The translations under genes were made by a program, and so were the position numbers. Below are positions 1 through 64,000 of a DNA stretch of 64,000 nucleotides, one piece after another (position 1 is the first letter of the stretch; each line of letters opens with the position of its first letter). The stretch spans positions 1 to 64,000 of the forward strand of contig LJHR01000027.1 in NCBI GenBank assembly GCA_001296005.1. The letters are read 5' to 3'. The DNA comes from an alpha proteobacterium AAP38. Its GTDB lineage: Bacteria; Pseudomonadota; Alphaproteobacteria; Azospirillales; Azospirillaceae. Below the pieces are notes generated by a model. That model saw only the letters and a program-made list of their open reading frames with translations. It ran no database searches and was not told the DNA's origin.

Positions 1-14
1 CCCCCCCCGCGCGC

Positions 15-1403
15 TCATTTGACGAGGCTCCAGAACCCCAGCTTGCGGCCATGGGCCTTCTTGATCTGCTCGCGGTAGTGGACATGATCGGGCAGGGACT
101 GCCAGTCGGTGACCTGTTGGGCCAGCCGGTCGAGATGGTCCAGGTACTTTGCCCCATGCCCATAGGCGGGTGATTTGGCGCGGGCCAGGATGTCATCCAG
201 CAAGGCGCGGTAGAGCACGCTGGCTGCCAGCCGGTAATCGTCGGCCAAGGCTTCTGCTGCCGGGGCCAGCAGCGCGTAATGCCGCCCTGACCATACGGAG
301 GGGCGGGTCACCACCAAGTCTGAGGCCAAGTCCAGCGCCGGCCAGTCCAGGCAGAACTGCAGGGCGCTGCTGAAATAGGGGCTGGCGGCGATATGGGCCA
401 GGGCTCGCGCGGTCTCCTCCCGGTCGTTGAAATCCTCCAGCTTGGCGATGTAATCGCGCAGCAAGGCGGCATCCAGGGACTGAGCAAACTGCGACCAGCG
501 CAGCGTTTGGGCCTCTGCCCTGTTACCCAGGACTTCCAGGATGCGGGCTTCCAGTTTGACCTGATCGCGGTCAGCCCTTGGCGCAACACCCGCCCCGTAG
601 AAATCATCCGACAGGTCGCGGGGGATTGGTCGGGGCGCTGTTTTGCGAACCCATTCCAATGCTTCGTTGGCTCGTTTGGCCTCCAGCAGCTTGGCGGCGA
701 TGCGCAAAGGATCGCGCCGATGCTCCGGCAGGCTGGATTCCAGGGCGATGTAATGGTCGAGGTTGCCCATGGCATCGGCAATGGCCTGCCGGATCTGGAT
801 GACCCGGCCATATTCGTCGGGCGTGGCCTTGGACAGACCCTTCTCCCAGTCGGCCAGGATGACCGGTGGCAGCAGCGGAGCCGAGGCGATGGCCAGCGCT
901 GGGATCGGTCCATGGCTGTCGCGGGTTAGGGCCTCGTCCAGCAGACTTGGCAGACTGGCGCGGTCAGGGCCTGCCATCTGCTCCACAATGCGCGGCAGGA
1001 TATCAACGCCCCGCCAATAGACGGCCTGAATACGCCCGGAACTATCATCAATCCGATTGAACAGGGAACCGTGGCCGCTGATGAAGCGGATCAGGCGTTG
1101 CGCCGCCATCAGGGGGGACAAGGGGGCAAGCTCGCGTTCGATACTGTCGACCAAGGCATCCAGATCGGCGGTCAGCGCGTGTTCCTTCTCCCAGGGCACC
1201 ATGGCCTTGGCGCGATCCAGGGATGAGAGCCGCCGTTCGATGAGCTTGGCAACGGCGGTTGGTCCTTGGCCACCGGCCAGCGCCGCCTTGACCCGCCGCG
1301 CAAAGGCAGGGCTTTCCGCGGCCTCGTCCAGGATCAATTGCGCCAGCTTTTCTGCGCCCAGGGCCGCTAAACCGGCCAGGGTCAAAGGGGAATGCGGCGC
1401 CAT
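15..1403 (-). CDS. DUF6880-like protein of unknown function
   Basis: A 462-residue soluble, mostly alpha-helical protein. The N-terminus (PLTLAGLAALGAEKLAQLIL) and the following helix-rich body resemble proteins of the uncharacterised DUF6880 family, from memory of that family. There is no signal peptide or membrane segment. Three Met codons lie close together (1424, 1406, 1403). GGAGA stands about 6 bases before the ATG at 1403, so that start is preferred, but 1424 also has a GGAG nearby and would add 7 residues. The gene ends only 15 bases from the window edge. A broken AraC regulator lies just upstream on the same strand. No function can be assigned from sequence; family recognition is moderate. 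Confidence 0.7.
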   Translation of the reverse strand: MAPHSPLTLAGLAALGAEKLAQLILDEAAESPAFARRVKAALAGGQGPTAVAKLIERRLSSLDRAKAMVPWEKEHALTADLDALVDSIERELAPLSPLMAAQRLIRFISGHGSLFNRIDDSSGRIQAVYWRGVDILPRIVEQMAGPDRASLPSLLDEALTRDSHGPIPALAIASAPLLPPVILADWEKGLSKATPDEYGRVIQIRQAIADAMGNLDHYIALESSLPEHRRDPLRIAAKLLEAKRANEALEWVRKTAPRPIPRDLSDDFYGAGVAPRADRDQVKLEARILEVLGNRAEAQTLRWSQFAQSLDAALLRDYIAKLEDFNDREETARALAHIAASPYFSSALQFCLDWPALDLASDLVVTRPSVWSGRHYALLAPAAEALADDYRLAASVLYRALLDDILARAKSPAYGHGAKYLDHLDRLAQQVTDWQSLPDHVHYREQIKKAHGRKLGFWSLVK

Positions 1404-1469
1404 CATCTTTCTCCGACTGGGCATTCCTCTCCATATCGCAGAAACCCTCCATGGGGTGCCAGCCTTCTA

Positions 1470-2342
1470 CTACCGCCGATCCCGCCGCCATTGTGATGGC
1501 GTTGTTCCGGTCGCCTTGTGGAAGTTGCTGGTGAAATGGCTAGGCGTGGCAAAGCCGAGCGCCATGGCAATGTCGGTGATGGACATGCCGGGATCAAGCA
1601 GCAGAGCCTTGGCACGATGCAGCCGCCGCTGGGCGATATAGCGCAAAGGGGGCGTCCCCAAGCTGGCCCGGAAGGTCCGGCCAAAATGGTCGGGGCTGAG
1701 ATCAACTTCCGCTGCCAGCCGCTCCAGGGTCAGATCATCTTGCAGATGGGCGTCGATGTAGGACAGCACCCGCCGCTGGCGCGAAAGGCCCAGGCCGCCA
1801 TTGACGGCCGGTGGCATAGGTTTGCTGCCGAAAATCTCCAGCAATCTCCCGGCCAGCAGCACGCAGGCCAACGTGAGGGTGCCGGAACTTGTTGACTGTT
1901 CCAGTCCTTCTTTGAGGATTTCGAGAATGTATCCAATTCGCGTATCCTGGATATCGAGCTGCGCCGGCATGCTGTCGAGAATCTCAACAGTGCCCCCGCA
2001 GGCGGAACTAGTGATGAATCTGACCTCCAGGGCCACGACGAACACCGATTGCCGGCCGGACCACGAGACCTGAATGATGCGTTCGGGTGGTGTTAGATGG
2101 ATCTGACCCGGTTTGACGCGATGCTGAATGGCAGAAACCTGATCAACCGGATGCTATCGCAACGTTAAGGGTTGCCCATCATGCTGGATCAGCGTCAGTT
2201 GTGGGGATCCGAGTTTTGCATCAGCGCACTCATCGAGCAGATAGCGTCCGATGACGTAGCAGTCGTGGCGGACACGATGCAGCGGTTGGATGCCACTGGG
2301 TAATCTGTCCGATCGGAAGTCTATGAAGCTTTGTATATCCAT
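1470..2342 (-). pseudogene. AraC-family transcriptional regulator interrupted by an in-frame amber codon
   Basis: Reading from the ATG at 2342, which has a very good ribosome site (AAGGAG, 7 bases upstream), gives 62 codons. A TAG then falls at 2154-2156, and the same frame runs on without another stop to 1470. The joined product would be about 289 residues, the usual AraC length. The part before the stop and the 36 codons after it (for example VKPGQIHLTPPERIIQV) look like one cupin-type sensor domain. The last 100 residues are a clear pair of AraC helix-turn-helix motifs (LTLERLAAEVDLSPDHFGRT and SITDIAMALGFATPSHFTSN). A GTG at 2045 could restart translation and make a 191-residue protein with the DNA-binding domain intact. 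No indel is needed, so a single substitution explains the break. Confidence 0.8.
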
Positions 2343-2692
2343 CAGAGTCTCCTTATATAGATAGTGGTGATCTCCCTTCTTGTTTTGATTGATTGTTGCC
2401 GGTACTAAAGACGAAAATGAGGCTGAGGCAGGTAAAATCTATATATACATAATAAATATATCTCGGTGATTTAGGGTTTAGCTCTTATTATCAAATTTTA
2501 CCTGAAAATTTCTCATAAATTCATTGTTTTTCTGCTCATTAATTTAGCAGAATTTTGATAGTCATTCCGGTTTCGTGAAGGTTTTCGGGGGAAATCTTAT
2601 CAATAATCATCGATGCAGCCAGCTTGGCAGTTGGCGGTATTATTCCACCGCTGTGCTTTGTGCCAGCACAGCCAGTTGGGAGGTGGCAACCC
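2343..2692. other. AT-rich intergenic stretch with no gene
   Basis: About 350 bases between the AraC pseudogene and the start of the decayed plasmid-type block. The part from about 2390 to 2600 is much richer in A and T than the neighbourhood. It holds the likely promoter of the AraC gene next to 2342, but no convincing coding region, RNA gene or strong hairpin was seen. The sharp change in base composition fits a junction between DNA of different origins. Confidence 0.5.
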
Positions 2693-3140
2693 ATGCAGAA
2701 TAGGAGCCCTGTGGAAGCCGCATTATCTGTGCCGGATTGGCTGGATGGTGCGGCCTATCAATCATTGCAGCATATTGACCGGCCCGGCTGGGCTTGGCAG
2801 TGGCTCAAACGGAATTGCGGTTTCAAAGAAACGCTGAAATACAGCACCTGCTTGACCAGCACTGACCGTACCGTGGTGCGGTTGGATACCACGGCGCACA
2901 CCCCGAACTGGGGGGTGATGTTTCGCCGACATTACCAGCGGTGCCAAAGCCTACTGGCAACCCGAAGCATGCCTATCGGTGCTCGCGGTCGCCGCAGAGC
3001 CAGCGAAAGCTGCGACGCCGGAGGACGACCTGTTCGACCTGGAAGCGGTTCGGACCCTCGCAACCATCGTCATGGAACCTGACGGGGGCGAGCATCTGAT
3101 GCTGTCGGATGGCCTTCGGCACCCGTCACGGAGACCTGCC
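2693..3140 (+). pseudogene. DUF6499 (transcriptional-regulator-like) remnant, frameshifted and truncated
   Basis: The ATG at 2693 follows GGGAGG with normal spacing. It opens a product whose first 80 residues match the DUF6499 type seen on alphaproteobacterial plasmids and ICEs (VPDWLDGAAYQSLQ, then RPGWAWQWLKRN). Near 2920-2926 the coding signal jumps to another frame: dropping one base in the TTTC at about 2923 restores AKAYWQPEACLSVLAVAAEP and the rest of the domain. The C-terminal half, including the expected DUF2285-like end, is missing. Instead the restored frame runs without a stop into the DUF932 gene that starts at 3141. The family call rests on memory; the frame jump is visible directly. 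Confidence 0.65.
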
Positions 3141-4337
3141 ATGACCCAGGTGGAAATCCTCGACAATCCCCGTGATGCCGCGCGCGGTTACCGGGTGGAT
3201 GCGAACCGTGGCCAGCGCAACAGCCGGGTATCGTCGGAATGGTTCTCCCGGCCCGATGACGAGCGGTTCCTGTCCCTGTCCGACCTGTATGCATCGGTCA
3301 AGACCCGCACGGATCACAGCCGCACACGCACGCTGGCCAGTGCCGATATCAGGTTGAAGGCGCACCGTCATGCGCCGGAGCGGCTGTCGCTGTTGCTGCC
3401 GGGGGGTGAGCGTCCCGTGGCCCCCACCCATTGGAGCTTTGGGCAGTTGGCGGGGCTGGTGGGGGCTCCCGCCGCTTACCTTCGGCAGCTTCCAGCAGCG
3501 CTGGCCGGAATTAATCTGCAATATGGGCTGACCGCGCATCGGGCCGAACAGGTCAAGACCCTGGAGATTGAGGACGGTTGCGTTGAGTTGCGTGCCGTCA
3601 CCGGCCCCGACTATGACCGCATCTTTGATCATGAACTGGTCGAGGCGGTGCAGCGCATTGCCGGCAATGGCACCGGCGATACGCGCTGGAAGGTGCCGGG
3701 CGTGTTGGACTGGTCGACCGGCATCTATCATCCGCATGTGGACATCACGCGGGATACCACCACGCTCTATGCCAGCGACCGCTACGTCTTCCTGTTCCTG
3801 GTTGATGATACCCACCCCATTGAGGCGGGGCGACTGCCCGATGGGTCGCCGGACCTCTATTTCCGGGGCTTCTATTGCTGGAACAGCGAGGTCGGGGCCA
3901 AGACCCTGGGCATGGCCAGCTTCTATCTGCGGGCCGTATGTCAAAATCGTAACCTGTGGGGTGTGGAGGATTTCCAGGAAATCACCATTCGCCATTCCAA
4001 ATATGCCGCCTCGCGCTTTGCCCATGAGGCGGCCCCCGCCCTGACCCGCTTTGCCAATTCCTCGCCCATGCCCTTCATCAACGGCATCAAGGCTTCGCGT
4101 GAACAGATCGTGGCGCGGTCAGATGACGACCGCGACGAATTCCTGCGCAAGCGCGGCTTCTCCAAGGCCGAGACGGGCAAGATCATCGACACCGTGCTGG
4201 CGGAGGAGGGGCGCAAGCCGGAAAGCATTTTTGACTTTGTCCAGGGCATCACGGCGGTGGCCCGTGACAAGCCGCACCAGGATGCGCGGTTGGATATGGA
4301 GGCCCGGGCCAAGAAGCTGCTGGACCGGGTCGCCTGA
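3141..4337 (+). CDS. DUF932 domain protein (plasmid/phage-type)
   Basis: A 398-residue protein of the DUF932 type that is common on plasmids, ICEs and phages and has no settled biochemical role. Typical stretches are FLSLSDLYASVKTRT near the N-terminus, YHPHVDITRDTTTLYASDRY in the middle and VEDFQEITIRHSKYAA later. There is no signal peptide or membrane segment. The start at 3141 is chosen because MTQVEILDN follows GGAGA by 7 bases. The same frame is open upstream to 2979, but that part encodes the end of the DUF6499 remnant. It is the only member of the 2.7-6.0 kb mobile-type block that still reads intact. It is followed after about 95 bases by the broken ParB gene, the usual neighbour order on such plasmids. 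Confidence 0.8.
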   Translation: MTQVEILDNPRDAARGYRVDANRGQRNSRVSSEWFSRPDDERFLSLSDLYASVKTRTDHSRTRTLASADIRLKAHRHAPERLSLLLPGGERPVAPTHWSFGQLAGLVGAPAAYLRQLPAALAGINLQYGLTAHRAEQVKTLEIEDGCVELRAVTGPDYDRIFDHELVEAVQRIAGNGTGDTRWKVPGVLDWSTGIYHPHVDITRDTTTLYASDRYVFLFLVDDTHPIEAGRLPDGSPDLYFRGFYCWNSEVGAKTLGMASFYLRAVCQNRNLWGVEDFQEITIRHSKYAASRFAHEAAPALTRFANSSPMPFINGIKASREQIVARSDDDRDEFLRKRGFSKAETGKIIDTVLAEEGRKPESIFDFVQGITAVARDKPHQDARLDMEARAKKLLDRVA

Positions 4338-4432
4338 CCGGTGGCGGGGACAGAGGCAGAGGAGGCTGGGCGCTTCGTGACGGGCGATGAGATGGGAGAG
4401 AGGCTTCCATCCGCCCGTCATGGAGAAAACCC

Positions 4433-5671
4433 ATGGCCACGAAAGCAGCCGACAAGATCATCCTGAGCCGGTCCCAGGATATTCCCTTCAACAAGCTGGT
4501 CCTGTCCCAGGCCAATGTCCGCCGCGTCAAGGCGGGCGTGTCCATCGCCGATCTGGCCGAAGACATTGCCCGCCGGACCCTGCTGCAAAGCCTGTCGGTT
4601 CGGGCACAGGTTGACGGGGAAGGCCAGGAGACTGGGCTGTATGAGGTCCCCACCGGTGGGCGTCGGTACCGGGCGTTGGAACTGCTGGTCAAGCAGAAGC
4701 GCCTAGCCCGCAACGCCCCCCATCCCTTGCATCATCCGCACCGAGGGGCTGGGCGAGGAGGACAGTCTGGCGGAGAACCTGCAACGGGTGGCGCTGCATC
4801 CGCTGGATCAGTTCCGCGCCTTCCAGACCCTGATGGACAAGGGCCTCAGCGAAGAAGACATCGCCGCCCGCTTCTTTGTCACGCCGGCGGTGGTGAAACA
4901 GCGGCTGCGGCTGGCGTCTGTCTCGCCCAAGCTGCTGGAGATCTATGCCGACGATGGCATGAACCTCGACATGCTGATGGTCTTCAGCGTCAGCGACAGC
5001 CATGAGCGCCAGGAGCAGGTTTGGGCCTCGTTGACCCAGCCCTGGCAGAAGGAGCCCTATCACATCCGCCGTGCCCTGACGGCAAGCAGCATCCCCGCCT
5101 ATGACAAGCGCGCCCGCTTTGTCGGGCTGGACGCCTATATCGCCGCCGGTGGTCCGATCATGCGCGACCTGTTCACCCCGGATGACGGCGGATGGCTGGG
5201 TGATGTGCCGCTGCTGGAACGGCTGGTGGCGGAAAAGCTGGCCAAGGCCGCCGAGAGGGTGATGGCGGAGGGCTGGAAATGGGTCGAGGTGAATGTCGAT
5301 TTCCTCTATGGCCACACCGTCGGTCAGCGCCGCCTGAAGGCTGAGATCGTTCCCCGGACGGAGGCTGAGGAGGCGCGGTACGCCGACCTTTCCGCCGAAT
5401 ATGAACGGTTGGCCGAAGAACATGACACGGGCGAGGACATCCCCGAGGAGGTCGATCAGCGGCTGACCGCGCTGTCGGGTGAAATCGCGCAGTTGGAGGA
5501 GCGGCCTGAGCGTTTCGATCCCGACGAAATGGCGCGGGCCGGCTGCTATGTTCGTGTGAACGCGGAAGGGGAATTGCGGGTGGAGCGCGGCTTTGTTCGC
5601 CGCGAAGATGAACCGCCGCTGGAGGAGGTTATCCCTGAGGGTGGCACGCCGGAATGCGATGTCAGCCAGCC
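4433..5671 (+). pseudogene. ParB/RepB/Spo0J-type partition protein, frameshifted and C-terminally truncated
   Basis: The first part (from the ATG at 4433) has the ParB nuclease-like fold start: DIPFNKLVLSQANVRR, then SIADLAEDIARR and VPTGGRRYRALELL. At the run of six C at 4716-4721 the frame breaks. With five C the reading continues as IIRTEGLGEEDSLAENLQRV, the second ParB motif, and then through the ParB helix-turn-helix (SEEDIAARFFVTPAVVKQRL) and a long acidic region to about residue 410. Relatives of this plasmid type are usually near 700 residues, so the C-terminal part is lost. The sequence passes straight into a DUF2493 remnant at about 5672. It probably once helped segregate or regulate a plasmid or ICE. 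Confidence 0.75.
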
Positions 5672-6043
5672 CGCCGCTGCCCCCCGGCCCCAAGGTGGCC
5701 TTCACCGGTGGGGGGGGAGTGTAACGATGTCGACCGCATCTGGGCCGCGCTGGACAAGGTCCATGTCAAACATCCCGACATGGTCCTGCTGCATGGCGGC
5801 AGCCCCAAGGGTGCCGAGCGCATCGCCGCCTGCTGGGCCGAGAATCGTCGCGTCCCCCCAGATCGTCTTTAAACCCGACTGGACCCGCCACAAAAGGCGG
5901 CACCCTTCCGTCGCAACGACCAGATGCTGGAAACGCTTCCCATCGGCCTCATCGCCTTTCCAGGTTCCGGCATCACCCAGAACCTCGCCGACAAGGCACG
6001 CAAGATGGGCGTGCCAGTATGGCATTTCGGGACAATATCATAA
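5672..6043 (+). pseudogene. DUF2493 (SLOG-fold) C-terminal remnant with several frameshifts
   Basis: Pieces of one domain lie in three frames: PGPKVAFTGG, then ECNDVDRIWAALDKVH and DMVLLHGGSPKGAERIAACW, then QIVFKPDWTRH, then RRNDQMLETLPIGLIAFPG and NLADKARKMGVPVWHF ending at the TAA at 6041-6043. The breaks coincide with homopolymers: eight G at 5710-5717 (seven expected), six C at 5854-5859 (five expected) and four A at 5892-5895 (five expected). DUF2493 proteins carry a Rossmann-like SLOG domain thought to bind nucleotides and are common on alphaproteobacterial plasmids beside DUF932 and ParB-like genes. The N-terminal half is absent. Confidence 0.75.
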
Positions 6044-6253
6044 TCCTCTTAAAGCCCCGTCCCTTGCTCTTGGCGAAGCGGTTATTTAAAAAACTTTATA
6101 TGTGCCTTGATTATTTACGCTATCAAATAAATTATAGTGAAATAATTTTAGACATATTATTTTATAATTTATATTATACATCTCAATTTTTTCTATTATT
6201 GACCGATCTTCTTTGTCTGTCTATTCACGAGTGCTGTTTTATTATATGAAGTT
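6044..6253. other. Very AT-rich spacer, no gene supported
   Basis: From about 6055 to 6250 the base composition drops sharply in G and C compared with both sides. An open frame of 76 codons covers it, but its product is a low-complexity run of Leu, Ile, Tyr and Phe with no ribosome site, so it is not called. It marks the edge between the decayed plasmid-type block and the chromosomal-looking cbb3 oxidase region. Confidence 0.45.
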
Positions 6254-7054
6254 TTACCCCCCTCGAACGATACGGTAAGCATGCCATGTGGCATGGCCGA
6301 GCGTCGGGAACACCAGCACCAGACCCAGCAAACCGGGCAGCAGACCCAGGATCAGCAATGCCAGGACGATGACTCCCCAGGTCAGCATGACGGGCAGGTT
6401 GTGCCAGACCATGGCCATGCTGGTACCCATGGCAGTGAGGGCGTCCACCCGTTCGGCCAGCAGCATGGGCAGGGAAAAGACGGAGATGGCAAAGGCGAAA
6501 GCGGCGAACAGCCCGCCCACGGCACCCCCCACCAGCAACAGGGCCCAACCCAACGGATTGGTGACCAGCATGGCGGCCACATGATCCAGCCCCGGAAAGG
6601 GCTGCCAGCCGAAGAACAGGGCGTAAAGCAGCACGGCGGCGCGCATCCACAGCAGCATCAGCAGGCAGAGCAGCACACCCACGAACAGGATCTGCCGGCC
6701 CGACGCCGTCCGGACGCGCAGCATGGCGCCCAGCCCGATCCGTTCCCCCGCCGCCCGGCGCCGGCTTTTCTCGTAAAGACCGGTGGCAAAGGCCGGGGCC
6801 ACGATGGCGAAGCCCGACAGGGCCGGAAACAGGAAATAATCCCGCCCCAACCCGACCAGTCCCGCCACTACCAGTAATGAGACCAGCAGCATCACGGCAC
6901 CATAGGCCAGACTGCCGCCAGGATTGTCCCACAGGTCGCGCCATCCCGCCGCCAGCCAGCCCAGCGCCGCAGAGGCCGGCAGGCCGCGCGCATGCGGGCT
7001 GACATGGGGCAGAGGCGGGACGGTGGGGGGCAGGCTGTCGGGAACGGCGATCAT
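6254..7054 (-). CDS. DUF2189-family integral membrane protein
   Basis: A 266-residue membrane protein with about six hydrophobic segments, resembling the DUF2189 family often found next to cbb3 oxidase or other respiratory genes. The N-terminal 30 residues are Pro-rich and cytoplasmic-looking, followed by LGWLAAGWRDLWDNPGGSLA, which is typical of the family. The frame is open further upstream, but the ATG at 7054 gives the natural start (MIAVPDSLPP), 11 bases after the preceding small gene. It is probably the last gene of the cco operon. Its role is unknown; a part in oxidase assembly or membrane homeostasis would be inference. Confidence 0.7.
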   Translation of the reverse strand: MIAVPDSLPPTVPPLPHVSPHARGLPASAALGWLAAGWRDLWDNPGGSLAYGAVMLLVSLLVVAGLVGLGRDYFLFPALSGFAIVAPAFATGLYEKSRRRAAGERIGLGAMLRVRTASGRQILFVGVLLCLLMLLWMRAAVLLYALFFGWQPFPGLDHVAAMLVTNPLGWALLLVGGAVGGLFAAFAFAISVFSLPMLLAERVDALTAMGTSMAMVWHNLPVMLTWGVIVLALLILGLLPGLLGLVLVFPTLGHATWHAYRIVRGG

Positions 7055-7065
7055 GGGGGGCCCTC

Positions 7066-7248
7066 TCAACAGGCGGATTTGGCGGCGCTGTAGCCGGCGG
7101 TGGCCGGCGTTACGCCCGGTTTTTGATGCGGCACACAGGCTGGCTGGCTTTCCAGCGCCACCATCACCAGATGCACATTGGCACCAGCCAGCAGCGCGAT
7201 GCCGGTCGCGACCAGCAGTAGCACGCGCCAATGCCTAACGATCACCAT
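7066..7248 (-). CDS. Small single-pass membrane protein downstream of ccoP
   Basis: A 60-residue protein with one N-terminal hydrophobic helix (LLLVATGIALLAGANVHLVM) and a short tail carrying two Cys residues (QPACVPHQKPG and the final C). It overlaps the end of ccoP by 14 bases and precedes the DUF2189 gene by 11, so it is translated as part of the operon. Similar short reading frames with a conserved QP-C-VPH pattern occur in this position in other alphaproteobacteria, as far as I recall. The two Cys suggest a periplasmic disulfide or metal site, but this is a guess. Confidence 0.65.
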   Translation of the reverse strand: MVIVRHWRVLLLVATGIALLAGANVHLVMVALESQPACVPHQKPGVTPATAGYSAAKSAC

Positions 7249-8119
7249 GCCCGCCCTCCGCCATATCGGCGACGTAAAGCGTCAGGACCTTGCGGTCCAG
7301 ATCGGATAGGCGTTGGTCCCAGCGCGGCATATGCCCCTGCCGCCCGTAAAAAAGGGTAGTGAAGATGGTCTCGCCGTCGCCGCCATAGATCCAGACATTG
7401 TCGGTCAGGTTTGGTGCGCCCGTTTCCACCATCCCGCGCGCATCCTCCCCATGGCAAGCGGCGCAGTTGGCAGCGAACAGCGCGTATCCGTTCCCCTGTG
7501 CAACTTCGATCGGCATTTCCAATGCCGACAGGGCGACGACATAGCCGCTCAGGGTTTGGAGCTCCGCCCTGGTCAGCATCTGGTCGCGCCCGAACGCCGG
7601 CATCTGAGACACGCGTGTATCGGGGTGGTCGGAATTGATGCCGACACGGATAGTCTCCGCCAGCACCTCCGGCGCCCCGCCCCACAGCCAGGCCCCCGCT
7701 GCCAGTGCAGGGAAACCCGGCCCACCCGTGCCGCCCGGCCCATGACAGGCGGCGCAATTGTCACCGAACAGCACTGCACCATGCCGACGTACCTGCTCCA
7801 TCAGAACCGGATCAGCCTGCATATCTGCATAATCCAGACGAATAACCTCCGCCCGCCAGGGGGGTGCCTTCTCCGCCGCCCGGCGTAGGTCGTCGGCCAC
7901 CATCTGCCGCTGGTCGATACCCATCAGGCCCTTTGTATAGGTGTGTCCCAGCGGCCAGGCCGGCATCAGTACCCACCAGAACAGGCTGAACAGGAAGGTG
8001 GTGATCAGGAAGAACCAGACGATGCGGGGTACCGGCGTGTTCAATTCCTTGATGCCGTTCCATTCATGACCCGTGGTCATGTGCCCTGTCAGGGGATCGC
8101 GCTCGGCCCCGCCGCTCAT
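7235..8119 (-). CDS. ccoP: cbb3-type cytochrome c oxidase subunit III, dihaem cytochrome
   Basis: A 294-residue membrane-anchored dihaem cytochrome c that passes electrons to the CcoNO core. The cytoplasmic N-terminus and one transmembrane helix (PRIVWFFLITTFLFSLFWWV) are followed by two cytochrome c domains, each with a CAACH haem site, and matching Met-containing loops (QMPAFG and HMPRW). The length is normal for CcoP. Its ATG overlaps the ccoQ stop by four bases (ATGA), showing translational coupling in the order ccoN-O-Q-P. The protein acts in the cytoplasmic membrane with its haem domains in the periplasm. No unusual residues were seen. Confidence 0.96.
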   Translation of the reverse strand: MSGGAERDPLTGHMTTGHEWNGIKELNTPVPRIVWFFLITTFLFSLFWWVLMPAWPLGHTYTKGLMGIDQRQMVADDLRRAAEKAPPWRAEVIRLDYADMQADPVLMEQVRRHGAVLFGDNCAACHGPGGTGGPGFPALAAGAWLWGGAPEVLAETIRVGINSDHPDTRVSQMPAFGRDQMLTRAELQTLSGYVVALSALEMPIEVAQGNGYALFAANCAACHGEDARGMVETGAPNLTDNVWIYGGDGETIFTTLFYGRQGHMPRWDQRLSDLDRKVLTLYVADMAEGGHGDR

Positions 8120-8283
8120 GGCCTGTCCTCCCCACGCAGCACAGATTTCGCCGCCTGTTCAAAGCGCTTTCCGTTGCCGGGCCAGAACGTATAGATCAGG
8201 ACGCAAGCCGATAAAGCCAACAGGTAGAAAAGCCCGAACCCCTTAGCTAGCAGAACGGTCAGCGCGTGGCCTGTCTCCGCCAT
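8116..8283 (-). CDS. ccoQ: cbb3-type cytochrome oxidase subunit CcoQ/FixQ
   Basis: A 55-residue single-pass protein (MAETGHALTVLLAKGFGLFY start, then a hydrophobic helix and a short basic tail) in the usual CcoQ place between ccoO and ccoP. The start at 8283 is taken because it lies one base after the ccoO stop. The longer open frame from 8322 would overlap ccoO and add a Pro/Arg-rich leader not seen in the family. CcoQ stabilises the association of CcoP with the CcoNO core. Its stop overlaps the ccoP start. Confidence 0.9.
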   Translation of the reverse strand: MAETGHALTVLLAKGFGLFYLLALSACVLIYTFWPGNGKRFEQAAKSVLRGEDRP

Positions 8284-8284
8284 C

Positions 8285-9010
8285 TCATTCCTCCGCCGGC
8301 TGGCTGTTGGCATGGGCGGCATCGGTCAGCCGGCCCAGTATCTGAAGATAGGCGACCAGGGCATCCATTTCCGTCACCCGCCCCGGATTGCCATCGAAGA
8401 CCCGCGCCTGCGTTGCGTCACCATAGCGGCTGCTCAGCCCCTCGCTGCCATCCGCCCCAGCCTGGGCGATGGCGTCCTTCGTGGCGTTGGCGATCATGTC
8501 GTCCGTGTAGGGCACGCCCACCCGGCTCAGCGCCTTCAGATGTAGGCCCAGATCGTCGGTGCGCAGGGCCGTGGTCGCCAGGAACCGGTAGGAGGGCATG
8601 ATCGATTGCGGCACCACGGCGCGCGGGTCGATCAGATGCGTCACCTGCCATTCGTCGGAATATTTGCCGCCGATGCGGGCGAGGTCGGGACCGGTGCGCT
8701 TCGACCCCCATTGCATGGGATGGTCATATTTGGACTCAACAGCGAGCGAATAGGGGCCATAGCGCTCCACCTCGTCACGAAGCGTGCGGATCATCTGGGA
8801 ATGGCAAGCGTAGCAGCCCTCCCGGATATAGATGTTGCGCCCGGCCACCTCCAGCGGGGTGTAGAGCCGCATGTCAGGTGCATCCTCCACCGTCTCATCA
8901 ATGGTGAAAAGTGGTGCGATCTCTACCAGCCCACCGATCGAGGCGACGAAGATGATGCCCAGCACCAGGGCCATGCCATGCTTTTCCAGACGGTAATGCA
9001 GTCCGAACAT
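8285..9010 (-). CDS. ccoO: cbb3-type cytochrome c oxidase subunit II, monohaem cytochrome
   Basis: A 241-residue subunit with an N-terminal membrane anchor (MALVLGIIFVASIGGLVEIA) and one periplasmic cytochrome c domain. The haem motif is CYACH in REGCYACHSQMIRTLRDEV, characteristic of CcoO/FixO, and MPSY supplies the axial Met. The gene begins 4 bases after the ccoN stop and is followed almost directly by ccoQ. It relays electrons from CcoP to the haem b centres of CcoN. Confidence 0.97.
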   Translation of the reverse strand: MFGLHYRLEKHGMALVLGIIFVASIGGLVEIAPLFTIDETVEDAPDMRLYTPLEVAGRNIYIREGCYACHSQMIRTLRDEVERYGPYSLAVESKYDHPMQWGSKRTGPDLARIGGKYSDEWQVTHLIDPRAVVPQSIMPSYRFLATTALRTDDLGLHLKALSRVGVPYTDDMIANATKDAIAQAGADGSEGLSSRYGDATQARVFDGNPGRVTEMDALVAYLQILGRLTDAAHANSQPAEE

Positions 9011-9014
9011 CGGC

Positions 9015-10652
9015 TCACTCCCCCGCCAGGACGGTCAGCGGTCGGTCGTCCACTGCCGGCTGCGATGCGGCTGCGGGGCCGCGGATGGTCATCCAGACAT
9101 TCCAGGCACCAATGGCCGCCCCCGACAGGAACAGCGCTCCGCCCACCGCGCGGGCGATGTAGTAGGGGTGCATGGCCACGACGGTATCGATGAAAGGATA
9201 GGCCAGCGTACCGCCCGCGTCATAGGTGCGCCACATCAGGCCCTGGATGACGCCCGAGTTCCACATGGAGAAAACGTAGATGAGGGTGCCGGCCAGGGCC
9301 AACCAGAAATGCGCCTCCACGGCCCAGGCGGAATGCATGCGCGCGCGTCCCCAGAGCGCCGGCGTCAGGCTGTAGAGCGCGCCAAAACTGATCAGGGCTA
9401 CCCAGCCCAGGGCGCCGGCATGCACATGGCCCACGGTCCAGTCGGTATAATGCGACAGCGAGTTCACGGCGCGGATGGCCATGAACGACCCTTCGAACGT
9501 GGTCAGGCCATAGAAGATCGCCGCCACCATCATGAAGCGCAGGGTGGCGTCGTCGCGCACCCGGTGCCAGGCCCCGTTCAGGGTCAACAGCGCATTGGCC
9601 GCCGATCCCCAGGACGGAACCAGCAGGATCAGCGAGAAGGTCATGCCCAGCGTCTGTACCCAATGCGGCAGGGCCGTGTAATGCAGGTGGTGGCTGCCCG
9701 CCCACATGTACATGAAGGTGATGCCCCAAAAGCTGATGATGGACATCCGATAGCTGAAGATCGGCCGCTGGGCGCGCACGGGCAGATAATAATACATCAT
9801 GCCCAGGAAGCCGGCCGTCAGGAAGAAGGCGACCGCATTATGCCCGTACCACCATTGCGTCATGGCATCCTGCACGCCGCCAAAGGCCGAATAGGCTCGG
9901 GCGTGGTTCCAGGCCACGGGTACCGCGATGTTGTTGACGATATGCAGCATGGCCACGACGATGATGAAGGCCAGATAGTACCAGTTGGCCACATAGATAT
10001 GCGGCTCCCGCCGCCGGGCCAGCGTGCGGATATACAGCACCAGATAGGTCACCCAGACGATACAGAGCCAGAGGTCCACATACCATTCCGGCTCGGCATA
10101 TTCCTTGGACTGCGTGATGCCCAGCGGATAGCCGGATACCGCCAGCAGGCAGAACAAATTATAGCCCAGCAGCACGAACCAGGGGCTGAACTGCCCGGCC
10201 AGCCGGGTCCGGCAGGTGCGCTGGACCACATGGAAGGAGGTGGCGATCAGCGCATTGCCGCCGAAGCCGAAAATTACACCCGTCGTATGAATGGGTCTGA
10301 TCCGCCCGAAACTGGCCCAGGCCGCATCGAAGGTGAGTTGCGGATAGGCCAGCATCCAGGCCACCCAATCACCCACCGCCAGCCCGAACAGCGCCCAGCC
10401 CATGGTCAGCACGATGGCCACTCGGCTGGGGTCATCATAATATTCGGCCAGTCTTCCGTCCGCCGGTTCCGGCGCATCCAGGCCGGAAATGACCAGAAAA
10501 CCCAAGCCTACGGCAAAGGCCAGGATCAGCCCCCCATGCAGGGCGAACAGATCGTCATTGGCTCCGGCCGCCATTAGCAGACCGCACAGGGCAAGCAGGC
10601 CAAGGGTTAGAAGGGCGAACTGCCGCTCGGCGCGGGTGAGTTGTGCGACCAT
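9015..10652 (-). CDS. ccoN: cbb3-type cytochrome c oxidase subunit I (catalytic)
   Basis: A 545-residue, twelve-helix catalytic subunit that reduces O2 with high affinity and pumps protons. Haem and copper ligands are visible: the first haem b His in RPIHTTGVIFGFGGN, the CuB His and Tyr region WWYGHNAVAFFL, the His pair in AGSHHLHYTALP, and the high-spin and low-spin haem His in TDWTVGHVHAGALGWV. The ATG at 10652 is preferred because AGGAAA lies just before it; an ATG at 10664 would add four residues and overlaps the stop of the catalase relic. No FNR-type box was recognised upstream, so oxygen control could not be confirmed from sequence. Confidence 0.97.
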   Translation of the reverse strand: MVAQLTRAERQFALLTLGLLALCGLLMAAGANDDLFALHGGLILAFAVGLGFLVISGLDAPEPADGRLAEYYDDPSRVAIVLTMGWALFGLAVGDWVAWMLAYPQLTFDAAWASFGRIRPIHTTGVIFGFGGNALIATSFHVVQRTCRTRLAGQFSPWFVLLGYNLFCLLAVSGYPLGITQSKEYAEPEWYVDLWLCIVWVTYLVLYIRTLARRREPHIYVANWYYLAFIIVVAMLHIVNNIAVPVAWNHARAYSAFGGVQDAMTQWWYGHNAVAFFLTAGFLGMMYYYLPVRAQRPIFSYRMSIISFWGITFMYMWAGSHHLHYTALPHWVQTLGMTFSLILLVPSWGSAANALLTLNGAWHRVRDDATLRFMMVAAIFYGLTTFEGSFMAIRAVNSLSHYTDWTVGHVHAGALGWVALISFGALYSLTPALWGRARMHSAWAVEAHFWLALAGTLIYVFSMWNSGVIQGLMWRTYDAGGTLAYPFIDTVVAMHPYYIARAVGGALFLSGAAIGAWNVWMTIRGPAAASQPAVDDRPLTVLAGE

Positions 10653-10660
10653 GTGTTTCC

Positions 10661-10914
10661 TCATTCAGCGGTGTGCGCGGAAACGTCGAGGCCAAGCGCT
10701 CGGGCCACGCCCGCGCCATACGCGGGATCAGCCCTCGTACAATTTTCGATTGGCACCGCTGGATGTGGAGAGCGGCGCCGCCCAGAGAATGGATGTTATT
10801 GTCACACAACGCCTGGCGTTGTGCCAGACCCAACAGGCGAAGAAGATCGCCTGGCTGCTGCCATTGGTCATCATTCACCCTATGATCCCAATGGGTTGCT
10901 GGCCCGTCGATGCT
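10661..10914 (-). pseudogene. Catalase 3'-end relic, frameshifted
   Basis: On the minus strand upstream of ccoN one frame gives WDHRVNDDQWQQPGDLLRLL and AQRQALCDN. After a one-base loss near 10750-10757 another frame gives NCTRADPAYGAGVARALG, ending in a TGA at 10661-10663 that overlaps the ATG at 10664. These are the last 75 or so residues of a clade 3 type monofunctional catalase, as recalled from that family. The catalytic and haem-binding parts are absent. About 230 bases further upstream, to 11141, show no recognisable gene. The relic suggests a catalase once stood directly before the oxidase operon. Confidence 0.7.
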
Positions 10915-11141
10915 GCCCACGCTGTCCTTCCGCCCCACCGACAGACTTAGGCAGAGATAAAGCGCCGGTCCGTTCAGCCGGAATGGCTGTCCATCGCCAG
11001 CCCCCCCAGCGGCCCCGGCGTCACCCGCATCGCCATGGTCGCCGGCTTCCAGGAGGATGCGTGGGGTGGCGCCGGCCAGCCACAGCGCAAAGCCTGCTGG
11101 CCGATGGCGGGTTCAATCTGGCTGGCTCCCGCTAACGCGGA

Positions 11142-12215
11142 TCATGCCGGCTCCGCCTGCCAGCGACGCAAAGCCGGTAGCACATGCCGGCCAAATTGGT
11201 CGCATTCGGCGGCGTGCGGATATCCGGACAGGATGAAGGCCTCCAGCCCCAGGGCGTGGTAGGCCTTCAGCTTGGCCAGCACCTGATCAGGATCGCCGAC
11301 AATGGCGGCACCACAGCCGGACCGGGCGCGGCCGATACCGGTCCAGAGATTATCCTCGATGTAGCCGTCCTGTTGGCTGGCCGTTTCGCGCAGCTCGGCC
11401 TGACGGCGGACGCCGTAGGATTGTGAATCCAGTGATTTAGCGCGGATGGCGGCGCCTGTGTCTGCATCCAGCCGGGACAGAAGTCGGTCAGCGGCGGTGC
11501 GCGCTTCGGCTTCCGTTTCTCGGACCACCAAATGCACGCGATAGCCGAACCGCAGGGTACGGCCATGGTTTGCGGCCCTCGCGCGCAGGTCCTGGATGAT
11601 GCCCGCCACGCCATCCAGCGTGTCCGGCCACATCAGATAGACATCCGCTGCCTTGGCCGCCGCCTCCCTTGCTTCGGTTGACAGGCCCCCGAAATAGAGC
11701 GGTGGGCATTGGCCGGAAACGGTGCGAATGCGGGGCGGGTCCAGCTTCAGCTTGTAGAACTCGCCCTGATGATCCAGATGCTTTCCGTTCAGCAGCGTCT
11801 TCAGAATCTGCATCACCTCTACCGTGCGATCATAACGAGGGCCGGCGGCCAGGGTTTCGCCCGGCAGGTCGCTGGAGATGATGTTGATGGTCAGACGTCC
11901 ATTCAACATCTGGTCCAGGGTGGCCACTTGGCGTGCGATCTGCGGTGGCCAGAACTCTCCACAGCGGATGGCCAGCAGCAGCTTGATCTGTTTCAGCAGC
12001 GGTGCGATGCCGCCCGCAAACGCCACCCCATCGATGCCCAGTTGGTAACCGGATGGCAGCAGCAGATTGTCATAACCCAACCTGTCCGCCGTTTGGGCGA
12101 TGGTGCGGCAATGGTCGAAGCTGGATTGCAGCGCGGGATCGGGCTGGCCCAGGAATTCGAAATCATCATCGCAGAGGGCGGAGAACCAGGCGATCTCAAG
12201 CGGGCGGCGGGACAT
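11142..12215 (-). CDS. SsuD-like FMNH2-dependent alkanesulfonate monooxygenase (LLM class)
   Basis: A 357-residue member of the luciferase-like monooxygenase family, close in style to SsuD, which uses FMNH2 and O2 to release sulfite from alkanesulfonates. The TIM-barrel landmarks are present: EIAWFSALCDD at strand 1, ATLDQMLNGRLTINIISSD, RYDRTVEVMQILKTLL and PPLYFGGLS. Unlike the other LLM proteins in this window it keeps the Arg-x-His of the SsuD active site (YRVHLVVRET, matching Arg226/His228 of E. coli SsuD from memory) and the SGYPH segment. It is cytoplasmic, with no signal peptide. It follows the aldo/keto reductase by 39 bases on the same strand, probably as an operon. A flavin reductase partner is not adjacent; the nearest clear one is at 49.9 kb. 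Confidence 0.88.
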   Translation of the reverse strand: MSRRPLEIAWFSALCDDDFEFLGQPDPALQSSFDHCRTIAQTADRLGYDNLLLPSGYQLGIDGVAFAGGIAPLLKQIKLLLAIRCGEFWPPQIARQVATLDQMLNGRLTINIISSDLPGETLAAGPRYDRTVEVMQILKTLLNGKHLDHQGEFYKLKLDPPRIRTVSGQCPPLYFGGLSTEAREAAAKAADVYLMWPDTLDGVAGIIQDLRARAANHGRTLRFGYRVHLVVRETEAEARTAADRLLSRLDADTGAAIRAKSLDSQSYGVRRQAELRETASQQDGYIEDNLWTGIGRARSGCGAAIVGDPDQVLAKLKAYHALGLEAFILSGYPHAAECDQFGRHVLPALRRWQAEPA

Positions 12216-12254
12216 GGCAAGGGCCTTTCAAAGAGCGGATATAATCAAATCGGA

Positions 12255-13166
12255 TTAGGGAAGCGGGGTGCCAAGGGCCGCCTTCAACACGGCGTACCAG
12301 TTGGTGTCGGTCAAATGCACCTTGAAGGCATCCGTCGCTTCCCTGATCCGCGATTGTGTCTGGCTGCCGATCAACGGGATGGGGCGCGACGGGTGCGCCA
12401 GGATCCAGGCATAGGCGACGGCGGCCCGGCCCACATTGTTAGCCAGTGCAATCCGGTCCAGTTCGGTGATCACGGCCCGGGTTCGTGCGTCATTGTCCGC
12501 CCCCAGCAGCCGGCCACCGGCCAGAGGAGACCAGGCAAGCACGGTTAGGCCGCGTTCCATGGCCTGGTCCAGCACCCCGTCGAACAAGGCGCCGACTGCG
12601 CACGCGGAGAGTTCCGGCTGGATAGAGGTCAGCTTGAACGGCAGATGTGCCTGTAAGGCGGCAACCTGCGAGGGTGTATGGTTGGATACGCCTGCCGCCT
12701 TGATCTTCCCATCCTGCTGCAACCTGTCCAGGGCAGCGGCGACCTCTGCCGGGTGGGCCAGCAGGTCCGGACGGTGAACCTGATAAAGGTCGATCACGTC
12801 CGTGCCCAGCCGGGCCAGGGAGGCCTCGGCTGCGCGGACCAGATGGTCGGCACGCGAAGCATAGGGGATGCCAGGGATGATGCCGCCCTTGGTGGCCAGC
12901 ACAATTCGATCGCGCAGCCCCGGTGCCGTCTTCAAAACGCGACCGAACAGGGCTTCGGCGGCACCAAAGGCTTCACCATTGTCAGGGCCGTAAACATCGG
13001 CGGTATCAAATAAATTAATTCCGCTTTCCAATGCAGTTTCGGCAATGGTGCGTGATTTTTCAATATCAGAACCGCGATAGCGCCACATGCCCCAGCCAAG
13101 TGGAGATATTAGCGGAATATTTTCATTTATCTTGCGATATTCTGTGTGGAAAGTAATATTATTCAT
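12255..13166 (-). CDS. Aldo/keto reductase
   Basis: A 303-residue NAD(P)H-dependent reductase of the aldo/keto reductase superfamily. The catalytic set is visible: Asp and Tyr in LFDTADVYG, Lys in LATKGG and His in YQVHRPD. The C-terminal cofactor region (PIPLIGSQTQSRIREATDAF) is normal. The ATG at 13166 is preceded by GGAGA at good spacing. It lies upstream of the SsuD-like monooxygenase gene and is divergent, 56 bases away, from the Gfo/Idh/MocA gene. A role in reducing the aldehyde left after sulfonate cleavage is attractive, because SsuD products are aldehydes, but this is inference. Confidence 0.88.
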   Translation of the reverse strand: MNNITFHTEYRKINENIPLISPLGWGMWRYRGSDIEKSRTIAETALESGINLFDTADVYGPDNGEAFGAAEALFGRVLKTAPGLRDRIVLATKGGIIPGIPYASRADHLVRAAEASLARLGTDVIDLYQVHRPDLLAHPAEVAAALDRLQQDGKIKAAGVSNHTPSQVAALQAHLPFKLTSIQPELSACAVGALFDGVLDQAMERGLTVLAWSPLAGGRLLGADNDARTRAVITELDRIALANNVGRAAVAYAWILAHPSRPIPLIGSQTQSRIREATDAFKVHLTDTNWYAVLKAALGTPLP

Positions 13167-13222
13167 TGATAATTCTCCGTCACGTCTGCCTGGATTTTTT
13201 TTAAAGGGAATTGGGTGATTTG

Positions 13223-14314
13223 ATGTCTAAGTTGCGTTTCGCGCTGATTGGCGCCGGCATGATGGGGGTTGAGCATCTTACCAACCTAGCCCTGTTCGAT
13301 GAGGCTGAACTGGTGGCCCTGGTGGACCCGGTGCCGTCTTCGCTGCGCTATGCGGTGCGGGCCTTGGGCGAGAGGGCGGCGGGTGTGGCGCAGTTTGCCA
13401 ATGTGCCGGACCTGCTGGCGGCGGGGCTGAAGCTGGATGGCGTCATCATCTCCTCCCCCAACCATACGCATCATGATGTGCTGACGCCGTTGTTCGGGAC
13501 CGACCTGCATATCCTTTGCGAAAAGCCGCTTTGTTCCGATCTTGAGGATGCCAAGCGGGTGGCCGAGCGGGCGGCGTCGCATAGGGGTGTGTTCTGGGTT
13601 GGCATGGAATACCGTTTCATGCCGCCCGCCGCAGAGTTCATCCGCCAGGTCCATGAAGGCCGGGTGGGTCGCCTGGTGATGCTGGCCATGCGCGAACACC
13701 GCTTCCCCTTCCTGCCCAAGGTTGGTGACTGGAACCGGTTCAGCCGCAATACCGGCGGCACCATGGTGGAGAAATGCTGCCATTTCTTCGACCTGATGCG
13801 GCTGATTGTCGGGGCGGAACCGGTTCGTATTCATTGTTCCGGTGGGATGGATGTGAACCATCTGGACGAACGCTATGGCGGGGAGCGACCGGATATCATC
13901 GACAACAGCTATACCATCGTTGATTTCGACAATGGCGTGCGCGCCCTGCTGGACCTGTGCATGTTCGCCGATGGGGCAGAACAGCAGGAGGAGATTGCCG
14001 CCACCGGCGACAAGGCCAAGCTGGAAGTGTTCGTGCCGTCCGGCGAACTGGTCTATAGCCCACGGGTCGGCTTCCGTCAGCCAAAGCGGGTGGAGCGCAG
14101 CACCGTCGGGGTTGATGAGACGGTACTGGCCGCCGGTTCGCACCATGGGGCGACATATTTCCAGCAGCGCGCCTTTATCGATGCCATTCAGAAGGGTGCC
14201 CCGGTGCAGGTAACGGCCCGTGACGGGCTGCGGGCGGTGGCCATGGGCACGGCGGCGGAGATCAGCGCGCGGGAAAAGCGGGCGGTGGAGTTTGCTGAAC
14301 TGAATGTCGGTTGA
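13223..14314 (+). CDS. Gfo/Idh/MocA-family NAD(P)-dependent oxidoreductase
   Basis: A 363-residue dehydrogenase. It has the Rossmann motif GAGMMG near residue 10, the family EKP motif (CEKPLCSD) and the substrate-domain signature TMVEKCCHFFDLMRL, which contains the likely catalytic His. These enzymes oxidise polyols, sugars or related hydroxyl compounds. The start at 13223 (MSKLRFALIG) is preferred to a TTG at 13211 because GGGTG precedes it at good spacing. It is transcribed alone, divergent from the aldo/keto reductase and convergent with the ssuB-like gene. The substrate cannot be told from sequence. Confidence 0.88.
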   Translation: MSKLRFALIGAGMMGVEHLTNLALFDEAELVALVDPVPSSLRYAVRALGERAAGVAQFANVPDLLAAGLKLDGVIISSPNHTHHDVLTPLFGTDLHILCEKPLCSDLEDAKRVAERAASHRGVFWVGMEYRFMPPAAEFIRQVHEGRVGRLVMLAMREHRFPFLPKVGDWNRFSRNTGGTMVEKCCHFFDLMRLIVGAEPVRIHCSGGMDVNHLDERYGGERPDIIDNSYTIVDFDNGVRALLDLCMFADGAEQQEEIAATGDKAKLEVFVPSGELVYSPRVGFRQPKRVERSTVGVDETVLAAGSHHGATYFQQRAFIDAIQKGAPVQVTARDGLRAVAMGTAAEISAREKRAVEFAELNVG

Positions 14315-14323
14315 GGATAGGCA

Positions 14324-14357
14324 CATCGGTGTCAGCGGCTCCCCGCTGACACCGATG
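14324..14357. terminator. Convergent hairpin between the Gfo/Idh gene and the ssuB-like gene
   Basis: A perfect 15-bp inverted repeat (CATCGGTGTCAGCGG and its complement) with a CTCC loop. It includes the stop codon of the minus-strand ATPase gene and begins 10 bases after the plus-strand oxidoreductase. There is no T-run on either side, so it may work as a weak bidirectional terminator or protect both 3' ends. Confidence 0.55.
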
Positions 14358-15078
14358 CATCCAGCAACCGTTCCAGGATGGCCCCTTCCAAGGCCGCAAA
14401 GGCGGGGTCGCCCCGGCGGCGGGGGCGGGGCAGGTAGATCGGTTGATCCAGCGTCACCCGGCCCGCATCGATCAGCAGCACGCGGTCGGCCAGCGCCACG
14501 GCTTCGCCCACATCATGGGTGACCAGCAGGGCGGTAAAGCCCTGCGCCTGCCAGACATTTTCCAGCAGCGACTGCATCTCGATCCGGGTGAGGGCGTCCA
14601 GGGCACCCAGCGGCTCGTCCAGGGCCAGAAGGGTCGGGTTGCTGACCAGGGCGCGGGCCAGGGCCACACGCTGCCGCTGCCCGCCCGACAGGGTGCTGGG
14701 CCAGTCATCGGCCTTTCCGGTCAGACCGACATCGGCCAGGGCTTGCCGCGCGGCGGCCGCCCCATCCGGCCCGTCCCCGCGTTCCCCCAGACCGACGGCC
14801 ACATTGGCGGCGACACTGGCCCAGGGCAGCAGGCGAGGTTCCTGAAAGATCAGGCGGGCATGGGCGGCATCGCTGTCGCTGGCCACGCTGCCGCCGCTGG
14901 CCGGTTCGAGGCCCAGGATCACGCGCAGCAGCGTGCTTTTCCCGCAGCCGCTTTTGCCGATGATGGCGACAAAGCTGCCCGGCGCGATGGACAGGTCGAT
15001 ACCATGCAGCACCGGCGTGTCACCGAAGCGTTTCGTGACCTGGGAAAGGGTGAGGGCAGCACCATTGTTCTTGCTCAT
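14332..15078 (-). CDS. ABC transporter ATP-binding protein, sulfonate/nitrate type (SsuB-like)
   Basis: A 248-residue nucleotide-binding subunit that powers import of an organosulfur-type substrate. Walker A is GKSGCGKST, the signature is [15 protein letters not shown] and Walker B is [12 protein letters not shown]; the H-loop His is in LLVTHD. The second of two adjacent ATG codons (15078) sits about 5 bases after GGAGG and is taken as the start. It is the last gene of an operon running TonB receptor, binding protein, permease, ATPase. The gene set resembles SsuABC/TauABC, hence the likely substrate class; the exact compound is unknown. Confidence 0.9.
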
Positions 15079-15089
15079 CATCCCCTCCG

Positions 15090-15863
15090 TCAGCGGCGAT
15101 AGGCCGGGTTCCAGCGCAGGAAGCGCCGTTCAAGCGCCTTGGTGGCGCTGTCCGCCAGTTTACCCAGCAGTGCATAGATCAGGATCGACAGCACCACGAT
15201 GTCGGTACGCATGAATTCCCGGGCATTCATGGCCATGTGGCCGATCCCGGATTTGGCGGCAATGGTTTCCGCCACGATCAGGGTTAGCCACATGATCCCC
15301 AGCGCATAGCGCAGGCCAACCAGGATGGAGGGCAGGGCACCCGGCAGGATGACACGGCGGAACAGGCGGCGAGGCGACATGCCATAGACCCGCCCCATTT
15401 CAATCAACTGCGGATCGACATTGCGGATGCCATGCAAGGTGTTCAGGTAGATGGGGAAGAAGACCCCCAGCGCCACCAGGAACAGCCGCGCCTCCTCCTC
15501 AATCCCGAACCAGATGATGACCATGGGGATCAGGGCCAGATGCGGCACGTTGCGCACCATCTGCAAGGTGGGGTCCAGCAACCGTTCGCTGATCCGTGAC
15601 AGGCCGGTCAACAGGCCCAGACCAAAGCCGATGCCCCCGCCGATCAGCAGCCCGGCAACCGCACGGGCCGCGCTGACGCCTAGATTGTGTGGCAATGTTC
15701 CATCCAGCGTCAGGGTCCAGGCCGATGCCAGCACTGACAAGGGGGCCGGCAAGATATTGGCCGACAGCCAGCCCAGACTGGAACTGGCCTGCCACAGAAG
15801 CAGCAAAGCCCCCGGCATGATCCAGGCCAGGGGCAGCGTCTCACTATTCCGTTTGTCGCTCAT
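15090..15863 (-). CDS. ABC transporter permease, sulfonate/nitrate type (SsuC-like)
   Basis: A 257-residue inner-membrane permease with six hydrophobic segments and the EAA loop ([20 protein letters not shown]) that contacts the ATPase. The ATG at 15863 overlaps the stop of the binding-protein gene (ATGA), indicating coupled translation; an ATG four codons earlier (15875) is possible. The gap to the ATPase start is 11 bases. It belongs to the BPD_transp_1 permeases of the SsuC/TauC group. Confidence 0.9.
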
Positions 15864-16849
15864 GCGCCGTTCCATCCAGTCCAGGCGGCGTCCGCGATCT
15901 TGATGGAGGCGGGAATGATGCCCAGGCGGTGGAAGCGGTCGGCAATCGCCTGCTGCTGTGCCACCACCTCCGGCGTGATGGGCGTGTAGGCGAAGTCCGC
16001 GCGCTCCACCGTGTCACGCAGCAAATCCAGTGGCAGCCCCGTTTCCTTTGCCATCAGCTCGGCCATGGCCTCCCGGTTCTGCTCGGCCCACTGCCCCTCG
16101 GCGGCCAGCGCCTCCATGGCCGCCACCAGCAGCGGTGCGTGTCGGTCGGCAAAGGTGCGGTTGGCCAGCGCATAACCGGCCCCGCTGATCTGTTCCTCCG
16201 GCCCGCCGATCGACAGGGTACGGGCACCATTGTTGCGGATGGCCAGCGTGTAATGGGGGTCCCAGATCACCCAGCCATCAATGCCGCCCTGACTAAAGGC
16301 TGCCGCCGCGTCGGCCGGCCCCAGATTGACCACCTCCACATCATCGAGGGTCAGCCCGGCCCGTTCCAACGCTACGACCGCGATATTGTGGGCCGACGAT
16401 CCGCGCGTGAAGGCCAGCTTCCGGCCTTTGAGGTCAGCGATGCTGGTCAGGCCGGAATTGGCGGGGGTGAGGATGCCCCCCGCCTTGCCGGACAGTTTCT
16501 GTACGGCGGTATAGAGCAGGGGGGCGCCCGCTGCCTGGGCGAAGATCGGCGGTGTGTCGCCCGTCCCGCCCAGGTCGATGCCCCCCACGGCCAGCGCCTC
16601 CAGAAGCGGCGGGCCGGATGCGAACTCCACCCATTCCACCTTTGCCGCACCCGCCTTGACCAGAGCTTTGTCGAAGGCGCCCCGCTGCTTGGCCAGCAGG
16701 AAGACGCCATTCTTCTGATAGCCGACGCGGATGGTGGTCACCGCCTCGTCATCCTGACCCTTGCCGCAGCCCGACAGCAGGGCCAGCCCGCCAAGGCCGG
16801 CCATCGTCAGGAAGGTCCGGCGCGTATTGCCCCTGGAGGTGCCAACCAT
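15860..16849 (-). CDS. ABC transporter substrate-binding lipoprotein, sulfonate type (SsuA-like)
   Basis: A 329-residue binding protein. The N-terminus has a twin-Arg-like NTRRTFLTMAG stretch followed by a lipobox (LALLSGC), so the mature protein would be lipid-anchored facing the periplasm. The body matches aliphatic sulfonate/nitrate/taurine binding proteins: RVGYQKNGVFLLAKQRGAF, GGIDLGGTGDTPPIFAQA, LKGRKLAFTRGSSAHNI and GGIDGWVIWDPHYTLA. It starts 3 bases after the stop of the TonB receptor gene, so receptor and importer are one operon. It has a signal sequence, unlike the two cytoplasmic DszB-like proteins further along the window. Confidence 0.9.
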   Translation of the reverse strand: MVGTSRGNTRRTFLTMAGLGGLALLSGCGKGQDDEAVTTIRVGYQKNGVFLLAKQRGAFDKALVKAGAAKVEWVEFASGPPLLEALAVGGIDLGGTGDTPPIFAQAAGAPLLYTAVQKLSGKAGGILTPANSGLTSIADLKGRKLAFTRGSSAHNIAVVALERAGLTLDDVEVVNLGPADAAAAFSQGGIDGWVIWDPHYTLAIRNNGARTLSIGGPEEQISGAGYALANRTFADRHAPLLVAAMEALAAEGQWAEQNREAMAELMAKETGLPLDLLRDTVERADFAYTPITPEVVAQQQAIADRFHRLGIIPASIKIADAAWTGWNGA

Positions 16850-16852
16850 CGT

Positions 16853-19177
16853 CTATGCTCCGAACTTCACGCGCAGCGATGCGCCGGCATAGCGGTCCGC
16901 CTCACGCGGGATGACATAACGCAGGCTGCCGCCCGGACCGCCGGGGGCGATCTGGATGGGGAAGCTCTGGTCAAACAGATTGTTCACGAACAGCGACAGA
17001 CGATAGCGATCTTCCTTGTCAGAGATGGCGAAGCCGACATTCACCAGATCATAGGAATGGATATGCAGCAGCGGGTTGTTGCCCAGATCCGATGTCTGGC
17101 CGCTGGTATAGGAGTAGGTGCCGTTCAGATGGAAATCGACGGGCAGGCTTTCCGGCGCGATGGTGTATTCAGCGCCAACCGACAGCTTCCATTTCGGGGC
17201 CAGTGGCAGCGACTCCCCCTTGCGGGCCGATGACAGAACGCCGGTGGCATCGCGGAACTTGTCGATCTGGGCATCCGTATAGGCCAGTCCACCGGTCAGG
17301 CGGAAATCTTCCGTCACGCGCACCTGGCTGTCCACCTCGATCCCCTTGGTAGAGACCTTGCCAGCATTGGTCAGGCGCGTGATCACCACGCCGTTCAGAT
17401 TGTCGAAATTATTGGCCTGGAAATTATCGTATTTCGACCAGAAGCCGGCGACATTGACCAGGGCACGGCGGCCGAACAGTTCCGACTTCACGCCCACCTC
17501 ATAGGCGTCCACCGTTTCTGCCTTGATCAGGTTGCGCTGATTGGCGGCCTGATTGAAGAACACATTGAAGGCCGGGCCCTTATAGCCACGGCTGTAGGTG
17601 GCGTAGGTGGAAACCTCGTCCGTGGCCTGATAGGACAGGCCGGCCTTGCCCGAGACATTGTCTTTGCTGGCCTTGTCCACCCAACCCGACAGGTCGCGGC
17701 GGATGCCGGGTAGGTCGATCGGGGCGGTCGACGGGATGCGGTTGTGATAGGCCTCCAGCTTGTCATGGGTCAGGCGCAGGCCGGCAATGGCCGACAACTG
17801 ATCGGTTAGGCGCAGGGTGCCCTGGGCGAAACCGGCGATACTCTCGCTTTTCGAACCGAAGGTCGCCGACGAGGTGCCGGAGACATAGGTGGACGCACCG
17901 GGCAGGCAGGGGCGCACGCCCGTTGCGTCCACGGCCAGGGTGCTAGCCGTGCAGACGGTGGTGTCGCGGGTGAAGGTGCGGTCACCCTTTGAATTGGAAT
18001 AATAGGCGCCGGCCACATATTCCAGCGCTTGGCCCGACGGCGATGCGATGCGCAGTTCCTGGCTGAAGGTCCGGTTATCCTGCGGCCCGTAATCATGCAA
18101 CTGGGCGAAGGCATTGCCGACATAGGCGGCGGTGCGGTCCAGCCAGTCGCCATCGCGCTGGCCCCAGATGTCCCATTCGCGCCAGGCGGTGATGGAGGTG
18201 ATGGTATGGTCGCCGACGGTATAGTCGGCCTGGGCGGAGAAGCCCCAGCCTTCCTCTTCCGACAGGCTGACCTGATTATGGCGAACCTGGCGGGTCTTGT
18301 CGCCGTTCAGGTCGATGCCGGACAGCAGCGACAACAGCGCCGCCTGATTGGCTCCCGCGGTCGGGCTGCTGCCGATCACTTCGGCCAAGCTGTCATCATC
18401 GGATTTGCGGTAATCGGCGATGAAGGTCCATTTCAGCGCCTCAGCGGCATCCCATTCCACGACACCGCGCACGCCCTTGCGGTCATAACCATTGACCTTG
18501 GACTTCTTCGATGCCGGGTCGGCGGTGTAGAGGTTGGTGATGTTGCCGTCATAGGTGCCGGTGAAGCCGGTCAGGCGGGCGCGGACCGTATCGGACAGGG
18601 GCAGGTCGACAGCCACCTTGCCCTTATGTTCCCGTCCCTCGGCAGCCGTCAGTTCAAGCGTGCCGCCGAACGTGTCGCCGGGACGCTTGGTCACCAGACT
18701 GACCACACCGGCGGACGCGTTCTTGCCGAACAGGGTACCCTGCGGCCCGCGCAGCACCTCAATCCGTTCCACGTCGTAAAGATCGCCGAACGCCTCACCC
18801 GCGCGGGCCAGGACGACGCCGTCCAGAACGAAGGCCACGCTGCTTTCCGCCGCGATGGCGAAATTGATGGTGCCGACGCCGCGCAGAAACAGGGAACTGT
18901 CCAGCGACGTGCCGCCCTTGCGGAAGTTCAGGGAGGGGATAAGGGTTTGCAGCCCCTCGATATTGGTGCCGGGCCGGTTTTCCAGCACTGAGGCCGGCAC
19001 GACGGCGATTGAGGCGGGCACCTCTTGCAGGTTCTGTGACCGCTTCTGCGCGGTGACGATGATTTCTTCCAGCACGACAGGGCCGTCACCCGCCACCTGA
19101 GCGATGGCGGGAAGGGCGGTGACGGTTACGGCGCCCAAAAGCAGGCTGCCAGCCAGGATACGAGCAGTTTGTGTCAT
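16853..19177 (-). CDS. TonB-dependent outer-membrane receptor, first gene of the ssu-like operon
   Basis: A 774-residue outer-membrane receptor with a cleavable signal peptide ending near ALPAIAQ, a TonB box (EEIIVTAQKRSQNLQEVP), a plug domain (RIEVLRGPQGTLFGKNASAG) and a C-terminal beta-barrel ending in RVKFGA. It would bring a substrate over the outer membrane by TonB energy. The start at 19177 has GGAAAG upstream; the longer frame from 19195 has none. It is co-transcribed with the binding protein, permease and ATPase that follow, which points to an organosulfur ligand rather than iron. The divergent LysR gene is its likely regulator. Confidence 0.9.
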   Translation of the reverse strand: MTQTARILAGSLLLGAVTVTALPAIAQVAGDGPVVLEEIIVTAQKRSQNLQEVPASIAVVPASVLENRPGTNIEGLQTLIPSLNFRKGGTSLDSSLFLRGVGTINFAIAAESSVAFVLDGVVLARAGEAFGDLYDVERIEVLRGPQGTLFGKNASAGVVSLVTKRPGDTFGGTLELTAAEGREHKGKVAVDLPLSDTVRARLTGFTGTYDGNITNLYTADPASKKSKVNGYDRKGVRGVVEWDAAEALKWTFIADYRKSDDDSLAEVIGSSPTAGANQAALLSLLSGIDLNGDKTRQVRHNQVSLSEEEGWGFSAQADYTVGDHTITSITAWREWDIWGQRDGDWLDRTAAYVGNAFAQLHDYGPQDNRTFSQELRIASPSGQALEYVAGAYYSNSKGDRTFTRDTTVCTASTLAVDATGVRPCLPGASTYVSGTSSATFGSKSESIAGFAQGTLRLTDQLSAIAGLRLTHDKLEAYHNRIPSTAPIDLPGIRRDLSGWVDKASKDNVSGKAGLSYQATDEVSTYATYSRGYKGPAFNVFFNQAANQRNLIKAETVDAYEVGVKSELFGRRALVNVAGFWSKYDNFQANNFDNLNGVVITRLTNAGKVSTKGIEVDSQVRVTEDFRLTGGLAYTDAQIDKFRDATGVLSSARKGESLPLAPKWKLSVGAEYTIAPESLPVDFHLNGTYSYTSGQTSDLGNNPLLHIHSYDLVNVGFAISDKEDRYRLSLFVNNLFDQSFPIQIAPGGPGGSLRYVIPREADRYAGASLRVKFGA

Positions 19178-19243
19178 TTCTTTCCAGGCTCCCATTAATT
19201 CAACAATCCGCTTGTGCGGTATAGGGGGATCGTGCCGATTTAA

Positions 19244-19262
19244 TCCTATTCAGTCAATAGGA
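19244..19262. promoter_or_regulatory. Candidate LysR-type operator
   Basis: An inverted repeat, TCCTATT-N5-AATAGGA, lies 67 bases upstream of the TonB receptor start, in the gap between that operon and the divergent LysR gene. It fits the loose T-N11-A pattern of LysR-type sites and is a reasonable binding place for the product of the gene at 19626. No sigma-54 pattern was found upstream of this operon. Confidence 0.4.
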
Positions 19263-19332
19263 ATTGAGGGAAAATTATGTAGATATAGAATATTTACAGA
19301 TAAATATAGGGTTAAGAGTGAAAACAATAAGA

Positions 19333-19357
19333 GCCCGGCATTATCCCTATGCCGGGC
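19333..19357. terminator. Strong hairpin with T-run in the divergent intergenic region
   Basis: A 9-bp stem GCCCGGCAT/ATGCCGGGC with a 7-base loop, followed on the plus strand by GTTCGTTTTT. It looks like an intrinsic terminator, yet no plus-strand gene precedes it. The rest of the 450-base gap (19178-19625) is AT-rich and holds only the candidate operator and the two promoters. The hairpin could end a short RNA or act in the leader of the receptor operon. Confidence 0.5.
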
Positions 19358-19625
19358 GTTCGTTTTTAATGATTTGACTTCTGATCTTATGATTTAAATT
19401 TATTCGGATATTGGCTTCTATATCTGTGTTTTCGATCCGACGAATGTCACCTGTTGTTCTGAGCGCAGGGCCAGGATGGCATCGCGCCGGAACTGCTCCT
19501 GCTGTGCTTCTTAGATCATATTCCACGTCGAAAACGGTGTTTATCCGGGAAATATCCTCTTACAAAGTGGGGTATTCTCTCCAATCGAATTGCTTTCGTC
19601 TCCCATACGTGAATACTATGAGCTT

Positions 19626-20525
19626 ATGCGTATGCGGCAGATTGAGGCATTCCGGGCGGTGATGATGAGCGGTGGGGTCACCGCCGCCGCCGGCATGCTG
19701 TCCATCTCCCAACCGTCCGTCAGCCGGTTGATCGTTGACCTGGAACATTCGGTCGGTTTTCAGCTGTTCGAACGGCGGGGCAGCCGTATGCACCCGACCA
19801 AGCAGGCGGAAACCCTGTTCGAGGCGGTGCAGCGGTCCTTCACCGGATTGGACCTGCTGGCCCAGGCCGCGCGGCGTATCCGGGCCCATCCCGTGGGCAC
19901 GGTACGGCTGGCCATCCTACCCAACTTCGCCATTAATGTGCTGCCGTGTGTTCTTGGCGCGTTTCATGCGCTTTATCCAGAAATCAAGGTGACGGTAGAG
20001 GCGCTGGGCCACCGCGCGGTGGAGGACCGGCTGTTTCTGGGACAGGCCGATCTGGGCATCGGCGTCACGGCCCCGCACCGGGATGGTATCCGAACCGAAC
20101 TTCTGGCCCGTGCCCGTTACCTTTGCGCCTTGCCGCCCGGACATCGGCTTGCCGCCAAGGATTGTGTGACAGTGCCGGACATTGCCGGCGAACGGTTCAT
20201 CGGTCCGATGCATGACGCGGACGCCCTGTGGAATGGCATCGACGCGGCCCTGGTTTCCGCAGGCGTTGAACCGCTGCGGATGCTGGAATGTCAGCAATCC
20301 ATGCCGATGTACGCCTATGTGGCCGCGGGGTTGGGCGTGTCGATTGTCGAACCCTTTTCCGCACGGCTGTTCCGTCAGGTGGGTGTTGTGACACGCCCCC
20401 TGCTGCCGTTGGTCAGCCTGGATTTCACCTTTATCGAGCCGGATATAGGCCCTACCCCCACGCCGGTGCAATGGCTGAAGGACGCCATCCGCACCGAGGC
20501 CATGGCCATCATGGAAGAGGGCTGA
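19626..20525 (+). CDS. LysR-family transcriptional regulator
   Basis: A 299-residue regulator with a winged helix-turn-helix at residues 1-60 (RQIEAFRAVMMSGGVTAAAG, then ISQPSVSRLI) and a LysR effector domain after it (VRLAILPNFAINVLPCVL and ALGHRAVEDRLFLGQADLGI). The ATG at 19626 is chosen; an in-frame TTG at 19590 would add 12 residues without family support. It is divergent from the TonB receptor and ssu-like importer operon, the classical layout for a LysR protein and its target. The ligand is unknown; a sulfur-status signal, as for CysB/Cbl, is a guess. Confidence 0.88.
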   Translation: MRMRQIEAFRAVMMSGGVTAAAGMLSISQPSVSRLIVDLEHSVGFQLFERRGSRMHPTKQAETLFEAVQRSFTGLDLLAQAARRIRAHPVGTVRLAILPNFAINVLPCVLGAFHALYPEIKVTVEALGHRAVEDRLFLGQADLGIGVTAPHRDGIRTELLARARYLCALPPGHRLAAKDCVTVPDIAGERFIGPMHDADALWNGIDAALVSAGVEPLRMLECQQSMPMYAYVAAGLGVSIVEPFSARLFRQVGVVTRPLLPLVSLDFTFIEPDIGPTPTPVQWLKDAIRTEAMAIMEEG

Positions 20526-20551
20526 AGCGCGCTGTACCAAACGGCGCAAAC

Positions 20552-20567
20552 TGGTGAAATTTCACCA
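20552..20567. promoter_or_regulatory. Perfect palindrome upstream of a sigma-54 promoter
   Basis: TGGTGAAATTTCACCA is a perfect 16-bp palindrome, 27 bases after the LysR stop and about 75 bases upstream of the -24 element at 20634. This is a normal distance for an enhancer-type site bound by a sigma-54 activator or for another regulator of the operon starting at 20680. Confidence 0.5.
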
Positions 20568-20633
20568 ATTTGCTGCTTAAAAATCATCAACAGATCGGGG
20601 TGCATGACCCCGTATGTATTGCACACCTTGATC

Positions 20634-20649
20634 TGGCACGCTTGTTGCG
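20634..20649 (+). promoter_or_regulatory. Sigma-54 (-24/-12) promoter P1
   Basis: TGGCACGCTTGTTGCG matches the sigma-54 consensus TGGCACG-N4-TTGC, with GG (20635-20636) and GC (20647-20648) at the required 12-base step. The predicted transcript start is near 20660 and the ribosome site GGGGA comes just before the ATG at 20680. It would drive the LLM, DszC/SfnB-like, TonB receptor, LLM and binding-protein genes to 28646. Confidence 0.85.
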
Positions 20650-20679
20650 TAATTCCCATTGAAAATATGGGGATTTATC

Positions 20680-21894
20680 ATGTCGATAGAATTCTTTTCC
20701 CGTCTGCCCCTGCATGGGGAGACCCAGTTCATCCCAGGTGACAACCGGAACCGGGGTGATTGGAACCGGTCGCCTGCCGACAGTACGGGGGCGGTGTCGC
20801 ATTTCCGGGTCGGGGATGATTTCACCTATATCGATTACCTGTCGCAGGTGGCGCGTGCCGCCGAACTGAACGGGTTCAGCGGGGCACTGCTGGTCAATGC
20901 ACCGTTCGGCGATGAACCCTGGATCACCTCTGCTATCCTGGCGCGGGAGACGAAACGGCTGCGTTTCGTCGATGCTTTCCACCCGTTCCATTTCAGTCCC
21001 TGGCAGGCCACCCAGATGGCGGCCAGTTTCCAGCGCGCCAGCGGTGGACGGCTGGTCTGGAACATCATCCAGGGCGGGTCGGACAGTGTACAGCGGGCGC
21101 TGGGCGATCCGCTGGCCCATGATGACCGCTATGAACGGGCCATTGAGTTCCTGGATGTCGTCAAAGGCTTCTGGTCGCAGGAGAGTTTTCACTACCAGGG
21201 CACCTATTATCAGGCCAATGGCTTGGGTCTGCGCGGCCCGCTGAAGCGCGCGCCGATCCCGATCATCTGCTCCGCCGGGACCTCACTCGCCGCCAAGCGC
21301 TTGGCGGCCCGGCATTCTGATTATTACCTGCTGCTGGCCGAAGACCCCGCCATCGTCGCCGGTCACATTGCCGATGTGAAGGCCCTGGCCCGTGAATATG
21401 GCCGTGCGGATCAAATCCGTTTCGGCCTCTCTGTCGATGTGATCGTGCGGGAGACGGATGAGGAGGCCTTCCGCGAAGCAAAGCGCTTCTTCGATGAAGG
21501 GGTGAAGGCCGGAACGGTGCAGGCCACGGCACAGCGGTCCGAGCAATTGTCGGACACGAACAAGGCCCGTTACAAGCGCTACAACAATGAGGAGGTGAAC
21601 GGGTTCGAGGATCTGTTCATCGAGCCGAACCTCTGGGGCGGCTTCGGATATGTCGGTATCCCGCCCGGCTTTGCCTTTGTCGGGTCCTATGATGCCGTTG
21701 AGGCCAAGATCCGGCAGTTTGCGGCCTTGGGCCTCTCCTGGTTCTTCATCAACGGTTATCCGCATCTGGAGGAGATATACCGGCTGGGCGAGCATGTGCT
21801 GCCCCGGTTCCGCCAGCGTGCGGAGGCCAAAGGGGCCAATGATCAGCAGCCTTTGCCGCTGGTCGTCGGTCTGGAAGCCTGTGGCAATCAGTGA
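20680..21894 (+). CDS. LLM-class FMNH2-dependent monooxygenase (SsuD/SfnG-related)
   Basis: A 404-residue luciferase-like monooxygenase that would split a C-S bond with FMNH2 and O2. Family landmarks: SIEFFSRLPLHGETQ at strand 1, RLVWNIIQGGSDSVQ, DDRYERAIEFLDVVKGFW, PIPIICSAGTSLAAKRLAAR and the C-terminal FFINGYPHLEEIYRLGEHV. At the place of the SsuD catalytic His it has Asp (LSVDVIVRET), so the chemistry or substrate may differ. The ATG at 20680 has GGGGA 6 bases upstream; the longer frame from 20659 is not supported. It is the first gene after sigma-54 promoter P1 and is followed 11 bases later by the DszC/SfnB-like gene. Its closest relative in the window is the LLM at 57105. Confidence 0.87.
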   Translation: MSIEFFSRLPLHGETQFIPGDNRNRGDWNRSPADSTGAVSHFRVGDDFTYIDYLSQVARAAELNGFSGALLVNAPFGDEPWITSAILARETKRLRFVDAFHPFHFSPWQATQMAASFQRASGGRLVWNIIQGGSDSVQRALGDPLAHDDRYERAIEFLDVVKGFWSQESFHYQGTYYQANGLGLRGPLKRAPIPIICSAGTSLAAKRLAARHSDYYLLLAEDPAIVAGHIADVKALAREYGRADQIRFGLSVDVIVRETDEEAFREAKRFFDEGVKAGTVQATAQRSEQLSDTNKARYKRYNNEEVNGFEDLFIEPNLWGGFGYVGIPPGFAFVGSYDAVEAKIRQFAALGLSWFFINGYPHLEEIYRLGEHVLPRFRQRAEAKGANDQQPLPLVVGLEACGNQ

Positions 21895-21905
21895 AAGCCC
21901 CCGTC

Positions 21906-23132
21906 ATGACCGAACGAAAGCCCGCCATCCGTCTGGCAGATGAGGCCGCCGCCATCGCCGCCGCGCGGGAGGTTGCCGACCTTATCCGCCCCATCGCACA
22001 GCACAAGGCCCGCGAAGGCGACCTGCCCCGCGAACAACTGGATATCCTGTTCGCCAGCGGGGTGCCGGCCATTGCGGTACCGCGCGACCTGGGCGGCATC
22101 GGCGCCTCCATCCGCACCATCGCGGAAACGGTCCGCATCATCAGCCATGCCGATGGCAGCATCGGTCAGGTGCTGCAACTGCATAATGTGATGATCGCCG
22201 GTCTGGTGAATTCCCCCCTGGCCGAGACGCGTGACTATTTCGCGCCGCGTATTCTGGACGGGCAGCGTTTCGCCAATGCCCTGGCCGAGGTGGGGGGCAA
22301 GAACAAGCTGGCCCTGCGCACCACCCTGTCCCCGAAGCCGGGCGGCGGTTTTGTGCTGAATGGGCGGAAATTCTATTCCACCGGGTCCTATCTGGCGGAT
22401 TGGCTGTCGGTCGGCTGTGTGTCGCCGGACGGTGTGCCGGCCTTTGCCGTTGTGGAACGGGATGCGCCAGGGGTGACGGTGCTGGATGATTGGCGGGCCT
22501 TTGGTCAGCGCACCACGATGAGCGGGACTGTCATCTTCGAGAATGTCTATGTCCCGCCCCATCATGCGCCGCAGCGCAACCGGGGCACGAGCCGGGCCGT
22601 CCTGACCCGGCCGCAGATTCTGCATGCCGCCATTGACACCGGCATAGCCCGTGGTGCCCTGGACGCCGCCATCGACTATCTGCGCCACTATTCGCGCGCC
22701 TGGATCGAAAGCGGTGTGGACCATATCACCCAGGAAGCCCATGTCATCAAGCAGATCGGGGAATTCACTTCCGCCGTCTATGCCGCCGAAATCCTGTTGC
22801 GCAACGCGGCCGATCTCTATGACCGAGCCCTGGCAGACCCGGCGGATGAGGCGCTGACGACCGAGGCCATCCTGTCGGTGGCCCATGCCCGTGTCGCGTC
22901 GGATCAGGCGTCGCTGAAGGTCGGCAACGGCCTGTTCGATCTGCTTGGCGCCAGTGCGGTGCAGGAGAAATTCAACCTGGACCGGTTCTGGCGCAATGCG
23001 CGCACCCACACCACACATGATCCCATCCGCTGGCGCCTGCACGCCATCGGTGACCATGCGCTGAACGATGTGGCGCCCATCGATTTCCCGGTGGCACCGG
23101 AGGGGCGCGCCCGCTTCCTGCAACCGGCCTGA
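21906..23132 (+). CDS. Acyl-CoA dehydrogenase-fold flavin monooxygenase (SfnB/DszC-like)
   Basis: A 408-residue protein of the acyl-CoA dehydrogenase fold, in the branch (SfnB, DszC) that hydroxylates sulfur compounds with reduced flavin and O2 instead of oxidising CoA esters. Visible landmarks: PRDLGGIGASIRTIAE, ISHADGSIGQVLQLHNVM, FYSTGSYLADWLSVGC and the C-terminal RNARTHTTHDPIRW with the His-rich ending typical of DszC-like enzymes; the acyl-CoA dehydrogenase catalytic Glu is not evident. The ATG at 21906 is taken; a GTG at 21891 overlaps the previous stop. Tight spacing with the LLM gene before it makes a two-component desulfurisation unit likely. The substrate may be a sulfide, sulfoxide or sulfone. 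Confidence 0.87.
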   Translation: MTERKPAIRLADEAAAIAAAREVADLIRPIAQHKAREGDLPREQLDILFASGVPAIAVPRDLGGIGASIRTIAETVRIISHADGSIGQVLQLHNVMIAGLVNSPLAETRDYFAPRILDGQRFANALAEVGGKNKLALRTTLSPKPGGGFVLNGRKFYSTGSYLADWLSVGCVSPDGVPAFAVVERDAPGVTVLDDWRAFGQRTTMSGTVIFENVYVPPHHAPQRNRGTSRAVLTRPQILHAAIDTGIARGALDAAIDYLRHYSRAWIESGVDHITQEAHVIKQIGEFTSAVYAAEILLRNAADLYDRALADPADEALTTEAILSVAHARVASDQASLKVGNGLFDLLGASAVQEKFNLDRFWRNARTHTTHDPIRWRLHAIGDHALNDVAPIDFPVAPEGRARFLQPA

Positions 23133-23140
23133 TCATTGCT

Positions 23141-23165
23141 GACCCGGCATCGGGGATGCCGGGTC
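23141..23165 (+). terminator. Intra-operon hairpin after the DszC/SfnB-like gene
   Basis: An 11-bp perfect stem GACCCGGCATC/GATGCCGGGTC with a GGG loop, starting 8 bases after the stop at 23132. There is no T-run behind it, so it is more likely an RNA-stabilising or partial termination element in the 130-base gap before the TonB receptor gene than a full terminator. Confidence 0.5.
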
Positions 23166-23262
23166 TTCACCATCCAATCCAATCACGCTCCGGGACCAAC
23201 CCGGCGGCGAACGCAGCGCCTTGCCACCATGCGGGGCTGCGGCATGAAGGGGCTTTGTCATC

Positions 23263-25863
23263 ATGAACCTGTATCTGAAATCCTTCCGCCATGCCCTGCT
23301 GGGCGGCAGCCTGCTGACCGGCCTGACGCCGGCCCTGGCCCAGGAAACGCCTACCCAGACCGCCAGCCTGATCGCCGAGAATGAGGTGGTCGTGACGGGG
23401 GAGCGCATCAAGTCATCGGTGCTGCCCGAACGCCCGCCGCGGTCGATCTATGGGATTGAGGCTTCTGTCCTGGATACACCGCGCGCCGTATCGGAGGTGT
23501 CTGCCGAACAATTGCTGCGCGACCCCATCCGCAGTACCGATGATTATGTGAAATACGCGCCCGGCATCACCCGTGGCGGCGGGCAGGGCAACAGTGCCGC
23601 CCCCACCCTGCGCGGGCTGGCGTCCGAAGTGTTCCAGAACGGCCAGCGCATCTATAAGGAAGGCAATGACCACCCGCTGAACCTGAACGCGTTTGAGGGG
23701 GCGGATATCGTGGCCGGCCCGTCATCGGTGGTGTTCGGGCCATCGAATGCCACGGGCGGCTATGTCAATTACGAGACCAAGAAGCCCTATTTTGATCGTC
23801 AGCGCAGCTTTATCACCGGTGAGTTGGGCACTTGGGTTCCGGGTACCAATGAGAGCTTTTCCGACTTCAGCCTGACCGCAGATACGGGCGGCCCGATTTC
23901 AGAGGAACTGGCATACCGTTTCAGCCTGAAGGGCAAGCGCGGCGGCACCTATTACGACAATGTCGAGAATAATTATGACAGCGCCTATGGCGCGCTGTCC
24001 TGGCGCCCGACCGACCGGGTAACGGTCGATTTCAATGCGTCCTATGACGATTATTATGATTTCAACGTCACCCGTGGCTGGAACCGGCCCACGCAGGAAC
24101 TAGTCGATAATTTCGGCAGCTACTATGGCGGTCGCGCCACGCCCCTGATCCGGCTGACCGACGGGCGCATTATTTCGCCGGTTTTCACCTCTTCGAACCC
24201 GACATCCGCCCCCGTCGGCTATCAGGTGCGTACCCGCAATCCGCAAGCGCAGTATATTGCCGGCCCGACGATCCTGGGGGCGCTGCCCAATGCCACGGCG
24301 GGTGCGGCGGGAACCATCGTCGGCTGGGTCTATGATCCGACCATCCCCGGCAACGGCCTGACCCAGATCGATGGGTCCACCGGGTCCGGACGGGCGGAGG
24401 ACAAGAACACCGCCAAGCGGGAGATCGCGCAGCTTCAGGTCGGGTTCGACGCGTCTGAAAACTGGAACTTCCTGTCTTCCACCTACTTCCAGCATTCGGT
24501 GAATACCAATGACAGCGTCGGTTCCTTCCTCTACCGCAATCGCAGCAGCCTGATCGACCAGCGGCTGGAGGCGCGCGGCAAGTTTGATTTCAGCCTGTTC
24601 GGCGTTGCGGTGGAATTGCAGAACAACAGCGGGGCCGCCTTCCGCAACCTGAATTACAAGGCTTTGTCGGCTAACAATAATTTCAACTACAACCCCTATG
24701 ACCTGACCCTGGACCCGTCCAACATTACCCCGGCGGCGTTGTATGGTCTTCTTCAGGCTGGGGCGGCGTCGGGGTCCTGGATCGGCACGCCGGGCGCGCC
24801 GCAACTGTCGGCCTATTTCGGTTATCTGAACCTGCCTGTTATGGTGCCGGTGGAAGGCGGCTTGTATGCCGAGCCAGGCGGGTTTCCGCCGGCGGGTGCC
24901 GTCTACACCTCCAGCGGTTACATTCGGCAATATAGCGCCTTCACCCAGCAGAATTTCCGCTTCGCCGATGTGGTCGGCCTGAACCTGGGCCTGAACGTCA
25001 CCCGCATCGATGCCTTCATCGAGAACCCGGTCTATCGCACAGCAGCCGCCCAATATAGCGACAAGGACAGCTATACCCTGCCCAGCTATCAGGCCAGCCT
25101 GTTCATTAAGCCGGTGCCGGAGACAACGATTTACGCCACCTATGACCGGTCCAAGGCGGTCAATACCGGGGTGTTCGGCAGCTTCCTGACCTGGGGGCCT
25201 GGCAACAAGCTGAACCCGCTGGCCTTCAAAAGCCTGTCGGAACTGTATGAGGGCGGGGTGAAGTGGGACGCGATCCCCGGTAAGCTGGCGACGTCCGCCA
25301 CCGGCTTTGTCCAGTATCGTGACCTGTCACCCGACACCAACGGCAACATGGCGCGGGTGCGGATCAAGGGTATTGAGGCATCCCTGCGGTATCAGCATTC
25401 GTCCAACCTGTCGGGCGGGCTGAATTTCACCAAGCTGGACGCGGTCAACACCTTCATCATCCCCGGCGGCTTTTCCCCGTTCGGGTTCGTGGCCGACAAT
25501 GCCACCGTATTCGGCGACAGCAACCGTCTGATCGGTCGCACGGGCGGGCGTTACGGGTTGCCGGGTGTGCCCGATTATTCGCTGAACGGCTTTGTCGATT
25601 ACCGGCTGGAAAGCGGCCTGGGTGCCGAACTGGCGCTTTGGTACACGGGCAAGTTCTACACGAACCTGAGCGAGAGCGTGGAGGTGCCGGACGGGTATCA
25701 GGCGAACCTGACGCTTTCCTACCGCCAGCCTGACTACGATTTCGCGGTCCGGGTCATCAACCTGACCAACCAGCACAATTTCCTGAATGCGCTGACCGGC
25801 GGTGAATTCCTGCAGCCGCTGCAGCCCCGATCGTTCCAAGCCACATTCACCGTGCGCTTCTGA
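23263..25863 (+). CDS. TonB-dependent outer-membrane receptor in the monooxygenase operon
   Basis: An 866-residue receptor with a signal peptide (cleavage near TPALAQ), a TonB box region (NEVVVTGERIKSS), a plug with ADIVAGPSSVVFGPSNATGG and a large beta-barrel ending in FQATFTVRF. The plug lacks the common RGPQGTLFG wording of the other receptors here and is closer to the OMF/FecA-like branch, so its ligand probably differs. It lies between the DszC/SfnB-like gene and an LLM monooxygenase (17-base gap), and so probably imports the substrate of these enzymes. AAGGGG upstream supports the ATG at 23263. Confidence 0.9.
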   Translation: MNLYLKSFRHALLGGSLLTGLTPALAQETPTQTASLIAENEVVVTGERIKSSVLPERPPRSIYGIEASVLDTPRAVSEVSAEQLLRDPIRSTDDYVKYAPGITRGGGQGNSAAPTLRGLASEVFQNGQRIYKEGNDHPLNLNAFEGADIVAGPSSVVFGPSNATGGYVNYETKKPYFDRQRSFITGELGTWVPGTNESFSDFSLTADTGGPISEELAYRFSLKGKRGGTYYDNVENNYDSAYGALSWRPTDRVTVDFNASYDDYYDFNVTRGWNRPTQELVDNFGSYYGGRATPLIRLTDGRIISPVFTSSNPTSAPVGYQVRTRNPQAQYIAGPTILGALPNATAGAAGTIVGWVYDPTIPGNGLTQIDGSTGSGRAEDKNTAKREIAQLQVGFDASENWNFLSSTYFQHSVNTNDSVGSFLYRNRSSLIDQRLEARGKFDFSLFGVAVELQNNSGAAFRNLNYKALSANNNFNYNPYDLTLDPSNITPAALYGLLQAGAASGSWIGTPGAPQLSAYFGYLNLPVMVPVEGGLYAEPGGFPPAGAVYTSSGYIRQYSAFTQQNFRFADVVGLNLGLNVTRIDAFIENPVYRTAAAQYSDKDSYTLPSYQASLFIKPVPETTIYATYDRSKAVNTGVFGSFLTWGPGNKLNPLAFKSLSELYEGGVKWDAIPGKLATSATGFVQYRDLSPDTNGNMARVRIKGIEASLRYQHSSNLSGGLNFTKLDAVNTFIIPGGFSPFGFVADNATVFGDSNRLIGRTGGRYGLPGVPDYSLNGFVDYRLESGLGAELALWYTGKFYTNLSESVEVPDGYQANLTLSYRQPDYDFAVRVINLTNQHNFLNALTGGEFLQPLQPRSFQATFTVRF

Positions 25864-25881
25864 TCTGGAGGATAGGCAATC

Positions 25882-27072
25882 ATGGCGGTCAAGATCCTCT
25901 GGTACCTCACGGCACCCGATGGCCCGTTTCCCTGGGAACCGCAGGGGCGCTGGAACACCGATTTCCGGCATATGCAGCAACTGGCGGTGACCATCGACCG
26001 GCTGGGCTATCACGGCGCCCTGCTGGGCACCGGCCTGGGGGACGAGGTGCTGACGGTATCGTCCGCCATGATCGGGGTGACCAAACGCATGCGGTTCCTG
26101 GCCGCCATCCATCCGGGGCTGCTGTCGCCGGTGAAGCTGGCACAGATCGCCCTAACCCAGGACCGCTTCTCCGGCGGCCGCATGCTTTTCAATGTCGTCA
26201 ATGGCAATGACACGGTGCTGCCGGTGTTCGGCGTCAATTACGACCATGACGAGCGGTATGATTTTAGCTTTGAATATTGGGATGCGTTCCAGCGCTTCTA
26301 TAAAGGGCAGCGCGACGGCTATGCCGGCAAATATGTGAAGAAGCTGGCCCCGGCACCGCCAGAGTACGGCCTGGGTCGGCGTGGCGTGCGGGAGGCGCCG
26401 CTGAAGACGGTGCAGCCCGACGGCGTGCCGCTGTGGGGGGCGGGCAGTTCCTCCGCCGGGGTGGCGCATTCGGTGAAGCTGCTGGACACCTATCTCAGCT
26501 TTGCCGACACGCCGCCCAAGCTGGGTGACAAGTTCCGCTGCGTGGCGGCAGAGGCGGCAACTATTGGCCGCACCCTGAATTACGGCACCCGTCTGCAGGT
26601 CATCGTGCGCGAGACGGAGGAGGAGGCCTGGGACTACGCGCAATGGCTGCTGGATCACACCCATATCGACTATGCCCGGCAGTCGATTGAGATGCAGCTG
26701 CCGCGCGGGCAGACCATCGACAGCTTCACCAGCCCAGATCCCCGCATTCAGCATAATCTGGAGCTTGTCCGCCAGGGCCGGCTGCCACAGGCCAAGGACC
26801 TGGAGATTTATCCCAATGTCTGGGTCGGGCCGTCCTTGTTCGGCTTCAACATCCTGTCGCCGCTGGCCGGCACGGCGCTGGTGGGAAGTGCTGAGAATGT
26901 CGCCGCGCGCCTGCGTGAGTATGAGGCGCAGGGTTGTGGCGCCTTCATCCTGTCCGGCTTCCCGTTGATCAGCGAGGCGCAGCGTTTCGCCGATCTGGTC
27001 TTCCCGCTGCTGGATATCGACCATGGTTTCGACATTCCCCGCATGGGCCTGCGGGCCGGTGGCGCGGGTTGA
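25882..27072 (+). CDS. LLM-class monooxygenase, SsuD paralogue (copy 1 of a duplicated pair)
   Basis: A 396-residue FMNH2-dependent monooxygenase of the SsuD type. Landmarks: KILWYLTAPDGPFPWEPQGR, TQDRFSGGRMLFNVVNGND, DHDERYDFSFEYWDAFQRFY and the C-terminal ALVGSAENVAARLREYE. The SsuD catalytic His is replaced by Gln (TRLQVIVRETEEEAW) while the neighbouring Arg is kept, and SGYPH has become SGFPL, so it is probably a different-substrate paralogue. GGAGG precedes the ATG. It begins 17 bases after the TonB receptor and is followed 14 bases later by a family-5 binding protein. The gene pair is repeated at 28845-31642; the two LLM proteins are clearly similar over their whole length. Confidence 0.88.
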   Translation: MAVKILWYLTAPDGPFPWEPQGRWNTDFRHMQQLAVTIDRLGYHGALLGTGLGDEVLTVSSAMIGVTKRMRFLAAIHPGLLSPVKLAQIALTQDRFSGGRMLFNVVNGNDTVLPVFGVNYDHDERYDFSFEYWDAFQRFYKGQRDGYAGKYVKKLAPAPPEYGLGRRGVREAPLKTVQPDGVPLWGAGSSSAGVAHSVKLLDTYLSFADTPPKLGDKFRCVAAEAATIGRTLNYGTRLQVIVRETEEEAWDYAQWLLDHTHIDYARQSIEMQLPRGQTIDSFTSPDPRIQHNLELVRQGRLPQAKDLEIYPNVWVGPSLFGFNILSPLAGTALVGSAENVAARLREYEAQGCGAFILSGFPLISEAQRFADLVFPLLDIDHGFDIPRMGLRAGGAG

Positions 27073-27086
27073 AGGGGAGGGGTGCC

Positions 27087-28646
27087 ATGATCAACCTGTC
27101 ACGCCGTCATCTTCTGGCCGCCGGGGGTGCTGGTGGCCTGCTGGCCCTGACGGGCTGCGGCCCATCGGAAAAGCAGGCCACGGGACCGGGACCGGTGCCG
27201 CGTCGGGGCGGGCGTCTGCGCCTGGGCATTGTCGATGGTGATCGGTCGGGCAATCTGGACGCGCACAAGCCGGTGGGGCTGGGCAGCACCATCCGGGGCT
27301 TCGCCCTTTACAGCAAGCTGTGGGAATGGTCGCCGGTGATGACGCCGGATCTGGCCCTGGCCGAGTTCGCGGAAGTGAACGACGATGCCACGCAATGGAC
27401 CATCCGCCTGAAACCCGGCCTGGAATTCCATAATGGCAAAAGCATCACGGCGGATGACGTGATCTTTTCCATTCGCCGCCTGACCGATCCACAACTGGCG
27501 TCGCCCTACGGATCACTGGTCAATCAGATTGACCGGGATAATCTGCAAAAGCTGGACGGGCTGACCGTCCGCATCCCCGTGCGCGATGGTCAGGGCTTCA
27601 TCGCCCTACCTGACACCTGGACCAATTTCGGCGGCATCGTGCCTGCAGACTATCACCCTGTGACCAACCCGGTTGGCGCGGGACCTTACAAGCTGAAAAA
27701 TCTTGGCGACTATGTGCCGGGCCAACGGGCGCTCTTCACCCGGTTCGAGAATTATTTCAAGGACGGGAAGCCCTATGCCGACGAGTTGGAGATCATTGAG
27801 TTCAAGGACCAGACCAGCCGCATCGCGGCCCTGCTGGCCGGGCAGATTGATCTGGCCAATGCGCTGCTGCCCGAACAGGTGGGGCTGATCCGGCCGGGCA
27901 GCGGAGCGCGGGTTCTGGTGTCGCAGACCAATGGCTGGCAATCCTTTGACATGAACACATCCGTGGCCCCGTTCAACAATGTCCGGGTGCGCCAGGCCTT
28001 CCGCCTGCTGGTGGACCGTCAGGATCTGGTGGAGCGTGCCCTGCTGGGGCAGGGCCGCATCGCCAATGACCTTTATTCCCCGCATGATCCGACCTTTGAC
28101 GGTTCCATCCCCCAGCGCGCCTATGATCCCGCCGCCGCCAGACGTCTTCTGGACGCGGCGGGGTATGGCACGCTGAAGGTGGAACTGGTGGCCAGTCCGG
28201 CGGCGGCCAGTGCCGCCCTGGTCCTGGCCGAACAGGCCAAAAAGGCGGGCGTGGAAATCACGGTGCGCAAGGTGGACAATCCCACCTTCACCGGGCCGCA
28301 GCGGTTGGATTGGGCCTTTTCCAGCGGCGGGGCCATGGGCAGCGGCATGCTGGGCCTGTCCTGGATCCCCACGGGCCTGCATACCGATGCCCCGACCTCC
28401 GCCGGCAACAAGACCCATTTCCGCGATCCGGAATTTGCCCGTCTGTTCACGGCGGCCCTGGCCCAGCCGGACCTGGAAAAGCGTAAATCCCTGGTGCATG
28501 CGGGGCAGCGTATCCAGCATGACAGCGGCGGCATGATCATCTGGGGCTTTTCCAACACCCTGGATGGCATTGCCGACCGGGTCGGTGGGGCGGAGGCCGA
28601 GAACTCGCATTTCCCGACCTGGCGCTTCGATAAGCTGTGGGTGTGA
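27087..28646 (+). CDS. Family-5 (peptide/nickel-type) substrate-binding lipoprotein, copy 1
   Basis: A 519-residue periplasmic binding protein of the DppA/OppA family. It begins with a twin-Arg-like SRRHLL stretch and a lipobox with Cys24 (LLALTGC), so it should be lipid-anchored. Typical features are ITADDVIFSIRRLTDP, the LVNQID and VGAGPYKLKN stretches, and VRVRQAFRLLVDRQDLVERA. The ATG at 27087 follows GGGGAGGGG; the frame is open further upstream inside the previous gene. No permease follows directly. It probably shares the permeases and ATPase at 31639-35346 with its paralogue at 30068. Pairing with a sulfur-type monooxygenase suggests an organosulfur compound or sulfur-containing peptide. 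Confidence 0.88.
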   Translation: MINLSRRHLLAAGGAGGLLALTGCGPSEKQATGPGPVPRRGGRLRLGIVDGDRSGNLDAHKPVGLGSTIRGFALYSKLWEWSPVMTPDLALAEFAEVNDDATQWTIRLKPGLEFHNGKSITADDVIFSIRRLTDPQLASPYGSLVNQIDRDNLQKLDGLTVRIPVRDGQGFIALPDTWTNFGGIVPADYHPVTNPVGAGPYKLKNLGDYVPGQRALFTRFENYFKDGKPYADELEIIEFKDQTSRIAALLAGQIDLANALLPEQVGLIRPGSGARVLVSQTNGWQSFDMNTSVAPFNNVRVRQAFRLLVDRQDLVERALLGQGRIANDLYSPHDPTFDGSIPQRAYDPAAARRLLDAAGYGTLKVELVASPAAASAALVLAEQAKKAGVEITVRKVDNPTFTGPQRLDWAFSSGGAMGSGMLGLSWIPTGLHTDAPTSAGNKTHFRDPEFARLFTAALAQPDLEKRKSLVHAGQRIQHDSGGMIIWGFSNTLDGIADRVGGAEAENSHFPTWRFDKLWV

Positions 28647-28673
28647 CAGCGGTTGGCAGGGGCCGGGGCAGGC

Positions 28674-28712
28674 CTGCGCAGATATCACCAGTTCTGTGCG
28701 CGCCCTGTGCAT
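28674..28712. promoter_or_regulatory. Three-site upstream activator region of P2
   Basis: Three related octamers, CTGCGCAG (28674), CTGTGCGC (28694) and CTGTGCAT (28705), start 20 and 11 bases apart, i.e. about two and one helical turns. The first is a perfect palindrome and lies 110 bases upstream of the -24 element at 28784. The same order and spacing recur before P3 at 36587-36626. This is a likely binding region for a sigma-54 activator, plausibly the one encoded at 35403. Confidence 0.6.
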
Positions 28713-28782
28713 AAAACAACAGTTTAACAATGATAAACTGTCCAATCGTTACGCAGCAATACCATTTCAATAAGTGTGAAAT

Positions 28783-28798
28783 TGGCATGGTCCTTGCG
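28783..28798 (+). promoter_or_regulatory. Sigma-54 (-24/-12) promoter P2
   Basis: TGGCATGGTCCTTGCG matches the sigma-54 pattern with GG at 28784-28785 and GC at 28796-28797, 12 bases apart. The ATG of the LLM gene follows 47 bases after the GC. It would drive the operon from 28845 through the ABC importer to the activator gene at 35403. A shorter inverted repeat, ACAGTTTA-N7-TAAACTGT (28719-28741), lies between it and the activator sites. Confidence 0.85.
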
Positions 28799-28844
28799 TA
28801 ATATCACAAGCAAGGCTGCTGCCCCGTTCAACGGAACCTGATCC

Positions 28845-30071
28845 ATGACCCGACCGATCAAGCTGCTCTGGTATCTGACCGCCCCCGATGGCCCCTATCC
28901 GTGGCAGCCGGAGGGGCGGTGGCATACGGGCCTGGACCATCTCCAGCAACTTGCCGTCACCATCGACCGGCTGGGTTTCTATGGCGCATTGCTGGGTACC
29001 AGCGCCTATGAAAGCCTGGCGGTGGCCGCTGCCCTGATCCCGGCCACCGAACGGATGAAGTTTCTGGTGGCCCAGCATCCGGGCGAGGTGTCGCCCGCCG
29101 TCCTGGCCAAATATGCGCAGACCTTCGACCATTTCTCCAAGGGCCGGCTGCTGTTCAATGTTGTGAACGGCAATGATGCCGGTCTGGCGGCGCTGGGTGT
29201 GCATTATCCCCATGACGAGCGCTATGAGTTCAGCTTCGAATATTGGGATGCGTTCCGCCGGGTCTATGCCGGTGAACGCGGCGGCTATGACGGTCAGTTC
29301 GTGAAGCTGGCCCCGCGCCCGGAAGGGGCTGCCCCGATGAGTGTCTGGGCCGGACCGTATCAGGCAGCGGGTGTGCCGCTCTGGGGTGCGGGCACGTCCG
29401 ATCCCGGCGTGGCGCATTCGGTGAAGCTGCTGGATGTCTATCTGTCCTTCGCCAATACCCCGCCCAAGTTGGGCGACAAGTTCCGCCGCGTCGGCGCAGA
29501 AGCCGCGAAGATCGGGCGGACCCTGCAATACGGCACCCGGTTGCAGGTCATCGTGCGCGAGACGGAGGAGGAGGCCTGGGCCCATGCCGAATGGCTGTTG
29601 CAGCGCTCTTCGGTGGCACATGCCCGCCGGTCGGTGGAACAGCGTCTGCCACCGGGACAGACGTTCGACACCTATGTCAGCGACGATCCGCAGGTACAGC
29701 GCAATCTGGAAAGTCTGCGGTCCGGTCGCCTGCCCAGCGCGCGTGATCTGGAAATCTACCCCAATGTCTGGGTGGGACCCGCCTGGTTTGGCTTTGACAT
29801 CATGGGTCCGGCCTCGGGGACAACGTTGGTCGGCAGTGCCGAGAATGTCGCGGCCCGCCTTCGCGAATATGCCGATCAGGGAACAGATGCCTTCATACTG
29901 TCCGGGTTCCCATTGGTGGGGGAAGCGCAGCGTGTCGCCGATTTGCTGTTCCCGCTGCTGAACCTGGATCATGGGTTCGACATCCCCTCGCTGCGGGTGA
30001 CCCCACCGGTGAGTGAGGTAGCTCCCAAGCCAAAGGCGGCTGCCAATGCCAAGGAGGCCCTGGTCGCATGA
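28845..30071 (+). CDS. LLM-class monooxygenase, SsuD paralogue (copy 2 of a duplicated pair)
   Basis: A 408-residue LLM protein very like the one at 25882: KLLWYLTAPDGPYPWQPEGR, FSKGRLLFNVVNGNDAG, HDERYEFSFEYWDAFRRVY, TRLQVIVRETEEEAWAHAEW and FILSGFPLVGEAQRVADLLF. It carries the same His-to-Gln change at the SsuD active-site position. It has an Ala/Pro/Lys-rich tail of about 20 residues that copy 1 lacks. It is the first gene after sigma-54 promoter P2 and overlaps the next gene by four bases (ATGA). It probably oxidises a compound imported by the ABC system that follows. Confidence 0.88.
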   Translation: MTRPIKLLWYLTAPDGPYPWQPEGRWHTGLDHLQQLAVTIDRLGFYGALLGTSAYESLAVAAALIPATERMKFLVAQHPGEVSPAVLAKYAQTFDHFSKGRLLFNVVNGNDAGLAALGVHYPHDERYEFSFEYWDAFRRVYAGERGGYDGQFVKLAPRPEGAAPMSVWAGPYQAAGVPLWGAGTSDPGVAHSVKLLDVYLSFANTPPKLGDKFRRVGAEAAKIGRTLQYGTRLQVIVRETEEEAWAHAEWLLQRSSVAHARRSVEQRLPPGQTFDTYVSDDPQVQRNLESLRSGRLPSARDLEIYPNVWVGPAWFGFDIMGPASGTTLVGSAENVAARLREYADQGTDAFILSGFPLVGEAQRVADLLFPLLNLDHGFDIPSLRVTPPVSEVAPKPKAAANAKEALVA

Positions 30072-31642
30072 CAAGCCCGCCTTTCACGCGCCGTGGCCTT
30101 ATCCTTGGCAGCGCCCTGGCCGGGGGCGCCGCTATTGGCGGGGGCCTGTGGCTGGCACGAGGGTCCGGAACGGCGCCCATTGCGACCACCGCTCAGACTG
30201 ATGACACCCCGCGCCGGGGTGGTTTGATCCGTGTCGGCACCATCGAGGCGACGCAATCCGGCAATCTGGATGCCCATGCGCCCCTGGGTGCCGGTATCAT
30301 CCGGGGCTGGGCGCTCTATGCCAAGCTTTGGGAATGGACGCATGATTGCGCCCCGCGTCTGGCCCTGGCAGAGGAGAGCGAGACCAGTGCCGATGGCACC
30401 AGCCTGACCGTACGGCTGCGCCGGGGGCTGGAATTCCACCATGGCAAGTCGATCACGGCGGATGATGTGATCTTCTCCATCCGCCGCCTGTCGGACCCTG
30501 CCGTCGCATCCCCCTATGCCGCCCTGGTGTCACCGGTGGACAGGGACCGGATCGAAAGGCTGGACGATCTGACGGTGCGTCTGCACGCCAAGCCGGGGCA
30601 GGGGCTGGTGGCGCTGCCGGAAACCTGGATCAGTTTCGGCGGCATTGTGCCCACCGATTACCATCCCGTCACCAATGTCGTGGGGGCGGGGCCGTTCCGG
30701 CTGGAAAGCTTTGTGCCGGGCCAGCGCGCGACCTTCCGCCGGTTCGAAAATTACTACAAACCGGGCCAGCCCTATATCGACGCGCTGGAAATCATCGAGT
30801 TCGGGGATCAGACGGCGCGCGCCCATGCCCTGATCGCTGGTCAGATCGATGTTGCCGATCTGGTGCCCTCTGAACAGGCGCAGCTTCTGCGGGCCACACC
30901 GGGCGTGGCCGTGGTGGTGTCGCCCACCAACAATGTGCAGTCGCTGGACATCAATCTCGACCATCCGCAGTTTCAGGATGTGCGGGTGCGTCAGGCGCTA
31001 CGGCTGCTGGCCGACCGGCAGGATCTGGTCAATCGCGCCCTGCGTGGGGAGGGGCGGGTGGCCAACGACCTCTACGCCCCGCACGACCCAACCTATAACC
31101 ACGCCATCGCACAGCGCCCCCATGATCCCGATCAGGCGCGTTTCCTGCTGAAACAGGCAGGTGCCGAAGGGCTGGCGGCGGAAATCACCACCAATAATGC
31201 CGGTGCCGCAGCGGCCCTGGTCTTTGCCGAGCAGGCGAAACAGGCGGGCCTGTCCCTGACCGTCAAGAAACTGGACGATGCCAGCTTCAATGGTCCGCAG
31301 AAAAACCAGCGGGCGATCAGCACGGGCGGCATCCCGTCGCGCGGCTTCCTGGCGAGTGCCCTGCATTATGATGCACCCACGGCCACGTCCAACCGCACCA
31401 ATTTCCGCGATCCGCGTTTCGGCGAATTGCTGACAGCGGCGCTGAAGGAACCCGACATCACCAAGCGCACCCCCCTGGTGCATGAGGCGCAGCAGATACA
31501 GCATGAACGTGGCGGCCTGCTGATCTGGGGTTTCAACCATGTGCGCGCGGCGGCGCGGGCCAATATCGGTGGTCTGGCATCGGAACTGACACAGTTCGCG
31601 GGCTGGCGCTTCGATGACCTCTGGCGGCGGGAAGTGGGATGA
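30068..31642 (+). CDS. Family-5 (peptide/nickel-type) substrate-binding protein, copy 2
   Basis: A 524-residue binding protein, paralogous to the one at 27087 (shared stretches LEFHHGKSITADDVIFSIRR, GAGPFRLESF, VRVRQALRLLADRQDLVNRA). The N-terminus has a twin-Arg motif (FTRRGLILGSALAGGAA) without a clear lipobox, so it is probably a Tat substrate that is soluble or anchored by its uncleaved helix. Its start and stop overlap both neighbours by four bases, so it is tightly coupled to the LLM gene and to the permease. It is the cognate binding protein of the importer that follows. Confidence 0.88.
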   Translation: MTSPPFTRRGLILGSALAGGAAIGGGLWLARGSGTAPIATTAQTDDTPRRGGLIRVGTIEATQSGNLDAHAPLGAGIIRGWALYAKLWEWTHDCAPRLALAEESETSADGTSLTVRLRRGLEFHHGKSITADDVIFSIRRLSDPAVASPYAALVSPVDRDRIERLDDLTVRLHAKPGQGLVALPETWISFGGIVPTDYHPVTNVVGAGPFRLESFVPGQRATFRRFENYYKPGQPYIDALEIIEFGDQTARAHALIAGQIDVADLVPSEQAQLLRATPGVAVVVSPTNNVQSLDINLDHPQFQDVRVRQALRLLADRQDLVNRALRGEGRVANDLYAPHDPTYNHAIAQRPHDPDQARFLLKQAGAEGLAAEITTNNAGAAAALVFAEQAKQAGLSLTVKKLDDASFNGPQKNQRAISTGGIPSRGFLASALHYDAPTATSNRTNFRDPRFGELLTAALKEPDITKRTPLVHEAQQIQHERGGLLIWGFNHVRAAARANIGGLASELTQFAGWRFDDLWRREVG

Positions 31643-32712
31643 CGGCATCGGACAGCACTGCCCCCGTTCTGACGGATACCCGTGCCGCATGGTCGGTTCC
31701 GGCCTGGCTGCCCTGGCTGTTGCGCCGGCTGCTGGTCGGGCTGGCGACGGTATTCGCCATCACCATCATCGTGTTCGCCGCGACCCAGGCCCTGCCATCC
31801 GATCCGGCCCGCGTGATCCTGGGGCCTGAGGCCACCGAACAGGCGGTGGCCGTGCTGCGCGGGCAATTGGGGCTGGACCGGCCCTTGCCCATTCAATATG
31901 CCCACTGGCTGGGCGATGCCTTGCGCCTTGATTTTGGCCGATCGCTCGACAGCGATGTCGAAGCCGTCGCCATCGTGCGCGACCGGTTCGGCAATTCGCT
32001 GGTGTTGATGCTGCTGGTGCTGGCGGTCACGGTGCCGCTGTCGCTGCTGCTGGGCGTGGCGCTGGCCGTGCGGCGGGACAGCCGGTTGGATCGCATCGCC
32101 ATGGCGGGCCTGATCCTGTTCAAGGCGCTGCCCGGCTTCATCCTGGCCATCGGTCTGATCCTGATCTTCGCCACCAATATCCTGCCGGTACTGCCGGCGG
32201 TGTCGCTGCTGGACCCACAACGGTCTCCCCTGGCACAGCCCTCATATCTGGTGCTGCCCACGGTCACGCTGGTCCTGTCCATCCTGCCCTTCCTGGTGCG
32301 GCTGGTACGGGCCGGAGTGATCGAGGTGCTGGAGGCCGATTATGTGGCCGCCGCCCGGCTGCGCGGCCTGTCGGAACGGCGCCTGCTCTGGCGGCATGCG
32401 GTACCGAACGCCCTGGTGCCCACGGTGCAGGGTATCGCCATGACGGCGCGTGTCCTGCTGGGTGGGGCGGTGATCGTGGAGGTGGTCTTCTCCTATCCCG
32501 GCCTTGGCAGTGCGCTCAATTCCGCGATCGAGATGCGGGACATCCCGGTCATCCAAGCCATCACCCTGTTGCAGGCGGCGCTGGTGGTGCTGGTCAATCT
32601 GGTGGCTGATATCGCCACGGTGCTGCTGACCCCGCGCCTGCGCACGGCGGCGCGGCCAACATTGAAGCCCGGCTCGCGCGCGGCCTGGAAGCTGAGCGGG
32701 GGTGGGACATGA
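31639..32712 (+). CDS. ABC transporter permease, DppB/OppB type
   Basis: A 357-residue inner-membrane permease of the oligopeptide/nickel class. About six membrane segments are visible, with the DppB-type N-terminal LLRRLLVGLATVFAITIIVF, the long periplasmic loop ending in YAHWLGDALRLDFGRSL and the EAA loop EADYVAAARLRGLSERRLLW. Overlaps of four bases with the genes on both sides show operon translation. It pairs with the DppC-type permease to form the channel. Confidence 0.92.
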   Translation: MTASDSTAPVLTDTRAAWSVPAWLPWLLRRLLVGLATVFAITIIVFAATQALPSDPARVILGPEATEQAVAVLRGQLGLDRPLPIQYAHWLGDALRLDFGRSLDSDVEAVAIVRDRFGNSLVLMLLVLAVTVPLSLLLGVALAVRRDSRLDRIAMAGLILFKALPGFILAIGLILIFATNILPVLPAVSLLDPQRSPLAQPSYLVLPTVTLVLSILPFLVRLVRAGVIEVLEADYVAAARLRGLSERRLLWRHAVPNALVPTVQGIAMTARVLLGGAVIVEVVFSYPGLGSALNSAIEMRDIPVIQAITLLQAALVVLVNLVADIATVLLTPRLRTAARPTLKPGSRAAWKLSGGGT

Positions 32713-33560
32713 GGTTGCCGTTTCCAACTCTGCCGCGGGAACGGCAGTTGCGCCTGGGTCTGGCCCTGCTGCTGGGCGTGCTGCTGTTTGCGCTGGCCGG
32801 GCCCGTTATGGCCCCGCATGCGCAGGATGCGCTGGTGGGGCAGCCCTATGGCGCCCCCTCCGACACGGTCTGGCTGGGCTATGATTATCTGGGCCGGGAT
32901 GTGGTGTCGCGTCTGCTGCATGGCGGCTGGACGGTGTTGTGGATGAGCTTGGCCTCGGCACTGGCCGCTCTGGTGGTGGGGGCCGCCATCGGCATCCTGG
33001 CCGGGTTCGCGGGCCGGCGCACGGATCAGGCCATCGTCTGGGGCACCGATGTCCTGTTGGCCTTTCCCGACCTGATCCTGGTGCTGCTGGTCGTCTCCAT
33101 GCTGGGGCGGGAGCCGGGGTTGATCGTGCTGACGGTGGCCATCGCCTTTGTCCCCGGTGTCGTAAGGCTTGCGCGTGGCGTCACCATGGGCGTGGCCCGT
33201 CTGGAATTTGTGGAGGCGGCGCGGCTGCTGGGCTATCCCGCCACCCGCATCCTGTTTCGGGAAATCCTGCCCAACATCGCCACACCGCTGCTGGTCCATT
33301 TCGGCATCATGCTGACCTGGGCCATCTCCATGCTGGCGGGGTTGAGTTTCCTGGGCTACGGCGTTGCGCCGCCCACCGCCGATTGGGGTTTGATGATCAA
33401 TGAGAACAGGGCGGGTCTGGTGCTGCAGCCCTGGGCGGCCCTGGCACCGGTCGTCCTGATCGGACTGTTCGCGCTGGGCGCCAATCTGGTGGCCGAGGGC
33501 GTGTCGCGCCTGAATGCCCGTATCGGTGCCGCAACCGGGGGGAAAACCAATGCCGGCTGA
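32709..33560 (+). CDS. ABC transporter permease, DppC/OppC type
   Basis: A 283-residue inner-membrane permease, partner of the DppB-type protein before it. It has the DppC-type start (LALLLGVLLFALAGPVMAPH), the marker YDYLGRDVVSRLLHGG and the EAA region EFVEAARLLGYPATRILFRE. It overlaps the ATPase gene by 11 bases. Nothing unusual was seen. Confidence 0.92.
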   Translation: MRLPFPTLPRERQLRLGLALLLGVLLFALAGPVMAPHAQDALVGQPYGAPSDTVWLGYDYLGRDVVSRLLHGGWTVLWMSLASALAALVVGAAIGILAGFAGRRTDQAIVWGTDVLLAFPDLILVLLVVSMLGREPGLIVLTVAIAFVPGVVRLARGVTMGVARLEFVEAARLLGYPATRILFREILPNIATPLLVHFGIMLTWAISMLAGLSFLGYGVAPPTADWGLMINENRAGLVLQPWAALAPVVLIGLFALGANLVAEGVSRLNARIGAATGGKTNAG

Positions 33561-35346
33561 ATTCGCCATCGGTCCCGCGTCGGCACCGCTGCTGCGGGTG
33601 GAGGGGTTGCGGGTTTCCCTGACAGGTGCCAGGGCCGATATCGTCAGCGATATCGGCTTCACCCTGCGCCCCGGGGAGATTGTGGGGCTGGTCGGGGAAA
33701 GCGGATCGGGCAAAAGCACCATTGCCGCCGCCCTGCTGGGCCACGCCCGCAAAGGGGCGGTGATCACGGGCGGGCGGGTGATCCTGGACGATCTGGACAT
33801 CCTGTCCGCCGAAGCATCGGCCCTGCGGGACCTGCGCGGGGCCAGGGTGGCGCATGTGCCGCAGGACCCCGGTGCCGCGCTGAACCCCATGCTGCGCATC
33901 GGTGCGCATCTGGATGAAGTGCTGGATGTGCATGCACCCGGCATGACGCCGGATCAGCGGGTGGAGCGTGTGGTGGCTGTGATGGCCGATGTCGGCCTGC
34001 CCCCCGATCCCGCCTTCCGCCAGCGCTTCCCGCATCAGCTGTCCGGCGGCCAGCAGCAGCGTGTGCTGCTGGCCCTGGCCTTCCTGCTGCGGCCCCGGCT
34101 TGTCGTGCTGGACGAGCCGACGACGGCGCTGGATGTGGTGACCAAGGCTCAGGTCCTGGAAACCGTGCGCCATCTCTGCCGCCGGCAGGGGGCAGGCGCG
34201 TTGTATGTGTCCCATGATCTCAGCGTTGTGCGCGATCTGGTCGACCGTCTGGTCGTGCTTTATGCAGGCCGAGTGGTAGAGACGGCGGCCAGCCACACCC
34301 TGTTCGCGGAGCCGCGCCATCCCTATACGCGCGGCCTGCTGGCGGCTATGCCAGATATCGCGGTGCGCCGCCATCTGCTGGCTGTGCCCGGCCATGCCGC
34401 GGCCCCGGCCGCGCGCGGGGAGGGGTGTCCGTTTCGCAGCCGTTGTGCGGTAACCACCGACCGTTGCCTTGACCTGCCGCCCTGGCAGGAGCAGGGCCGC
34501 GGGCATGGGGTTGCCTGTCATCATCCTGTCTCCGGTTCCCTGGCCGTCGCCGTTGAACAGACCGGTCCGGCGGCTGGCACCGGTGGCCGTGAGCCCTTGC
34601 TGTCCGTGCGGGGTGCCACGGCCCGTTATGGCAAGCAGGTGGTGCTGTCCGGTGTGGATCTTGATCTTCATGCCGGTGAATGCACGGCCCTGGTGGGGGC
34701 GTCGGGGTCCGGCAAGACCACGCTGGCCCGCGCCATCATGGGGCTAGGGGAAGATGTCGCCGGAACCTTGCTGCTGGACGGTGTGGCGCAAGGGTTGCGT
34801 GAGGGGTTGCGGGGGACGGCACAGCGCCGCCGCATCCAGTACATCTTCCAGAACCCGTCACGTGCCCTGAACCCACGTCAAAAGGTGGGAGATATCCTGG
34901 GGGCTGTGGCGCGGCATTTCCTCCCCCTGGACCGGGGGCAGACGGCGGCGTGCGTGGCCGCAACCCTGGCCAAGGTGGCGCTGCCCGCCAGTGCCGCCGA
35001 CCGTTTTCCAGCCGAACTGTCGGGTGGGGAGCAGCAGCGCGTGGCCATTGCCCGCGCCCTTATCTGCGAACCCGATCTGCTGATCTGTGACGAGATCACA
35101 TCGGCCCTGGACGTGTCGGTGCAGGCGGCAATTGTCGAGCTTCTGCGTGGGTTGCAGCAAGAGGGGCTGACCCTACTGTTCGTCACCCATGATCTGGCCC
35201 TTGTCCGCTCCATCGCTGACCGGGTGGTGGTGCTGAATGCCGGGGCCATTGTGGAACAGGGGGCGGCGGGTCCGCTGCTGGACTGCCCGCACCACCCCTA
35301 TACCCGATCCCTGATCGCGGCCAGTGGCCGGGCGGTGGCGTCATGA
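33550..35346 (+). CDS. Fused double ABC ATPase, DppD-DppF type
   Basis: A 598-residue protein joining the two ATPase subunits of an oligopeptide-type importer. First half: Walker A GESGSGKST near residue 50, signature LSGGQQQRVLLALAF near 164, Walker B VVLDEPTTALD, then the Cys-containing OppD/DppD tail (CPFRSRCAVTTDRC). Second half: Walker A GASGSGKTT near 385, signature LSGGEQQRVAIARAL, Walker B LLICDEITSALD. Both halves look catalytically complete. The start at 33550 (MPAEFAIG) follows a GGGGGGAAAA stretch. Fusion of both halves is well known in alphaproteobacteria. Confidence 0.92.
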   Translation: MPAEFAIGPASAPLLRVEGLRVSLTGARADIVSDIGFTLRPGEIVGLVGESGSGKSTIAAALLGHARKGAVITGGRVILDDLDILSAEASALRDLRGARVAHVPQDPGAALNPMLRIGAHLDEVLDVHAPGMTPDQRVERVVAVMADVGLPPDPAFRQRFPHQLSGGQQQRVLLALAFLLRPRLVVLDEPTTALDVVTKAQVLETVRHLCRRQGAGALYVSHDLSVVRDLVDRLVVLYAGRVVETAASHTLFAEPRHPYTRGLLAAMPDIAVRRHLLAVPGHAAAPAARGEGCPFRSRCAVTTDRCLDLPPWQEQGRGHGVACHHPVSGSLAVAVEQTGPAAGTGGREPLLSVRGATARYGKQVVLSGVDLDLHAGECTALVGASGSGKTTLARAIMGLGEDVAGTLLLDGVAQGLREGLRGTAQRRRIQYIFQNPSRALNPRQKVGDILGAVARHFLPLDRGQTAACVAATLAKVALPASAADRFPAELSGGEQQRVAIARALICEPDLLICDEITSALDVSVQAAIVELLRGLQQEGLTLLFVTHDLALVRSIADRVVVLNAGAIVEQGAAGPLLDCPHHPYTRSLIAASGRAVAS

Positions 35347-35402
35347 TCCGTCATCTCTGTTGTCCCATCGGCCTTCCATGAACAGCAAGGACAGCCAGCG
35401 AC

Positions 35403-36569
35403 ATGCATGACGGGCCGGACCCGGCCGAAGGGGAAGATGAGATGATCCATGGAACCGACCGCGCGGCTCTGTCGCGCCACCCGTCGCCCGGCCCCGCCGG
35501 TCAGGTCATCCATCTGGATCATGTCCAGGCCCCGCCCCGTGTCGCCCGTGCCCGCGCCCTGATCTTCAATGATGACAAATCGCGGGCGCTGCTGTCCCTG
35601 ATGGCGCGCGTGGCGCCCAGCGATGCGTCGGTGATGATCACGGGTGAGACGGGGACGGGCAAGGAACTGGCGGCCCGCCATATCCACCGCCTGTCGAACC
35701 GCGCCGACAAGCCGTTCCTGGCCATCAATTGCGGCGCCTTCACCGAGACCCTGATCGAAAGCGAGTTGTTCGGCCATGAGAAGGGGGCCTTCACGGGGGC
35801 GTTCGCCGGCCGCCCCGGCTGGTTCGAGGCAGCACATGGCGGCACCATCTTCCTGGATGAGATCGGGGATTTGTCCTTGTCGCTGCAGGTGAAACTGCTG
35901 CGTGTCCTGCAGGAACGTGAAGTTGTGCGGGTGGGCGCGCGGACCAGCATCCCTGTCAATGTCCGCGTCATCGCCGCCACCAATGTCGATCTGTTGAAGG
36001 CGGTGGCCGCCGGGCGCTTCCGGGAGGATCTCTATTACCGATTGCAGGTGGTGCATCTGCCGCTGCCGCCGTTGCGGGACCGCCGGGACGACATTTTGCC
36101 CCTGGCCGATCATTTCGTGCGTCTCTACGCCTCCAATGAAAGCACTCTCCCGCTGATCATCGCCCCGGAAGCGGCGATGGCGCTGCGCGCCTATCATTGG
36201 CCGGGCAATATCCGAGAGCTGGAAAATGTCGTCCACCGCGCCACGCTGGTCTGCCAGGGTGGCCTGATCCGGGTGCCTGACCTGTTGCTGCCCACGGCGG
36301 CGCACCCCCTACCGACCGTCGACGCCGGCAGGTCGCGTGTGCCCGACCCCGTCCAGGACCCGCTGGACGCCATCCGTCCGCTGCTGCATCAACTGTTTCA
36401 GCGCGGGGAACCGGACCTGCTGGACCGGCTGATCGATCTGATCATGCATGAGGCCCATGCCTTCGCGCAGGGAAACCAGGTGCGCACGGCCTCCATCCTG
36501 GGCGTGACGCGTAATGTCATCCGCACTTATCTGAAGCGGGTTGGTATCCTGAAACGCGCCGACGATTGA
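35403..36569 (+). CDS. Sigma-54-dependent activator without sensor domain (SfnR-like), number 1
   Basis: A 388-residue bacterial enhancer-binding protein. The AAA+ domain has Walker A GETGTGKE (81-88), the sigma-54 contact loop GAFTGA (128-133), Walker [10 protein letters not shown] (about 149-157) and the sensor region [15 protein letters not shown]. The C-terminus is a Fis-type helix-turn-helix ([20 protein letters not shown]). Only about 50 residues precede the AAA+ domain, so there is no receiver, PAS or GAF domain, as in SfnR of Pseudomonas as I recall it. It lies 56 bases after the importer ATPase. It is the best candidate to bind the three-site regions before P2 and P3. ATG 35442 is an alternative start. 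Confidence 0.92.
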
Positions 36570-36586
36570 GACCCCGTCCCTCATAT

Positions 36587-36626
36587 CTGCACAGGATTGC
36601 ATTCGTCTGTGTGCGGTTCTGCGCAG
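36587..36626. promoter_or_regulatory. Three-site upstream activator region of P3
   Basis: CTGCACAG (36587), CTGTGTGC (36607) and CTGCGCAG (36619) start 20 and 12 bases apart, nearly the same arrangement as at 28674-28712 before P2. The distance to the -24 element (116 bases) is also close to that at P2 (110). The region begins 18 bases after the stop of the sigma-54 activator gene. Confidence 0.6.
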
Positions 36627-36701
36627 GTGCTGGTTAAAACCCACCAGGACGTCGCTGGGGCCAGATCAAAATTATCAGGATCTTCCTTGGATTTGTAAAA
36701 T

Positions 36702-36717
36702 TGGTACAGCATTTGCT
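36702..36717 (+). promoter_or_regulatory. Sigma-54 (-24/-12) promoter P3
   Basis: TGGTACAGCATTTGCT has GG at 36703-36704 and GC at 36715-36716 with the 12-base step; only the C after GG is changed to T. It lies 88 bases before the ATG of the TonB receptor at 36804 and would drive the receptor and the M20 hydrolase. Confidence 0.75.
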
Positions 36718-36803
36718 GAGTAAAATGTAGTTCGGCAAAATTAACAAAAATCATGAGTGATTTTTGGTCGAACGGATTTCCAAAATCCTGTTCTGGAGCC
36801 ATC

Positions 36804-39065
36804 ATGACCCCCCGTATCCGCTGCAAGGCGATGTTGCTGGCGCCCATTCTGCCGCTGGCCGTTTCCATTGCCCATGCACAGCCCGCCGCCGAGGCCGAGG
36901 CGAACGGTCCGATCACCGAGATCATTGTTACTGCTCTGAAGCGCAGTGAACGTCTGCTGGACGTGCCGGCCAGCATCACGGCCCTGGGGGAAGAAAGCCT
37001 GAAGGCCGGCAGCATCGACAGCGCCAACGATCTGGTTCGCGCCGTGCCCAGCTTGACCATCACCGATCAGGGACCGGGCCAGCGCCGTTTCACCCTGCGT
37101 GGTGTGCGCAGTGCCGGTGATGCCCAGGTTGGCATCTATTATGATGAAACACCGCTGGTCGGTCCGCCCGGCACCACCAGTGATGCTGGCGCCAGCCAGT
37201 CCGATTTCCGGCTGTTCGATATCGAGCGGGTCGAGGTTCTGCGCGGGCCGCAAGGTACGCTGTACGGTTCCGGTTCTGTGGGTGGCACCATCCGTCTTGT
37301 CACGCAGAAGCCGGGTTTCGAACCGGAAGCCAAGATCGACCTGACCGGCACGAGCACCCGGCATGGTGGCAAGGGCTATCAGATCAACACAGCCCTCAAC
37401 GCACCATTGGTGGCGGACAAGCTGGCGGCCCGTGTCGTCTATTTCCGTCAGCAGGATGATGGCTGGGTCGACAATCCCGGTCTGGGGCTGGAGCGTATCA
37501 ACCGGACCTTCAGCCATGGTGGCCGCCTTCTGGTCCGGGCCCTGCCGGTGGAAGGTCTGACCCTAGACCTGGCGGCGCATTACCTGCGCTCCTCCGGCGG
37601 GGCCAGCACATGGTCACCGGCGGCGGGCACCTATAATGCCGTCAATCGCTCCCAGGTGCCCTATTCGGATGAACAGCGGGTGTTCAGCTTCTCCGGCAAG
37701 GCCGAGCTGGGATTTGCCGATGCGGTTTTCACCACCTCATATCAGGACCGCGACAGCGTGGTGACGCGCGATCCCACCTACCTGTTCCAGTCCTTCAAGA
37801 ACTCGGCGGCCAATTGCCGGACCCGCTTTGCCACCGCTGTCTGCGCCACGCCCGCCGGCATCACGGCCTTCAACGCCTATGTCGACAGTCTGACGCCCGT
37901 TATCTATTACCAGCCGCAATCGGTCAGCAACTGGACCAATGAATTCCGGCTGCAATCGTCGGATGGCGGTCCGCTGCAATGGACGGTCGGCCTTTATTAT
38001 GAGGATCGTGATGCCAGGGTTCTGTCGGAGGCCCGGCGGACCAGCGGCACCAATGGTCTGCCCATCGCTGCCGCCCCGCTGCTTCAGCGACATGTCGTGG
38101 ATGATCTGAAGCAGAAGGCGGTTTTCGGTGAGGTAACCTATGAGATATTGCCCGACCTGAAACTGACGGGTGGTGGTCGCTATTACGATTACGACAAGAC
38201 AGTCGGCGGGGATACGACGGTCGGTCTGGACATTCTGCGCACCAGCGTGACACCCTTTGCGCTGTACAAGTCCGGTGACAAGGGTGGCCTCTACAAGGCC
38301 AATATCAGTTGGAAACCCGACGATGCGGTCCAGCTTTATGCCCAGGCGGCCAGTGGCTATCGGCCCGGTGGCGTCAATCAGGTGCTGGGTCTGGCCCAGG
38401 CGCTGGGCTATCAGCCCGATGATTTGAAAACCTATGAAGCCGGGGCCAAGGCATCACTGTTCGATGGGCTGCTGACGGGAGCCTTGTCCGGCTACATCAC
38501 CGACTGGTCGGACATGCAGGTGTCCATCAATTCCGGTTCCTTCGTCTATCTGGGTAATGCCGGTGCCGCCCGCATCAAGGGGCTGGAACTGGAAGCCGCC
38601 TTGCATCCGCTTGATGGCTTGACGCTGTCCGGATATGGGGTGCTGACATCGGCCAAGCTGACCCAGGATCAGGTACCCGACGGGGTGACGCCGTTGGCGA
38701 CCACGGCCCGCAAGGGCGACCGTGTCCCCTTTATCGCGCGCAAAAGCTTCTCCCTGTCCGCCACCTATGAGGCGGCGGTGAGCGCGGCGTGGAACGGCTT
38801 TGTGCGGGGTGATGTGAACTATGTCGGGCCGTCGCGCGCCGACTTCCGGCCCAATGCCATCGGCTATCGCGCCCTGGGCGATTGCTACCAGAGCAATGTC
38901 CGGCTGGGCGTCGATAATGGGACCTGGGGGCTGCAGCTTTATGTCAACAACCTGACGGATGAGGTCGGGCGTGTTGCCGCCGGCAATGTGTTGGGCGGCA
39001 GCATTGAGACGGTCACCAGCATCGCGCCGCGCACCGTTGGCGTGAACCTGAATGCCAAGTTCTGA
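36804..39065 (+). CDS. TonB-dependent outer-membrane receptor after promoter P3
   Basis: A 753-residue receptor with a signal peptide ending at SIAHAQ, a TonB box (TEIIVTALKRSERLLDVP), a plug (RVEVLRGPQGTLYGSGSVGG) and a barrel ending in VNLNAKF. The start at 36804 is preceded by GGAG; the longer frame from 36753 lacks a signal peptide at its start. A gap of 24 bases separates it from an exported M20 hydrolase, suggesting that the receptor takes up a conjugate or peptide-like compound which the hydrolase cleaves in the periplasm. The promoter and activator sites link it to the sulfur circuit. Confidence 0.9.
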   Translation: MTPRIRCKAMLLAPILPLAVSIAHAQPAAEAEANGPITEIIVTALKRSERLLDVPASITALGEESLKAGSIDSANDLVRAVPSLTITDQGPGQRRFTLRGVRSAGDAQVGIYYDETPLVGPPGTTSDAGASQSDFRLFDIERVEVLRGPQGTLYGSGSVGGTIRLVTQKPGFEPEAKIDLTGTSTRHGGKGYQINTALNAPLVADKLAARVVYFRQQDDGWVDNPGLGLERINRTFSHGGRLLVRALPVEGLTLDLAAHYLRSSGGASTWSPAAGTYNAVNRSQVPYSDEQRVFSFSGKAELGFADAVFTTSYQDRDSVVTRDPTYLFQSFKNSAANCRTRFATAVCATPAGITAFNAYVDSLTPVIYYQPQSVSNWTNEFRLQSSDGGPLQWTVGLYYEDRDARVLSEARRTSGTNGLPIAAAPLLQRHVVDDLKQKAVFGEVTYEILPDLKLTGGGRYYDYDKTVGGDTTVGLDILRTSVTPFALYKSGDKGGLYKANISWKPDDAVQLYAQAASGYRPGGVNQVLGLAQALGYQPDDLKTYEAGAKASLFDGLLTGALSGYITDWSDMQVSINSGSFVYLGNAGAARIKGLELEAALHPLDGLTLSGYGVLTSAKLTQDQVPDGVTPLATTARKGDRVPFIARKSFSLSATYEAAVSAAWNGFVRGDVNYVGPSRADFRPNAIGYRALGDCYQSNVRLGVDNGTWGLQLYVNNLTDEVGRVAAGNVLGGSIETVTSIAPRTVGVNLNAKF

Positions 39066-39089
39066 CCTGCATCTCCAAGGAGGACGATC

Positions 39090-40562
39090 ATGAAAAGAGA
39101 ATTGCAAAAGCAGGCATGCTTGCGGGCTCTCGGCATCGCGCTGTGCCTGTCGGTTCCGGCATATGCGGCACCGGAGGAGGGAGATGCCAAGGCCATCCTG
39201 GCTTCTGTCGACAGCCTGACGCCCAAACTGGCGGCTGCTGCCCAGGATGTCTGGTCCTATGCCGAGGTGGGTTTCAAGAAGGGAAAGAGCACCGCGCGGC
39301 TGCAAAAGGACCTGAAGGACGCGGGTTTCAAAATTGAAACCAGTGTCGCGGGCATTCCCACGGCCTTTGTCGCGACCGCGGGATCGGGCGGGCCGGTCAT
39401 TGCATTGTTGGCCGAATATGACGCGCTGCCTGGCCTGTCGCAAACGCCCACCGCAGAGCGGCATTCCGCCGGTGGTATTGCCGGCCATGCCTGCGGTCAT
39501 AATCTGCTGGGGGCTGCTTCCGTTACGGCGGCCATCGCGCTGAAGAAATGGCTGGACAAAACAGGCGTCAAGGGCATCATCCGCCTTTACGGCAGCCCCG
39601 CAGAGGAAGGGGGCTTTGCCAAGGTCTATTTTGTGCGCGAGGGCCTGTTCAAGGATGTGGATGCCGTTTTGTCCTGGCATCCGGGCGGCTCTAACCGGGC
39701 ATCGCAGGGACAGCTTCTGTCCATGCTGACCGCGAAGTTCACCTTCAAAGGGGTGCCATCGCATGCCGCCGCGGCACCGGAGCGGGGGCGTTCGGCCCTG
39801 GACGGCGTGGAAATCCACAATATTGCGGTGAATTACCTGCGCGAGCATGTGCCACAGGAAACCCGCATCCACTACACCATCACCAACGGCGGCGATCAGC
39901 CGAATATCGTACCCGCCAATGCCCAGAGCTTCTACTATGTACGCCACCATGATCCGGCTGTCGTCCAGGATGTCTGGAACCGGGTGAAGAAGGCGGCGGA
40001 TGGTGCGGCGCTGGCCACCGGGACGCAAGTCTCGGTTGAAATCATCGGCGGTTCCTATTCCACCTTGCCCAATGACACGCTGGGCCGGGTGGTGGATGCC
40101 AGTCTGAACCGGGTTGGCGGCTATCGCTTCACGGCGGAAGAAGCAGCCTATGCCAAGGCAGTCGCGGCCACGCTGCCCGGCGGCAACGGCGATCCGGGCG
40201 ACCCGTCGAAGATCGGGGCCTATGAATTTGGCCGCAAAGGGTCCGCTTCTTCTGATGTTGGTGATATCAGCTGGGTCGTGCCAACAGCCAGTCTGGGGAC
40301 CGCCACTTGGCCCGCTGGCACACCACCCCATAGCTGGCAGGCGGTATCAGCCAGCGGCACCAGCATCGGTGTCAAGGGGGCGGTGGTGGCGGCCAAGACG
40401 CTTGCTCTTTCCGCCACGGAACTGTTCCGAAAACCGGAGATCGCCGTGAAGGCGAAGGAGGAGCTTCTGAAAAGCCGGGGCAGGGATTTTACATACACGC
40501 CCCTGCTGGGCGACCGTGCCCCGGCTCTGGACTACACAGATCGGCCCGGTGCCGGGGGCTGA
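39090..40562 (+). CDS. Exported M20-family metal-dependent amidohydrolase (AbgB-like)
   Basis: A 490-residue hydrolase with a signal peptide (LGIALCLSVPAYAAPEEG). The M20 metal site is visible: His133, Cys135 and His137 in GHACGHN and the catalytic Glu pair 172-173 in SPAEEGG; HTH-like substrate-domain stretches follow (VPSHAAAAPERGRSALDG). The Cys in the HxCxH motif is typical of aminoacylase and p-aminobenzoyl-glutamate hydrolase relatives. It would hydrolyse amide bonds of an N-acyl amino acid or conjugate in the periplasm. It is co-transcribed with the TonB receptor from P3. Release of a sulfur-containing amino acid from a conjugate would fit the context, but this is inference. Confidence 0.87.
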   Translation: MKRELQKQACLRALGIALCLSVPAYAAPEEGDAKAILASVDSLTPKLAAAAQDVWSYAEVGFKKGKSTARLQKDLKDAGFKIETSVAGIPTAFVATAGSGGPVIALLAEYDALPGLSQTPTAERHSAGGIAGHACGHNLLGAASVTAAIALKKWLDKTGVKGIIRLYGSPAEEGGFAKVYFVREGLFKDVDAVLSWHPGGSNRASQGQLLSMLTAKFTFKGVPSHAAAAPERGRSALDGVEIHNIAVNYLREHVPQETRIHYTITNGGDQPNIVPANAQSFYYVRHHDPAVVQDVWNRVKKAADGAALATGTQVSVEIIGGSYSTLPNDTLGRVVDASLNRVGGYRFTAEEAAYAKAVAATLPGGNGDPGDPSKIGAYEFGRKGSASSDVGDISWVVPTASLGTATWPAGTPPHSWQAVSASGTSIGVKGAVVAAKTLALSATELFRKPEIAVKAKEELLKSRGRDFTYTPLLGDRAPALDYTDRPGAGG

Positions 40563-40661
40563 AACAGGCACCCGTCTTAGATAAGACCTGGGAATCTCTG
40601 AAAATTCTAGATTTGCGACGGCGCGGTTCATGGATCCGCGGGCGGCATCTGTTGCGTTGAA

Positions 40662-40685
40662 GGGCGGTGGCTGACGCCGCCGCCC
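40662..40685. terminator. Hairpin between converging genes
   Basis: GGGCGGTGGC and GCCGCCGCCC flank a TGAC loop (10 pairs, one of them G-T), 9 bases beyond the stop of the minus-strand TonB receptor gene and about 100 bases after the plus-strand hydrolase. There is no T-run; it may serve both transcripts. Confidence 0.45.
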
Positions 40686-40694
40686 CCCATCCGG

Positions 40695-42908
40695 TCAGAA
40701 ATCCACCCCGAAACGCACGCCGATTTCACGGGGTGCGCCCAGGAACTGGTTGGTGGACGCCGATGCCATGCCCGCGACATAGCGTTCATCGGTCAGGTTG
40801 GTGGCATACAACTCCGCCCGCCAATTATCCCGGTTCAAGGTCAGACGGGCAGAGATGAGGTCATAGGCGGCAAGCCTGTCGGAGATCGGCGAGTAGCCGA
40901 TATAGCTGTAGCGTTTACCGACATAGGAATAGTTCAGACGCGGCACCAGCGTTGTCTGGTCGTTGATGCTGAACGTGTACTGGGCGCCGATATTGCCGCT
41001 CCAGGTCGGGGAATAGAGGCTGGGTCCTGCCTTGGTCACCGCCATGAACGGCATATAGTTAAAGCAGAGCGGCGGTGCCGACGGCGTGCCGGCGGGGCAT
41101 TGCGGGCCCAGGGTGCCCGGCGGCAACGGGCGGGTATTGACATAGGGGACGCCACCATTCAGGCGGGAATCCACATAAGACACACCGCCATCGAAGCGGA
41201 AGCCGCCATACTGTCCCTCCACCTGTGCCTCCAAACCCTTGATGGTGGCATTGGTGATGTTCCGGATACCGGCCTGCCCGGACGCGGTGTCCAGGATATC
41301 GAACTGGAAGTTCGAATAATCATTGTAGAAGGCCGCCACCTGGGTGCGGACATGCCCGTCGAACAGGGTGGATTTCCAGCCCATTTCGTAATCCCAGACC
41401 GTCTCCGCCCGGAACCGGGAATCCATGGAATTGAACCCGCCGGGTTTGTACCCACGGGCAGCGAACACATAGAAAAGGTTATCCTCGTCCATGTTGAAAT
41501 TCAGGTTGGCCTTGCCGGTGTAGACCGACTCCTTGTGCGCGCCGGAAAGGTCGCTGACCTCCAGCCCGGTCGGCGGAAAACCCGGAATGCCACGCCCGAT
41601 GAAGACGCCGCCCGTTCCCGTCGCCTTGTAGTGTGAATACCGCCCGCCCAGCTGCAACTCAAACTGATTACTCAGATCGTAATTGCCCTGCATGAACAGA
41701 CCGGTCGTGGTCCGCTTGTTCTGGGGCAGGATGTCGGTCGGGAAACCGCCGCTGTTTTCCAGGATACGGACATCAATGACATTGCGCTGGAAATAGCCGC
41801 CCAGAATCCAGTTGAACCGTTCCTCCTCCGGGGAGATCAGGTTCAATTCCTCGCTATATTGCTTTTCATTGGCGTAATAGTCCCAGGCGACCTGCCCACC
41901 GAGTGACGCCGGGGCGCGGGTACCGTCAATATCGTCCAGGCTGTTGATGGTCTTGTCCTGATATCCGGAGACGGAACGCAGGACGATATCGTTGGCGAAG
42001 GTCTTGCGCAGTTCCAGGCTGGTGATCAGCGCCTCTTCCCGGTGCATGGTCGGGGTGTCGTAGCTGAGCCCGAAATAGTCGCGGGGGGTGTACGGCGCGA
42101 AATAGGTGCCGGGAATGGGCTGGTACGCGTAACCACCGGTACGCATGTCATTATACTGAACCTTGGCCAGGGCCTCGACGCTTTCATTCTCGAACAGAAG
42201 GCCGATACGGGCACCCTTCTCCTCCAGTTTGCCCGCTTTGTTATTGAACGGCCCGTCATCCTTGTAATAGCTGTCGTGACCCCGCACGAAGCCCGCGACG
42301 CGCAAGGCAAGCGTATCGCCGACCGGAACACCGGTTGCGGCCTCCAGCGAATAGGTGTTGTCGGTGCCATAGCCAGCGGTGACGTACCCGCTCTGGTCAT
42401 CAATCTTGGGGCTGCGTGACGTCAGGAAAATCGCCCCGCCGGTAGAGTTGGAACCGACCAGCGTGCCCTGCGGCCCGCGCAGCACCTCCACACCGGCCAG
42501 ATCATAGAAACTGTTGAACTGCACGATTGGCGGCTGGAAAAGGCCATCCACATAGGTGGCAACACCTGCCGTGGCATTGGGGGAATTGCTGGCCAGACCG
42601 ATGCCGCGAATGTTCACGGACTGGGTCTGGCCGGCATTGGTGATCGACAGCGACGGTGTGGCGGTTTGCAGATCGGCCAACTGCACCACCGCCTTGGCTT
42701 CCAGCTGGCTGGCGTCCAGTGCCGTGATGGCGATGGCCACTTTCTGCAGGTTTTCCGAACGCCGCTGGGCCGTGACGACAATCTCTTCAAGCACGAAGCC
42801 GGCTTTTTCGTCGGTTTCCGGGGGCGTTGTCTGTGCAAATGCGGCGGTGCTGATCGCGGTGGCGGTGGCCAAGGTCAAGCCCGCCACTTTCCGATGGACC
42901 TTCGTCAT
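40695..42908 (-). CDS. TonB-dependent outer-membrane receptor next to a serine hydrolase
   Basis: A 737-residue receptor with a signal peptide (TAISTAAFAQ), a TonB box (LEEIVVTAQRRSENLQKV), a plug with GVEVLRGPQGTLVGSNSTGG and a C-terminal barrel ending in EIGVRFGVDF. GGGAGG precedes the ATG. It lies 71 bases after the class C serine hydrolase, on the same strand, with a LuxR-type gene further upstream. The three genes probably form one regulated uptake and hydrolysis unit whose ligand is unknown; no sigma-54 promoter was seen here. Confidence 0.9.
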   Translation of the reverse strand: MTKVHRKVAGLTLATATAISTAAFAQTTPPETDEKAGFVLEEIVVTAQRRSENLQKVAIAITALDASQLEAKAVVQLADLQTATPSLSITNAGQTQSVNIRGIGLASNSPNATAGVATYVDGLFQPPIVQFNSFYDLAGVEVLRGPQGTLVGSNSTGGAIFLTSRSPKIDDQSGYVTAGYGTDNTYSLEAATGVPVGDTLALRVAGFVRGHDSYYKDDGPFNNKAGKLEEKGARIGLLFENESVEALAKVQYNDMRTGGYAYQPIPGTYFAPYTPRDYFGLSYDTPTMHREEALITSLELRKTFANDIVLRSVSGYQDKTINSLDDIDGTRAPASLGGQVAWDYYANEKQYSEELNLISPEEERFNWILGGYFQRNVIDVRILENSGGFPTDILPQNKRTTTGLFMQGNYDLSNQFELQLGGRYSHYKATGTGGVFIGRGIPGFPPTGLEVSDLSGAHKESVYTGKANLNFNMDEDNLFYVFAARGYKPGGFNSMDSRFRAETVWDYEMGWKSTLFDGHVRTQVAAFYNDYSNFQFDILDTASGQAGIRNITNATIKGLEAQVEGQYGGFRFDGGVSYVDSRLNGGVPYVNTRPLPPGTLGPQCPAGTPSAPPLCFNYMPFMAVTKAGPSLYSPTWSGNIGAQYTFSINDQTTLVPRLNYSYVGKRYSYIGYSPISDRLAAYDLISARLTLNRDNWRAELYATNLTDERYVAGMASASTNQFLGAPREIGVRFGVDF

Positions 42909-42979
42909 CGTTCATTCCCTCCCTGTCTTATTCGGGTTTGTTGGTATTTTTGTTTTCAACTGATCGTGGGTTTTGGCCC

Positions 42980-44203
42980 TTACCGGGGCGTCCATGCCGA
43001 GACGGCGGCCAGGAACGCATCGGCTTCCTCATGGGGCTCATCATTACCGGGCGGGAAATAGCTGAGCTTGACCACAACGGTGCGGGTCGCCCGATCAACG
43101 AAGATGTACTGGCCCTGAAGCCCGATCGCCTGGAACGAATGGTCGTTGGGGATCCACCATTGATAGCCATAGCCGGGCCCCGGCCCACCCGTGGCCTTGG
43201 TGGATTCCCGCACCCATTCAGGCGACACGATCTGACGCCCGTTCGCCTTGCCGTCCAGCAGCATCATCTGACCGATGCGGGCGAAATCGCGCGCAGTGGC
43301 ATTGAAGCCCGCACCATTGAATTCCCGCCCAATGCCGGGCTGGCCATCCATGATGAAAAACCCGTCGCGTTCCGCGCCCAACGGTTCCCACAGGCGCTGG
43401 GCGGCATAAGCGGCAATGGTGCTGCCGCCACTGACCCGTTCCAGCAGCAGGCCCAGAACGGCGGTATCCAGGGTCTTGTACTGAAAGACCTCGCCCGGCT
43501 TGTGCTGCCGCTTGATGGTCTTGGCGGCATCGACGAAGCGGATGACGTTGGAAACCAGCGCCTGTTCATGGTTACGGGCCGCAATGCCGGGATTGGCGAA
43601 ATCGTACCGTTCCTCGTAATCGACACCCGACCGCATCTGCAGAACCTGACGGACGGTCGCGCCGTCATAGCCGCTGCCCTTCAGTTCCGGCAGATAGACG
43701 GTGATCTTGTCATCCAGGGACTTGATGCGCCCCTCCTGCACAGCCACGCCGATCAGGATCGAGGTGATGGACTTGGTGACGGACCAGGCCATGAAACGCG
43801 TCTGGGCATTGGTATTGTTCCGGTAAATCTCCGAAACGATCCGGCCATCCTTCATGACCAGTAAGGCGTTGGTGTAATTCCGCTCCAGGAACTGTTCGGG
43901 CGTATATTGCTGCCCCTTGTAGGTATAGGTGAAATCCAGCGCATGGTCGGCGCGGGGCAGTTCCCAGATGCTGCCGGACCGGGCCACGGTGCGCGTGGTG
44001 AACAGATAATCCATCTCGTGGAACGTCAGGGCATTGACGTCCGCGTCATTCATCTTGCGGCGAAGATCCTGGACCGCCGGCGGCACGGTCGATGCCGGCA
44101 GCGTCGGGTCCGGGGCCGGCGCCGGGTATCCCAACACCATGCCGGGCGCCAGCGCGACCATAAGCGCCAAAGCACTGTTACGAAGAATTCGACCAGCTTT
44201 CAT
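42980..44203 (-). CDS. Exported class C beta-lactamase-fold serine hydrolase
   Basis: A 407-residue penicillin-binding-protein-fold hydrolase with a signal peptide (LALMVALAPGMVLG). The SxxK nucleophile motif is Ser141-Val-Thr-Lys144 (AWSVTKSITSIL), and a Tyr typical of the second motif lies in SGVDYEERY. The C-terminal GYGYQWWIPN stretch is like that of 6-aminohexanoate-dimer hydrolases and esterases of this family. It would act on an ester or amide in the periplasm, not necessarily a beta-lactam. It is upstream of the TonB receptor in the same direction, so it probably handles the receptor's ligand. Confidence 0.85.
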   Translation of the reverse strand: MKAGRILRNSALALMVALAPGMVLGYPAPAPDPTLPASTVPPAVQDLRRKMNDADVNALTFHEMDYLFTTRTVARSGSIWELPRADHALDFTYTYKGQQYTPEQFLERNYTNALLVMKDGRIVSEIYRNNTNAQTRFMAWSVTKSITSILIGVAVQEGRIKSLDDKITVYLPELKGSGYDGATVRQVLQMRSGVDYEERYDFANPGIAARNHEQALVSNVIRFVDAAKTIKRQHKPGEVFQYKTLDTAVLGLLLERVSGGSTIAAYAAQRLWEPLGAERDGFFIMDGQPGIGREFNGAGFNATARDFARIGQMMLLDGKANGRQIVSPEWVRESTKATGGPGPGYGYQWWIPNDHSFQAIGLQGQYIFVDRATRTVVVKLSYFPPGNDEPHEEADAFLAAVSAWTPR

Positions 44204-44318
44204 AGCTTCCCCCCTGACAGGCGGCTTTGGGCCGCACCATTGCGAAACTGGAGCCTGGATGGCGTCTCCGTTCGCTTTCGTGCCTGCATTGTTGGGGAAG
44301 TGATGGATGATCGGCGAC

Positions 44319-44330
44319 TCCCATATGGGA
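44319..44330. promoter_or_regulatory. Palindrome upstream of the hydrolase-receptor operon
   Basis: TCCCATATGGGA is a perfect 12-bp palindrome about 115 bases upstream of the hydrolase start and 75 bases downstream of the LuxR-type gene. It could be the binding site of that regulator. The support is only its symmetry and place. Confidence 0.35.
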
Positions 44331-44405
44331 TATCGCAGTAACGATCAGCGCGGATTTATCCGCGTCATGCCATAGCTCGCAGGGGCGACGTCCACGCCCG
44401 CAACG

Positions 44406-45533
44406 TTACTGGCTGAGCCGCATGGCGAGCGAGGTACAGACCCGTCGGACCAGTTCGGCTTGCCGCGGACACCCGGCCTTCGCCAAGGCGTTCTTCAGCT
44501 GGATGCGGGCCGTTCCCTCCGAAATGCCGCGTTGCTGGGCATAGTCGCGCAGCGACAGGCCATCGCAGAGGCCCGCCGTCAAACGCGCTTCCGCATTGGA
44601 CATGCCGAAAAGCGATGCGACCGCCGCCGGAGAGATGTTTAGGGGGCGTCCCGGTTCCCGCAGCAGCAGCGCCACGGTCCCGGACATGTCCCGTGCGCCC
44701 TGTGCCGACTGTGAACGCAGTCCAAGGGCCATGACCTGTACCGACGTTTCCACATCTGCCCGGCCCAAGGTCAGTTGCGGTGACCGCTCACCGTCATCAA
44801 CTGCCACCTGCGCCAGCATGGATCGCAGGGCCCCGCTGTCACCGGGGTGAACGGCGCGGATATGTCCGGCAACCTCCCGCAGGACCGGGGAACGATCCAG
44901 AATGGACAAGGCTTCGTTGTTTGCCCACATGATGAAGCCGGTATCGTTGCACAGGACAAGGCCGGCTCCCAGGGCGTTGCCTGCCTCCATCAGTAGATCG
45001 GCACGCGATACCGCCGCCTGTAATTGCCCGCTGATTTGGACTGCCTGGCGTAGATGCAGGAGAAGCTGCTGTGTCAGCCTTTCCTCCTCCTGGCCCATCT
45101 GCTGATCGGTTGTTGCCGGCTGATGAAGGATAAGGGCCAGGAAACGCCCCGGAGACAATTCGATAATGCCACTGAGGTTAGGGCCGAATTCCAGCATCTG
45201 ACGGCGACGCTGTATTTCCTTCAACTCCACGGAACCTGCCGGAAATATCTCCTCATCCCGCTCAATGGCCACCTGTCCGACCATATGTTGTGTGGGGGGA
45301 ATGCGAAGCCGGGGATTGCTGTCGTTATTGAGGATACGGTCATGGTTCTGCTGGTGGGACAGCGAATAGGTATCCCGCATGTTCCAGATGGGGCGCGTAA
45401 TCCCCGCCCTATAGTCCAGAACCTGGACGACTGCGCTACGGATGGACATGTATTTGCAAAGGTGGTCAAGCGCCAGCGGCCACCGGTCAGGCGCGGATGT
45501 GCAGGCATATAAATCCAGAAGCAACTCCTGCAT
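44406..45533 (-). CDS. LuxR-type helix-turn-helix transcriptional regulator
   Basis: A 375-residue regulator. The last 65 residues are a LuxR/GerE helix-turn-helix (SNAEARLTAGLCDGLSLRDY, then GISEGTARIQLKNALAKAGC). The first 300 residues contain a PAS-like central part (AGNALGAGLVLCNDTGFIMW) but no receiver domain or autoinducer domain that I recognise. GAGGGGG precedes the ATG. It stands 200 bases upstream of the serine hydrolase and TonB receptor genes on the same strand and is their likely regulator. Confidence 0.85.
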   Translation of the reverse strand: MQELLLDLYACTSAPDRWPLALDHLCKYMSIRSAVVQVLDYRAGITRPIWNMRDTYSLSHQQNHDRILNNDSNPRLRIPPTQHMVGQVAIERDEEIFPAGSVELKEIQRRRQMLEFGPNLSGIIELSPGRFLALILHQPATTDQQMGQEEERLTQQLLLHLRQAVQISGQLQAAVSRADLLMEAGNALGAGLVLCNDTGFIMWANNEALSILDRSPVLREVAGHIRAVHPGDSGALRSMLAQVAVDDGERSPQLTLGRADVETSVQVMALGLRSQSAQGARDMSGTVALLLREPGRPLNISPAAVASLFGMSNAEARLTAGLCDGLSLRDYAQQRGISEGTARIQLKNALAKAGCPRQAELVRRVCTSLAMRLSQ

Positions 45534-45695
45534 GGCCCCCTCAACGCATTGTTATTATTTTATATTCCGACCGGAGTCAGGTATTTCAATCGCAGTCCAT
45601 CAGATGCGAAAGCCTGTTAACACCCATCGCCACCCCGTCACAGGCTGCGCACCATCGAATCATATCAGTTTATTCTGAAAAACTCATCTGTGTGT

Positions 45696-45740
45696 GGTGT
45701 CGGAGCGGCTTTCCTTGGGCTGCAAAGCCGCTCCGACACC
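45696..45740. terminator. Perfect 17-bp inverted repeat between the helicase and LuxR genes
   Basis: GGTGTCGGAGCGGCTTT and its exact complement flank an 11-base loop. It lies 48 bases beyond the stop of the minus-strand helicase gene, with GTTTTT a little further in that direction. The simplest reading is a terminator for the helicase gene; its length and perfection would also fit the end of a small mobile repeat. The remaining spacer (45534-45787) shows no gene. Confidence 0.5.
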
Positions 45741-45787
45741 TGAGGAGTTGATCAGACTATGCCGAATGCCGTGCAGAAACTGTCTGC

Positions 45788-48700
45788 TCACAAGGGATCA
45801 GCTCTCCATCGTTTGGCTCCCAACGCGCTAAATTCTTCCCATAGTGTTTTGGTGTGATGTTGAACTGGGGTGCCACGCAGGGCGAACGACGTCTCCTTGC
45901 GGCTATAGGCAGAGTCTCGGCTGGCGGACAGCCAATTGAACGACCCTTCGACCAGCAGCGTGTCGTCGGCGGCAAGGGTCTTGGCGTGCACCCTGGTGGT
46001 AACCATGACGGCAGCGCCAGCTTTGGCCAGGGCAGTGCGCAGGGGTGCTGTATCGATCTCGCTGCGCATTTCCTGGGATGTTGACATACCCGTATAGATC
46101 GTCACCTCAACGCCCGCGTCCGTTGCCGTTTCTATAAGGTTTAGGATCTGGTCAGCATTGATGGCCGCCTGGGTCAGGAAGGGGGAGGAGACCAGTAGCC
46201 GCTCTCGCGCAATCTGGAACGCCTCCACCAGCAGGGTGCGGTGCTGTTCCGTTCCGTCGATCCGCTCCATTTGGGCGGCAGCGCTGCTATAGGCCAGAGC
46301 GGGTCGCACATCGGTCAATTCGTTCTCGGGCGAACGATAAAGATGCCGCGCGAGGATGGCGGAGGGAGCGTGACCGGCCGAGGCATCGAAAAGGCTCATG
46401 TCCCCAATGACGACGAAGGTATTTTTTGCTCGGCTTACAGCGACGTTCAGCATGTGAACGCCGCGGTTGAAGAAGGGGGTGCCGCCATTTGATGAGGCGA
46501 AGTTAACCGTGGGTGAAAACACCACCAGATTTCGCTCCATCCCCTGCAGGGTATGGACGGTTCCTACCGTCACCAACGCAGCCTTATCGCCAAGGTGCTT
46601 CTCCAGTGCTTGGCGAAGCACCCCGCATTGCGAGCCGAATGGGGTAATCACTGCCACGCGCTCGTCCGGCGGGCCGCCGTAACATTCACCCAGGGTGTTC
46701 CAATGGCGGGCCAGCCATTCAGCGATGGCCTGGGCTTCCACCATGTTGGTCCAGGATTTACCGACCCGTCTGGCTTGCCCCCTGACATGGGCCCAGGACA
46801 TGGGTTCGATCCAGGGATCGCTCTCCTCCGGCTTCATGCAGATGAGGCGTTTGTAGACGAGGTCGTTGCAGAAACTGATGACCTTTGGCACGCAGCGAAA
46901 ATGTTCGCGCAGCAGTATGCCGGGCACCTGTGTGTCAGAATCGCCAAATGCCGTTGCCATTTGAAACGCAGCCATCACAGAGCCGCCAGCATGGTTCAAC
47001 CCCTGGCGACGACACGCGATCTGCTGGGCGTCTGTAAGGCCTTCTGCTTCCAAAAGCTGCCCGTCCGACGCTTCGGAGAAATTTTCCACAGGCTGCAACT
47101 GGTGCACGTCGCCCACGGCGATCGCGCGGCGGGCCAGACCGAGCAGCCCCAAGCCCAGGTCGGGGGCAACCTGACCAGCCTCATCATAAATCAGCAGGTC
47201 AACGGGGAGGGGCAATGGCTGGGTACCGTCCCGGTCCCCGCTGTAATAGCAATTGTGCTGCGCCACTTTGTAGACGGTGCCGACGATGCAGGGGACCACA
47301 TGGGCGCAAGCCGTCAGGAAAAGCGGGCGTGTTGCCCGCCCCTTGTAGCCACGGCTACCGGTCCAGGCCTCGTCCCAATCGCTGACGCGCTGTAGAAATT
47401 GCCCTTCGCGCAGACGCAGGGCCAAGTCGAAGGCGCGGGCGCGCAGTTCATTGTCCATCCGGTCTTGAAAGGCTGCCTCAAATTCAGGGCTGCCGGGTTC
47501 CGTGCCCACCCAGCCGCGCAGCGCTTCTGCGGTCTGCCGGCCTTCTGTGTCGGCTTGCAGTAACCCTGCTCGTTCGCTCTGTAAGGCATTGATCCGTGCT
47601 TGGGCTGTTGCTTCGGCATTGACCGGCAGGGTGCTTGGGCGTTGAGCCTGGAATTTAGCATCGACCCTTGTGAAGACGGACATCAGCGTGGGTAGTGCCG
47701 GTGTCTCCGGGGGGAGGATAGCCAGTGAAATGGCGCTCTGCCGCAATAGTTCAGCGCGGGCGGCGTCAATTCCGGCCACGAAGGAAAACAGTTTCATCCA
47801 CCAGGGATGCAGAGTGGCGCGATAGCGCAATGTGTTGATGGCGTTGTCATGCTCCCGGCTGATTTCCTTCAGGCGCTGCTGCTCTTGCTGCCTGCGGTCG
47901 GCAAGGCGCGCCAGATCCGCGATGGCTTCCGTTTCAGCGGCGGCCAAGGCGGCGATATGGTTGGCAACAGCCGCTCTGGCAGCCAGCCAGCGGTCAACCT
48001 CTTGCTTGCGACGGGACTGCTGGTCTATCTCGTTGACGACATGCTCCAGCGCGGCGGTCAGCGCCTTGCATGCGGCGGCGATGTCGTCGTCATCGGGATC
48101 AATGGCGCTGAATTGTGGGCCGGTTGCCTGCTGCCATTCGGCGAACCGGCTTAGAAAATATACCCTCGCCTCCTCCTGATAGGGCTTGGCGAACAGCCGG
48201 ACGCGCAACTCATCGAAGATCAGGCTTTCCTTGGCTTTTGCCTTGGCGTCTTCCGACGAGACGTAGGCTACCCATTGGTCGATTTGCGGCAGCCAGCGTT
48301 GACCCTCAATCGACGCGCTGGCACCAGATTTGCCGATGTCTTTGGCAGCATTCAGCACCGCCTGGTTATTGGTAGAGGTGATGATGATGCGGGGCGGTTC
48401 CTGTCCCAGGACGGCGGCGCGCACCACCGTGTCGGCGATCAGGCTTTTGAGCAGGCTGGTCTTTCCCGTGCCCGGCGGACCGTTGACCGCCAGAACCTGG
48501 CCATCTTCCAGCAGGGCTGCCGCTGCAACGGCGTCCCGTTGCTTGGCATTCAGGGCGCGTCCACCGGTATGGCCCAACCGGCGCGTGTTCGGGGGAATGG
48601 GGACCGCCGATTGGCCCTGATTGCCTTTGATGACGGCTGTCAATGTGGCGGGCGGTGATTCTGCCTTCGCCCACGCGTCATAGAGGGGCAGCAGCAGCTT

Positions 48701-49387
48701 GCCGGAGGATGAATTCCGATCCCAGGACAGCACCAGAGGTCGTTCGCGTTGCCATCCCGCGGGCAGCCACTGGCAGGCGGGTTCATCCGCTATCTTGGCG
48801 AACATATCCTCGGCATAAGCAAGTCGGGCGGACCAGTCTTCCTGCCTGTTCACCACCTGCTCACGGATGGCGGCATCGTAGTCGTCATAGGTCGCCACCG
48901 GGGGCGGCCAGGCGTTGGCTCTGTCCCCCACGGGCGGGTCCAGCAGCGGACGGGGGATGAAGGGTAGATGGCCGAGATCTGGCATCAGCCCGCCGTCAGG
49001 GTTCAGGATTGCGGGCACCCAATAGAGAGGCAGTTGGTCGCCATCGGTCTCGCGCGACCGACCACTGACCGGGGAGACGCAGTAGGGTGCGACCACGACG
49101 GAGATGGGAAAACGCTCGACCGGTTCCTTCCGGAAAGCCCCATTCTCATCGTTGGAAGCCCGTTTCCTCCCCGTCGTCGGAGCGGCGGATCGCCTTGGGC
49201 TCAGTTGATCATACAGCCTGTCCATGACGGTGGCCGGCAACTGCCCCTGGCCGATGGCGTCGGAATCGATCGATTGCGCCCCCGCCATATCCGGCGATCG
49301 CAGAAGCCCTTCCCGGAGGCACTGGCGCCAATACCGGATTAGCGATGTCGGTAAGGTATCGGTGTTTGGCGAGACGTGGGGGTCCAT
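45788..49387 (-). CDS. SF1 helicase with C-terminal phospholipase-D nuclease domain (candidate defence protein)
   Basis: A 1199-residue single protein. After about 290 residues without a recognised domain comes an UPF1/Dna2-like superfamily 1 helicase: Walker A GPPGTGKTS (303-311), a coiled, charged insertion (about 430-540), Walker B LLIYDEAGQ (731-739), motif III AVGDVHQLQPV, motif IV LREHFRC, motif V GTVHTLQGMERNLVVFS and motif VI LNVAVSRAKNTFVVIGD (980-996). The last 150 residues form a PLD-type domain with one HKD motif (His1134-x-Lys1136-x4-Asp) followed by GSFNWLS. One HKD suggests dimerisation to form a full active site. There is no signal peptide. It is transcribed alone, with 250 and 500 bases of non-coding DNA around it. 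Helicase plus nuclease in one chain recalls single-protein phage-defence systems such as Nhi, but the domain types differ and function is inferred. Confidence 0.85.
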   Translation of the reverse strand: MDPHVSPNTDTLPTSLIRYWRQCLREGLLRSPDMAGAQSIDSDAIGQGQLPATVMDRLYDQLSPRRSAAPTTGRKRASNDENGAFRKEPVERFPISVVVAPYCVSPVSGRSRETDGDQLPLYWVPAILNPDGGLMPDLGHLPFIPRPLLDPPVGDRANAWPPPVATYDDYDAAIREQVVNRQEDWSARLAYAEDMFAKIADEPACQWLPAGWQRERPLVLSWDRNSSSGKLLLPLYDAWAKAESPPATLTAVIKGNQGQSAVPIPPNTRRLGHTGGRALNAKQRDAVAAAALLEDGQVLAVNGPPGTGKTSLLKSLIADTVVRAAVLGQEPPRIIITSTNNQAVLNAAKDIGKSGASASIEGQRWLPQIDQWVAYVSSEDAKAKAKESLIFDELRVRLFAKPYQEEARVYFLSRFAEWQQATGPQFSAIDPDDDDIAAACKALTAALEHVVNEIDQQSRRKQEVDRWLAARAAVANHIAALAAAETEAIADLARLADRRQQEQQRLKEISREHDNAINTLRYRATLHPWWMKLFSFVAGIDAARAELLRQSAISLAILPPETPALPTLMSVFTRVDAKFQAQRPSTLPVNAEATAQARINALQSERAGLLQADTEGRQTAEALRGWVGTEPGSPEFEAAFQDRMDNELRARAFDLALRLREGQFLQRVSDWDEAWTGSRGYKGRATRPLFLTACAHVVPCIVGTVYKVAQHNCYYSGDRDGTQPLPLPVDLLIYDEAGQVAPDLGLGLLGLARRAIAVGDVHQLQPVENFSEASDGQLLEAEGLTDAQQIACRRQGLNHAGGSVMAAFQMATAFGDSDTQVPGILLREHFRCVPKVISFCNDLVYKRLICMKPEESDPWIEPMSWAHVRGQARRVGKSWTNMVEAQAIAEWLARHWNTLGECYGGPPDERVAVITPFGSQCGVLRQALEKHLGDKAALVTVGTVHTLQGMERNLVVFSPTVNFASSNGGTPFFNRGVHMLNVAVSRAKNTFVVIGDMSLFDASAGHAPSAILARHLYRSPENELTDVRPALAYSSAAAQMERIDGTEQHRTLLVEAFQIARERLLVSSPFLTQAAINADQILNLIETATDAGVEVTIYTGMSTSQEMRSEIDTAPLRTALAKAGAAVMVTTRVHAKTLAADDTLLVEGSFNWLSASRDSAYSRKETSFALRGTPVQHHTKTLWEEFSALGAKRWRADPL

Positions 49388-49845
49388 AGGCTAAATCATC
49401 CGGGAGACGTAAGTTAATTAGTCATTTCTTGTTTTGAGATGCGGGTTATTGCAACCTTTTGGCAGAGGGGGCAGATGGCTGGCCATGACTTGGCTTCTGG
49501 AGATACGAGATCATCCTGGATGTTGCGCCTGTAACCGACAGAGAGATCGGTCGTAAGCCGAGGGGGGGGGAAAGCGTCGGTGGTCCCAAGATCGGCTGTT
49601 CGGCGCACACGCTGAACGAAGGGGTGACGAAGGCCGAAACGGTCAATGGCCTCTCACAGCGGACCTCATCCACAGGCGAGCACTGTGGAAGTCTTTTGAA
49701 GCCGTTGAATACGCAACCCTCGAATGGGCAGGCTGGTGCTTGGCTGTTGCTCAGCCAACAAATAAACAAATCCATTGTGTTCAATTTTTTGTTTCACATA
49801 CTAAAACTCTAAAGACTCCGGCCTTAGCCGCTATATTGGCTGATA
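49388..49845. other. Long intergenic region between helicase and FMN reductase genes
   Basis: About 460 bases with no convincing gene; the open frames inside give low-quality products without ribosome sites. It must hold the helicase promoter near 49390-49440. An inverted repeat TTGGCTG-N5-CAGCCAA at 49740-49758 lies about 105 bases upstream of the -24 element of P4, the distance expected for an activator site, but its sequence differs from the sites before P2 and P3. Confidence 0.45.
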
Positions 49846-49861
49846 TGGCATGATATTTGCC
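49846..49861 (+). promoter_or_regulatory. Sigma-54 (-24/-12) promoter P4
   Basis: TGGCATGATATTTGCC has GG at 49847-49848 and GC at 49859-49860, 12 bases apart. The ATG of the FMN reductase gene follows 42 bases later. It would drive the operon of FMN reductase, importer, DszB-like protein, binding protein and perhaps the activator at 55228. Confidence 0.8.
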
Positions 49862-49901
49862 AATACGCTCCATGGCAATATCGCCCACCATGGAGGTTCC
49901 C

Positions 49902-50471
49902 ATGCGTATCGTCGGCCTATCCGGCAGCTTGTCCCGCCAGTCGCGTATCACCACGCTGGTGGAGGATATGGTCTGTCGTCTGGCCGCACAGCTGGGGCCC
50001 GCCCAAACAAGGCTGGTGGAGGTGGCGGCATTGGCCCCGGCCCTGGCCGGGACGTTGCACCCGCGCGATGCGCTGCCCGCGCTATACAACGCTTTTGCGG
50101 CGCTGCGCACTGCCGATATCCTGGTGGTCGGCACGCCGGTTCAGAAGGGGTCCTACACCGGACTGCTGAAGCATTTCCTTGACCTGCTGGACCCGGATGA
50201 TCTGGCCGGAAAGACCGTGGTGCTGGCCGCCATGGGGGCGGCGGCGGACCCGCTGTCGATCATTGATCATCAACTGCGACCGCTTTTCGCCTATTTCGGC
50301 ACCCATACGGTGCCTACGGGCCTGTTCGTCCGGGATGGGGACTTTCAGGTCGATGTCGATGGCAGCTACGTCTTGTCCTCTGCGGCATTGCTGGCCCAGG
50401 CGGATCGTATTGCCGATGAAGTGGCGCGGCTGACGCGGGGAACGCTGGCCGGCGTTCCGGTCGTGGCTTGA
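49902..50471 (+). CDS. NAD(P)H-dependent FMN reductase (SsuE/MsuE/SfnF-like)
   Basis: A 189-residue flavodoxin-fold reductase that makes FMNH2 for two-component monooxygenases. It starts with RIVGLSGSLSRQSRI (phosphate-binding loop) and has the substrate-side motif GTPVQKGSYTGLLKHFLDLL that is typical of SsuE/MsuE. The ATG at 49902 follows GGAGG by 6 bases; the open frame from 49857 is not supported. It is the first gene behind sigma-54 promoter P4, ahead of the importer genes. It is the only clear dedicated FMN reductase in the window, so it probably serves the LLM and DszC-like enzymes encoded elsewhere in the island. Confidence 0.92.
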   Translation: MRIVGLSGSLSRQSRITTLVEDMVCRLAAQLGPAQTRLVEVAALAPALAGTLHPRDALPALYNAFAALRTADILVVGTPVQKGSYTGLLKHFLDLLDPDDLAGKTVVLAAMGAAADPLSIIDHQLRPLFAYFGTHTVPTGLFVRDGDFQVDVDGSYVLSSAALLAQADRIADEVARLTRGTLAGVPVVA

Positions 50472-50486
50472 GGTGGAGGCGAGACG

Positions 50487-51245
50487 ATGCGATCGACCCT
50501 TCAACAACGCTTGCTGCCATTACTGGTTCCCGGACTGATCCTGGCCACCTGGTTCGCCGTCACCAGCGGGGATGATTTTACGGCCCAGGTGTTGGTGCCA
50601 CCCGCTGCCGTTCTTGATAGTTTCAACGAGTTGCTGGCCAGCGGCGAGCTGGCCGACCATTTACGCGCCAGCTTGTCGCGTCTGCTGCTGGGCTTCGGCA
50701 TCGGTTCGGGTTTGGGGTTGGGCTTCGGCATCCTGCTGGCTCGCTCCGCCCTGGTGAATGCCTTTGCGGGCCCGTTCTTTCAGGCGGTGCGGCAGGTGCC
50801 GTCCATCGCCTTTCTGCCCATGCTGATCCTGCTGCTAGGTGTGGATGAGGGGTTCAAGCTGGCCATCGTCGCCAAGGCAGCTTTCTTCCCCGTGGCTCTG
50901 GCCACCCATGATGCGGTCAAGGGCATTTCAAAGGGATGGCTGGAAGTGGCCGCCATCTATCGCCTGTCGCCCCTGCGTGTGCTGTTTCGTCTGATCCTGC
51001 CGGCCACGGTGCCGCCGGTGCTGACGGGCCTGCGTCTGGGACTGACGCGCGCCTGGATCGTGCTGGTCGCGGCAGAACTGATGGCGGCGGAGAATGGCAT
51101 CGGCCAGATGATGGAGATGGGCCGCCAGATGTTCCGCATCGACACGGTGATGGTGGGGGTGGCCCTGACCGGCCTGATCGGGTTTGCCCTGGATCAGGGC
51201 GTGCGGTTGGCCGAACGCCGGCTGGTCCGCTGGAAAGCGGTTTGA
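50487..51245 (+). CDS. ABC transporter permease, sulfonate/taurine type, first of two
   Basis: A 252-residue inner-membrane permease of the SsuC/TauC group, about six hydrophobic segments, with the EAA loop GWLEVAAIYRLSPLRVLFRL. It begins 15 bases after the FMN reductase gene and is followed 13 bases later by a second, different permease. Two distinct permeases for one importer suggest a heterodimeric channel, which is less usual than the SsuC homodimer. Confidence 0.9.
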   Translation: MRSTLQQRLLPLLVPGLILATWFAVTSGDDFTAQVLVPPAAVLDSFNELLASGELADHLRASLSRLLLGFGIGSGLGLGFGILLARSALVNAFAGPFFQAVRQVPSIAFLPMLILLLGVDEGFKLAIVAKAAFFPVALATHDAVKGISKGWLEVAAIYRLSPLRVLFRLILPATVPPVLTGLRLGLTRAWIVLVAAELMAAENGIGQMMEMGRQMFRIDTVMVGVALTGLIGFALDQGVRLAERRLVRWKAV

Positions 51246-51258
51246 GGAGGGTTGGAAC

Positions 51259-52101
51259 ATGTCACTGATCGCTGAATTCCCTCCTACCTCCTTCGTTTAT
51301 GCCGACCGGATTGAGGATCATGATCCGCCGCCGGCCTGGCTGGTCGCCCTGGTCAAGCGGGCGCGCGGTCTGGTGCTGCCGCTTCTGCTGGCCGCCGCCT
51401 GGCATTGGGCGTCCAGCATCGACGCCAGCATGGCTTACGCCTTTGTGCCGCTGGATCAGGTCTGGGAGCGGCTGTTGCAATTGCTGTCCACGGGCGAACT
51501 GGCCATCAATGCCGGCTCCAGCCTTGGCCGCGCCCTGACCGGGCTGGCACTTGGCGGTCTGTCGGGCATCCTGCTGGGCAGCCTGATGGCCGGGTTCCCC
51601 CTGGTGGAGCGGCTGTTTGGGCCGCTGTTACAGGCCTTCCGGCAGGTACCGCCGCTGGGCTGGCTGCCGTTGGTCGGTCTGTGGCTGGGCAGCGGGGAGG
51701 AGGCCAAGCAATTGCTGGTCGCCGTCGCCGCCTTTCATCCGCTGCTGCTTAATTCCTATGAGGGCTTTGCCCAGGCAGAGAAGAAGCATCTGGAGGTGGG
51801 GCGGGTGCTGATGCTGTCCCGCTGGCGGAGTTTCCGCTTCATCCTGCTGCCTACGGCCTTGCCGTCCATTCTGACTGGCGTGGGCCAGGCGCTGGCCTTT
51901 GCCTGGATTTCCACCATTGGCGTGGAACTGCTGTTCGGCACGGGGGCTGGACTGGGGTCCCTGATGCACACCGCACAGATGGCGGGCGACATGGGTGTCG
52001 TTCTGCTGTGCGTCATCTCCATCGGCCTGATGGGCTATGGCCTGAACCTGATCCTGTCGCTGGTCCGCGCGCGTCTGCTGCGCTGGCGCGTCACCGGCTG
52101 A
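51259..52101 (+). CDS. ABC transporter permease, sulfonate/taurine type, second of two
   Basis: A 280-residue permease of the same family, with a hydrophilic N-terminus of about 35 residues and the EAA loop HLEVGRVLMLSRWRSFRFIL. The start at 51259 (MSLIAEFPPT) follows GAGGAGGG; the frame is open further upstream inside the previous gene. It differs enough from its neighbour to be a separate subunit rather than a fresh duplicate. Confidence 0.9.
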   Translation: MSLIAEFPPTSFVYADRIEDHDPPPAWLVALVKRARGLVLPLLLAAAWHWASSIDASMAYAFVPLDQVWERLLQLLSTGELAINAGSSLGRALTGLALGGLSGILLGSLMAGFPLVERLFGPLLQAFRQVPPLGWLPLVGLWLGSGEEAKQLLVAVAAFHPLLLNSYEGFAQAEKKHLEVGRVLMLSRWRSFRFILLPTALPSILTGVGQALAFAWISTIGVELLFGTGAGLGSLMHTAQMAGDMGVVLLCVISIGLMGYGLNLILSLVRARLLRWRVTG

Positions 52102-52117
52102 ACGTGGGAAAATCATC

Positions 52118-52909
52118 ATGAATGCCATCATTGATCCGCGTAGCGTCCAGGCTGACAGCGCGCCCGCCGTCGGTGGTCTTGCCATCCGGCACGTGCATAA
52201 AGGCTTTGATATCGACGGGCGCAAATTGTCGGTGTTGGAGGATGTCAGCCTGACCATCGCGCCCGGACAGTTCGTCTCCATCGTCGGGGCCAGCGGTTGC
52301 GGCAAGTCCACCTTGCTGCGCCTGATCGCCGGGCTGGAGCGGCAGGATAGCGGCGACATCCTGCTGAACGAGGTGCCTGTGGCCGGGCCGGGGCTGGATC
52401 GGGGCCTGATTTTTCAGGATCACCGGCTGTTTCCCTGGCTCACCGTTGAACAGAATGTACTACTGGCCCTGTCCAACAGTGACGAGGCGGCGACCGACAA
52501 ACGCGCCAGGGTAGCCAGTCTGTTGACCCTGGTGGGGCTGGACGGGTTTGCCCAGGCCTTTCCACATCAGCTGTCGGGTGGCATGGCGCAACGGGCGGCC
52601 ATTGCCCGCGCCCTGGCCCCGCAGCCACAGGTGCTTCTGCTGGATGAACCGCTGGGGGCGCTGGACGCCCTGACCCGGCTGCGTCTGCAATCGGAATTGC
52701 AACGCATCTGGCTGGCCCAGCGCAGCACCATGATCATGGTGACCCATGATGTGGATGAGGCGCTGTTCCTGGGCGACGTCATTGTCGTCATGCAGCCCGG
52801 TCGTATCGCCCGCATCCTGCATGTGCCCAGCACCCATCCGCGTGATCGCGCCGATCCGGCCCTGGCGCCGCTGAAGGCCGAAATCCTTTCCCTGCTGCAT
52901 GCCGGCTAA
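52118..52909 (+). CDS. ABC transporter ATP-binding protein, sulfonate/taurine type
   Basis: A 263-residue ATPase of the SsuB/TauB group. Walker A is GASGCGKST, the signature LSGGMAQRAAIARAL, Walker [13 protein letters not shown], and the H-loop His is in MVTHDVDEALFL. About 25 residues precede the first conserved strand. It sits between the second permease (16-base gap) and the DszB-like gene (33-base gap). It probably powers both permeases with the binding protein at 54020. Confidence 0.92.
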   Translation: MNAIIDPRSVQADSAPAVGGLAIRHVHKGFDIDGRKLSVLEDVSLTIAPGQFVSIVGASGCGKSTLLRLIAGLERQDSGDILLNEVPVAGPGLDRGLIFQDHRLFPWLTVEQNVLLALSNSDEAATDKRARVASLLTLVGLDGFAQAFPHQLSGGMAQRAAIARALAPQPQVLLLDEPLGALDALTRLRLQSELQRIWLAQRSTMIMVTHDVDEALFLGDVIVVMQPGRIARILHVPSTHPRDRADPALAPLKAEILSLLHAG

Positions 52910-52942
52910 GCCCGCGCGCGACCCTTCTTCAGGAAACCGATC

Positions 52943-54007
52943 ATGACCCTTGCCGCCCCGGCCAATATTGACACGCTCTGGTACACCCGCTGCTCCGTGC
53001 CCACACCGTTTGGGCTGGCGGCGCAGTTCGCCTGGTTCGAGCAGGAATTCGCCCCCGATGGCATCATCGTCAAGGCGTTGCGGGAATCTGCTGACCCGAT
53101 GGAGCAGGCATCCCATTTCACCCACTCCCTGCGCCATTCCTTCCGCCAGGGCGGGTCGGTTCCGCCCATCTGGGCGCGGGGGCAGGGGGTGCGGACCAAG
53201 GTGATCGGCATCACTTGGACCGATGAATATCAAGCCATCATTGCTCTGCCGCAATCGGGCATCCGTTCGGTGCGTGATCTGCGTGGCCGCCGGGTGGGCA
53301 TCCCCCATCATGGCAGTCTGGTTGATCATAACCGTATCTCCGCCTTGCGTGCCTTTACCGTGGCGCTGGAGACGGAAGGCTTGAGCCTTCAGGATGTGGA
53401 ACAGAAGGACTTGGCTGATGAGACGGTACCGTTGGCCAATGATCCGCGTGCCCCTGATGCCACGGTCACCTTCGCCGGTCGCCGCCGTCGCCATTCCTAC
53501 ACCAACGAGGTCTATGCCCTGGTCCGGGGCGAGGTTGATGCCGTCTATGTCAAGGACGTGCGCGGGGCGGAGGTGACGCAATTGTTGGGTGCCGGGATCA
53601 TTTTTGATCTGGGTTTTCATCCTGACCCCTTTATCCGCGTGTCTAACTGCACCCCGCGTCCGCTGACCGTGAATGAGGAGACAATTGAGAACCATCCAGA
53701 GATCGTCACCCGGTTTCTGCGTCAGGTGGTGAAGGCCGGCGAATGGGCGGCGCTGCATCCCGACGATGCCACGGCGCTGGTGGCGCGGGAGACGGGCTGG
53801 TCGGAGCGCTGGCTGCGCCGCGCCTATGGGGAGCAGTTGCACCGGTCGCTGTCAGTGGAGCTTTCGGAAGACAGCATCAAGGGACTGGGTGTCTTCAAGG
53901 ACTACATCGCTTCCATCGGGGCGCTGGACCAAGACTTCAACATTCATGACTGGATCGATCCGCGCCCGCTGGCCGAGGTGCAGGCCCGCATCCGGACCGC
54001 GGCATAA
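52943..54007 (+). CDS. DszB-like sulfinate desulfinase candidate, copy 1
   Basis: A 354-residue protein of the periplasmic-binding fold but without any signal peptide, so probably a cytoplasmic enzyme. It shows the signature of the DszB group (2'-hydroxybiphenyl-2-sulfinate desulfinase): Cys17 in LWYTRCSVPTPFGL, where DszB has its nucleophile Cys27 in a similar SNCPVP context, then His58 and Arg68 in HFTHSLRHSFRQGG, matching His60 and Arg70-x-Gly-Gly of DszB with the same 10-residue step. It would release sulfite from a sulfinate. The neighbours are an importer and a true binding protein, but no monooxygenase. The alignment is from memory; automatic annotation would probably call it an ABC binding protein. 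Confidence 0.75.
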   Translation: MTLAAPANIDTLWYTRCSVPTPFGLAAQFAWFEQEFAPDGIIVKALRESADPMEQASHFTHSLRHSFRQGGSVPPIWARGQGVRTKVIGITWTDEYQAIIALPQSGIRSVRDLRGRRVGIPHHGSLVDHNRISALRAFTVALETEGLSLQDVEQKDLADETVPLANDPRAPDATVTFAGRRRRHSYTNEVYALVRGEVDAVYVKDVRGAEVTQLLGAGIIFDLGFHPDPFIRVSNCTPRPLTVNEETIENHPEIVTRFLRQVVKAGEWAALHPDDATALVARETGWSERWLRRAYGEQLHRSLSVELSEDSIKGLGVFKDYIASIGALDQDFNIHDWIDPRPLAEVQARIRTAA

Positions 54008-54019
54008 GGAGGCTGGACC

Positions 54020-55090
54020 ATGATCAATCGCCGTTTCCTGCTGAAGGCCGGTGTCGCCGGTTTGGCTGCCGTCACCGCACCCGCCATCGTCACCCGTGCG
54101 CAAGCCCTGCCCAAATCCATCCGCATCGCCGGCGGCGTGAACTTCGCCCAGGGCCAGTTGCAATTGACCGGCTATGCCGCCGTGATTGAGCATCAGGGCT
54201 GGCTGGCGGCGGAACTGGACAAGCGCGGTGTGGCGCTGGAGCCGTTTGCCGTGTCACACAAGGCGACGGGCCCGCAGATCAATGAGGGCTTTGCCAACCG
54301 TTCCCTGGAATTCGCCTCCTATGGCGATCTGCCCACCATCATCTGCAATGCCAATGGCGTGCAGACACGGCTGCTGGTTCCCAATGGCATGGGCGGCAGC
54401 GGCGACACCTTCCTAGTGGTGCCGGCCGGGTCCACGGCCAAGGATGTGACGGATATGAAGGGTAAACGCATTGCGGTGCATCGTGGGCGGCCCTGGGAAA
54501 TCCCCTTCTTCCGGCTGCTGGCGGCACGCGGCTTGTCACCATCCGACTTCACCATTTTGAATATCGATCCGATGACGGGGGCGGCGGCTGTATCGGCGGG
54601 TAAGATCGACGGGCTGTTCACGATGACCGACGCCTATCTGCTCGAAGAAAAGGGCGTTGCCCGCATCCTCTGGTCCAGCAATGGGCAGGGGCCGGAATGG
54701 AAGATGCGGACGGAAATGTTCGGGCGGAAGGACTTCATCGAAAGCCAGCCGGAACTGACCCAGCTTGTTGTCACCGCCTATATCAAAGCCGCGCACTGGG
54801 CCTCTGATCCGGCCAACAAGGATAAGTACCTGGAGTTCCAGGGACGGACGGGGACACCGCGCAGCGTACTGAACCGTACCTATGATGAGCAGGGTGACGC
54901 GTGGCGGCAGCGCTGGGCGCCTCTGTTCGCCCCCGATATTGCCCAACGCTATCAGGACACGGTGCAATACGCCCTGGATAACAAGCTGATCCGCCAGCGG
55001 ATTGATGCCGCATCGCTTCTGGCGCCGTCCTTCGCGGGGAATGCGTTGAAAAGTCTTGGTCTTGAAGGCTATTGGCGGGGGGAGGCATGA
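54020..55090 (+). CDS. ABC transporter substrate-binding protein, sulfonate/nitrate type
   Basis: A 356-residue periplasmic binding protein with a twin-Arg-like signal (NRRFLLKAGVAGLAAVTAPA) and no lipobox. It resembles SsuA/TauA/NrtA-type proteins (SIRIAGGVNFAQGQLQLTGY, NRSLEFASYGDLPTI, MKGKRIAVHRGRPWEIPFFR). It starts 12 bases after the DszB-like gene and is the binding subunit of the importer encoded at 50487-52909. Having both an exported binding protein and a signal-less relative side by side supports an enzymatic role for the latter. Confidence 0.88.
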   Translation: MINRRFLLKAGVAGLAAVTAPAIVTRAQALPKSIRIAGGVNFAQGQLQLTGYAAVIEHQGWLAAELDKRGVALEPFAVSHKATGPQINEGFANRSLEFASYGDLPTIICNANGVQTRLLVPNGMGGSGDTFLVVPAGSTAKDVTDMKGKRIAVHRGRPWEIPFFRLLAARGLSPSDFTILNIDPMTGAAAVSAGKIDGLFTMTDAYLLEEKGVARILWSSNGQGPEWKMRTEMFGRKDFIESQPELTQLVVTAYIKAAHWASDPANKDKYLEFQGRTGTPRSVLNRTYDEQGDAWRQRWAPLFAPDIAQRYQDTVQYALDNKLIRQRIDAASLLAPSFAGNALKSLGLEGYWRGEA

Positions 55091-55100
55091 TGAGCTTGAT

Positions 55101-55129
55101 ATAATATACATTCTTTCAATGTATATTAT
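55101..55129. promoter_or_regulatory. AT-rich palindrome before the second sigma-54 activator gene
   Basis: Two perfect 12-bp arms (ATAATATACATT and its complement) flank a CTTTC loop, 10 bases after the binding-protein stop and about 100 bases before the activator start. It may be an operator controlling the activator gene separately from P4, or a processing or termination structure. No T-run beyond TTATTAAAA is present. Confidence 0.45.
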
Positions 55130-55227
55130 TAAAATTCACTGTTTGACACCGCAATTTCGACGCCCTAAAATCCGAAGCACAAGAGTAGGGAATTTTCTCT
55201 GCTGTCCGATGCGGGAAGGCGAACGCG

Positions 55228-56301
55228 ATGGCGCTGCAACCTGGCGGGCGGGAAGGACCGCCCGGTTTAATGACCTTCGACAGTCCGGGCTTTCACTCGC
55301 AAAGCATCCGGGCCAGCGCCGTCGTGTTCGAAGATCCGGCATCGCGTCAGCTTTACGAGCGTATCGGCAGGATCGGCCCGTCTGAGGCGACGGTCCTGGT
55401 GGCCGGTGAGACGGGGACCGGCAAAGAGCTGGTCGCCCGTCTGCTGCACCGGTTGAGCCCGCGCGCCGCCCGGCCCTTCATCGCCATCAACTGCGCCGCC
55501 CTGCCGGAAAGCCTGGTGGAGAGCGAGTTGTTCGGCCATGAGCGCGGCGCCTTCACGGGTGCGGTCAGCGCCAAGCGTGGCTGGTTTGAAGCGGCCCAGC
55601 ATGGCACCCTGTTCCTGGATGAGATTGGCGACCTGCCCTTGTCGATGCAGGTGAAGCTTCTGCGGGTTCTACAGGAGCGGGAGATTTCCCGGGTCGGTGG
55701 CCGTGCGTCCATTCCCATCGATGTCCGCATCATCGCCGCCAGCCATGTCAATCTGGAAGGGGCCGTGCGGGCCGGACGGTTCCGGGAGGATCTGTATTTC
55801 CGCCTGAACGTGGCCCAGATCCGGGTGCCGGCGCTGCGCGAACGTCCTGCCGATATCCTGCCGCTGGCTGGGCATTTCCTGAAACTCTACGGTGACCGGT
55901 TGCGCATGCGCAGTATCGGGCTGTCACCCGCCGCAGAACGGTTGCTGACCGCCTATGCCTGGCCCGGCAATATCCGCGAGCTTGAGAATGTCATTCATCA
56001 CGCACTGCTGGTGATGAATGGGGAGGCGATTGGGCCGACCGATCTTAATTTGCCCGGACAGCGTATGCCGATGGAGACATCGCATACGCCCCTGACCCAG
56101 GAAGCAGCGCCCCCCGGTTTTGATGCCGCCCTTTTGCCCTTGTTCGAAAGCGGGGCAGAGAACCTGTATGAGCTGGTCGAGGCCAAGCTATTCCAGGCAG
56201 CGTATGAATATTGCCACCGTAATCAGCTGCAGACCGCCAAGCTGCTGGGTATCAGCCGCAACATCCTGCGGCACCGTTTGAAGCAGTACGGAATGCTGTA
56301 A
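55228..56301 (+). CDS. Sigma-54-dependent activator without sensor domain (SfnR-like), number 2
   Basis: A 357-residue enhancer-binding protein paralogous to the one at 35403. Walker A GETGTGKE (60-67), GAFTGA (107-112), Walker B LFLDEIGD (about 128-135), [15 protein letters not shown], and a C-terminal Fis-type helix-turn-helix (TAKLLGISRNILRHRLKQYG). Barely 35 residues precede the AAA+ domain, so there is no sensor domain; activity may be set by expression level or by a partner. ATG 55270 is an alternative start. It closes the FMN reductase/importer/DszB-like locus and is the natural activator of P4. Confidence 0.92.
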   Translation: MALQPGGREGPPGLMTFDSPGFHSQSIRASAVVFEDPASRQLYERIGRIGPSEATVLVAGETGTGKELVARLLHRLSPRAARPFIAINCAALPESLVESELFGHERGAFTGAVSAKRGWFEAAQHGTLFLDEIGDLPLSMQVKLLRVLQEREISRVGGRASIPIDVRIIAASHVNLEGAVRAGRFREDLYFRLNVAQIRVPALRERPADILPLAGHFLKLYGDRLRMRSIGLSPAAERLLTAYAWPGNIRELENVIHHALLVMNGEAIGPTDLNLPGQRMPMETSHTPLTQEAAPPGFDAALLPLFESGAENLYELVEAKLFQAAYEYCHRNQLQTAKLLGISRNILRHRLKQYGML

Positions 56302-56328
56302 GGCAGATCGGGTTTCCCCGATCTGCCT
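56301..56328. terminator. Bidirectional terminator hairpin
   Basis: A perfect 12-bp stem AGGCAGATCGGG/CCCGATCTGCCT with a TTTC loop, beginning at the last base of the activator stop codon and followed by TTGCTGTTTT. It separates the activator from the converging aldolase-fold gene, whose stop lies 8 bases beyond it, and is likely to end both transcripts. Confidence 0.75.
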
Positions 56329-56336
56329 TTGCTGTT

Positions 56337-57080
56337 TTACTCCGCCGCGGCGAGATGGATGGTGCCGTCATCATCCACGGTGGCATTGGACGGGATCAGG
56401 CCGCCCATGCGCCACTGCTGCTGCAACACGCCGGGGCCGAAGGGCTTGGGCCCGCCCAGGGCGGCGGCGGCCAGGATCTGGAAATGCGCCCCTTCCTCCA
56501 GGAACAGGATGGTATTGGCCAGATCAATGATGCCCTTCCGGCTCCACACCGTGGCGCCGCCGTTGGCCTCAATGATGCCGGGGACTTCCGTATCCTTGGC
56601 GATGCTGTCCAGAATGAAATCCACCTCCGGCTGGCGGCGGTTGATATAGACGGGCAGGCTGGCCGTCTTGCGGAAGCGGCGGTTGGGTACGTAGAGCAGC
56701 GGCAGTTCGGCATGGGCCTGGGAATAGGCGCCCAGGTTCGGGGTGTGGACATGGCTGATGGCCACGACATCATCATGGGTGCGGAACAGCTTGGTATAGC
56801 GTCCGCCGCCGGGCCCCGCACTCTTGCCCAAATAGACGGTGCCGTCGAAGCCGACAACGCTGGTCTTCACCTCGTCCAGGTCATCGCCCCAGGGGCCGGC
56901 ATAGTTGAGATTGACCAGGATCTGGCTGTCGGGGATGCGGATGGTGAAGCCCAGGGTGCCGGAGGGGGAGATGGTGCGGGTTTCCCGCAGCACGCGGAAG
57001 GCCTTGCGCGCATCCTTCTGCGCCTGGGTAACGAAGGCGAGCTGTTCGGCCGTCAGGCCGGGGGCGACGGTGTCGGTCAT
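56337..57080 (-). CDS. Class II aldolase/adducin-fold protein lacking a metal ligand
   Basis: A 247-residue protein of the class II aldolase/adducin fold. The first two zinc ligands are present as His110-x-His112 (ISHVHTP), but the third, normally in an N-H-G motif, is replaced by Gly (Asn173-Gly174-Gly175 in IIEANGGATVW), and the usual catalytic Glu of the S-S-E-W motif is not seen. The protein therefore may not be a standard aldolase. GGAGAGA precedes the ATG at 57080. It lies 24 bases after the LLM monooxygenase on the same strand, so the two should be co-expressed, perhaps acting on the product of the monooxygenase. Confidence 0.8.
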   Translation of the reverse strand: MTDTVAPGLTAEQLAFVTQAQKDARKAFRVLRETRTISPSGTLGFTIRIPDSQILVNLNYAGPWGDDLDEVKTSVVGFDGTVYLGKSAGPGGGRYTKLFRTHDDVVAISHVHTPNLGAYSQAHAELPLLYVPNRRFRKTASLPVYINRRQPEVDFILDSIAKDTEVPGIIEANGGATVWSRKGIIDLANTILFLEEGAHFQILAAAALGGPKPFGPGVLQQQWRMGGLIPSNATVDDDGTIHLAAAE

Positions 57081-57104
57081 GGTTCTCTCCAGAAAACGAA
57101 GGGG

Positions 57105-58199
57105 TCAGGCGGCCTTGGCGGCGTCAAGCAGGGCGCGGATGCGGGGGATCACATGCTCACCCACGCGGTACGCCTCTTCCAGATGCGGGTTGGCGCCCAG
57201 GATGAAGCGGTCGATCCCGGCCCGCGCATAGTCGGCGAGGGTGGCGGCCACGGTGTCGTAGGACCCGACCAGACCCACACCTTCCTCCCCGCGCAGGGCG
57301 GCGAAGCCGGCCCACTGATCATCGCTTCGCCGGAAACTGTCAAAGCCGGGACGGTCGGCGGGTTCGCCCGACAGGCGCTGCACCCGCCGACCCGCCGCTT
57401 CCCACTGCCGGCGCAGGTGATCCCATGCCGCCTCGTCAGAATGGCGGGTGATGATGTCGGCAGCCAGGGCAAAACGTACATCCCGGCCGGCGGCGCGGGC
57501 ACGCACATCGGCGATGCGGGCCTTCAGTTCATCCAGCGGGGCAGGCGTCAGCAGATAGACATCGGCATGGCGTCCGGCCAGGGCCAATTCCCCCTCCGTA
57601 TCCCCGGACAGGTGGATTTCCGGCAGCTTTTGACCTGCCAGCGGACCGGCAAAGCCGCCCTTTTCCACCTCGTAATAGGTGCCCTTGTAATCAAAGGGTG
57701 CTTCGTTCCAGAAGCCCTTGACGATGTCCAGGAACTCGCCCGTGCGGGCCACCTGTTCCTCGCGCGACCGGCTGCGGCCGTGCCAGGCGCCGTCCTCTCC
57801 ATCATCGATATGCAGGTGCCAGGCAAGGCGGCCCGTGGTCAGGCGCTGAAAGCTGGTGGCGATCTTGGCGGCGTAGACGGGGGCGATGAACTGTGCGGGG
57901 AAGGAGGGCAGCAGCTTCAGCCGCCGCACCTCCTGTGCCAGCGACCCTGTAACCATCAGCGGTTCTTCCCCGCCGGACGTCTGCGGGATGGCTAGGCCGT
58001 CAAACCCCGCCAGCTCCGCCGCGCGGGCCACCTGTACCAGCAGGTCGTAATAGGTGAAGCCGTCGCGGCCTGTGCCGGTGCGGGCAAAGTCCCGCTGGTG
58101 ACCGGCGGGGTGGGCATAGTCGCCCCGGTTCCAGTCCTGGCGGTCGGCGGCGCGGCCATCACCCTGGGGCGGAAGGCGCCAATAGAACTCGATGCTCAT
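57105..58199 (-). CDS. LLM-class FMNH2-dependent monooxygenase (SsuD-related)
   Basis: A 364-residue LLM protein, closest in the window to the one at 20680 (shared starts SIEFYWRLPPQGDG and SIEFFSRLPLHGE, shared GEFLDIVKGFWNEAPFDYKG style). The SsuD catalytic His position is Asp (LAADIITRHS), and the SGYPH segment is changed to LGANPHLEEAYRVGEHV. The ATG at 58199 has GGAG about 8 bases upstream; the longer frame from 58286 would read into the operator region. It is followed by the aldolase-fold gene. A matching XRE operator lies upstream at 58309-58331. Confidence 0.87.
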   Translation of the reverse strand: MSIEFYWRLPPQGDGRAADRQDWNRGDYAHPAGHQRDFARTGTGRDGFTYYDLLVQVARAAELAGFDGLAIPQTSGGEEPLMVTGSLAQEVRRLKLLPSFPAQFIAPVYAAKIATSFQRLTTGRLAWHLHIDDGEDGAWHGRSRSREEQVARTGEFLDIVKGFWNEAPFDYKGTYYEVEKGGFAGPLAGQKLPEIHLSGDTEGELALAGRHADVYLLTPAPLDELKARIADVRARAAGRDVRFALAADIITRHSDEAAWDHLRRQWEAAGRRVQRLSGEPADRPGFDSFRRSDDQWAGFAALRGEEGVGLVGSYDTVAATLADYARAGIDRFILGANPHLEEAYRVGEHVIPRIRALLDAAKAA

Positions 58200-58308
58200 C
58201 GCGGACACTCCATGCGGCCCGCCCCCGGTCCCCTGGACCTCCGGCGTGGCTTCCGTTATATTGGAGAAACTGTCCGCTAAATTCACACCATCGCGGATGG
58301 TATGTCAA

Positions 58309-58331
58309 TATATTTTACAGTATGATGTTAT
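58309..58331. promoter_or_regulatory. XRE regulator operator copy 1
   Basis: TATATTTTAC-N6-ATGTTAT, identical in both blocks and spacer length to the copy at 59039-59061. It lies 110 bases upstream of the LLM start and just beyond the end of the XRE gene. A TTGACA hexamer (minus strand) overlaps its edge, so binding here could block or assist the promoter of the LLM-aldolase operon. Confidence 0.65.
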
Positions 58332-58348
58332 GGTGGATGTTCAAGATT

Positions 58349-58972
58349 TCACCCGACCGACTGTGCATAGGTGATGACCATGTACATCACCGCTTCCTCA
58401 TCGCCGGGATTGGCGTAGGAATGGGGCAGGTCGGCGTTGAACCAGGTGGCGTCGCCGGCATCCAGGGTGACATGTTCGGTACCGACGCTGATTTCGATCC
58501 GGCCCTTGGTGACCACGATATTTTCCACAGTACCGGGCGCATGGGCGCTGGCCTTTTCCAGGCTGCGCGGCTTTACGACCAGTTCATAAAACTCCGTCTT
58601 GCGGTCGCCCTCGAACGGGAACAGGGCGCGCGACGTGAAGCTGCCATCCTTGGAGGTCAGCAGCTTGGCATCGCCTGCGCGCATCACCCGCAGGTTGGCG
58701 CGTTCGCCCCCGCCCATCAGGGTTGAGAACGGGATGTCGAGTGCCGAGGTGATCTTCCACAACAGGCCGATGGTCGGCATGGACCGGCCCGTCTCGATCT
58801 GACCGATCATGGCACGGCTGACGCCGGCGGCCTTGGCCAGCGCCTCCAGCGACAGGCCCCGCTTGGTGCGGATGCGCTTCAGGTTGGCACCGATCAGCTC
58901 CCCCAGTTCATCCGCACTGGTGTCGGGCTTCACGGCTTCCAACGCGTCGTCCAGCATCTCGTCCTTGGCCAT
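58349..58972 (-). CDS. XRE-family regulator with C-terminal cupin domain
   Basis: A 207-residue regulator. A helix-turn-helix of the XRE type covers about residues 28-86 (GANLKRIRTKRGLSLEALAK, then GVSRAMIGQIETGRSMPTIG) and a cupin sensor domain covers about 125-200 (HAPGTVENIVVTKGRIEISV and LDAGDATWFNADLPHSYANP). The start at 58972 (MAKDEML) follows GGAAGG; the longer frame from 59038 would cross the operator. Two identical operator-like sites, one in front of its own gene and one in front of the LLM operon, point to autoregulation and control of the monooxygenase. Relatives respond to small metabolites. Confidence 0.9.
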   Translation of the reverse strand: MAKDEMLDDALEAVKPDTSADELGELIGANLKRIRTKRGLSLEALAKAAGVSRAMIGQIETGRSMPTIGLLWKITSALDIPFSTLMGGGERANLRVMRAGDAKLLTSKDGSFTSRALFPFEGDRKTEFYELVVKPRSLEKASAHAPGTVENIVVTKGRIEISVGTEHVTLDAGDATWFNADLPHSYANPGDEEAVMYMVITYAQSVG

Positions 58973-59038
58973 GGTGCGCAGCCTTCCACGCAGTAAGGGT
59001 TGTAATGGCAGCATGGCACAGGATGCAAAAACGTCCAC

Positions 59039-59061
59039 TATATTTTACGAACATATGTTAT
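59039..59061. promoter_or_regulatory. XRE regulator operator copy 2
   Basis: TATATTTTAC-N6-ATGTTAT again, between the divergent XRE and nitroreductase genes, 67 bases upstream of the XRE start and 118 bases upstream of the nitroreductase start. It may control both directions. A nearby ATAACGTCC string recurs at 59944-59952 but without the rest of the motif. Confidence 0.65.
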
Positions 59062-59178
59062 AACGTCCGTTCAATAGAGCGGCATGATCCTGACCGTTGA
59101 TCCGCCTTGCGGTTTACCCAGCCGGCCACGGTTTTTCAAGCGGCCCACCGCCACATTCCCCATCCTTGGAGCCATTTC

Positions 59179-59769
59179 ATGTCGAACGCCGTTCGCACAT
59201 CTGCGCATCCCGTCTCCCCGTTTTTCCTGGAACGCTGGTCGGCCCGGTCGCTGACGGGGGAGACCATCAGCGAGGCGGAACTGCTGACCCTGTTCGAGGC
59301 GGCGCGGTGGGCGCCGTCAGGCTTCAACCAGCAGCCCTGGCGCTTTGTCTATGCACGGCGCGAGGGCGACCATTTTCCGCTGTTCCTGAACCTGCTGGCA
59401 GAGACTAACCGCCCCTGGGCGGAGAAGGCGGCGGCCATTGTCTTTGTCCTGTCGGAAAAGCGGTTTGAACGGAACGGCGAGTGGCATGACAGCACCTCGC
59501 ACGCCTTTGACACCGGCGCTGCCGCCTTCAGCCTGTCTCTGCAAGCCAGCATCCTGGGATGGAACACCCGTACCGTGGGCGGCATCAACCGGGCCGATGC
59601 CAAGCTGGCGCTGGGCGTTCCCGATGATTACAGCATCAATGTCGCCATCGTCATCGGGCGGCGCGGGGCCGCTGATGAACTGCCGGAAAAGTACCGGGCG
59701 CGTGAGGTGCTGACCGACCGTCTGCCCCTGGATAAGATCGTGGCGGAGGGGCGGTTCGCGGCGGCGTAA
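59179..59769 (+). CDS. Nitroreductase-family flavoprotein
   Basis: A 196-residue FMN-dependent nitroreductase-fold enzyme (RWSARSLTGETISEAELLTL, then ARWAPSGFNQQPWRFVYARR, DTGAAAFSLSLQASILGWNT). Such proteins use NAD(P)H to reduce nitro compounds, quinones or flavin. The start at 59179 follows GGAG; the frame is open to 59107. It is divergent from the XRE regulator and flanked by the LLM operon and the second DszB-like gene, so a flavin reductase role for the local monooxygenase is possible but unproven. Confidence 0.88.
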   Translation: MSNAVRTSAHPVSPFFLERWSARSLTGETISEAELLTLFEAARWAPSGFNQQPWRFVYARREGDHFPLFLNLLAETNRPWAEKAAAIVFVLSEKRFERNGEWHDSTSHAFDTGAAAFSLSLQASILGWNTRTVGGINRADAKLALGVPDDYSINVAIVIGRRGAADELPEKYRAREVLTDRLPLDKIVAEGRFAAA

Positions 59770-59986
59770 GGGCGTGATTTCGGAGTTGTACGGGGGCGTC
59801 CTCCCGTTCGGGCGCCGTCCCCGTGCAACAAGATGAACCAGAAAATAAGGTGTGTTACACGGAAGGCGGTTTTATCGGTTCATTCGGAGGTGGATGACCT
59901 CACACTCCCGTTCAAGGCGGCGTTAATGCAATAAGGGCGTTGATAACGTCCATTATAACAGCGTCACCCGGCTCTTGAAACAGTTA

Positions 59987-60012
59987 GGGGCCGTCTTGTG
60001 ACGGCCCCTTTT
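59987..60012. terminator. Intrinsic terminator between converging genes
   Basis: An 8-bp stem GGGGCCGT/ACGGCCCC with a CTTGTG loop followed by TTTT on the plus strand. It lies 218 bases after the nitroreductase stop and 7 bases from the end of the minus-strand DszB-like gene. The 250 bases in between hold no gene. Confidence 0.7.
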
Positions 60013-60018
60013 CTGTTG

Positions 60019-61110
60019 TCACGCCCTGCTGTCCAGCAGCTTGCGGGCCGCCTCCAGCGGTCGCGGGTCGGCCCAGGCGCGCAGGTCGAAATCATGGTCC
60101 AGGAAGCCATGGACCCAGAGGAACTTCTTCTGCTGATCAAACAGGGACAGACGTTCCTCCGACAGGTCGGGATGCAGGTTGCGGTGGAAATCCGGGCCAT
60201 AGGCAGCCGTCACGGCATCGCGGCTGCCGCGCGTTTCGGCCTGCAGGATGTCCTTCACCCCGTCCAGATTGCCGGCGGCCCAGTCGGCGGCGCGCAGCGT
60301 CTGGGCCAGGAAACGCACCACCAGATCGAAATGGTTTTCCAGCAGGTGGCTGTTCACCGTGATCGGACGCGGGGTGCCATTATTCACCCGGAAGCGGCGT
60401 TCGGGCAGGCGGTCCAGGTCGATACCGACCACCACGCCATGCTGACGCGCGGCGTCAACGGCGGATGCCCCCTTCACATAGATGGCGTCAACCTTGCCGG
60501 ACACCAGCGCATCCAGCGCCCACAGGCCGCCCAGGGCGCCGACGCGATCATCGCCGCCGGCCAGATCGCCCCGGCCATTGCCACGGCCCGACGCCACCTC
60601 CACAAATTCGACATCGTCAAAGGTCAGGCCCGCGAAGGACAGGGCGCCCTTGTAGCCGTGCAGGGACATGCCGCGCGCGATGGAGGTGCCGCGCACATGG
60701 TCGGGGATCGGGTTCTCATTATAGGAGGGCAGGGCCAGACGCTTGCCCTTCAGGTGCTTGGCCTCCGTGATGCCGCTGTCGGGGCGGACCAGGATGGACT
60801 GCCATTCATCGATCCATGTCAGACCGATCAGGCGGGTCGGGGCGCCTTGGGCACGGGCACCCAGCGCCAACATATTGCCACCCTCCCGGATCAGCGAGGT
60901 CAGGGCATGGTCATAATGATGGCGGCGCAACTGGTGCTGCCCGGTTTCCTGCAATGTTTCCAGGTTGATCTGGTCGCCCGCGAACTCTTCGCCCAGCCAC
61001 CCCAGCTTGTAAGCCAGACCGGTGGCGGTGGGCACGGGGCAACGGGTGAACCAAATCTTGTCCAGGGTGCTGGCAGCGGCATCGGCGGCCGGGGCGTGGA
61101 TATCTGGCAT
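60019..61110 (-). CDS. DszB-like sulfinate desulfinase candidate, copy 2
   Basis: A 363-residue paralogue of the protein at 52943, also without a signal peptide. The DszB-type residues are Cys24 in IWFTRCPVPTATGL, even closer to the DszB wording CPVP, and His65 with Arg75-Glu-Gly-Gly in HYDHALTSLIREGG, again a 10-residue step. The ATG at 61110 has AAGGA 6 bases upstream, so the longer frame from 61188 is not used. It is transcribed alone, convergent with the nitroreductase, next to the LLM/XRE unit. It would release sulfite from a sulfinate made by a local monooxygenase. A weak sigma-54-like pattern upstream was judged insufficient. Confidence 0.75.
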   Translation of the reverse strand: MPDIHAPAADAAASTLDKIWFTRCPVPTATGLAYKLGWLGEEFAGDQINLETLQETGQHQLRRHHYDHALTSLIREGGNMLALGARAQGAPTRLIGLTWIDEWQSILVRPDSGITEAKHLKGKRLALPSYNENPIPDHVRGTSIARGMSLHGYKGALSFAGLTFDDVEFVEVASGRGNGRGDLAGGDDRVGALGGLWALDALVSGKVDAIYVKGASAVDAARQHGVVVGIDLDRLPERRFRVNNGTPRPITVNSHLLENHFDLVVRFLAQTLRAADWAAGNLDGVKDILQAETRGSRDAVTAAYGPDFHRNLHPDLSEERLSLFDQQKKFLWVHGFLDHDFDLRAWADPRPLEAARKLLDSRA

Positions 61111-61292
61111 GGTGTTTCCTTTTGGCGGGAAGGCGGGCACGGCTTGCCCGTTCTGGCCGTTCAGGGAAGGGCCGGTGGCAAAGTGCATGGAATTGCAGAG
61201 GTGTCAGTTTAGTGTCTAAATTTCTAATATATTGGATGATCCGGTGCAAGCTAAAATCCGCGAGATTAGGGACTGTTGAGATTGAGAAAATC

Positions 61293-61413
61293 TGCCTCCC
61301 CGGCGAAGGCCGGGGCCCAGGGGTCACAGGCTCAAACCTCGAAGCTGCGTTGATCGACGCTGCTGATAGGTCGGGCGCTTGGCCCCTAGGCCCCGGCCTT
61401 CGCCGGGGAGGCA
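61293..61413. repeat. REPIN-like element: two 25-bp perfect inverted arms
   Basis: Arms at 61293-61317 and 61389-61413 are exact reverse complements, separated by 71 bases. Each arm also folds by itself (CCCCGGC-GAAG-GCCGGGG). This is the structure of paired REP sequences (REPIN). Similar GGCGAAGGCC-centred repeats are scattered between genes in sphingomonads and relatives, as I recall. It lies between the promoter side of the DszB-like gene and the hypothetical gene at 61466. Confidence 0.75.
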
Positions 61414-61465
61414 ATCTATGAGTTCCAATGGGTTAGAAAGACCATGCCCTGAATCTCAACACACC

Positions 61466-62026
61466 CTAACCCAAACCAAACAGCCGCTTCAGAAAGGACG
61501 GTCGGGTGGGGGGACCGACTTCGGTGAAAGGGGCGGCGGGGTCGTAATCATGGCGAAAGCCGGTGATCGCGGCAGCCAGCTCAACGGCAATATCGAACTG
61601 GTGGGCCACGTCCGCGTCGTTACCACCTTCCCGCTCCTGCTCCGCCAGCAGCCGGTCCCGGATTTCCGCCAACTCAGCGGGTGGTGATCCCGCTTGTGTC
61701 ATGCCGGGATAGGGAAGTTGGCTGTCATAGGAGACCAGCCATTGCTGCTGTCCATCGGCAAAGGCGCTGGCGCTGGAATACATGACTGTTTCATTAACCT
61801 TGCAGCCGATCACCGGCCAGTGCGTCGACAATTCGCCCAACAGGGCATCGGTGACAAAGCCGAAATTATTAGAGAACAGGATGGTCCAGCCGGTGGGCAG
61901 GGGCGCGGCACTGAACGGATAGTCCAGGGCATCATCATCATTGCCCTTTTCCTCCATCCGCAGGGCCGCCAGATAGGCGGCGCGGTCGGTTCCCTTGAAT
62001 CCGATCCATGAGATTCTGAAGCCCAT
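61466..62026 (-). CDS. Hypothetical protein
   Basis: A 186-residue soluble protein that I do not recognise. It begins MGFRISWIGFKGTDRAAYLA, which looks like an isolated-domain protein rather than an enzyme, and contains a Trp/Tyr-rich middle part and a basic C-terminal end (RPSFLKRLFGLG). GGCGGG precedes the ATG at 62026; the frame is open to 62107. There is no signal peptide or membrane segment. It stands alone between the repeat element and the ABC exporter gene, on the same strand as both neighbours. No function can be inferred. Confidence 0.65.
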   Translation of the reverse strand: MGFRISWIGFKGTDRAAYLAALRMEEKGNDDDALDYPFSAAPLPTGWTILFSNNFGFVTDALLGELSTHWPVIGCKVNETVMYSSASAFADGQQQWLVSYDSQLPYPGMTQAGSPPAELAEIRDRLLAEQEREGGNDADVAHQFDIAVELAAAITGFRHDYDPAAPFTEVGPPTRPSFLKRLFGLG

Positions 62027-62167
62027 GACACCCGCCCATCTGGTTGTGATGATGCCATCATCCACACGGGTATGCATGATGGCAAGGGAAGGCTGCCGAG
62101 GCACCATTGATCTGCTTCAGGTGCTTTCCAGAACCAGGGCGCAGAAACCCTGGTTTATGGCGGTGGA

Positions 62168-63979
62168 TCACAGCGCCGGTATGGCGGTGTTGGCCTCATA
62201 CGCCCGGTAAAGCCCCGCATAGGCACCGCCCGCATTGATCAGGGCCGCATGGTTGCCGATTTCCACGACGCGGCCCTGGCGGATGACGGCGATGCGGTCG
62301 GCGTCGCGGATGGTGGCCAGACGGTGGGCGATGATGATGCTGGTGCGTCCCTCACACAGGCGGCGCAGCGCCCGCTGAATGCGGCGTTCGGTATGGACAT
62401 CCACCGCCGACGTTGCCTCATCCAGCACCAGCACGGCGGGATCGGCGATATAGGCGCGCACCAGACAGACCAATTGCCGTTGTCCCAGGCTGAGATGGCT
62501 GCCCATGGGGCCGACCTGGGTATGATAGGCCAGCGGCAGCGCCTCCAGCACCTCATCCGCGCCCAGATCGCGGGCGGCATTGATCAGGTCGGCATCGGTG
62601 GCGTCGGGGCGGGCAAGGCGCAGATTGTCCAGGATGGTGCCGCCGAACAGCACATTATCCTGCAACACCACGCCGACATGCCGGCGCAGGCTGCGCTGTG
62701 ACAGGCGGCGCACATCGTGACCGTCGATGGTGACGGCCCCGCCATTGGCGTCATAAAAGCGGGTTAACAACTGTACCAGGGTGCTTTTGCCATGGCCGGT
62801 GGGGCCGACAATGGCCAGCACCTCGCCCGCCTGGATATGCAGGTCCAGTTCACGGATCACCGGTTCGGGGCGGCGCGGATCATAGGCAAAGCGGACATTA
62901 TGAAAGCCGACATCGCCGCGCACGGCGGGCAGATCAATGGCATCATCGGCGTCCACGATGTCGGGCTTGGTATCCAGGGTCAGGAAGATGCGCTGGGCAC
63001 AGGCGGAGCCGTTGGCATAGCGTTCGAACAGGTCGTTCAGTTCCTGCAACGGGCCTAAGAACTGGAAGACGAAGAACAGGCTTTGCGCCAACTGTCCCGG
63101 CGTGATCTCCCCCAGCGCCATGCCGCGCGCGCCGACCACCAGCATGATGGCCATACCTGTCGTGGTCAGCAGGGCGGTGAAGGGGGCGAACCAGCCCGTC
63201 TTGATATTGCCGCTGACCAGGGCCCAGGAGAAATCCCGCACCAGCCAGGAATAACGGTCCCAGTTCTGCTTTTCCCGCACCATCTGCTGGATCAGTCGGA
63301 CACCGGAAACACTTTCGACCAGATGGGCGGTGAAGCGGCTGCGCGCCTCTGCCACCCGTGCCCATCGGCTTTGCGAGATATGCTTGAACAACCAAGTGGC
63401 ACCGACCAATACCGGCACGATGGCGACTAGCGACAGGAACAGGTCATGGCTGATTGACCAGAGCAGCAGGCCGGCCAGACCACAGCGCAGCAGGGCCGAC
63501 AGCAGTTCCGGCGGCCCCTGGATCAGCAGCGGTTCCAGCGTGTCGACATCACGGTCGACACGGGAAATGATGCGGCCCGCCTTGGTCCGGTCGAAATAGC
63601 CGACGCTGAGGCCCTGCACATGGGCGAAGACCTGGATGCGCAAACCGTTCAGGACGCGCAGGGCCGCCGTGCTGGCCAGATAGCGCGACAGGCCGCCCAG
63701 CGCGAAACGCACCGTCCAGGTCGCGAACAGGCCCAGGGCGGCCCAGAGGACGACCTGGGTTTCGGTCTGCCAGTGATCACCGGTTTTGATGAATCCATGG
63801 TCGATGACATAGCCGATGAAGAAGGGGCGCAGGAACACCGCAATGGCCAGCAATGCCTCGATCCCGATTACCGACGCGATGCGGTGGCGGACAGGGGCCA
63901 GCAGGGGCAGCAGGCGTCTGGCCATGGAGCGGTTCAGCGACTGTTTGGCCAGATGTTCCTCAATCTCGATATCGGACAT
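62168..63979 (-). CDS. ABC exporter half-transporter (membrane domain plus ATPase)
   Basis: A 603-residue type IV ABC transporter: six membrane helices in residues about 30-320 and an ATPase domain at the C-terminus. Walker A is GPTGHGKST, with His where most members have Ala or Ser. The signature is LSLGQRQLV, with Leu in place of the first Gly of LSGGQ. Walker B is [12 protein letters not shown] and the H-loop is [10 protein letters not shown]. It is probably an efflux or lipid-type exporter working as a dimer, perhaps with a second, different half. A short reading frame ending at 63985, six bases before this start, may be the end of that partner gene, cut off by the window edge. Confidence 0.88.
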
Positions 63980-64000
63980 GGCCTTCAGGCTGCGGTTGGG

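What the first reader, a model, noticed from the sequence alone, without database searches (positions are those of the whole stretch)
52943..54007. Probable DszB-type desulfinase hidden as an ABC binding protein (copy 1)
The protein has the binding-protein fold but no signal peptide. It keeps Cys17 in a TRCSVP context, His58, and Arg68-x-Gly-Gly exactly 10 residues after the His, the same set and spacing as Cys27, His60 and Arg70 of DszB. A real exported binding protein sits next to it. A sulfinate-releasing enzyme in an importer operon without a monooxygenase suggests that sulfinates themselves may be imported and used.
Basis: partly seen in the sequence, partly recalled or inferred. Interest (0 to 1): 0.8.

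Follow-up and report, generated by a model that had tools for sequence, protein, structure and literature searches.

The report
DszB-like desulfinase in sulfur-scavenging island

Summary
Window 52943-54007 (354 aa) is a real relative of the sulfinate desulfinase DszB. DszB is its best match by sequence (E 1.2e-14; SsuA-type proteins 0.0098 or worse) and by predicted fold (Z 32.8 against 25.6 for SsuA). Cys17, His58 and Arg68-x-Gly-Gly align with DszB Cys27, His60 and Arg70; no signal peptide is seen, and an exported binding protein lies next door. Two more copies with the same triad lie at 60019-61188 and just beyond the window.

The 'no monooxygenase' argument fails. The operon starts with an FMN reductase, an SsuD-like monooxygenase lies 3.1 kb away, and 6 of the genome's 9 luciferase-type monooxygenase matches plus an SfnB/DszC-like protein lie in this island.

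The family is widespread in Proteobacteria. It shares DszB's triad but has its own conserved charged residues (E95, K204, R239), so its substrate probably differs.

Evidence against: in copy 1's own clade the cysteine is Ser, Gly or Pro in 4 of 7 rows, and in one bacterial family 33 of 35 fetched genomes hold a natural Cys-to-Ser copy beside intact ones. Desulfinase activity is likely but unproven.

The parts
52943..54007 (+). DszB-like protein, copy 1 (354 aa, no signal peptide); relatives are mostly annotated as ABC transporter substrate-binding protein
52991..52993 (+). codon of Cys17 (DszB Cys27 position)
   Evidence: sequence; alignment
53114..53116 (+). codon of His58 (DszB His60 position)
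   Evidence: sequence; alignment
53144..53146 (+). codon of Arg68 in RQGG (DszB Arg70, RXGG motif)
   Evidence: sequence; alignment
49896..50471 (+). FMN reductase, MsuE/SsuE-like, first gene of the operon
   Evidence: MsuE 149 bits, cut-off 212.5
50487..51245 (+). ABC permease, SsuC-like
51259..52101 (+). second ABC permease
52118..52909 (+). ABC ATPase of the nitrate/sulfonate/taurine type
54020..55090 (+). exported binding protein (twin-arginine-like signal), SsuA/NMT1 type
55228..56301 (+). sigma-54 activator with Fis-type HTH
56337..57080 (-). class II aldolase-like protein; such genes lie near DszB-like genes in 28 of 79 loci
57105..58286 (-). SsuD-like FMNH2-dependent monooxygenase (luciferase type)
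   Evidence: SsuD 1nqk E 1.8e-37
58349..59038 (-). XRE-cupin regulator
59107..59769 (+). nitroreductase-family protein
60019..61188 (-). DszB-like protein, copy 2 (Cys50, His91, Arg101; likely true start at Met27, 61110)
11142..12215 (-). SsuD-like luciferase-type monooxygenase
20659..21894 (+). SsuD-like luciferase-type monooxygenase
21891..23132 (+). SfnB/DszC-like flavin monooxygenase of the acyl-CoA dehydrogenase fold
   Evidence: SfnB 407 bits, cut-off 430.9; DszC 208 bits, cut-off 850
25882..27072 (+). SsuD-like luciferase-type monooxygenase
28845..30071 (+). SsuD-like luciferase-type monooxygenase

Best explanation
Copy 1 is a cytoplasmic enzyme on the binding-protein fold, of the DszB family but of its own proteobacterial subfamily. 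Most likely it is a cofactor-free sulfinate desulfinase. An organosulfur compound enters through a TonB receptor and the ABC importer (exported binding protein 54020-55090). FMNH2-dependent monooxygenases of the island, fed by the FMN reductase, oxidise and cleave it to a sulfinate. The DszB-like proteins then close on the sulfinate (Arg68 and His58 holding it) and the Cys17 thiol replaces the C-S bond by C-H, releasing sulfite for assimilation. Shown: homology to DszB, fold, triad, lack of a recognisable signal peptide, placement in a sulfur island with oxygenases, purifying selection. Inferred: the reaction, the order of steps, and a substrate more polar than DszB's biphenyl.
For: phmmer against the PDB: DszB 1.2e-14 for copy 1 and 1.9e-16 for copy 2; SsuA-type 0.0098 at best for copy 1, none up to 0.1 for copy 2. 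Model pLDDT 93; DszB Z 32.8 over 315 residues, SsuA 25.6; Foldseek 9e-22 against 2.7e-15 for the best other protein. His58 lies in a predicted helix 52-60, and residues 168-181 have low confidence; in DszB, residues 55-62 and 187-204 are the parts that fold on substrate binding (PMC6100217, Introduction read). Triad across 164 family members: Arg68 163, His58 148, Cys17 139, GG 164 (Cys is inflated because most loci were fetched with a Cys pattern); without that bias 68 of 103 readable members are C-H-R. Copy 1 keeps C-H-R in 4 of 4 genus genomes that hold it, dN/dS 0.04-0.07. Luciferase-type monooxygenase near in 69 of 79 loci and in 41 of 46 genomes of the unbiased set; directly upstream of the tandem pair in 29 of 33. 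6 of the genome's 9 luciferase-type matches lie in C20:11244-66974.
Against: In copy 1's clade of 7 rows (SH-aLRT 98) only 3 have Cys, two of these being near-identical Niveispirillum proteins; 2 have Ser, 1 Gly, 1 Pro. DszB C27S is inactive (PMC6100217), so those relatives must work otherwise. The nearest monooxygenases resemble SsuD, which as I recall frees sulfite from sulfonates directly and needs no desulfinase. Copy 1 scores as high against NCBIfam's SsuA family as its exported neighbour does (95.3 and 95.1 bits, both below the cut-off of 163.5). Residues beside the triad differ from DszB: H61 for Tyr63, L63 for Gln65, E95 for Gly, K204 for Trp, R239 for Ser. No activity, expression or substrate data. 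Triad distances in the model could not be measured.
Confidence: 0.6

Rival explanations
1. Copy 1 does no chemistry. It is a cytoplasmic binding protein (a sulfinate or sulfonate chaperone, sensor or enzyme partner) that happens to have kept Cys17, like the Cys-to-Ser, Gly and Pro copies in the same clade.
For: 4 of 7 rows in its clade lack Cys while keeping His58 and Arg68. All 16 non-Cys rows of the tree set keep E95 and R239, 15 keep Arg68 and 15 keep K204. In one family 33 of 34 Ser copies lie directly behind a Cys copy, and Ser and Cys copies are equally conserved between genomes (median identity 78% each). Copy 1 is the one copy of this genome that lies inside a transporter operon.
Against: Copy 1 keeps Cys in 4 of 4 genus genomes that hold it, under strong purifying selection; copies 2 and 3 sit in clades with Cys in 16 of 16 and 7 of 7 rows; 68 of 103 readable members of the unbiased set have the whole triad.
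Confidence: 0.22
2. One reading: sulfinates themselves are imported by this ABC transporter and cleaved without any oxygenation.
For: Copy 1 lies between the ATPase and the exported binding protein, and no oxygenase is on the same strand of that operon.
Against: FMN reductase is the first gene of the operon; an SsuD-like monooxygenase is 3.1 kb away and six luciferase-type matches lie in the island, with an SfnB/DszC-like protein; a luciferase-type gene is near in 69 of 79 loci, and directly upstream of the DszB-like pair in 29 of 33 cases.
Confidence: 0.08
3. An enzyme of the DszB family with another reaction: Cys-dependent removal of another group (for example a sulfonate or carboxylate) from a different substrate.
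For: Subfamily-specific charged residues E95 (111 of 114), K204 (105), R239 (110), R232 (107) absent from DszB; other enzymes on this fold, Thi5, MqnA/MqnD and 4,5-dihydroxyphthalate decarboxylase, appear among the structural matches.
Against: DszB is by far the nearest solved protein by sequence and fold, and the neighbourhood is organosulfur metabolism.
Confidence: 0.08
4. An ordinary exported substrate-binding protein with a missed signal peptide.
For: Pfam and NCBIfam see only NMT1 and, below cut-off, the SsuA and TRAP_TAXI families; public annotation mostly calls relatives substrate-binding proteins. Four of the longer family frames reach hydrophobicities of 1.3 to 1.97 upstream of the motif, and some binding proteins fall below 1, so that test overlaps at the edges.
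Against: 38 of 68 family frames leave at most 20 residues before the Cys motif; score gap to the exported proteins of the same loci (family above 300 bits apart from two cut-off genes at 165-166, others 81 or less; family 220 or more apart from one partial at 138, others 56 or less); tree; an exported protein is next door.
Confidence: 0.02

Closest known systems
[quoted passage not shown]
   Same: fold over nearly the whole chain, Cys-His-Arg-x-Gly-Gly set, no signal peptide, company of flavin-dependent monooxygenases
   Different: about 24-28% identical; not in a dszABC operon; H61, L63, E95, K204, R239 in place of DszB's Tyr63, Gln65, Gly, Trp, Ser; the relatives found here are mostly proteobacterial, often several copies per locus
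SsuA / TauA, exported sulfonate-binding proteins
   Same: type 2 binding-protein fold, sulfonate-type ABC operon
   Different: exported; no Cys, His or Arg aligned at the triad columns in five checked proteins, mostly gaps in a distant alignment
ssuEADCB and sfn/msu sulfur-scavenging systems
   Same: FMN reductase, SsuD-like monooxygenases, SfnB-like protein, ABC importer, sigma-54 activators in one island
   Different: adds DszB-like proteins, aldolase-like proteins and TonB receptors; the annotated 8-kb stretches around E. coli tau and ssu list no such gene

Membership tests
DszB superfamily (sulfinate desulfinase-like, cytoplasmic) | closer to DszB than to any solved binding protein by sequence | tested here: met
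DszB superfamily (sulfinate desulfinase-like, cytoplasmic) | closest solved fold is DszB | tested here: met
   Z 32.8, rmsd 3.0 over 315 residues, against 25.6 for SsuA
DszB superfamily (sulfinate desulfinase-like, cytoplasmic) | Cys27, His60 and Arg70-x-Gly-Gly equivalents present | tested here: met
   Cys17, His58, Arg68-Q-G-G; not kept by all relatives in the same clade
DszB superfamily (sulfinate desulfinase-like, cytoplasmic) | no signal peptide | tested here: met
   (hydrophobicity only)
DszB superfamily (sulfinate desulfinase-like, cytoplasmic) | groups with DszB and apart from exported proteins | tested here: met
   48 rows against 40, support 0.975; the same split with support 77 and a long-branch warning
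DszB superfamily (sulfinate desulfinase-like, cytoplasmic) | triad residues meet in the cleft | not testable with these tools
   no coordinates of the model among the files open to scripts (file list)
DszB superfamily (sulfinate desulfinase-like, cytoplasmic) | releases sulfite from a sulfinate | not testable with these tools
   needs an assay
DszB proper (HBPS desulfinase, EC 3.13.1.3) | gene between dszA and dszC | tested here: not met
   neighbours are ABC ATPase and exported binding protein
DszB proper (HBPS desulfinase, EC 3.13.1.3) | Tyr63 and Gln65, whose mutation changes DszB activity | tested here: not met
   H61 and L63 here (role of Tyr63/Gln65 from PMC6100217)
Exported SsuA/TauA-type binding protein | signal peptide | tested here: not met
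Exported SsuA/TauA-type binding protein | reaches the curated SsuA family cut-off | tested here: inconclusive
   95.3 bits, cut-off 163.5; but the exported neighbour also fails with 95.1, so the test does not discriminate

The most novel reading that the evidence does not exclude
Many bacteria run a two-part cytoplasmic desulfinase: an intact DszB-like enzyme plus a conserved tandem copy in which the catalytic cysteine is naturally serine, the very change that lets crystallographers trap substrate in DszB. The Ser, Gly or Pro copies, and perhaps copy 1 of this window, would be sulfinate-binding partners that hand over, store or sense the substrate next to the importer. The binding-protein fold would thus have gone from carrier to enzyme and back to carrier.
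Probability: 0.22. Interest if true: 0.72.

Novelty: new variant of a known kind. Interest (0 to 1): 0.52.

Why it matters
DszB is known mainly from bacterial petroleum desulfurisation. Here its relatives appear as a widespread, mostly mis-annotated part of sulfur scavenging in Proteobacteria (many of them soil or plant-associated genera by name), in loci with oxygenases and importers. If active they would complete a 4S-like route for natural organosulfur compounds and give many new desulfinases. The conserved Cys-to-Ser tandem copies make a sharp, testable question about binding without catalysis.

Tried and rejected
Rejected: exported binding protein with a missed signal (tree). Rejected: importer operon without oxygenation. 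Chance resemblance rejected (E 1.2e-14).

Led nowhere: neither Pfam nor NCBIfam gave a DszB-like model for this protein at E 0.001. The class II aldolase-like neighbour had no PDB match by sequence up to E 0.01. Literature searches (open-access library only) listed no paper that I could recognise as treating the proteobacterial proteins or a Cys-to-Ser pair. I saw listings, passages of PMC6395730, PMC3868597, PMC7661421, PMC4839641, PMC11852219 and PMC7142613, a passage plus the Introduction of PMC6100217, and no hit for my terms in PMC12168087. Lee et al. 2006 (DszB structure) was not read. PMC6395730 and PMC11852219 report DszA-like genes without a DszB in their organisms; PMC4839641 reports DszB-like peptides in Chelatococcus. 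One structure job, 1 of 10 paper searches, 6 of 12 family scans and 4 of 12 genome searches were not used.

Corrected on checking: one search hid monooxygenase genes that lie inside over-long open frames of the family; trims those frames and gives 69 instead of 66 of 79 loci, and 41 instead of 31 of 46 genomes. The label 'ACAD' mixes SfnB/DszC-like proteins (seeds L012 and dszC) with an acyl-CoA dehydrogenase-like seed (L006) that matches neither at 1e-30, so I give it as fold only.

Limits of the counts: the 79 loci were fetched with a pattern that demands Cys, so Cys is over-represented. The 46-genome set comes from HMM searches without that demand, but covers two bacterial families only, with fetched stretches of unequal length (about 3.6 to 20 kb); G712 (one partial match) was not fetched, and 2 of 105 members had no readable triad. 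One member (L016) is split by an X. In one search the motif was printed for 32 of 34 Ser copies; the other two were found Ser by alignment. Absence in the genome search rests on a limited first look (at most 5 or 6 candidates scored per genome).

Full report
What was checked. The ORF 52943-54007 (+) encodes 354 residues. Against the PDB its best sequence match is DszB (2de2, E 1.2e-14); exported SsuA-type proteins reach 0.0098 at best. Copy 2 (60019-61188, -) matches DszB at 1.9e-16 and nothing else up to 0.1. The alignment puts Cys17, His58 and Arg68-Q-G-G on DszB Cys27, His60 and Arg70-F-G-G. Only the His-Arg spacing of ten is identical; Cys to His is 41 residues here and 33 in DszB, through two short insertions. 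Copy 2 has Cys50, His91, Arg101. A third copy lies beyond the window at C20:70243-71268 with the same triad.

Fold. A model built from copy 1 and 69 relatives has mean pLDDT 93. DszB with bound substrate is the best solved match (Foldseek 9e-22; Z 32.8, rmsd 3.0 over 315 residues). The best other protein has Foldseek 2.7e-15, and SsuA has Z 25.6. The segment with His58 (52-60) is a helix and 168-181 has low confidence. DszB's two segments that fold when substrate binds are 55-62 and 187-204 (PMC6100217, Introduction). Coordinates were not among the files open to scripts, so triad distances were not measured.

Not exported. Twelve residues precede the WYTRC motif and there is no hydrophobic core: maximum 0.93 for copy 1, 1.92 for the neighbouring binding protein, 2.24 and 2.25 for E. 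coli SsuA and TauA. In 68 family frames, 38 leave at most 20 residues before the motif. The test overlaps at the edges: a few longer family frames reach 1.3 to 1.97, and a few of 35 binding proteins fall below 1. In the loci first fetched the family scores above 300 bits, except two genes cut by a locus end (165-166), and the other hits 81 or less. In the second set the family scores 220 or more, except one partial at 138, and the others 56 or less.

Phylogeny. In a FastTree of 88 proteins, the 48 family members including two DszB form one clade without any of 40 binding proteins (support 0.975). An IQ-TREE quick tree of 121 rows with five binding proteins keeps the same split, but with support 77 and a long-branch warning; DszB's place relative to the rest of the family is unsure. 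Against this, NCBIfam's SsuA family scores copy 1 (95.3 bits) as high as the exported neighbour (95.1), both below the cut-off.

Distribution. The nearest relatives (96-98%) are Niveispirillum. In the own genus 4 of 11 genomes including the window's carry full-length matches. A sample of the phylum has 7 of 398 genomes including the window's own; two bacterial families have 36 of 298 and 11 of 297. Public annotation mostly calls them ABC transporter substrate-binding proteins, but also 'monooxygenase' or hypothetical protein.

The island. Copy 1's operon is FMN reductase, two permeases, ATPase, copy 1, exported binding protein, then a sigma-54 activator. On the other strand follow an aldolase-like protein, an SsuD-like monooxygenase (57105-58286; E. 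coli SsuD 1nqk E 1.8e-37) and an XRE-cupin regulator. A further SsuD-like monooxygenase (C20:65931-67178), a TonB receptor, copy 3 and a second aldolase-like gene lie beyond the window. Of the genome's 9 luciferase-type matches, 6 lie in C20:11244-66974, about 1% of the genome, and 5 of these are in the window. The genome's best DszC relative is at 21891-23132 and is near the SfnB family cut-off (407 of 430.9 bits).

Neighbours elsewhere. In 79 loci (up to 10 kb each side): luciferase-type monooxygenase 69, sulfonate-type transporter parts 44, acyl-CoA-dehydrogenase-fold proteins 35, TonB receptor 34, aldolase-like 28, sigma-54 activator 21 (one search gave 66 for the first because over-long frames hid some genes). 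In the 46 genomes found without a Cys pattern: monooxygenase 41, aldolase-like 32, transporter parts 28, TonB 24, acyl-CoA-dehydrogenase-fold 17. The last class mixes SfnB/DszC-like proteins with others. The own genome's 9 luciferase-type matches in 5.78 Mb would give about 0.03 per 20 kb by chance (arithmetic).

Triad. Of 164 unique members: Arg68 163, GG 164, His58 148, Cys17 139 with 21 Ser, 3 Gly, 1 Pro (Cys-biased). In the unbiased set of 105: 68 C-H-R, 34 S-H-R, 1 G-H-R, 2 unreadable. All 34 S-H-R copies come from 33 of the 35 fetched genomes of one family (36 had a match) and none from the 11 of the other (one of these unreadable). Of the 34, 33 lie directly behind a C-H-R copy on the same strand, and in 29 of these 33 cases a luciferase-type monooxygenase gene lies directly upstream of the C-H-R copy. 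The motif changes from WYTRCPVP to WYTHSPVP (printed for 32 of 34). Ser and Cys copies are 59-68% identical within a genome and equally conserved between genomes (median 78% each). Named Pseudomonas loci L076, L089 and L093 show the pair too. DszB C27S is inactive but was crystallised with substrate (PMC6100217), so these are natural counterparts of that mutant.

What that means for copy 1. Copy 1's starred clade of 7 rows holds 3 Cys (two of them near-identical Niveispirillum), 2 Ser, 1 Gly, 1 Pro; copy 2's has Cys in 16 of 16, copy 3's in 7 of 7. The tree needs at least 6 changes at this site. Within the genus copy 1 keeps the full triad in 4 of 4 genomes that hold it, with dN/dS 0.04-0.07, lower than copy 2's 0.16-0.26 (copy 2 compared with four proteins, one from another genus). 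Copy 1 is therefore under selection as a working protein, but its clade tolerates loss of the cysteine, which lowers the claim for this copy below that for copies 2 and 3.

Substrate. The subfamily conserves E95 (111 of 114), K204 (105), R232 (107), P238 (113), R239 (110) and H61 (108), where DszB has Gly, Trp, a gap, Ala, Ser and Tyr. I infer a more polar or doubly charged substrate than biphenyl sulfinate; whether these residues line the pocket was not measured. Non-Cys rows keep E95 and R239 (16 of 16), which fits binding kept without catalysis.

Verdict. Family membership with DszB is well supported by computation. Desulfinase activity of copy 1 is likely (0.6) but not shown. The import-of-sulfinates inference is not supported. 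The most interesting new point is the conserved natural Cys-to-Ser partner, found in relatives and not in the window itself.

Noticed in passing
L169-L208 (33 genomes), L076, L089, L093: Conserved tandem pair of DszB-like genes: intact C-H-R copy followed by a natural Cys-to-Ser copy (WYTRCPVP to WYTHSPVP), equally conserved, with a luciferase-type monooxygenase gene directly upstream in 29 of 33 cases.
   Followed up: partly
window 11142-58286 and C20:65931-67178: Organosulfur island: 6 of the genome's 9 luciferase-type monooxygenase matches, an SfnB/DszC-like protein, three ABC importers and, in the window, four TonB receptors.
   Followed up: partly
window 56337-57080; L004 13419-14102: Class II aldolase-like proteins recur near DszB-like genes (28 of 79 loci). 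They keep HxH (H110, H112 in 38 of 38) but have N-G-G where class II aldolases, as I recall, carry a third zinc His.
   Followed up: partly
L007 9546-10595 (Sphingobium plasmid): A copy with Cys and Arg but Asp at the His58 position, in one locus with two intact copies.
   Followed up: no
L006, L214 (L006 is an Ensifer plasmid): Two DszB-like genes flank an acyl-CoA-dehydrogenase-fold gene, followed by an NtaA/DmoA-family monooxygenase: a set reminiscent of the 4S pathway, though the former matches neither the DszC nor the SfnB model at 1e-30.
   Followed up: partly
window 45788-49387: Large reverse-strand protein (1199 aa) with a GPPGTGKT motif, by eye helicase-like, next to the island; not searched.
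   Followed up: no
window 27087-28646: By eye a binding protein with a twin-arginine/lipoprotein-like start (MINLSRRHLLAAGG...LTGC) between two SsuD-like monooxygenases; not searched.
   Followed up: no
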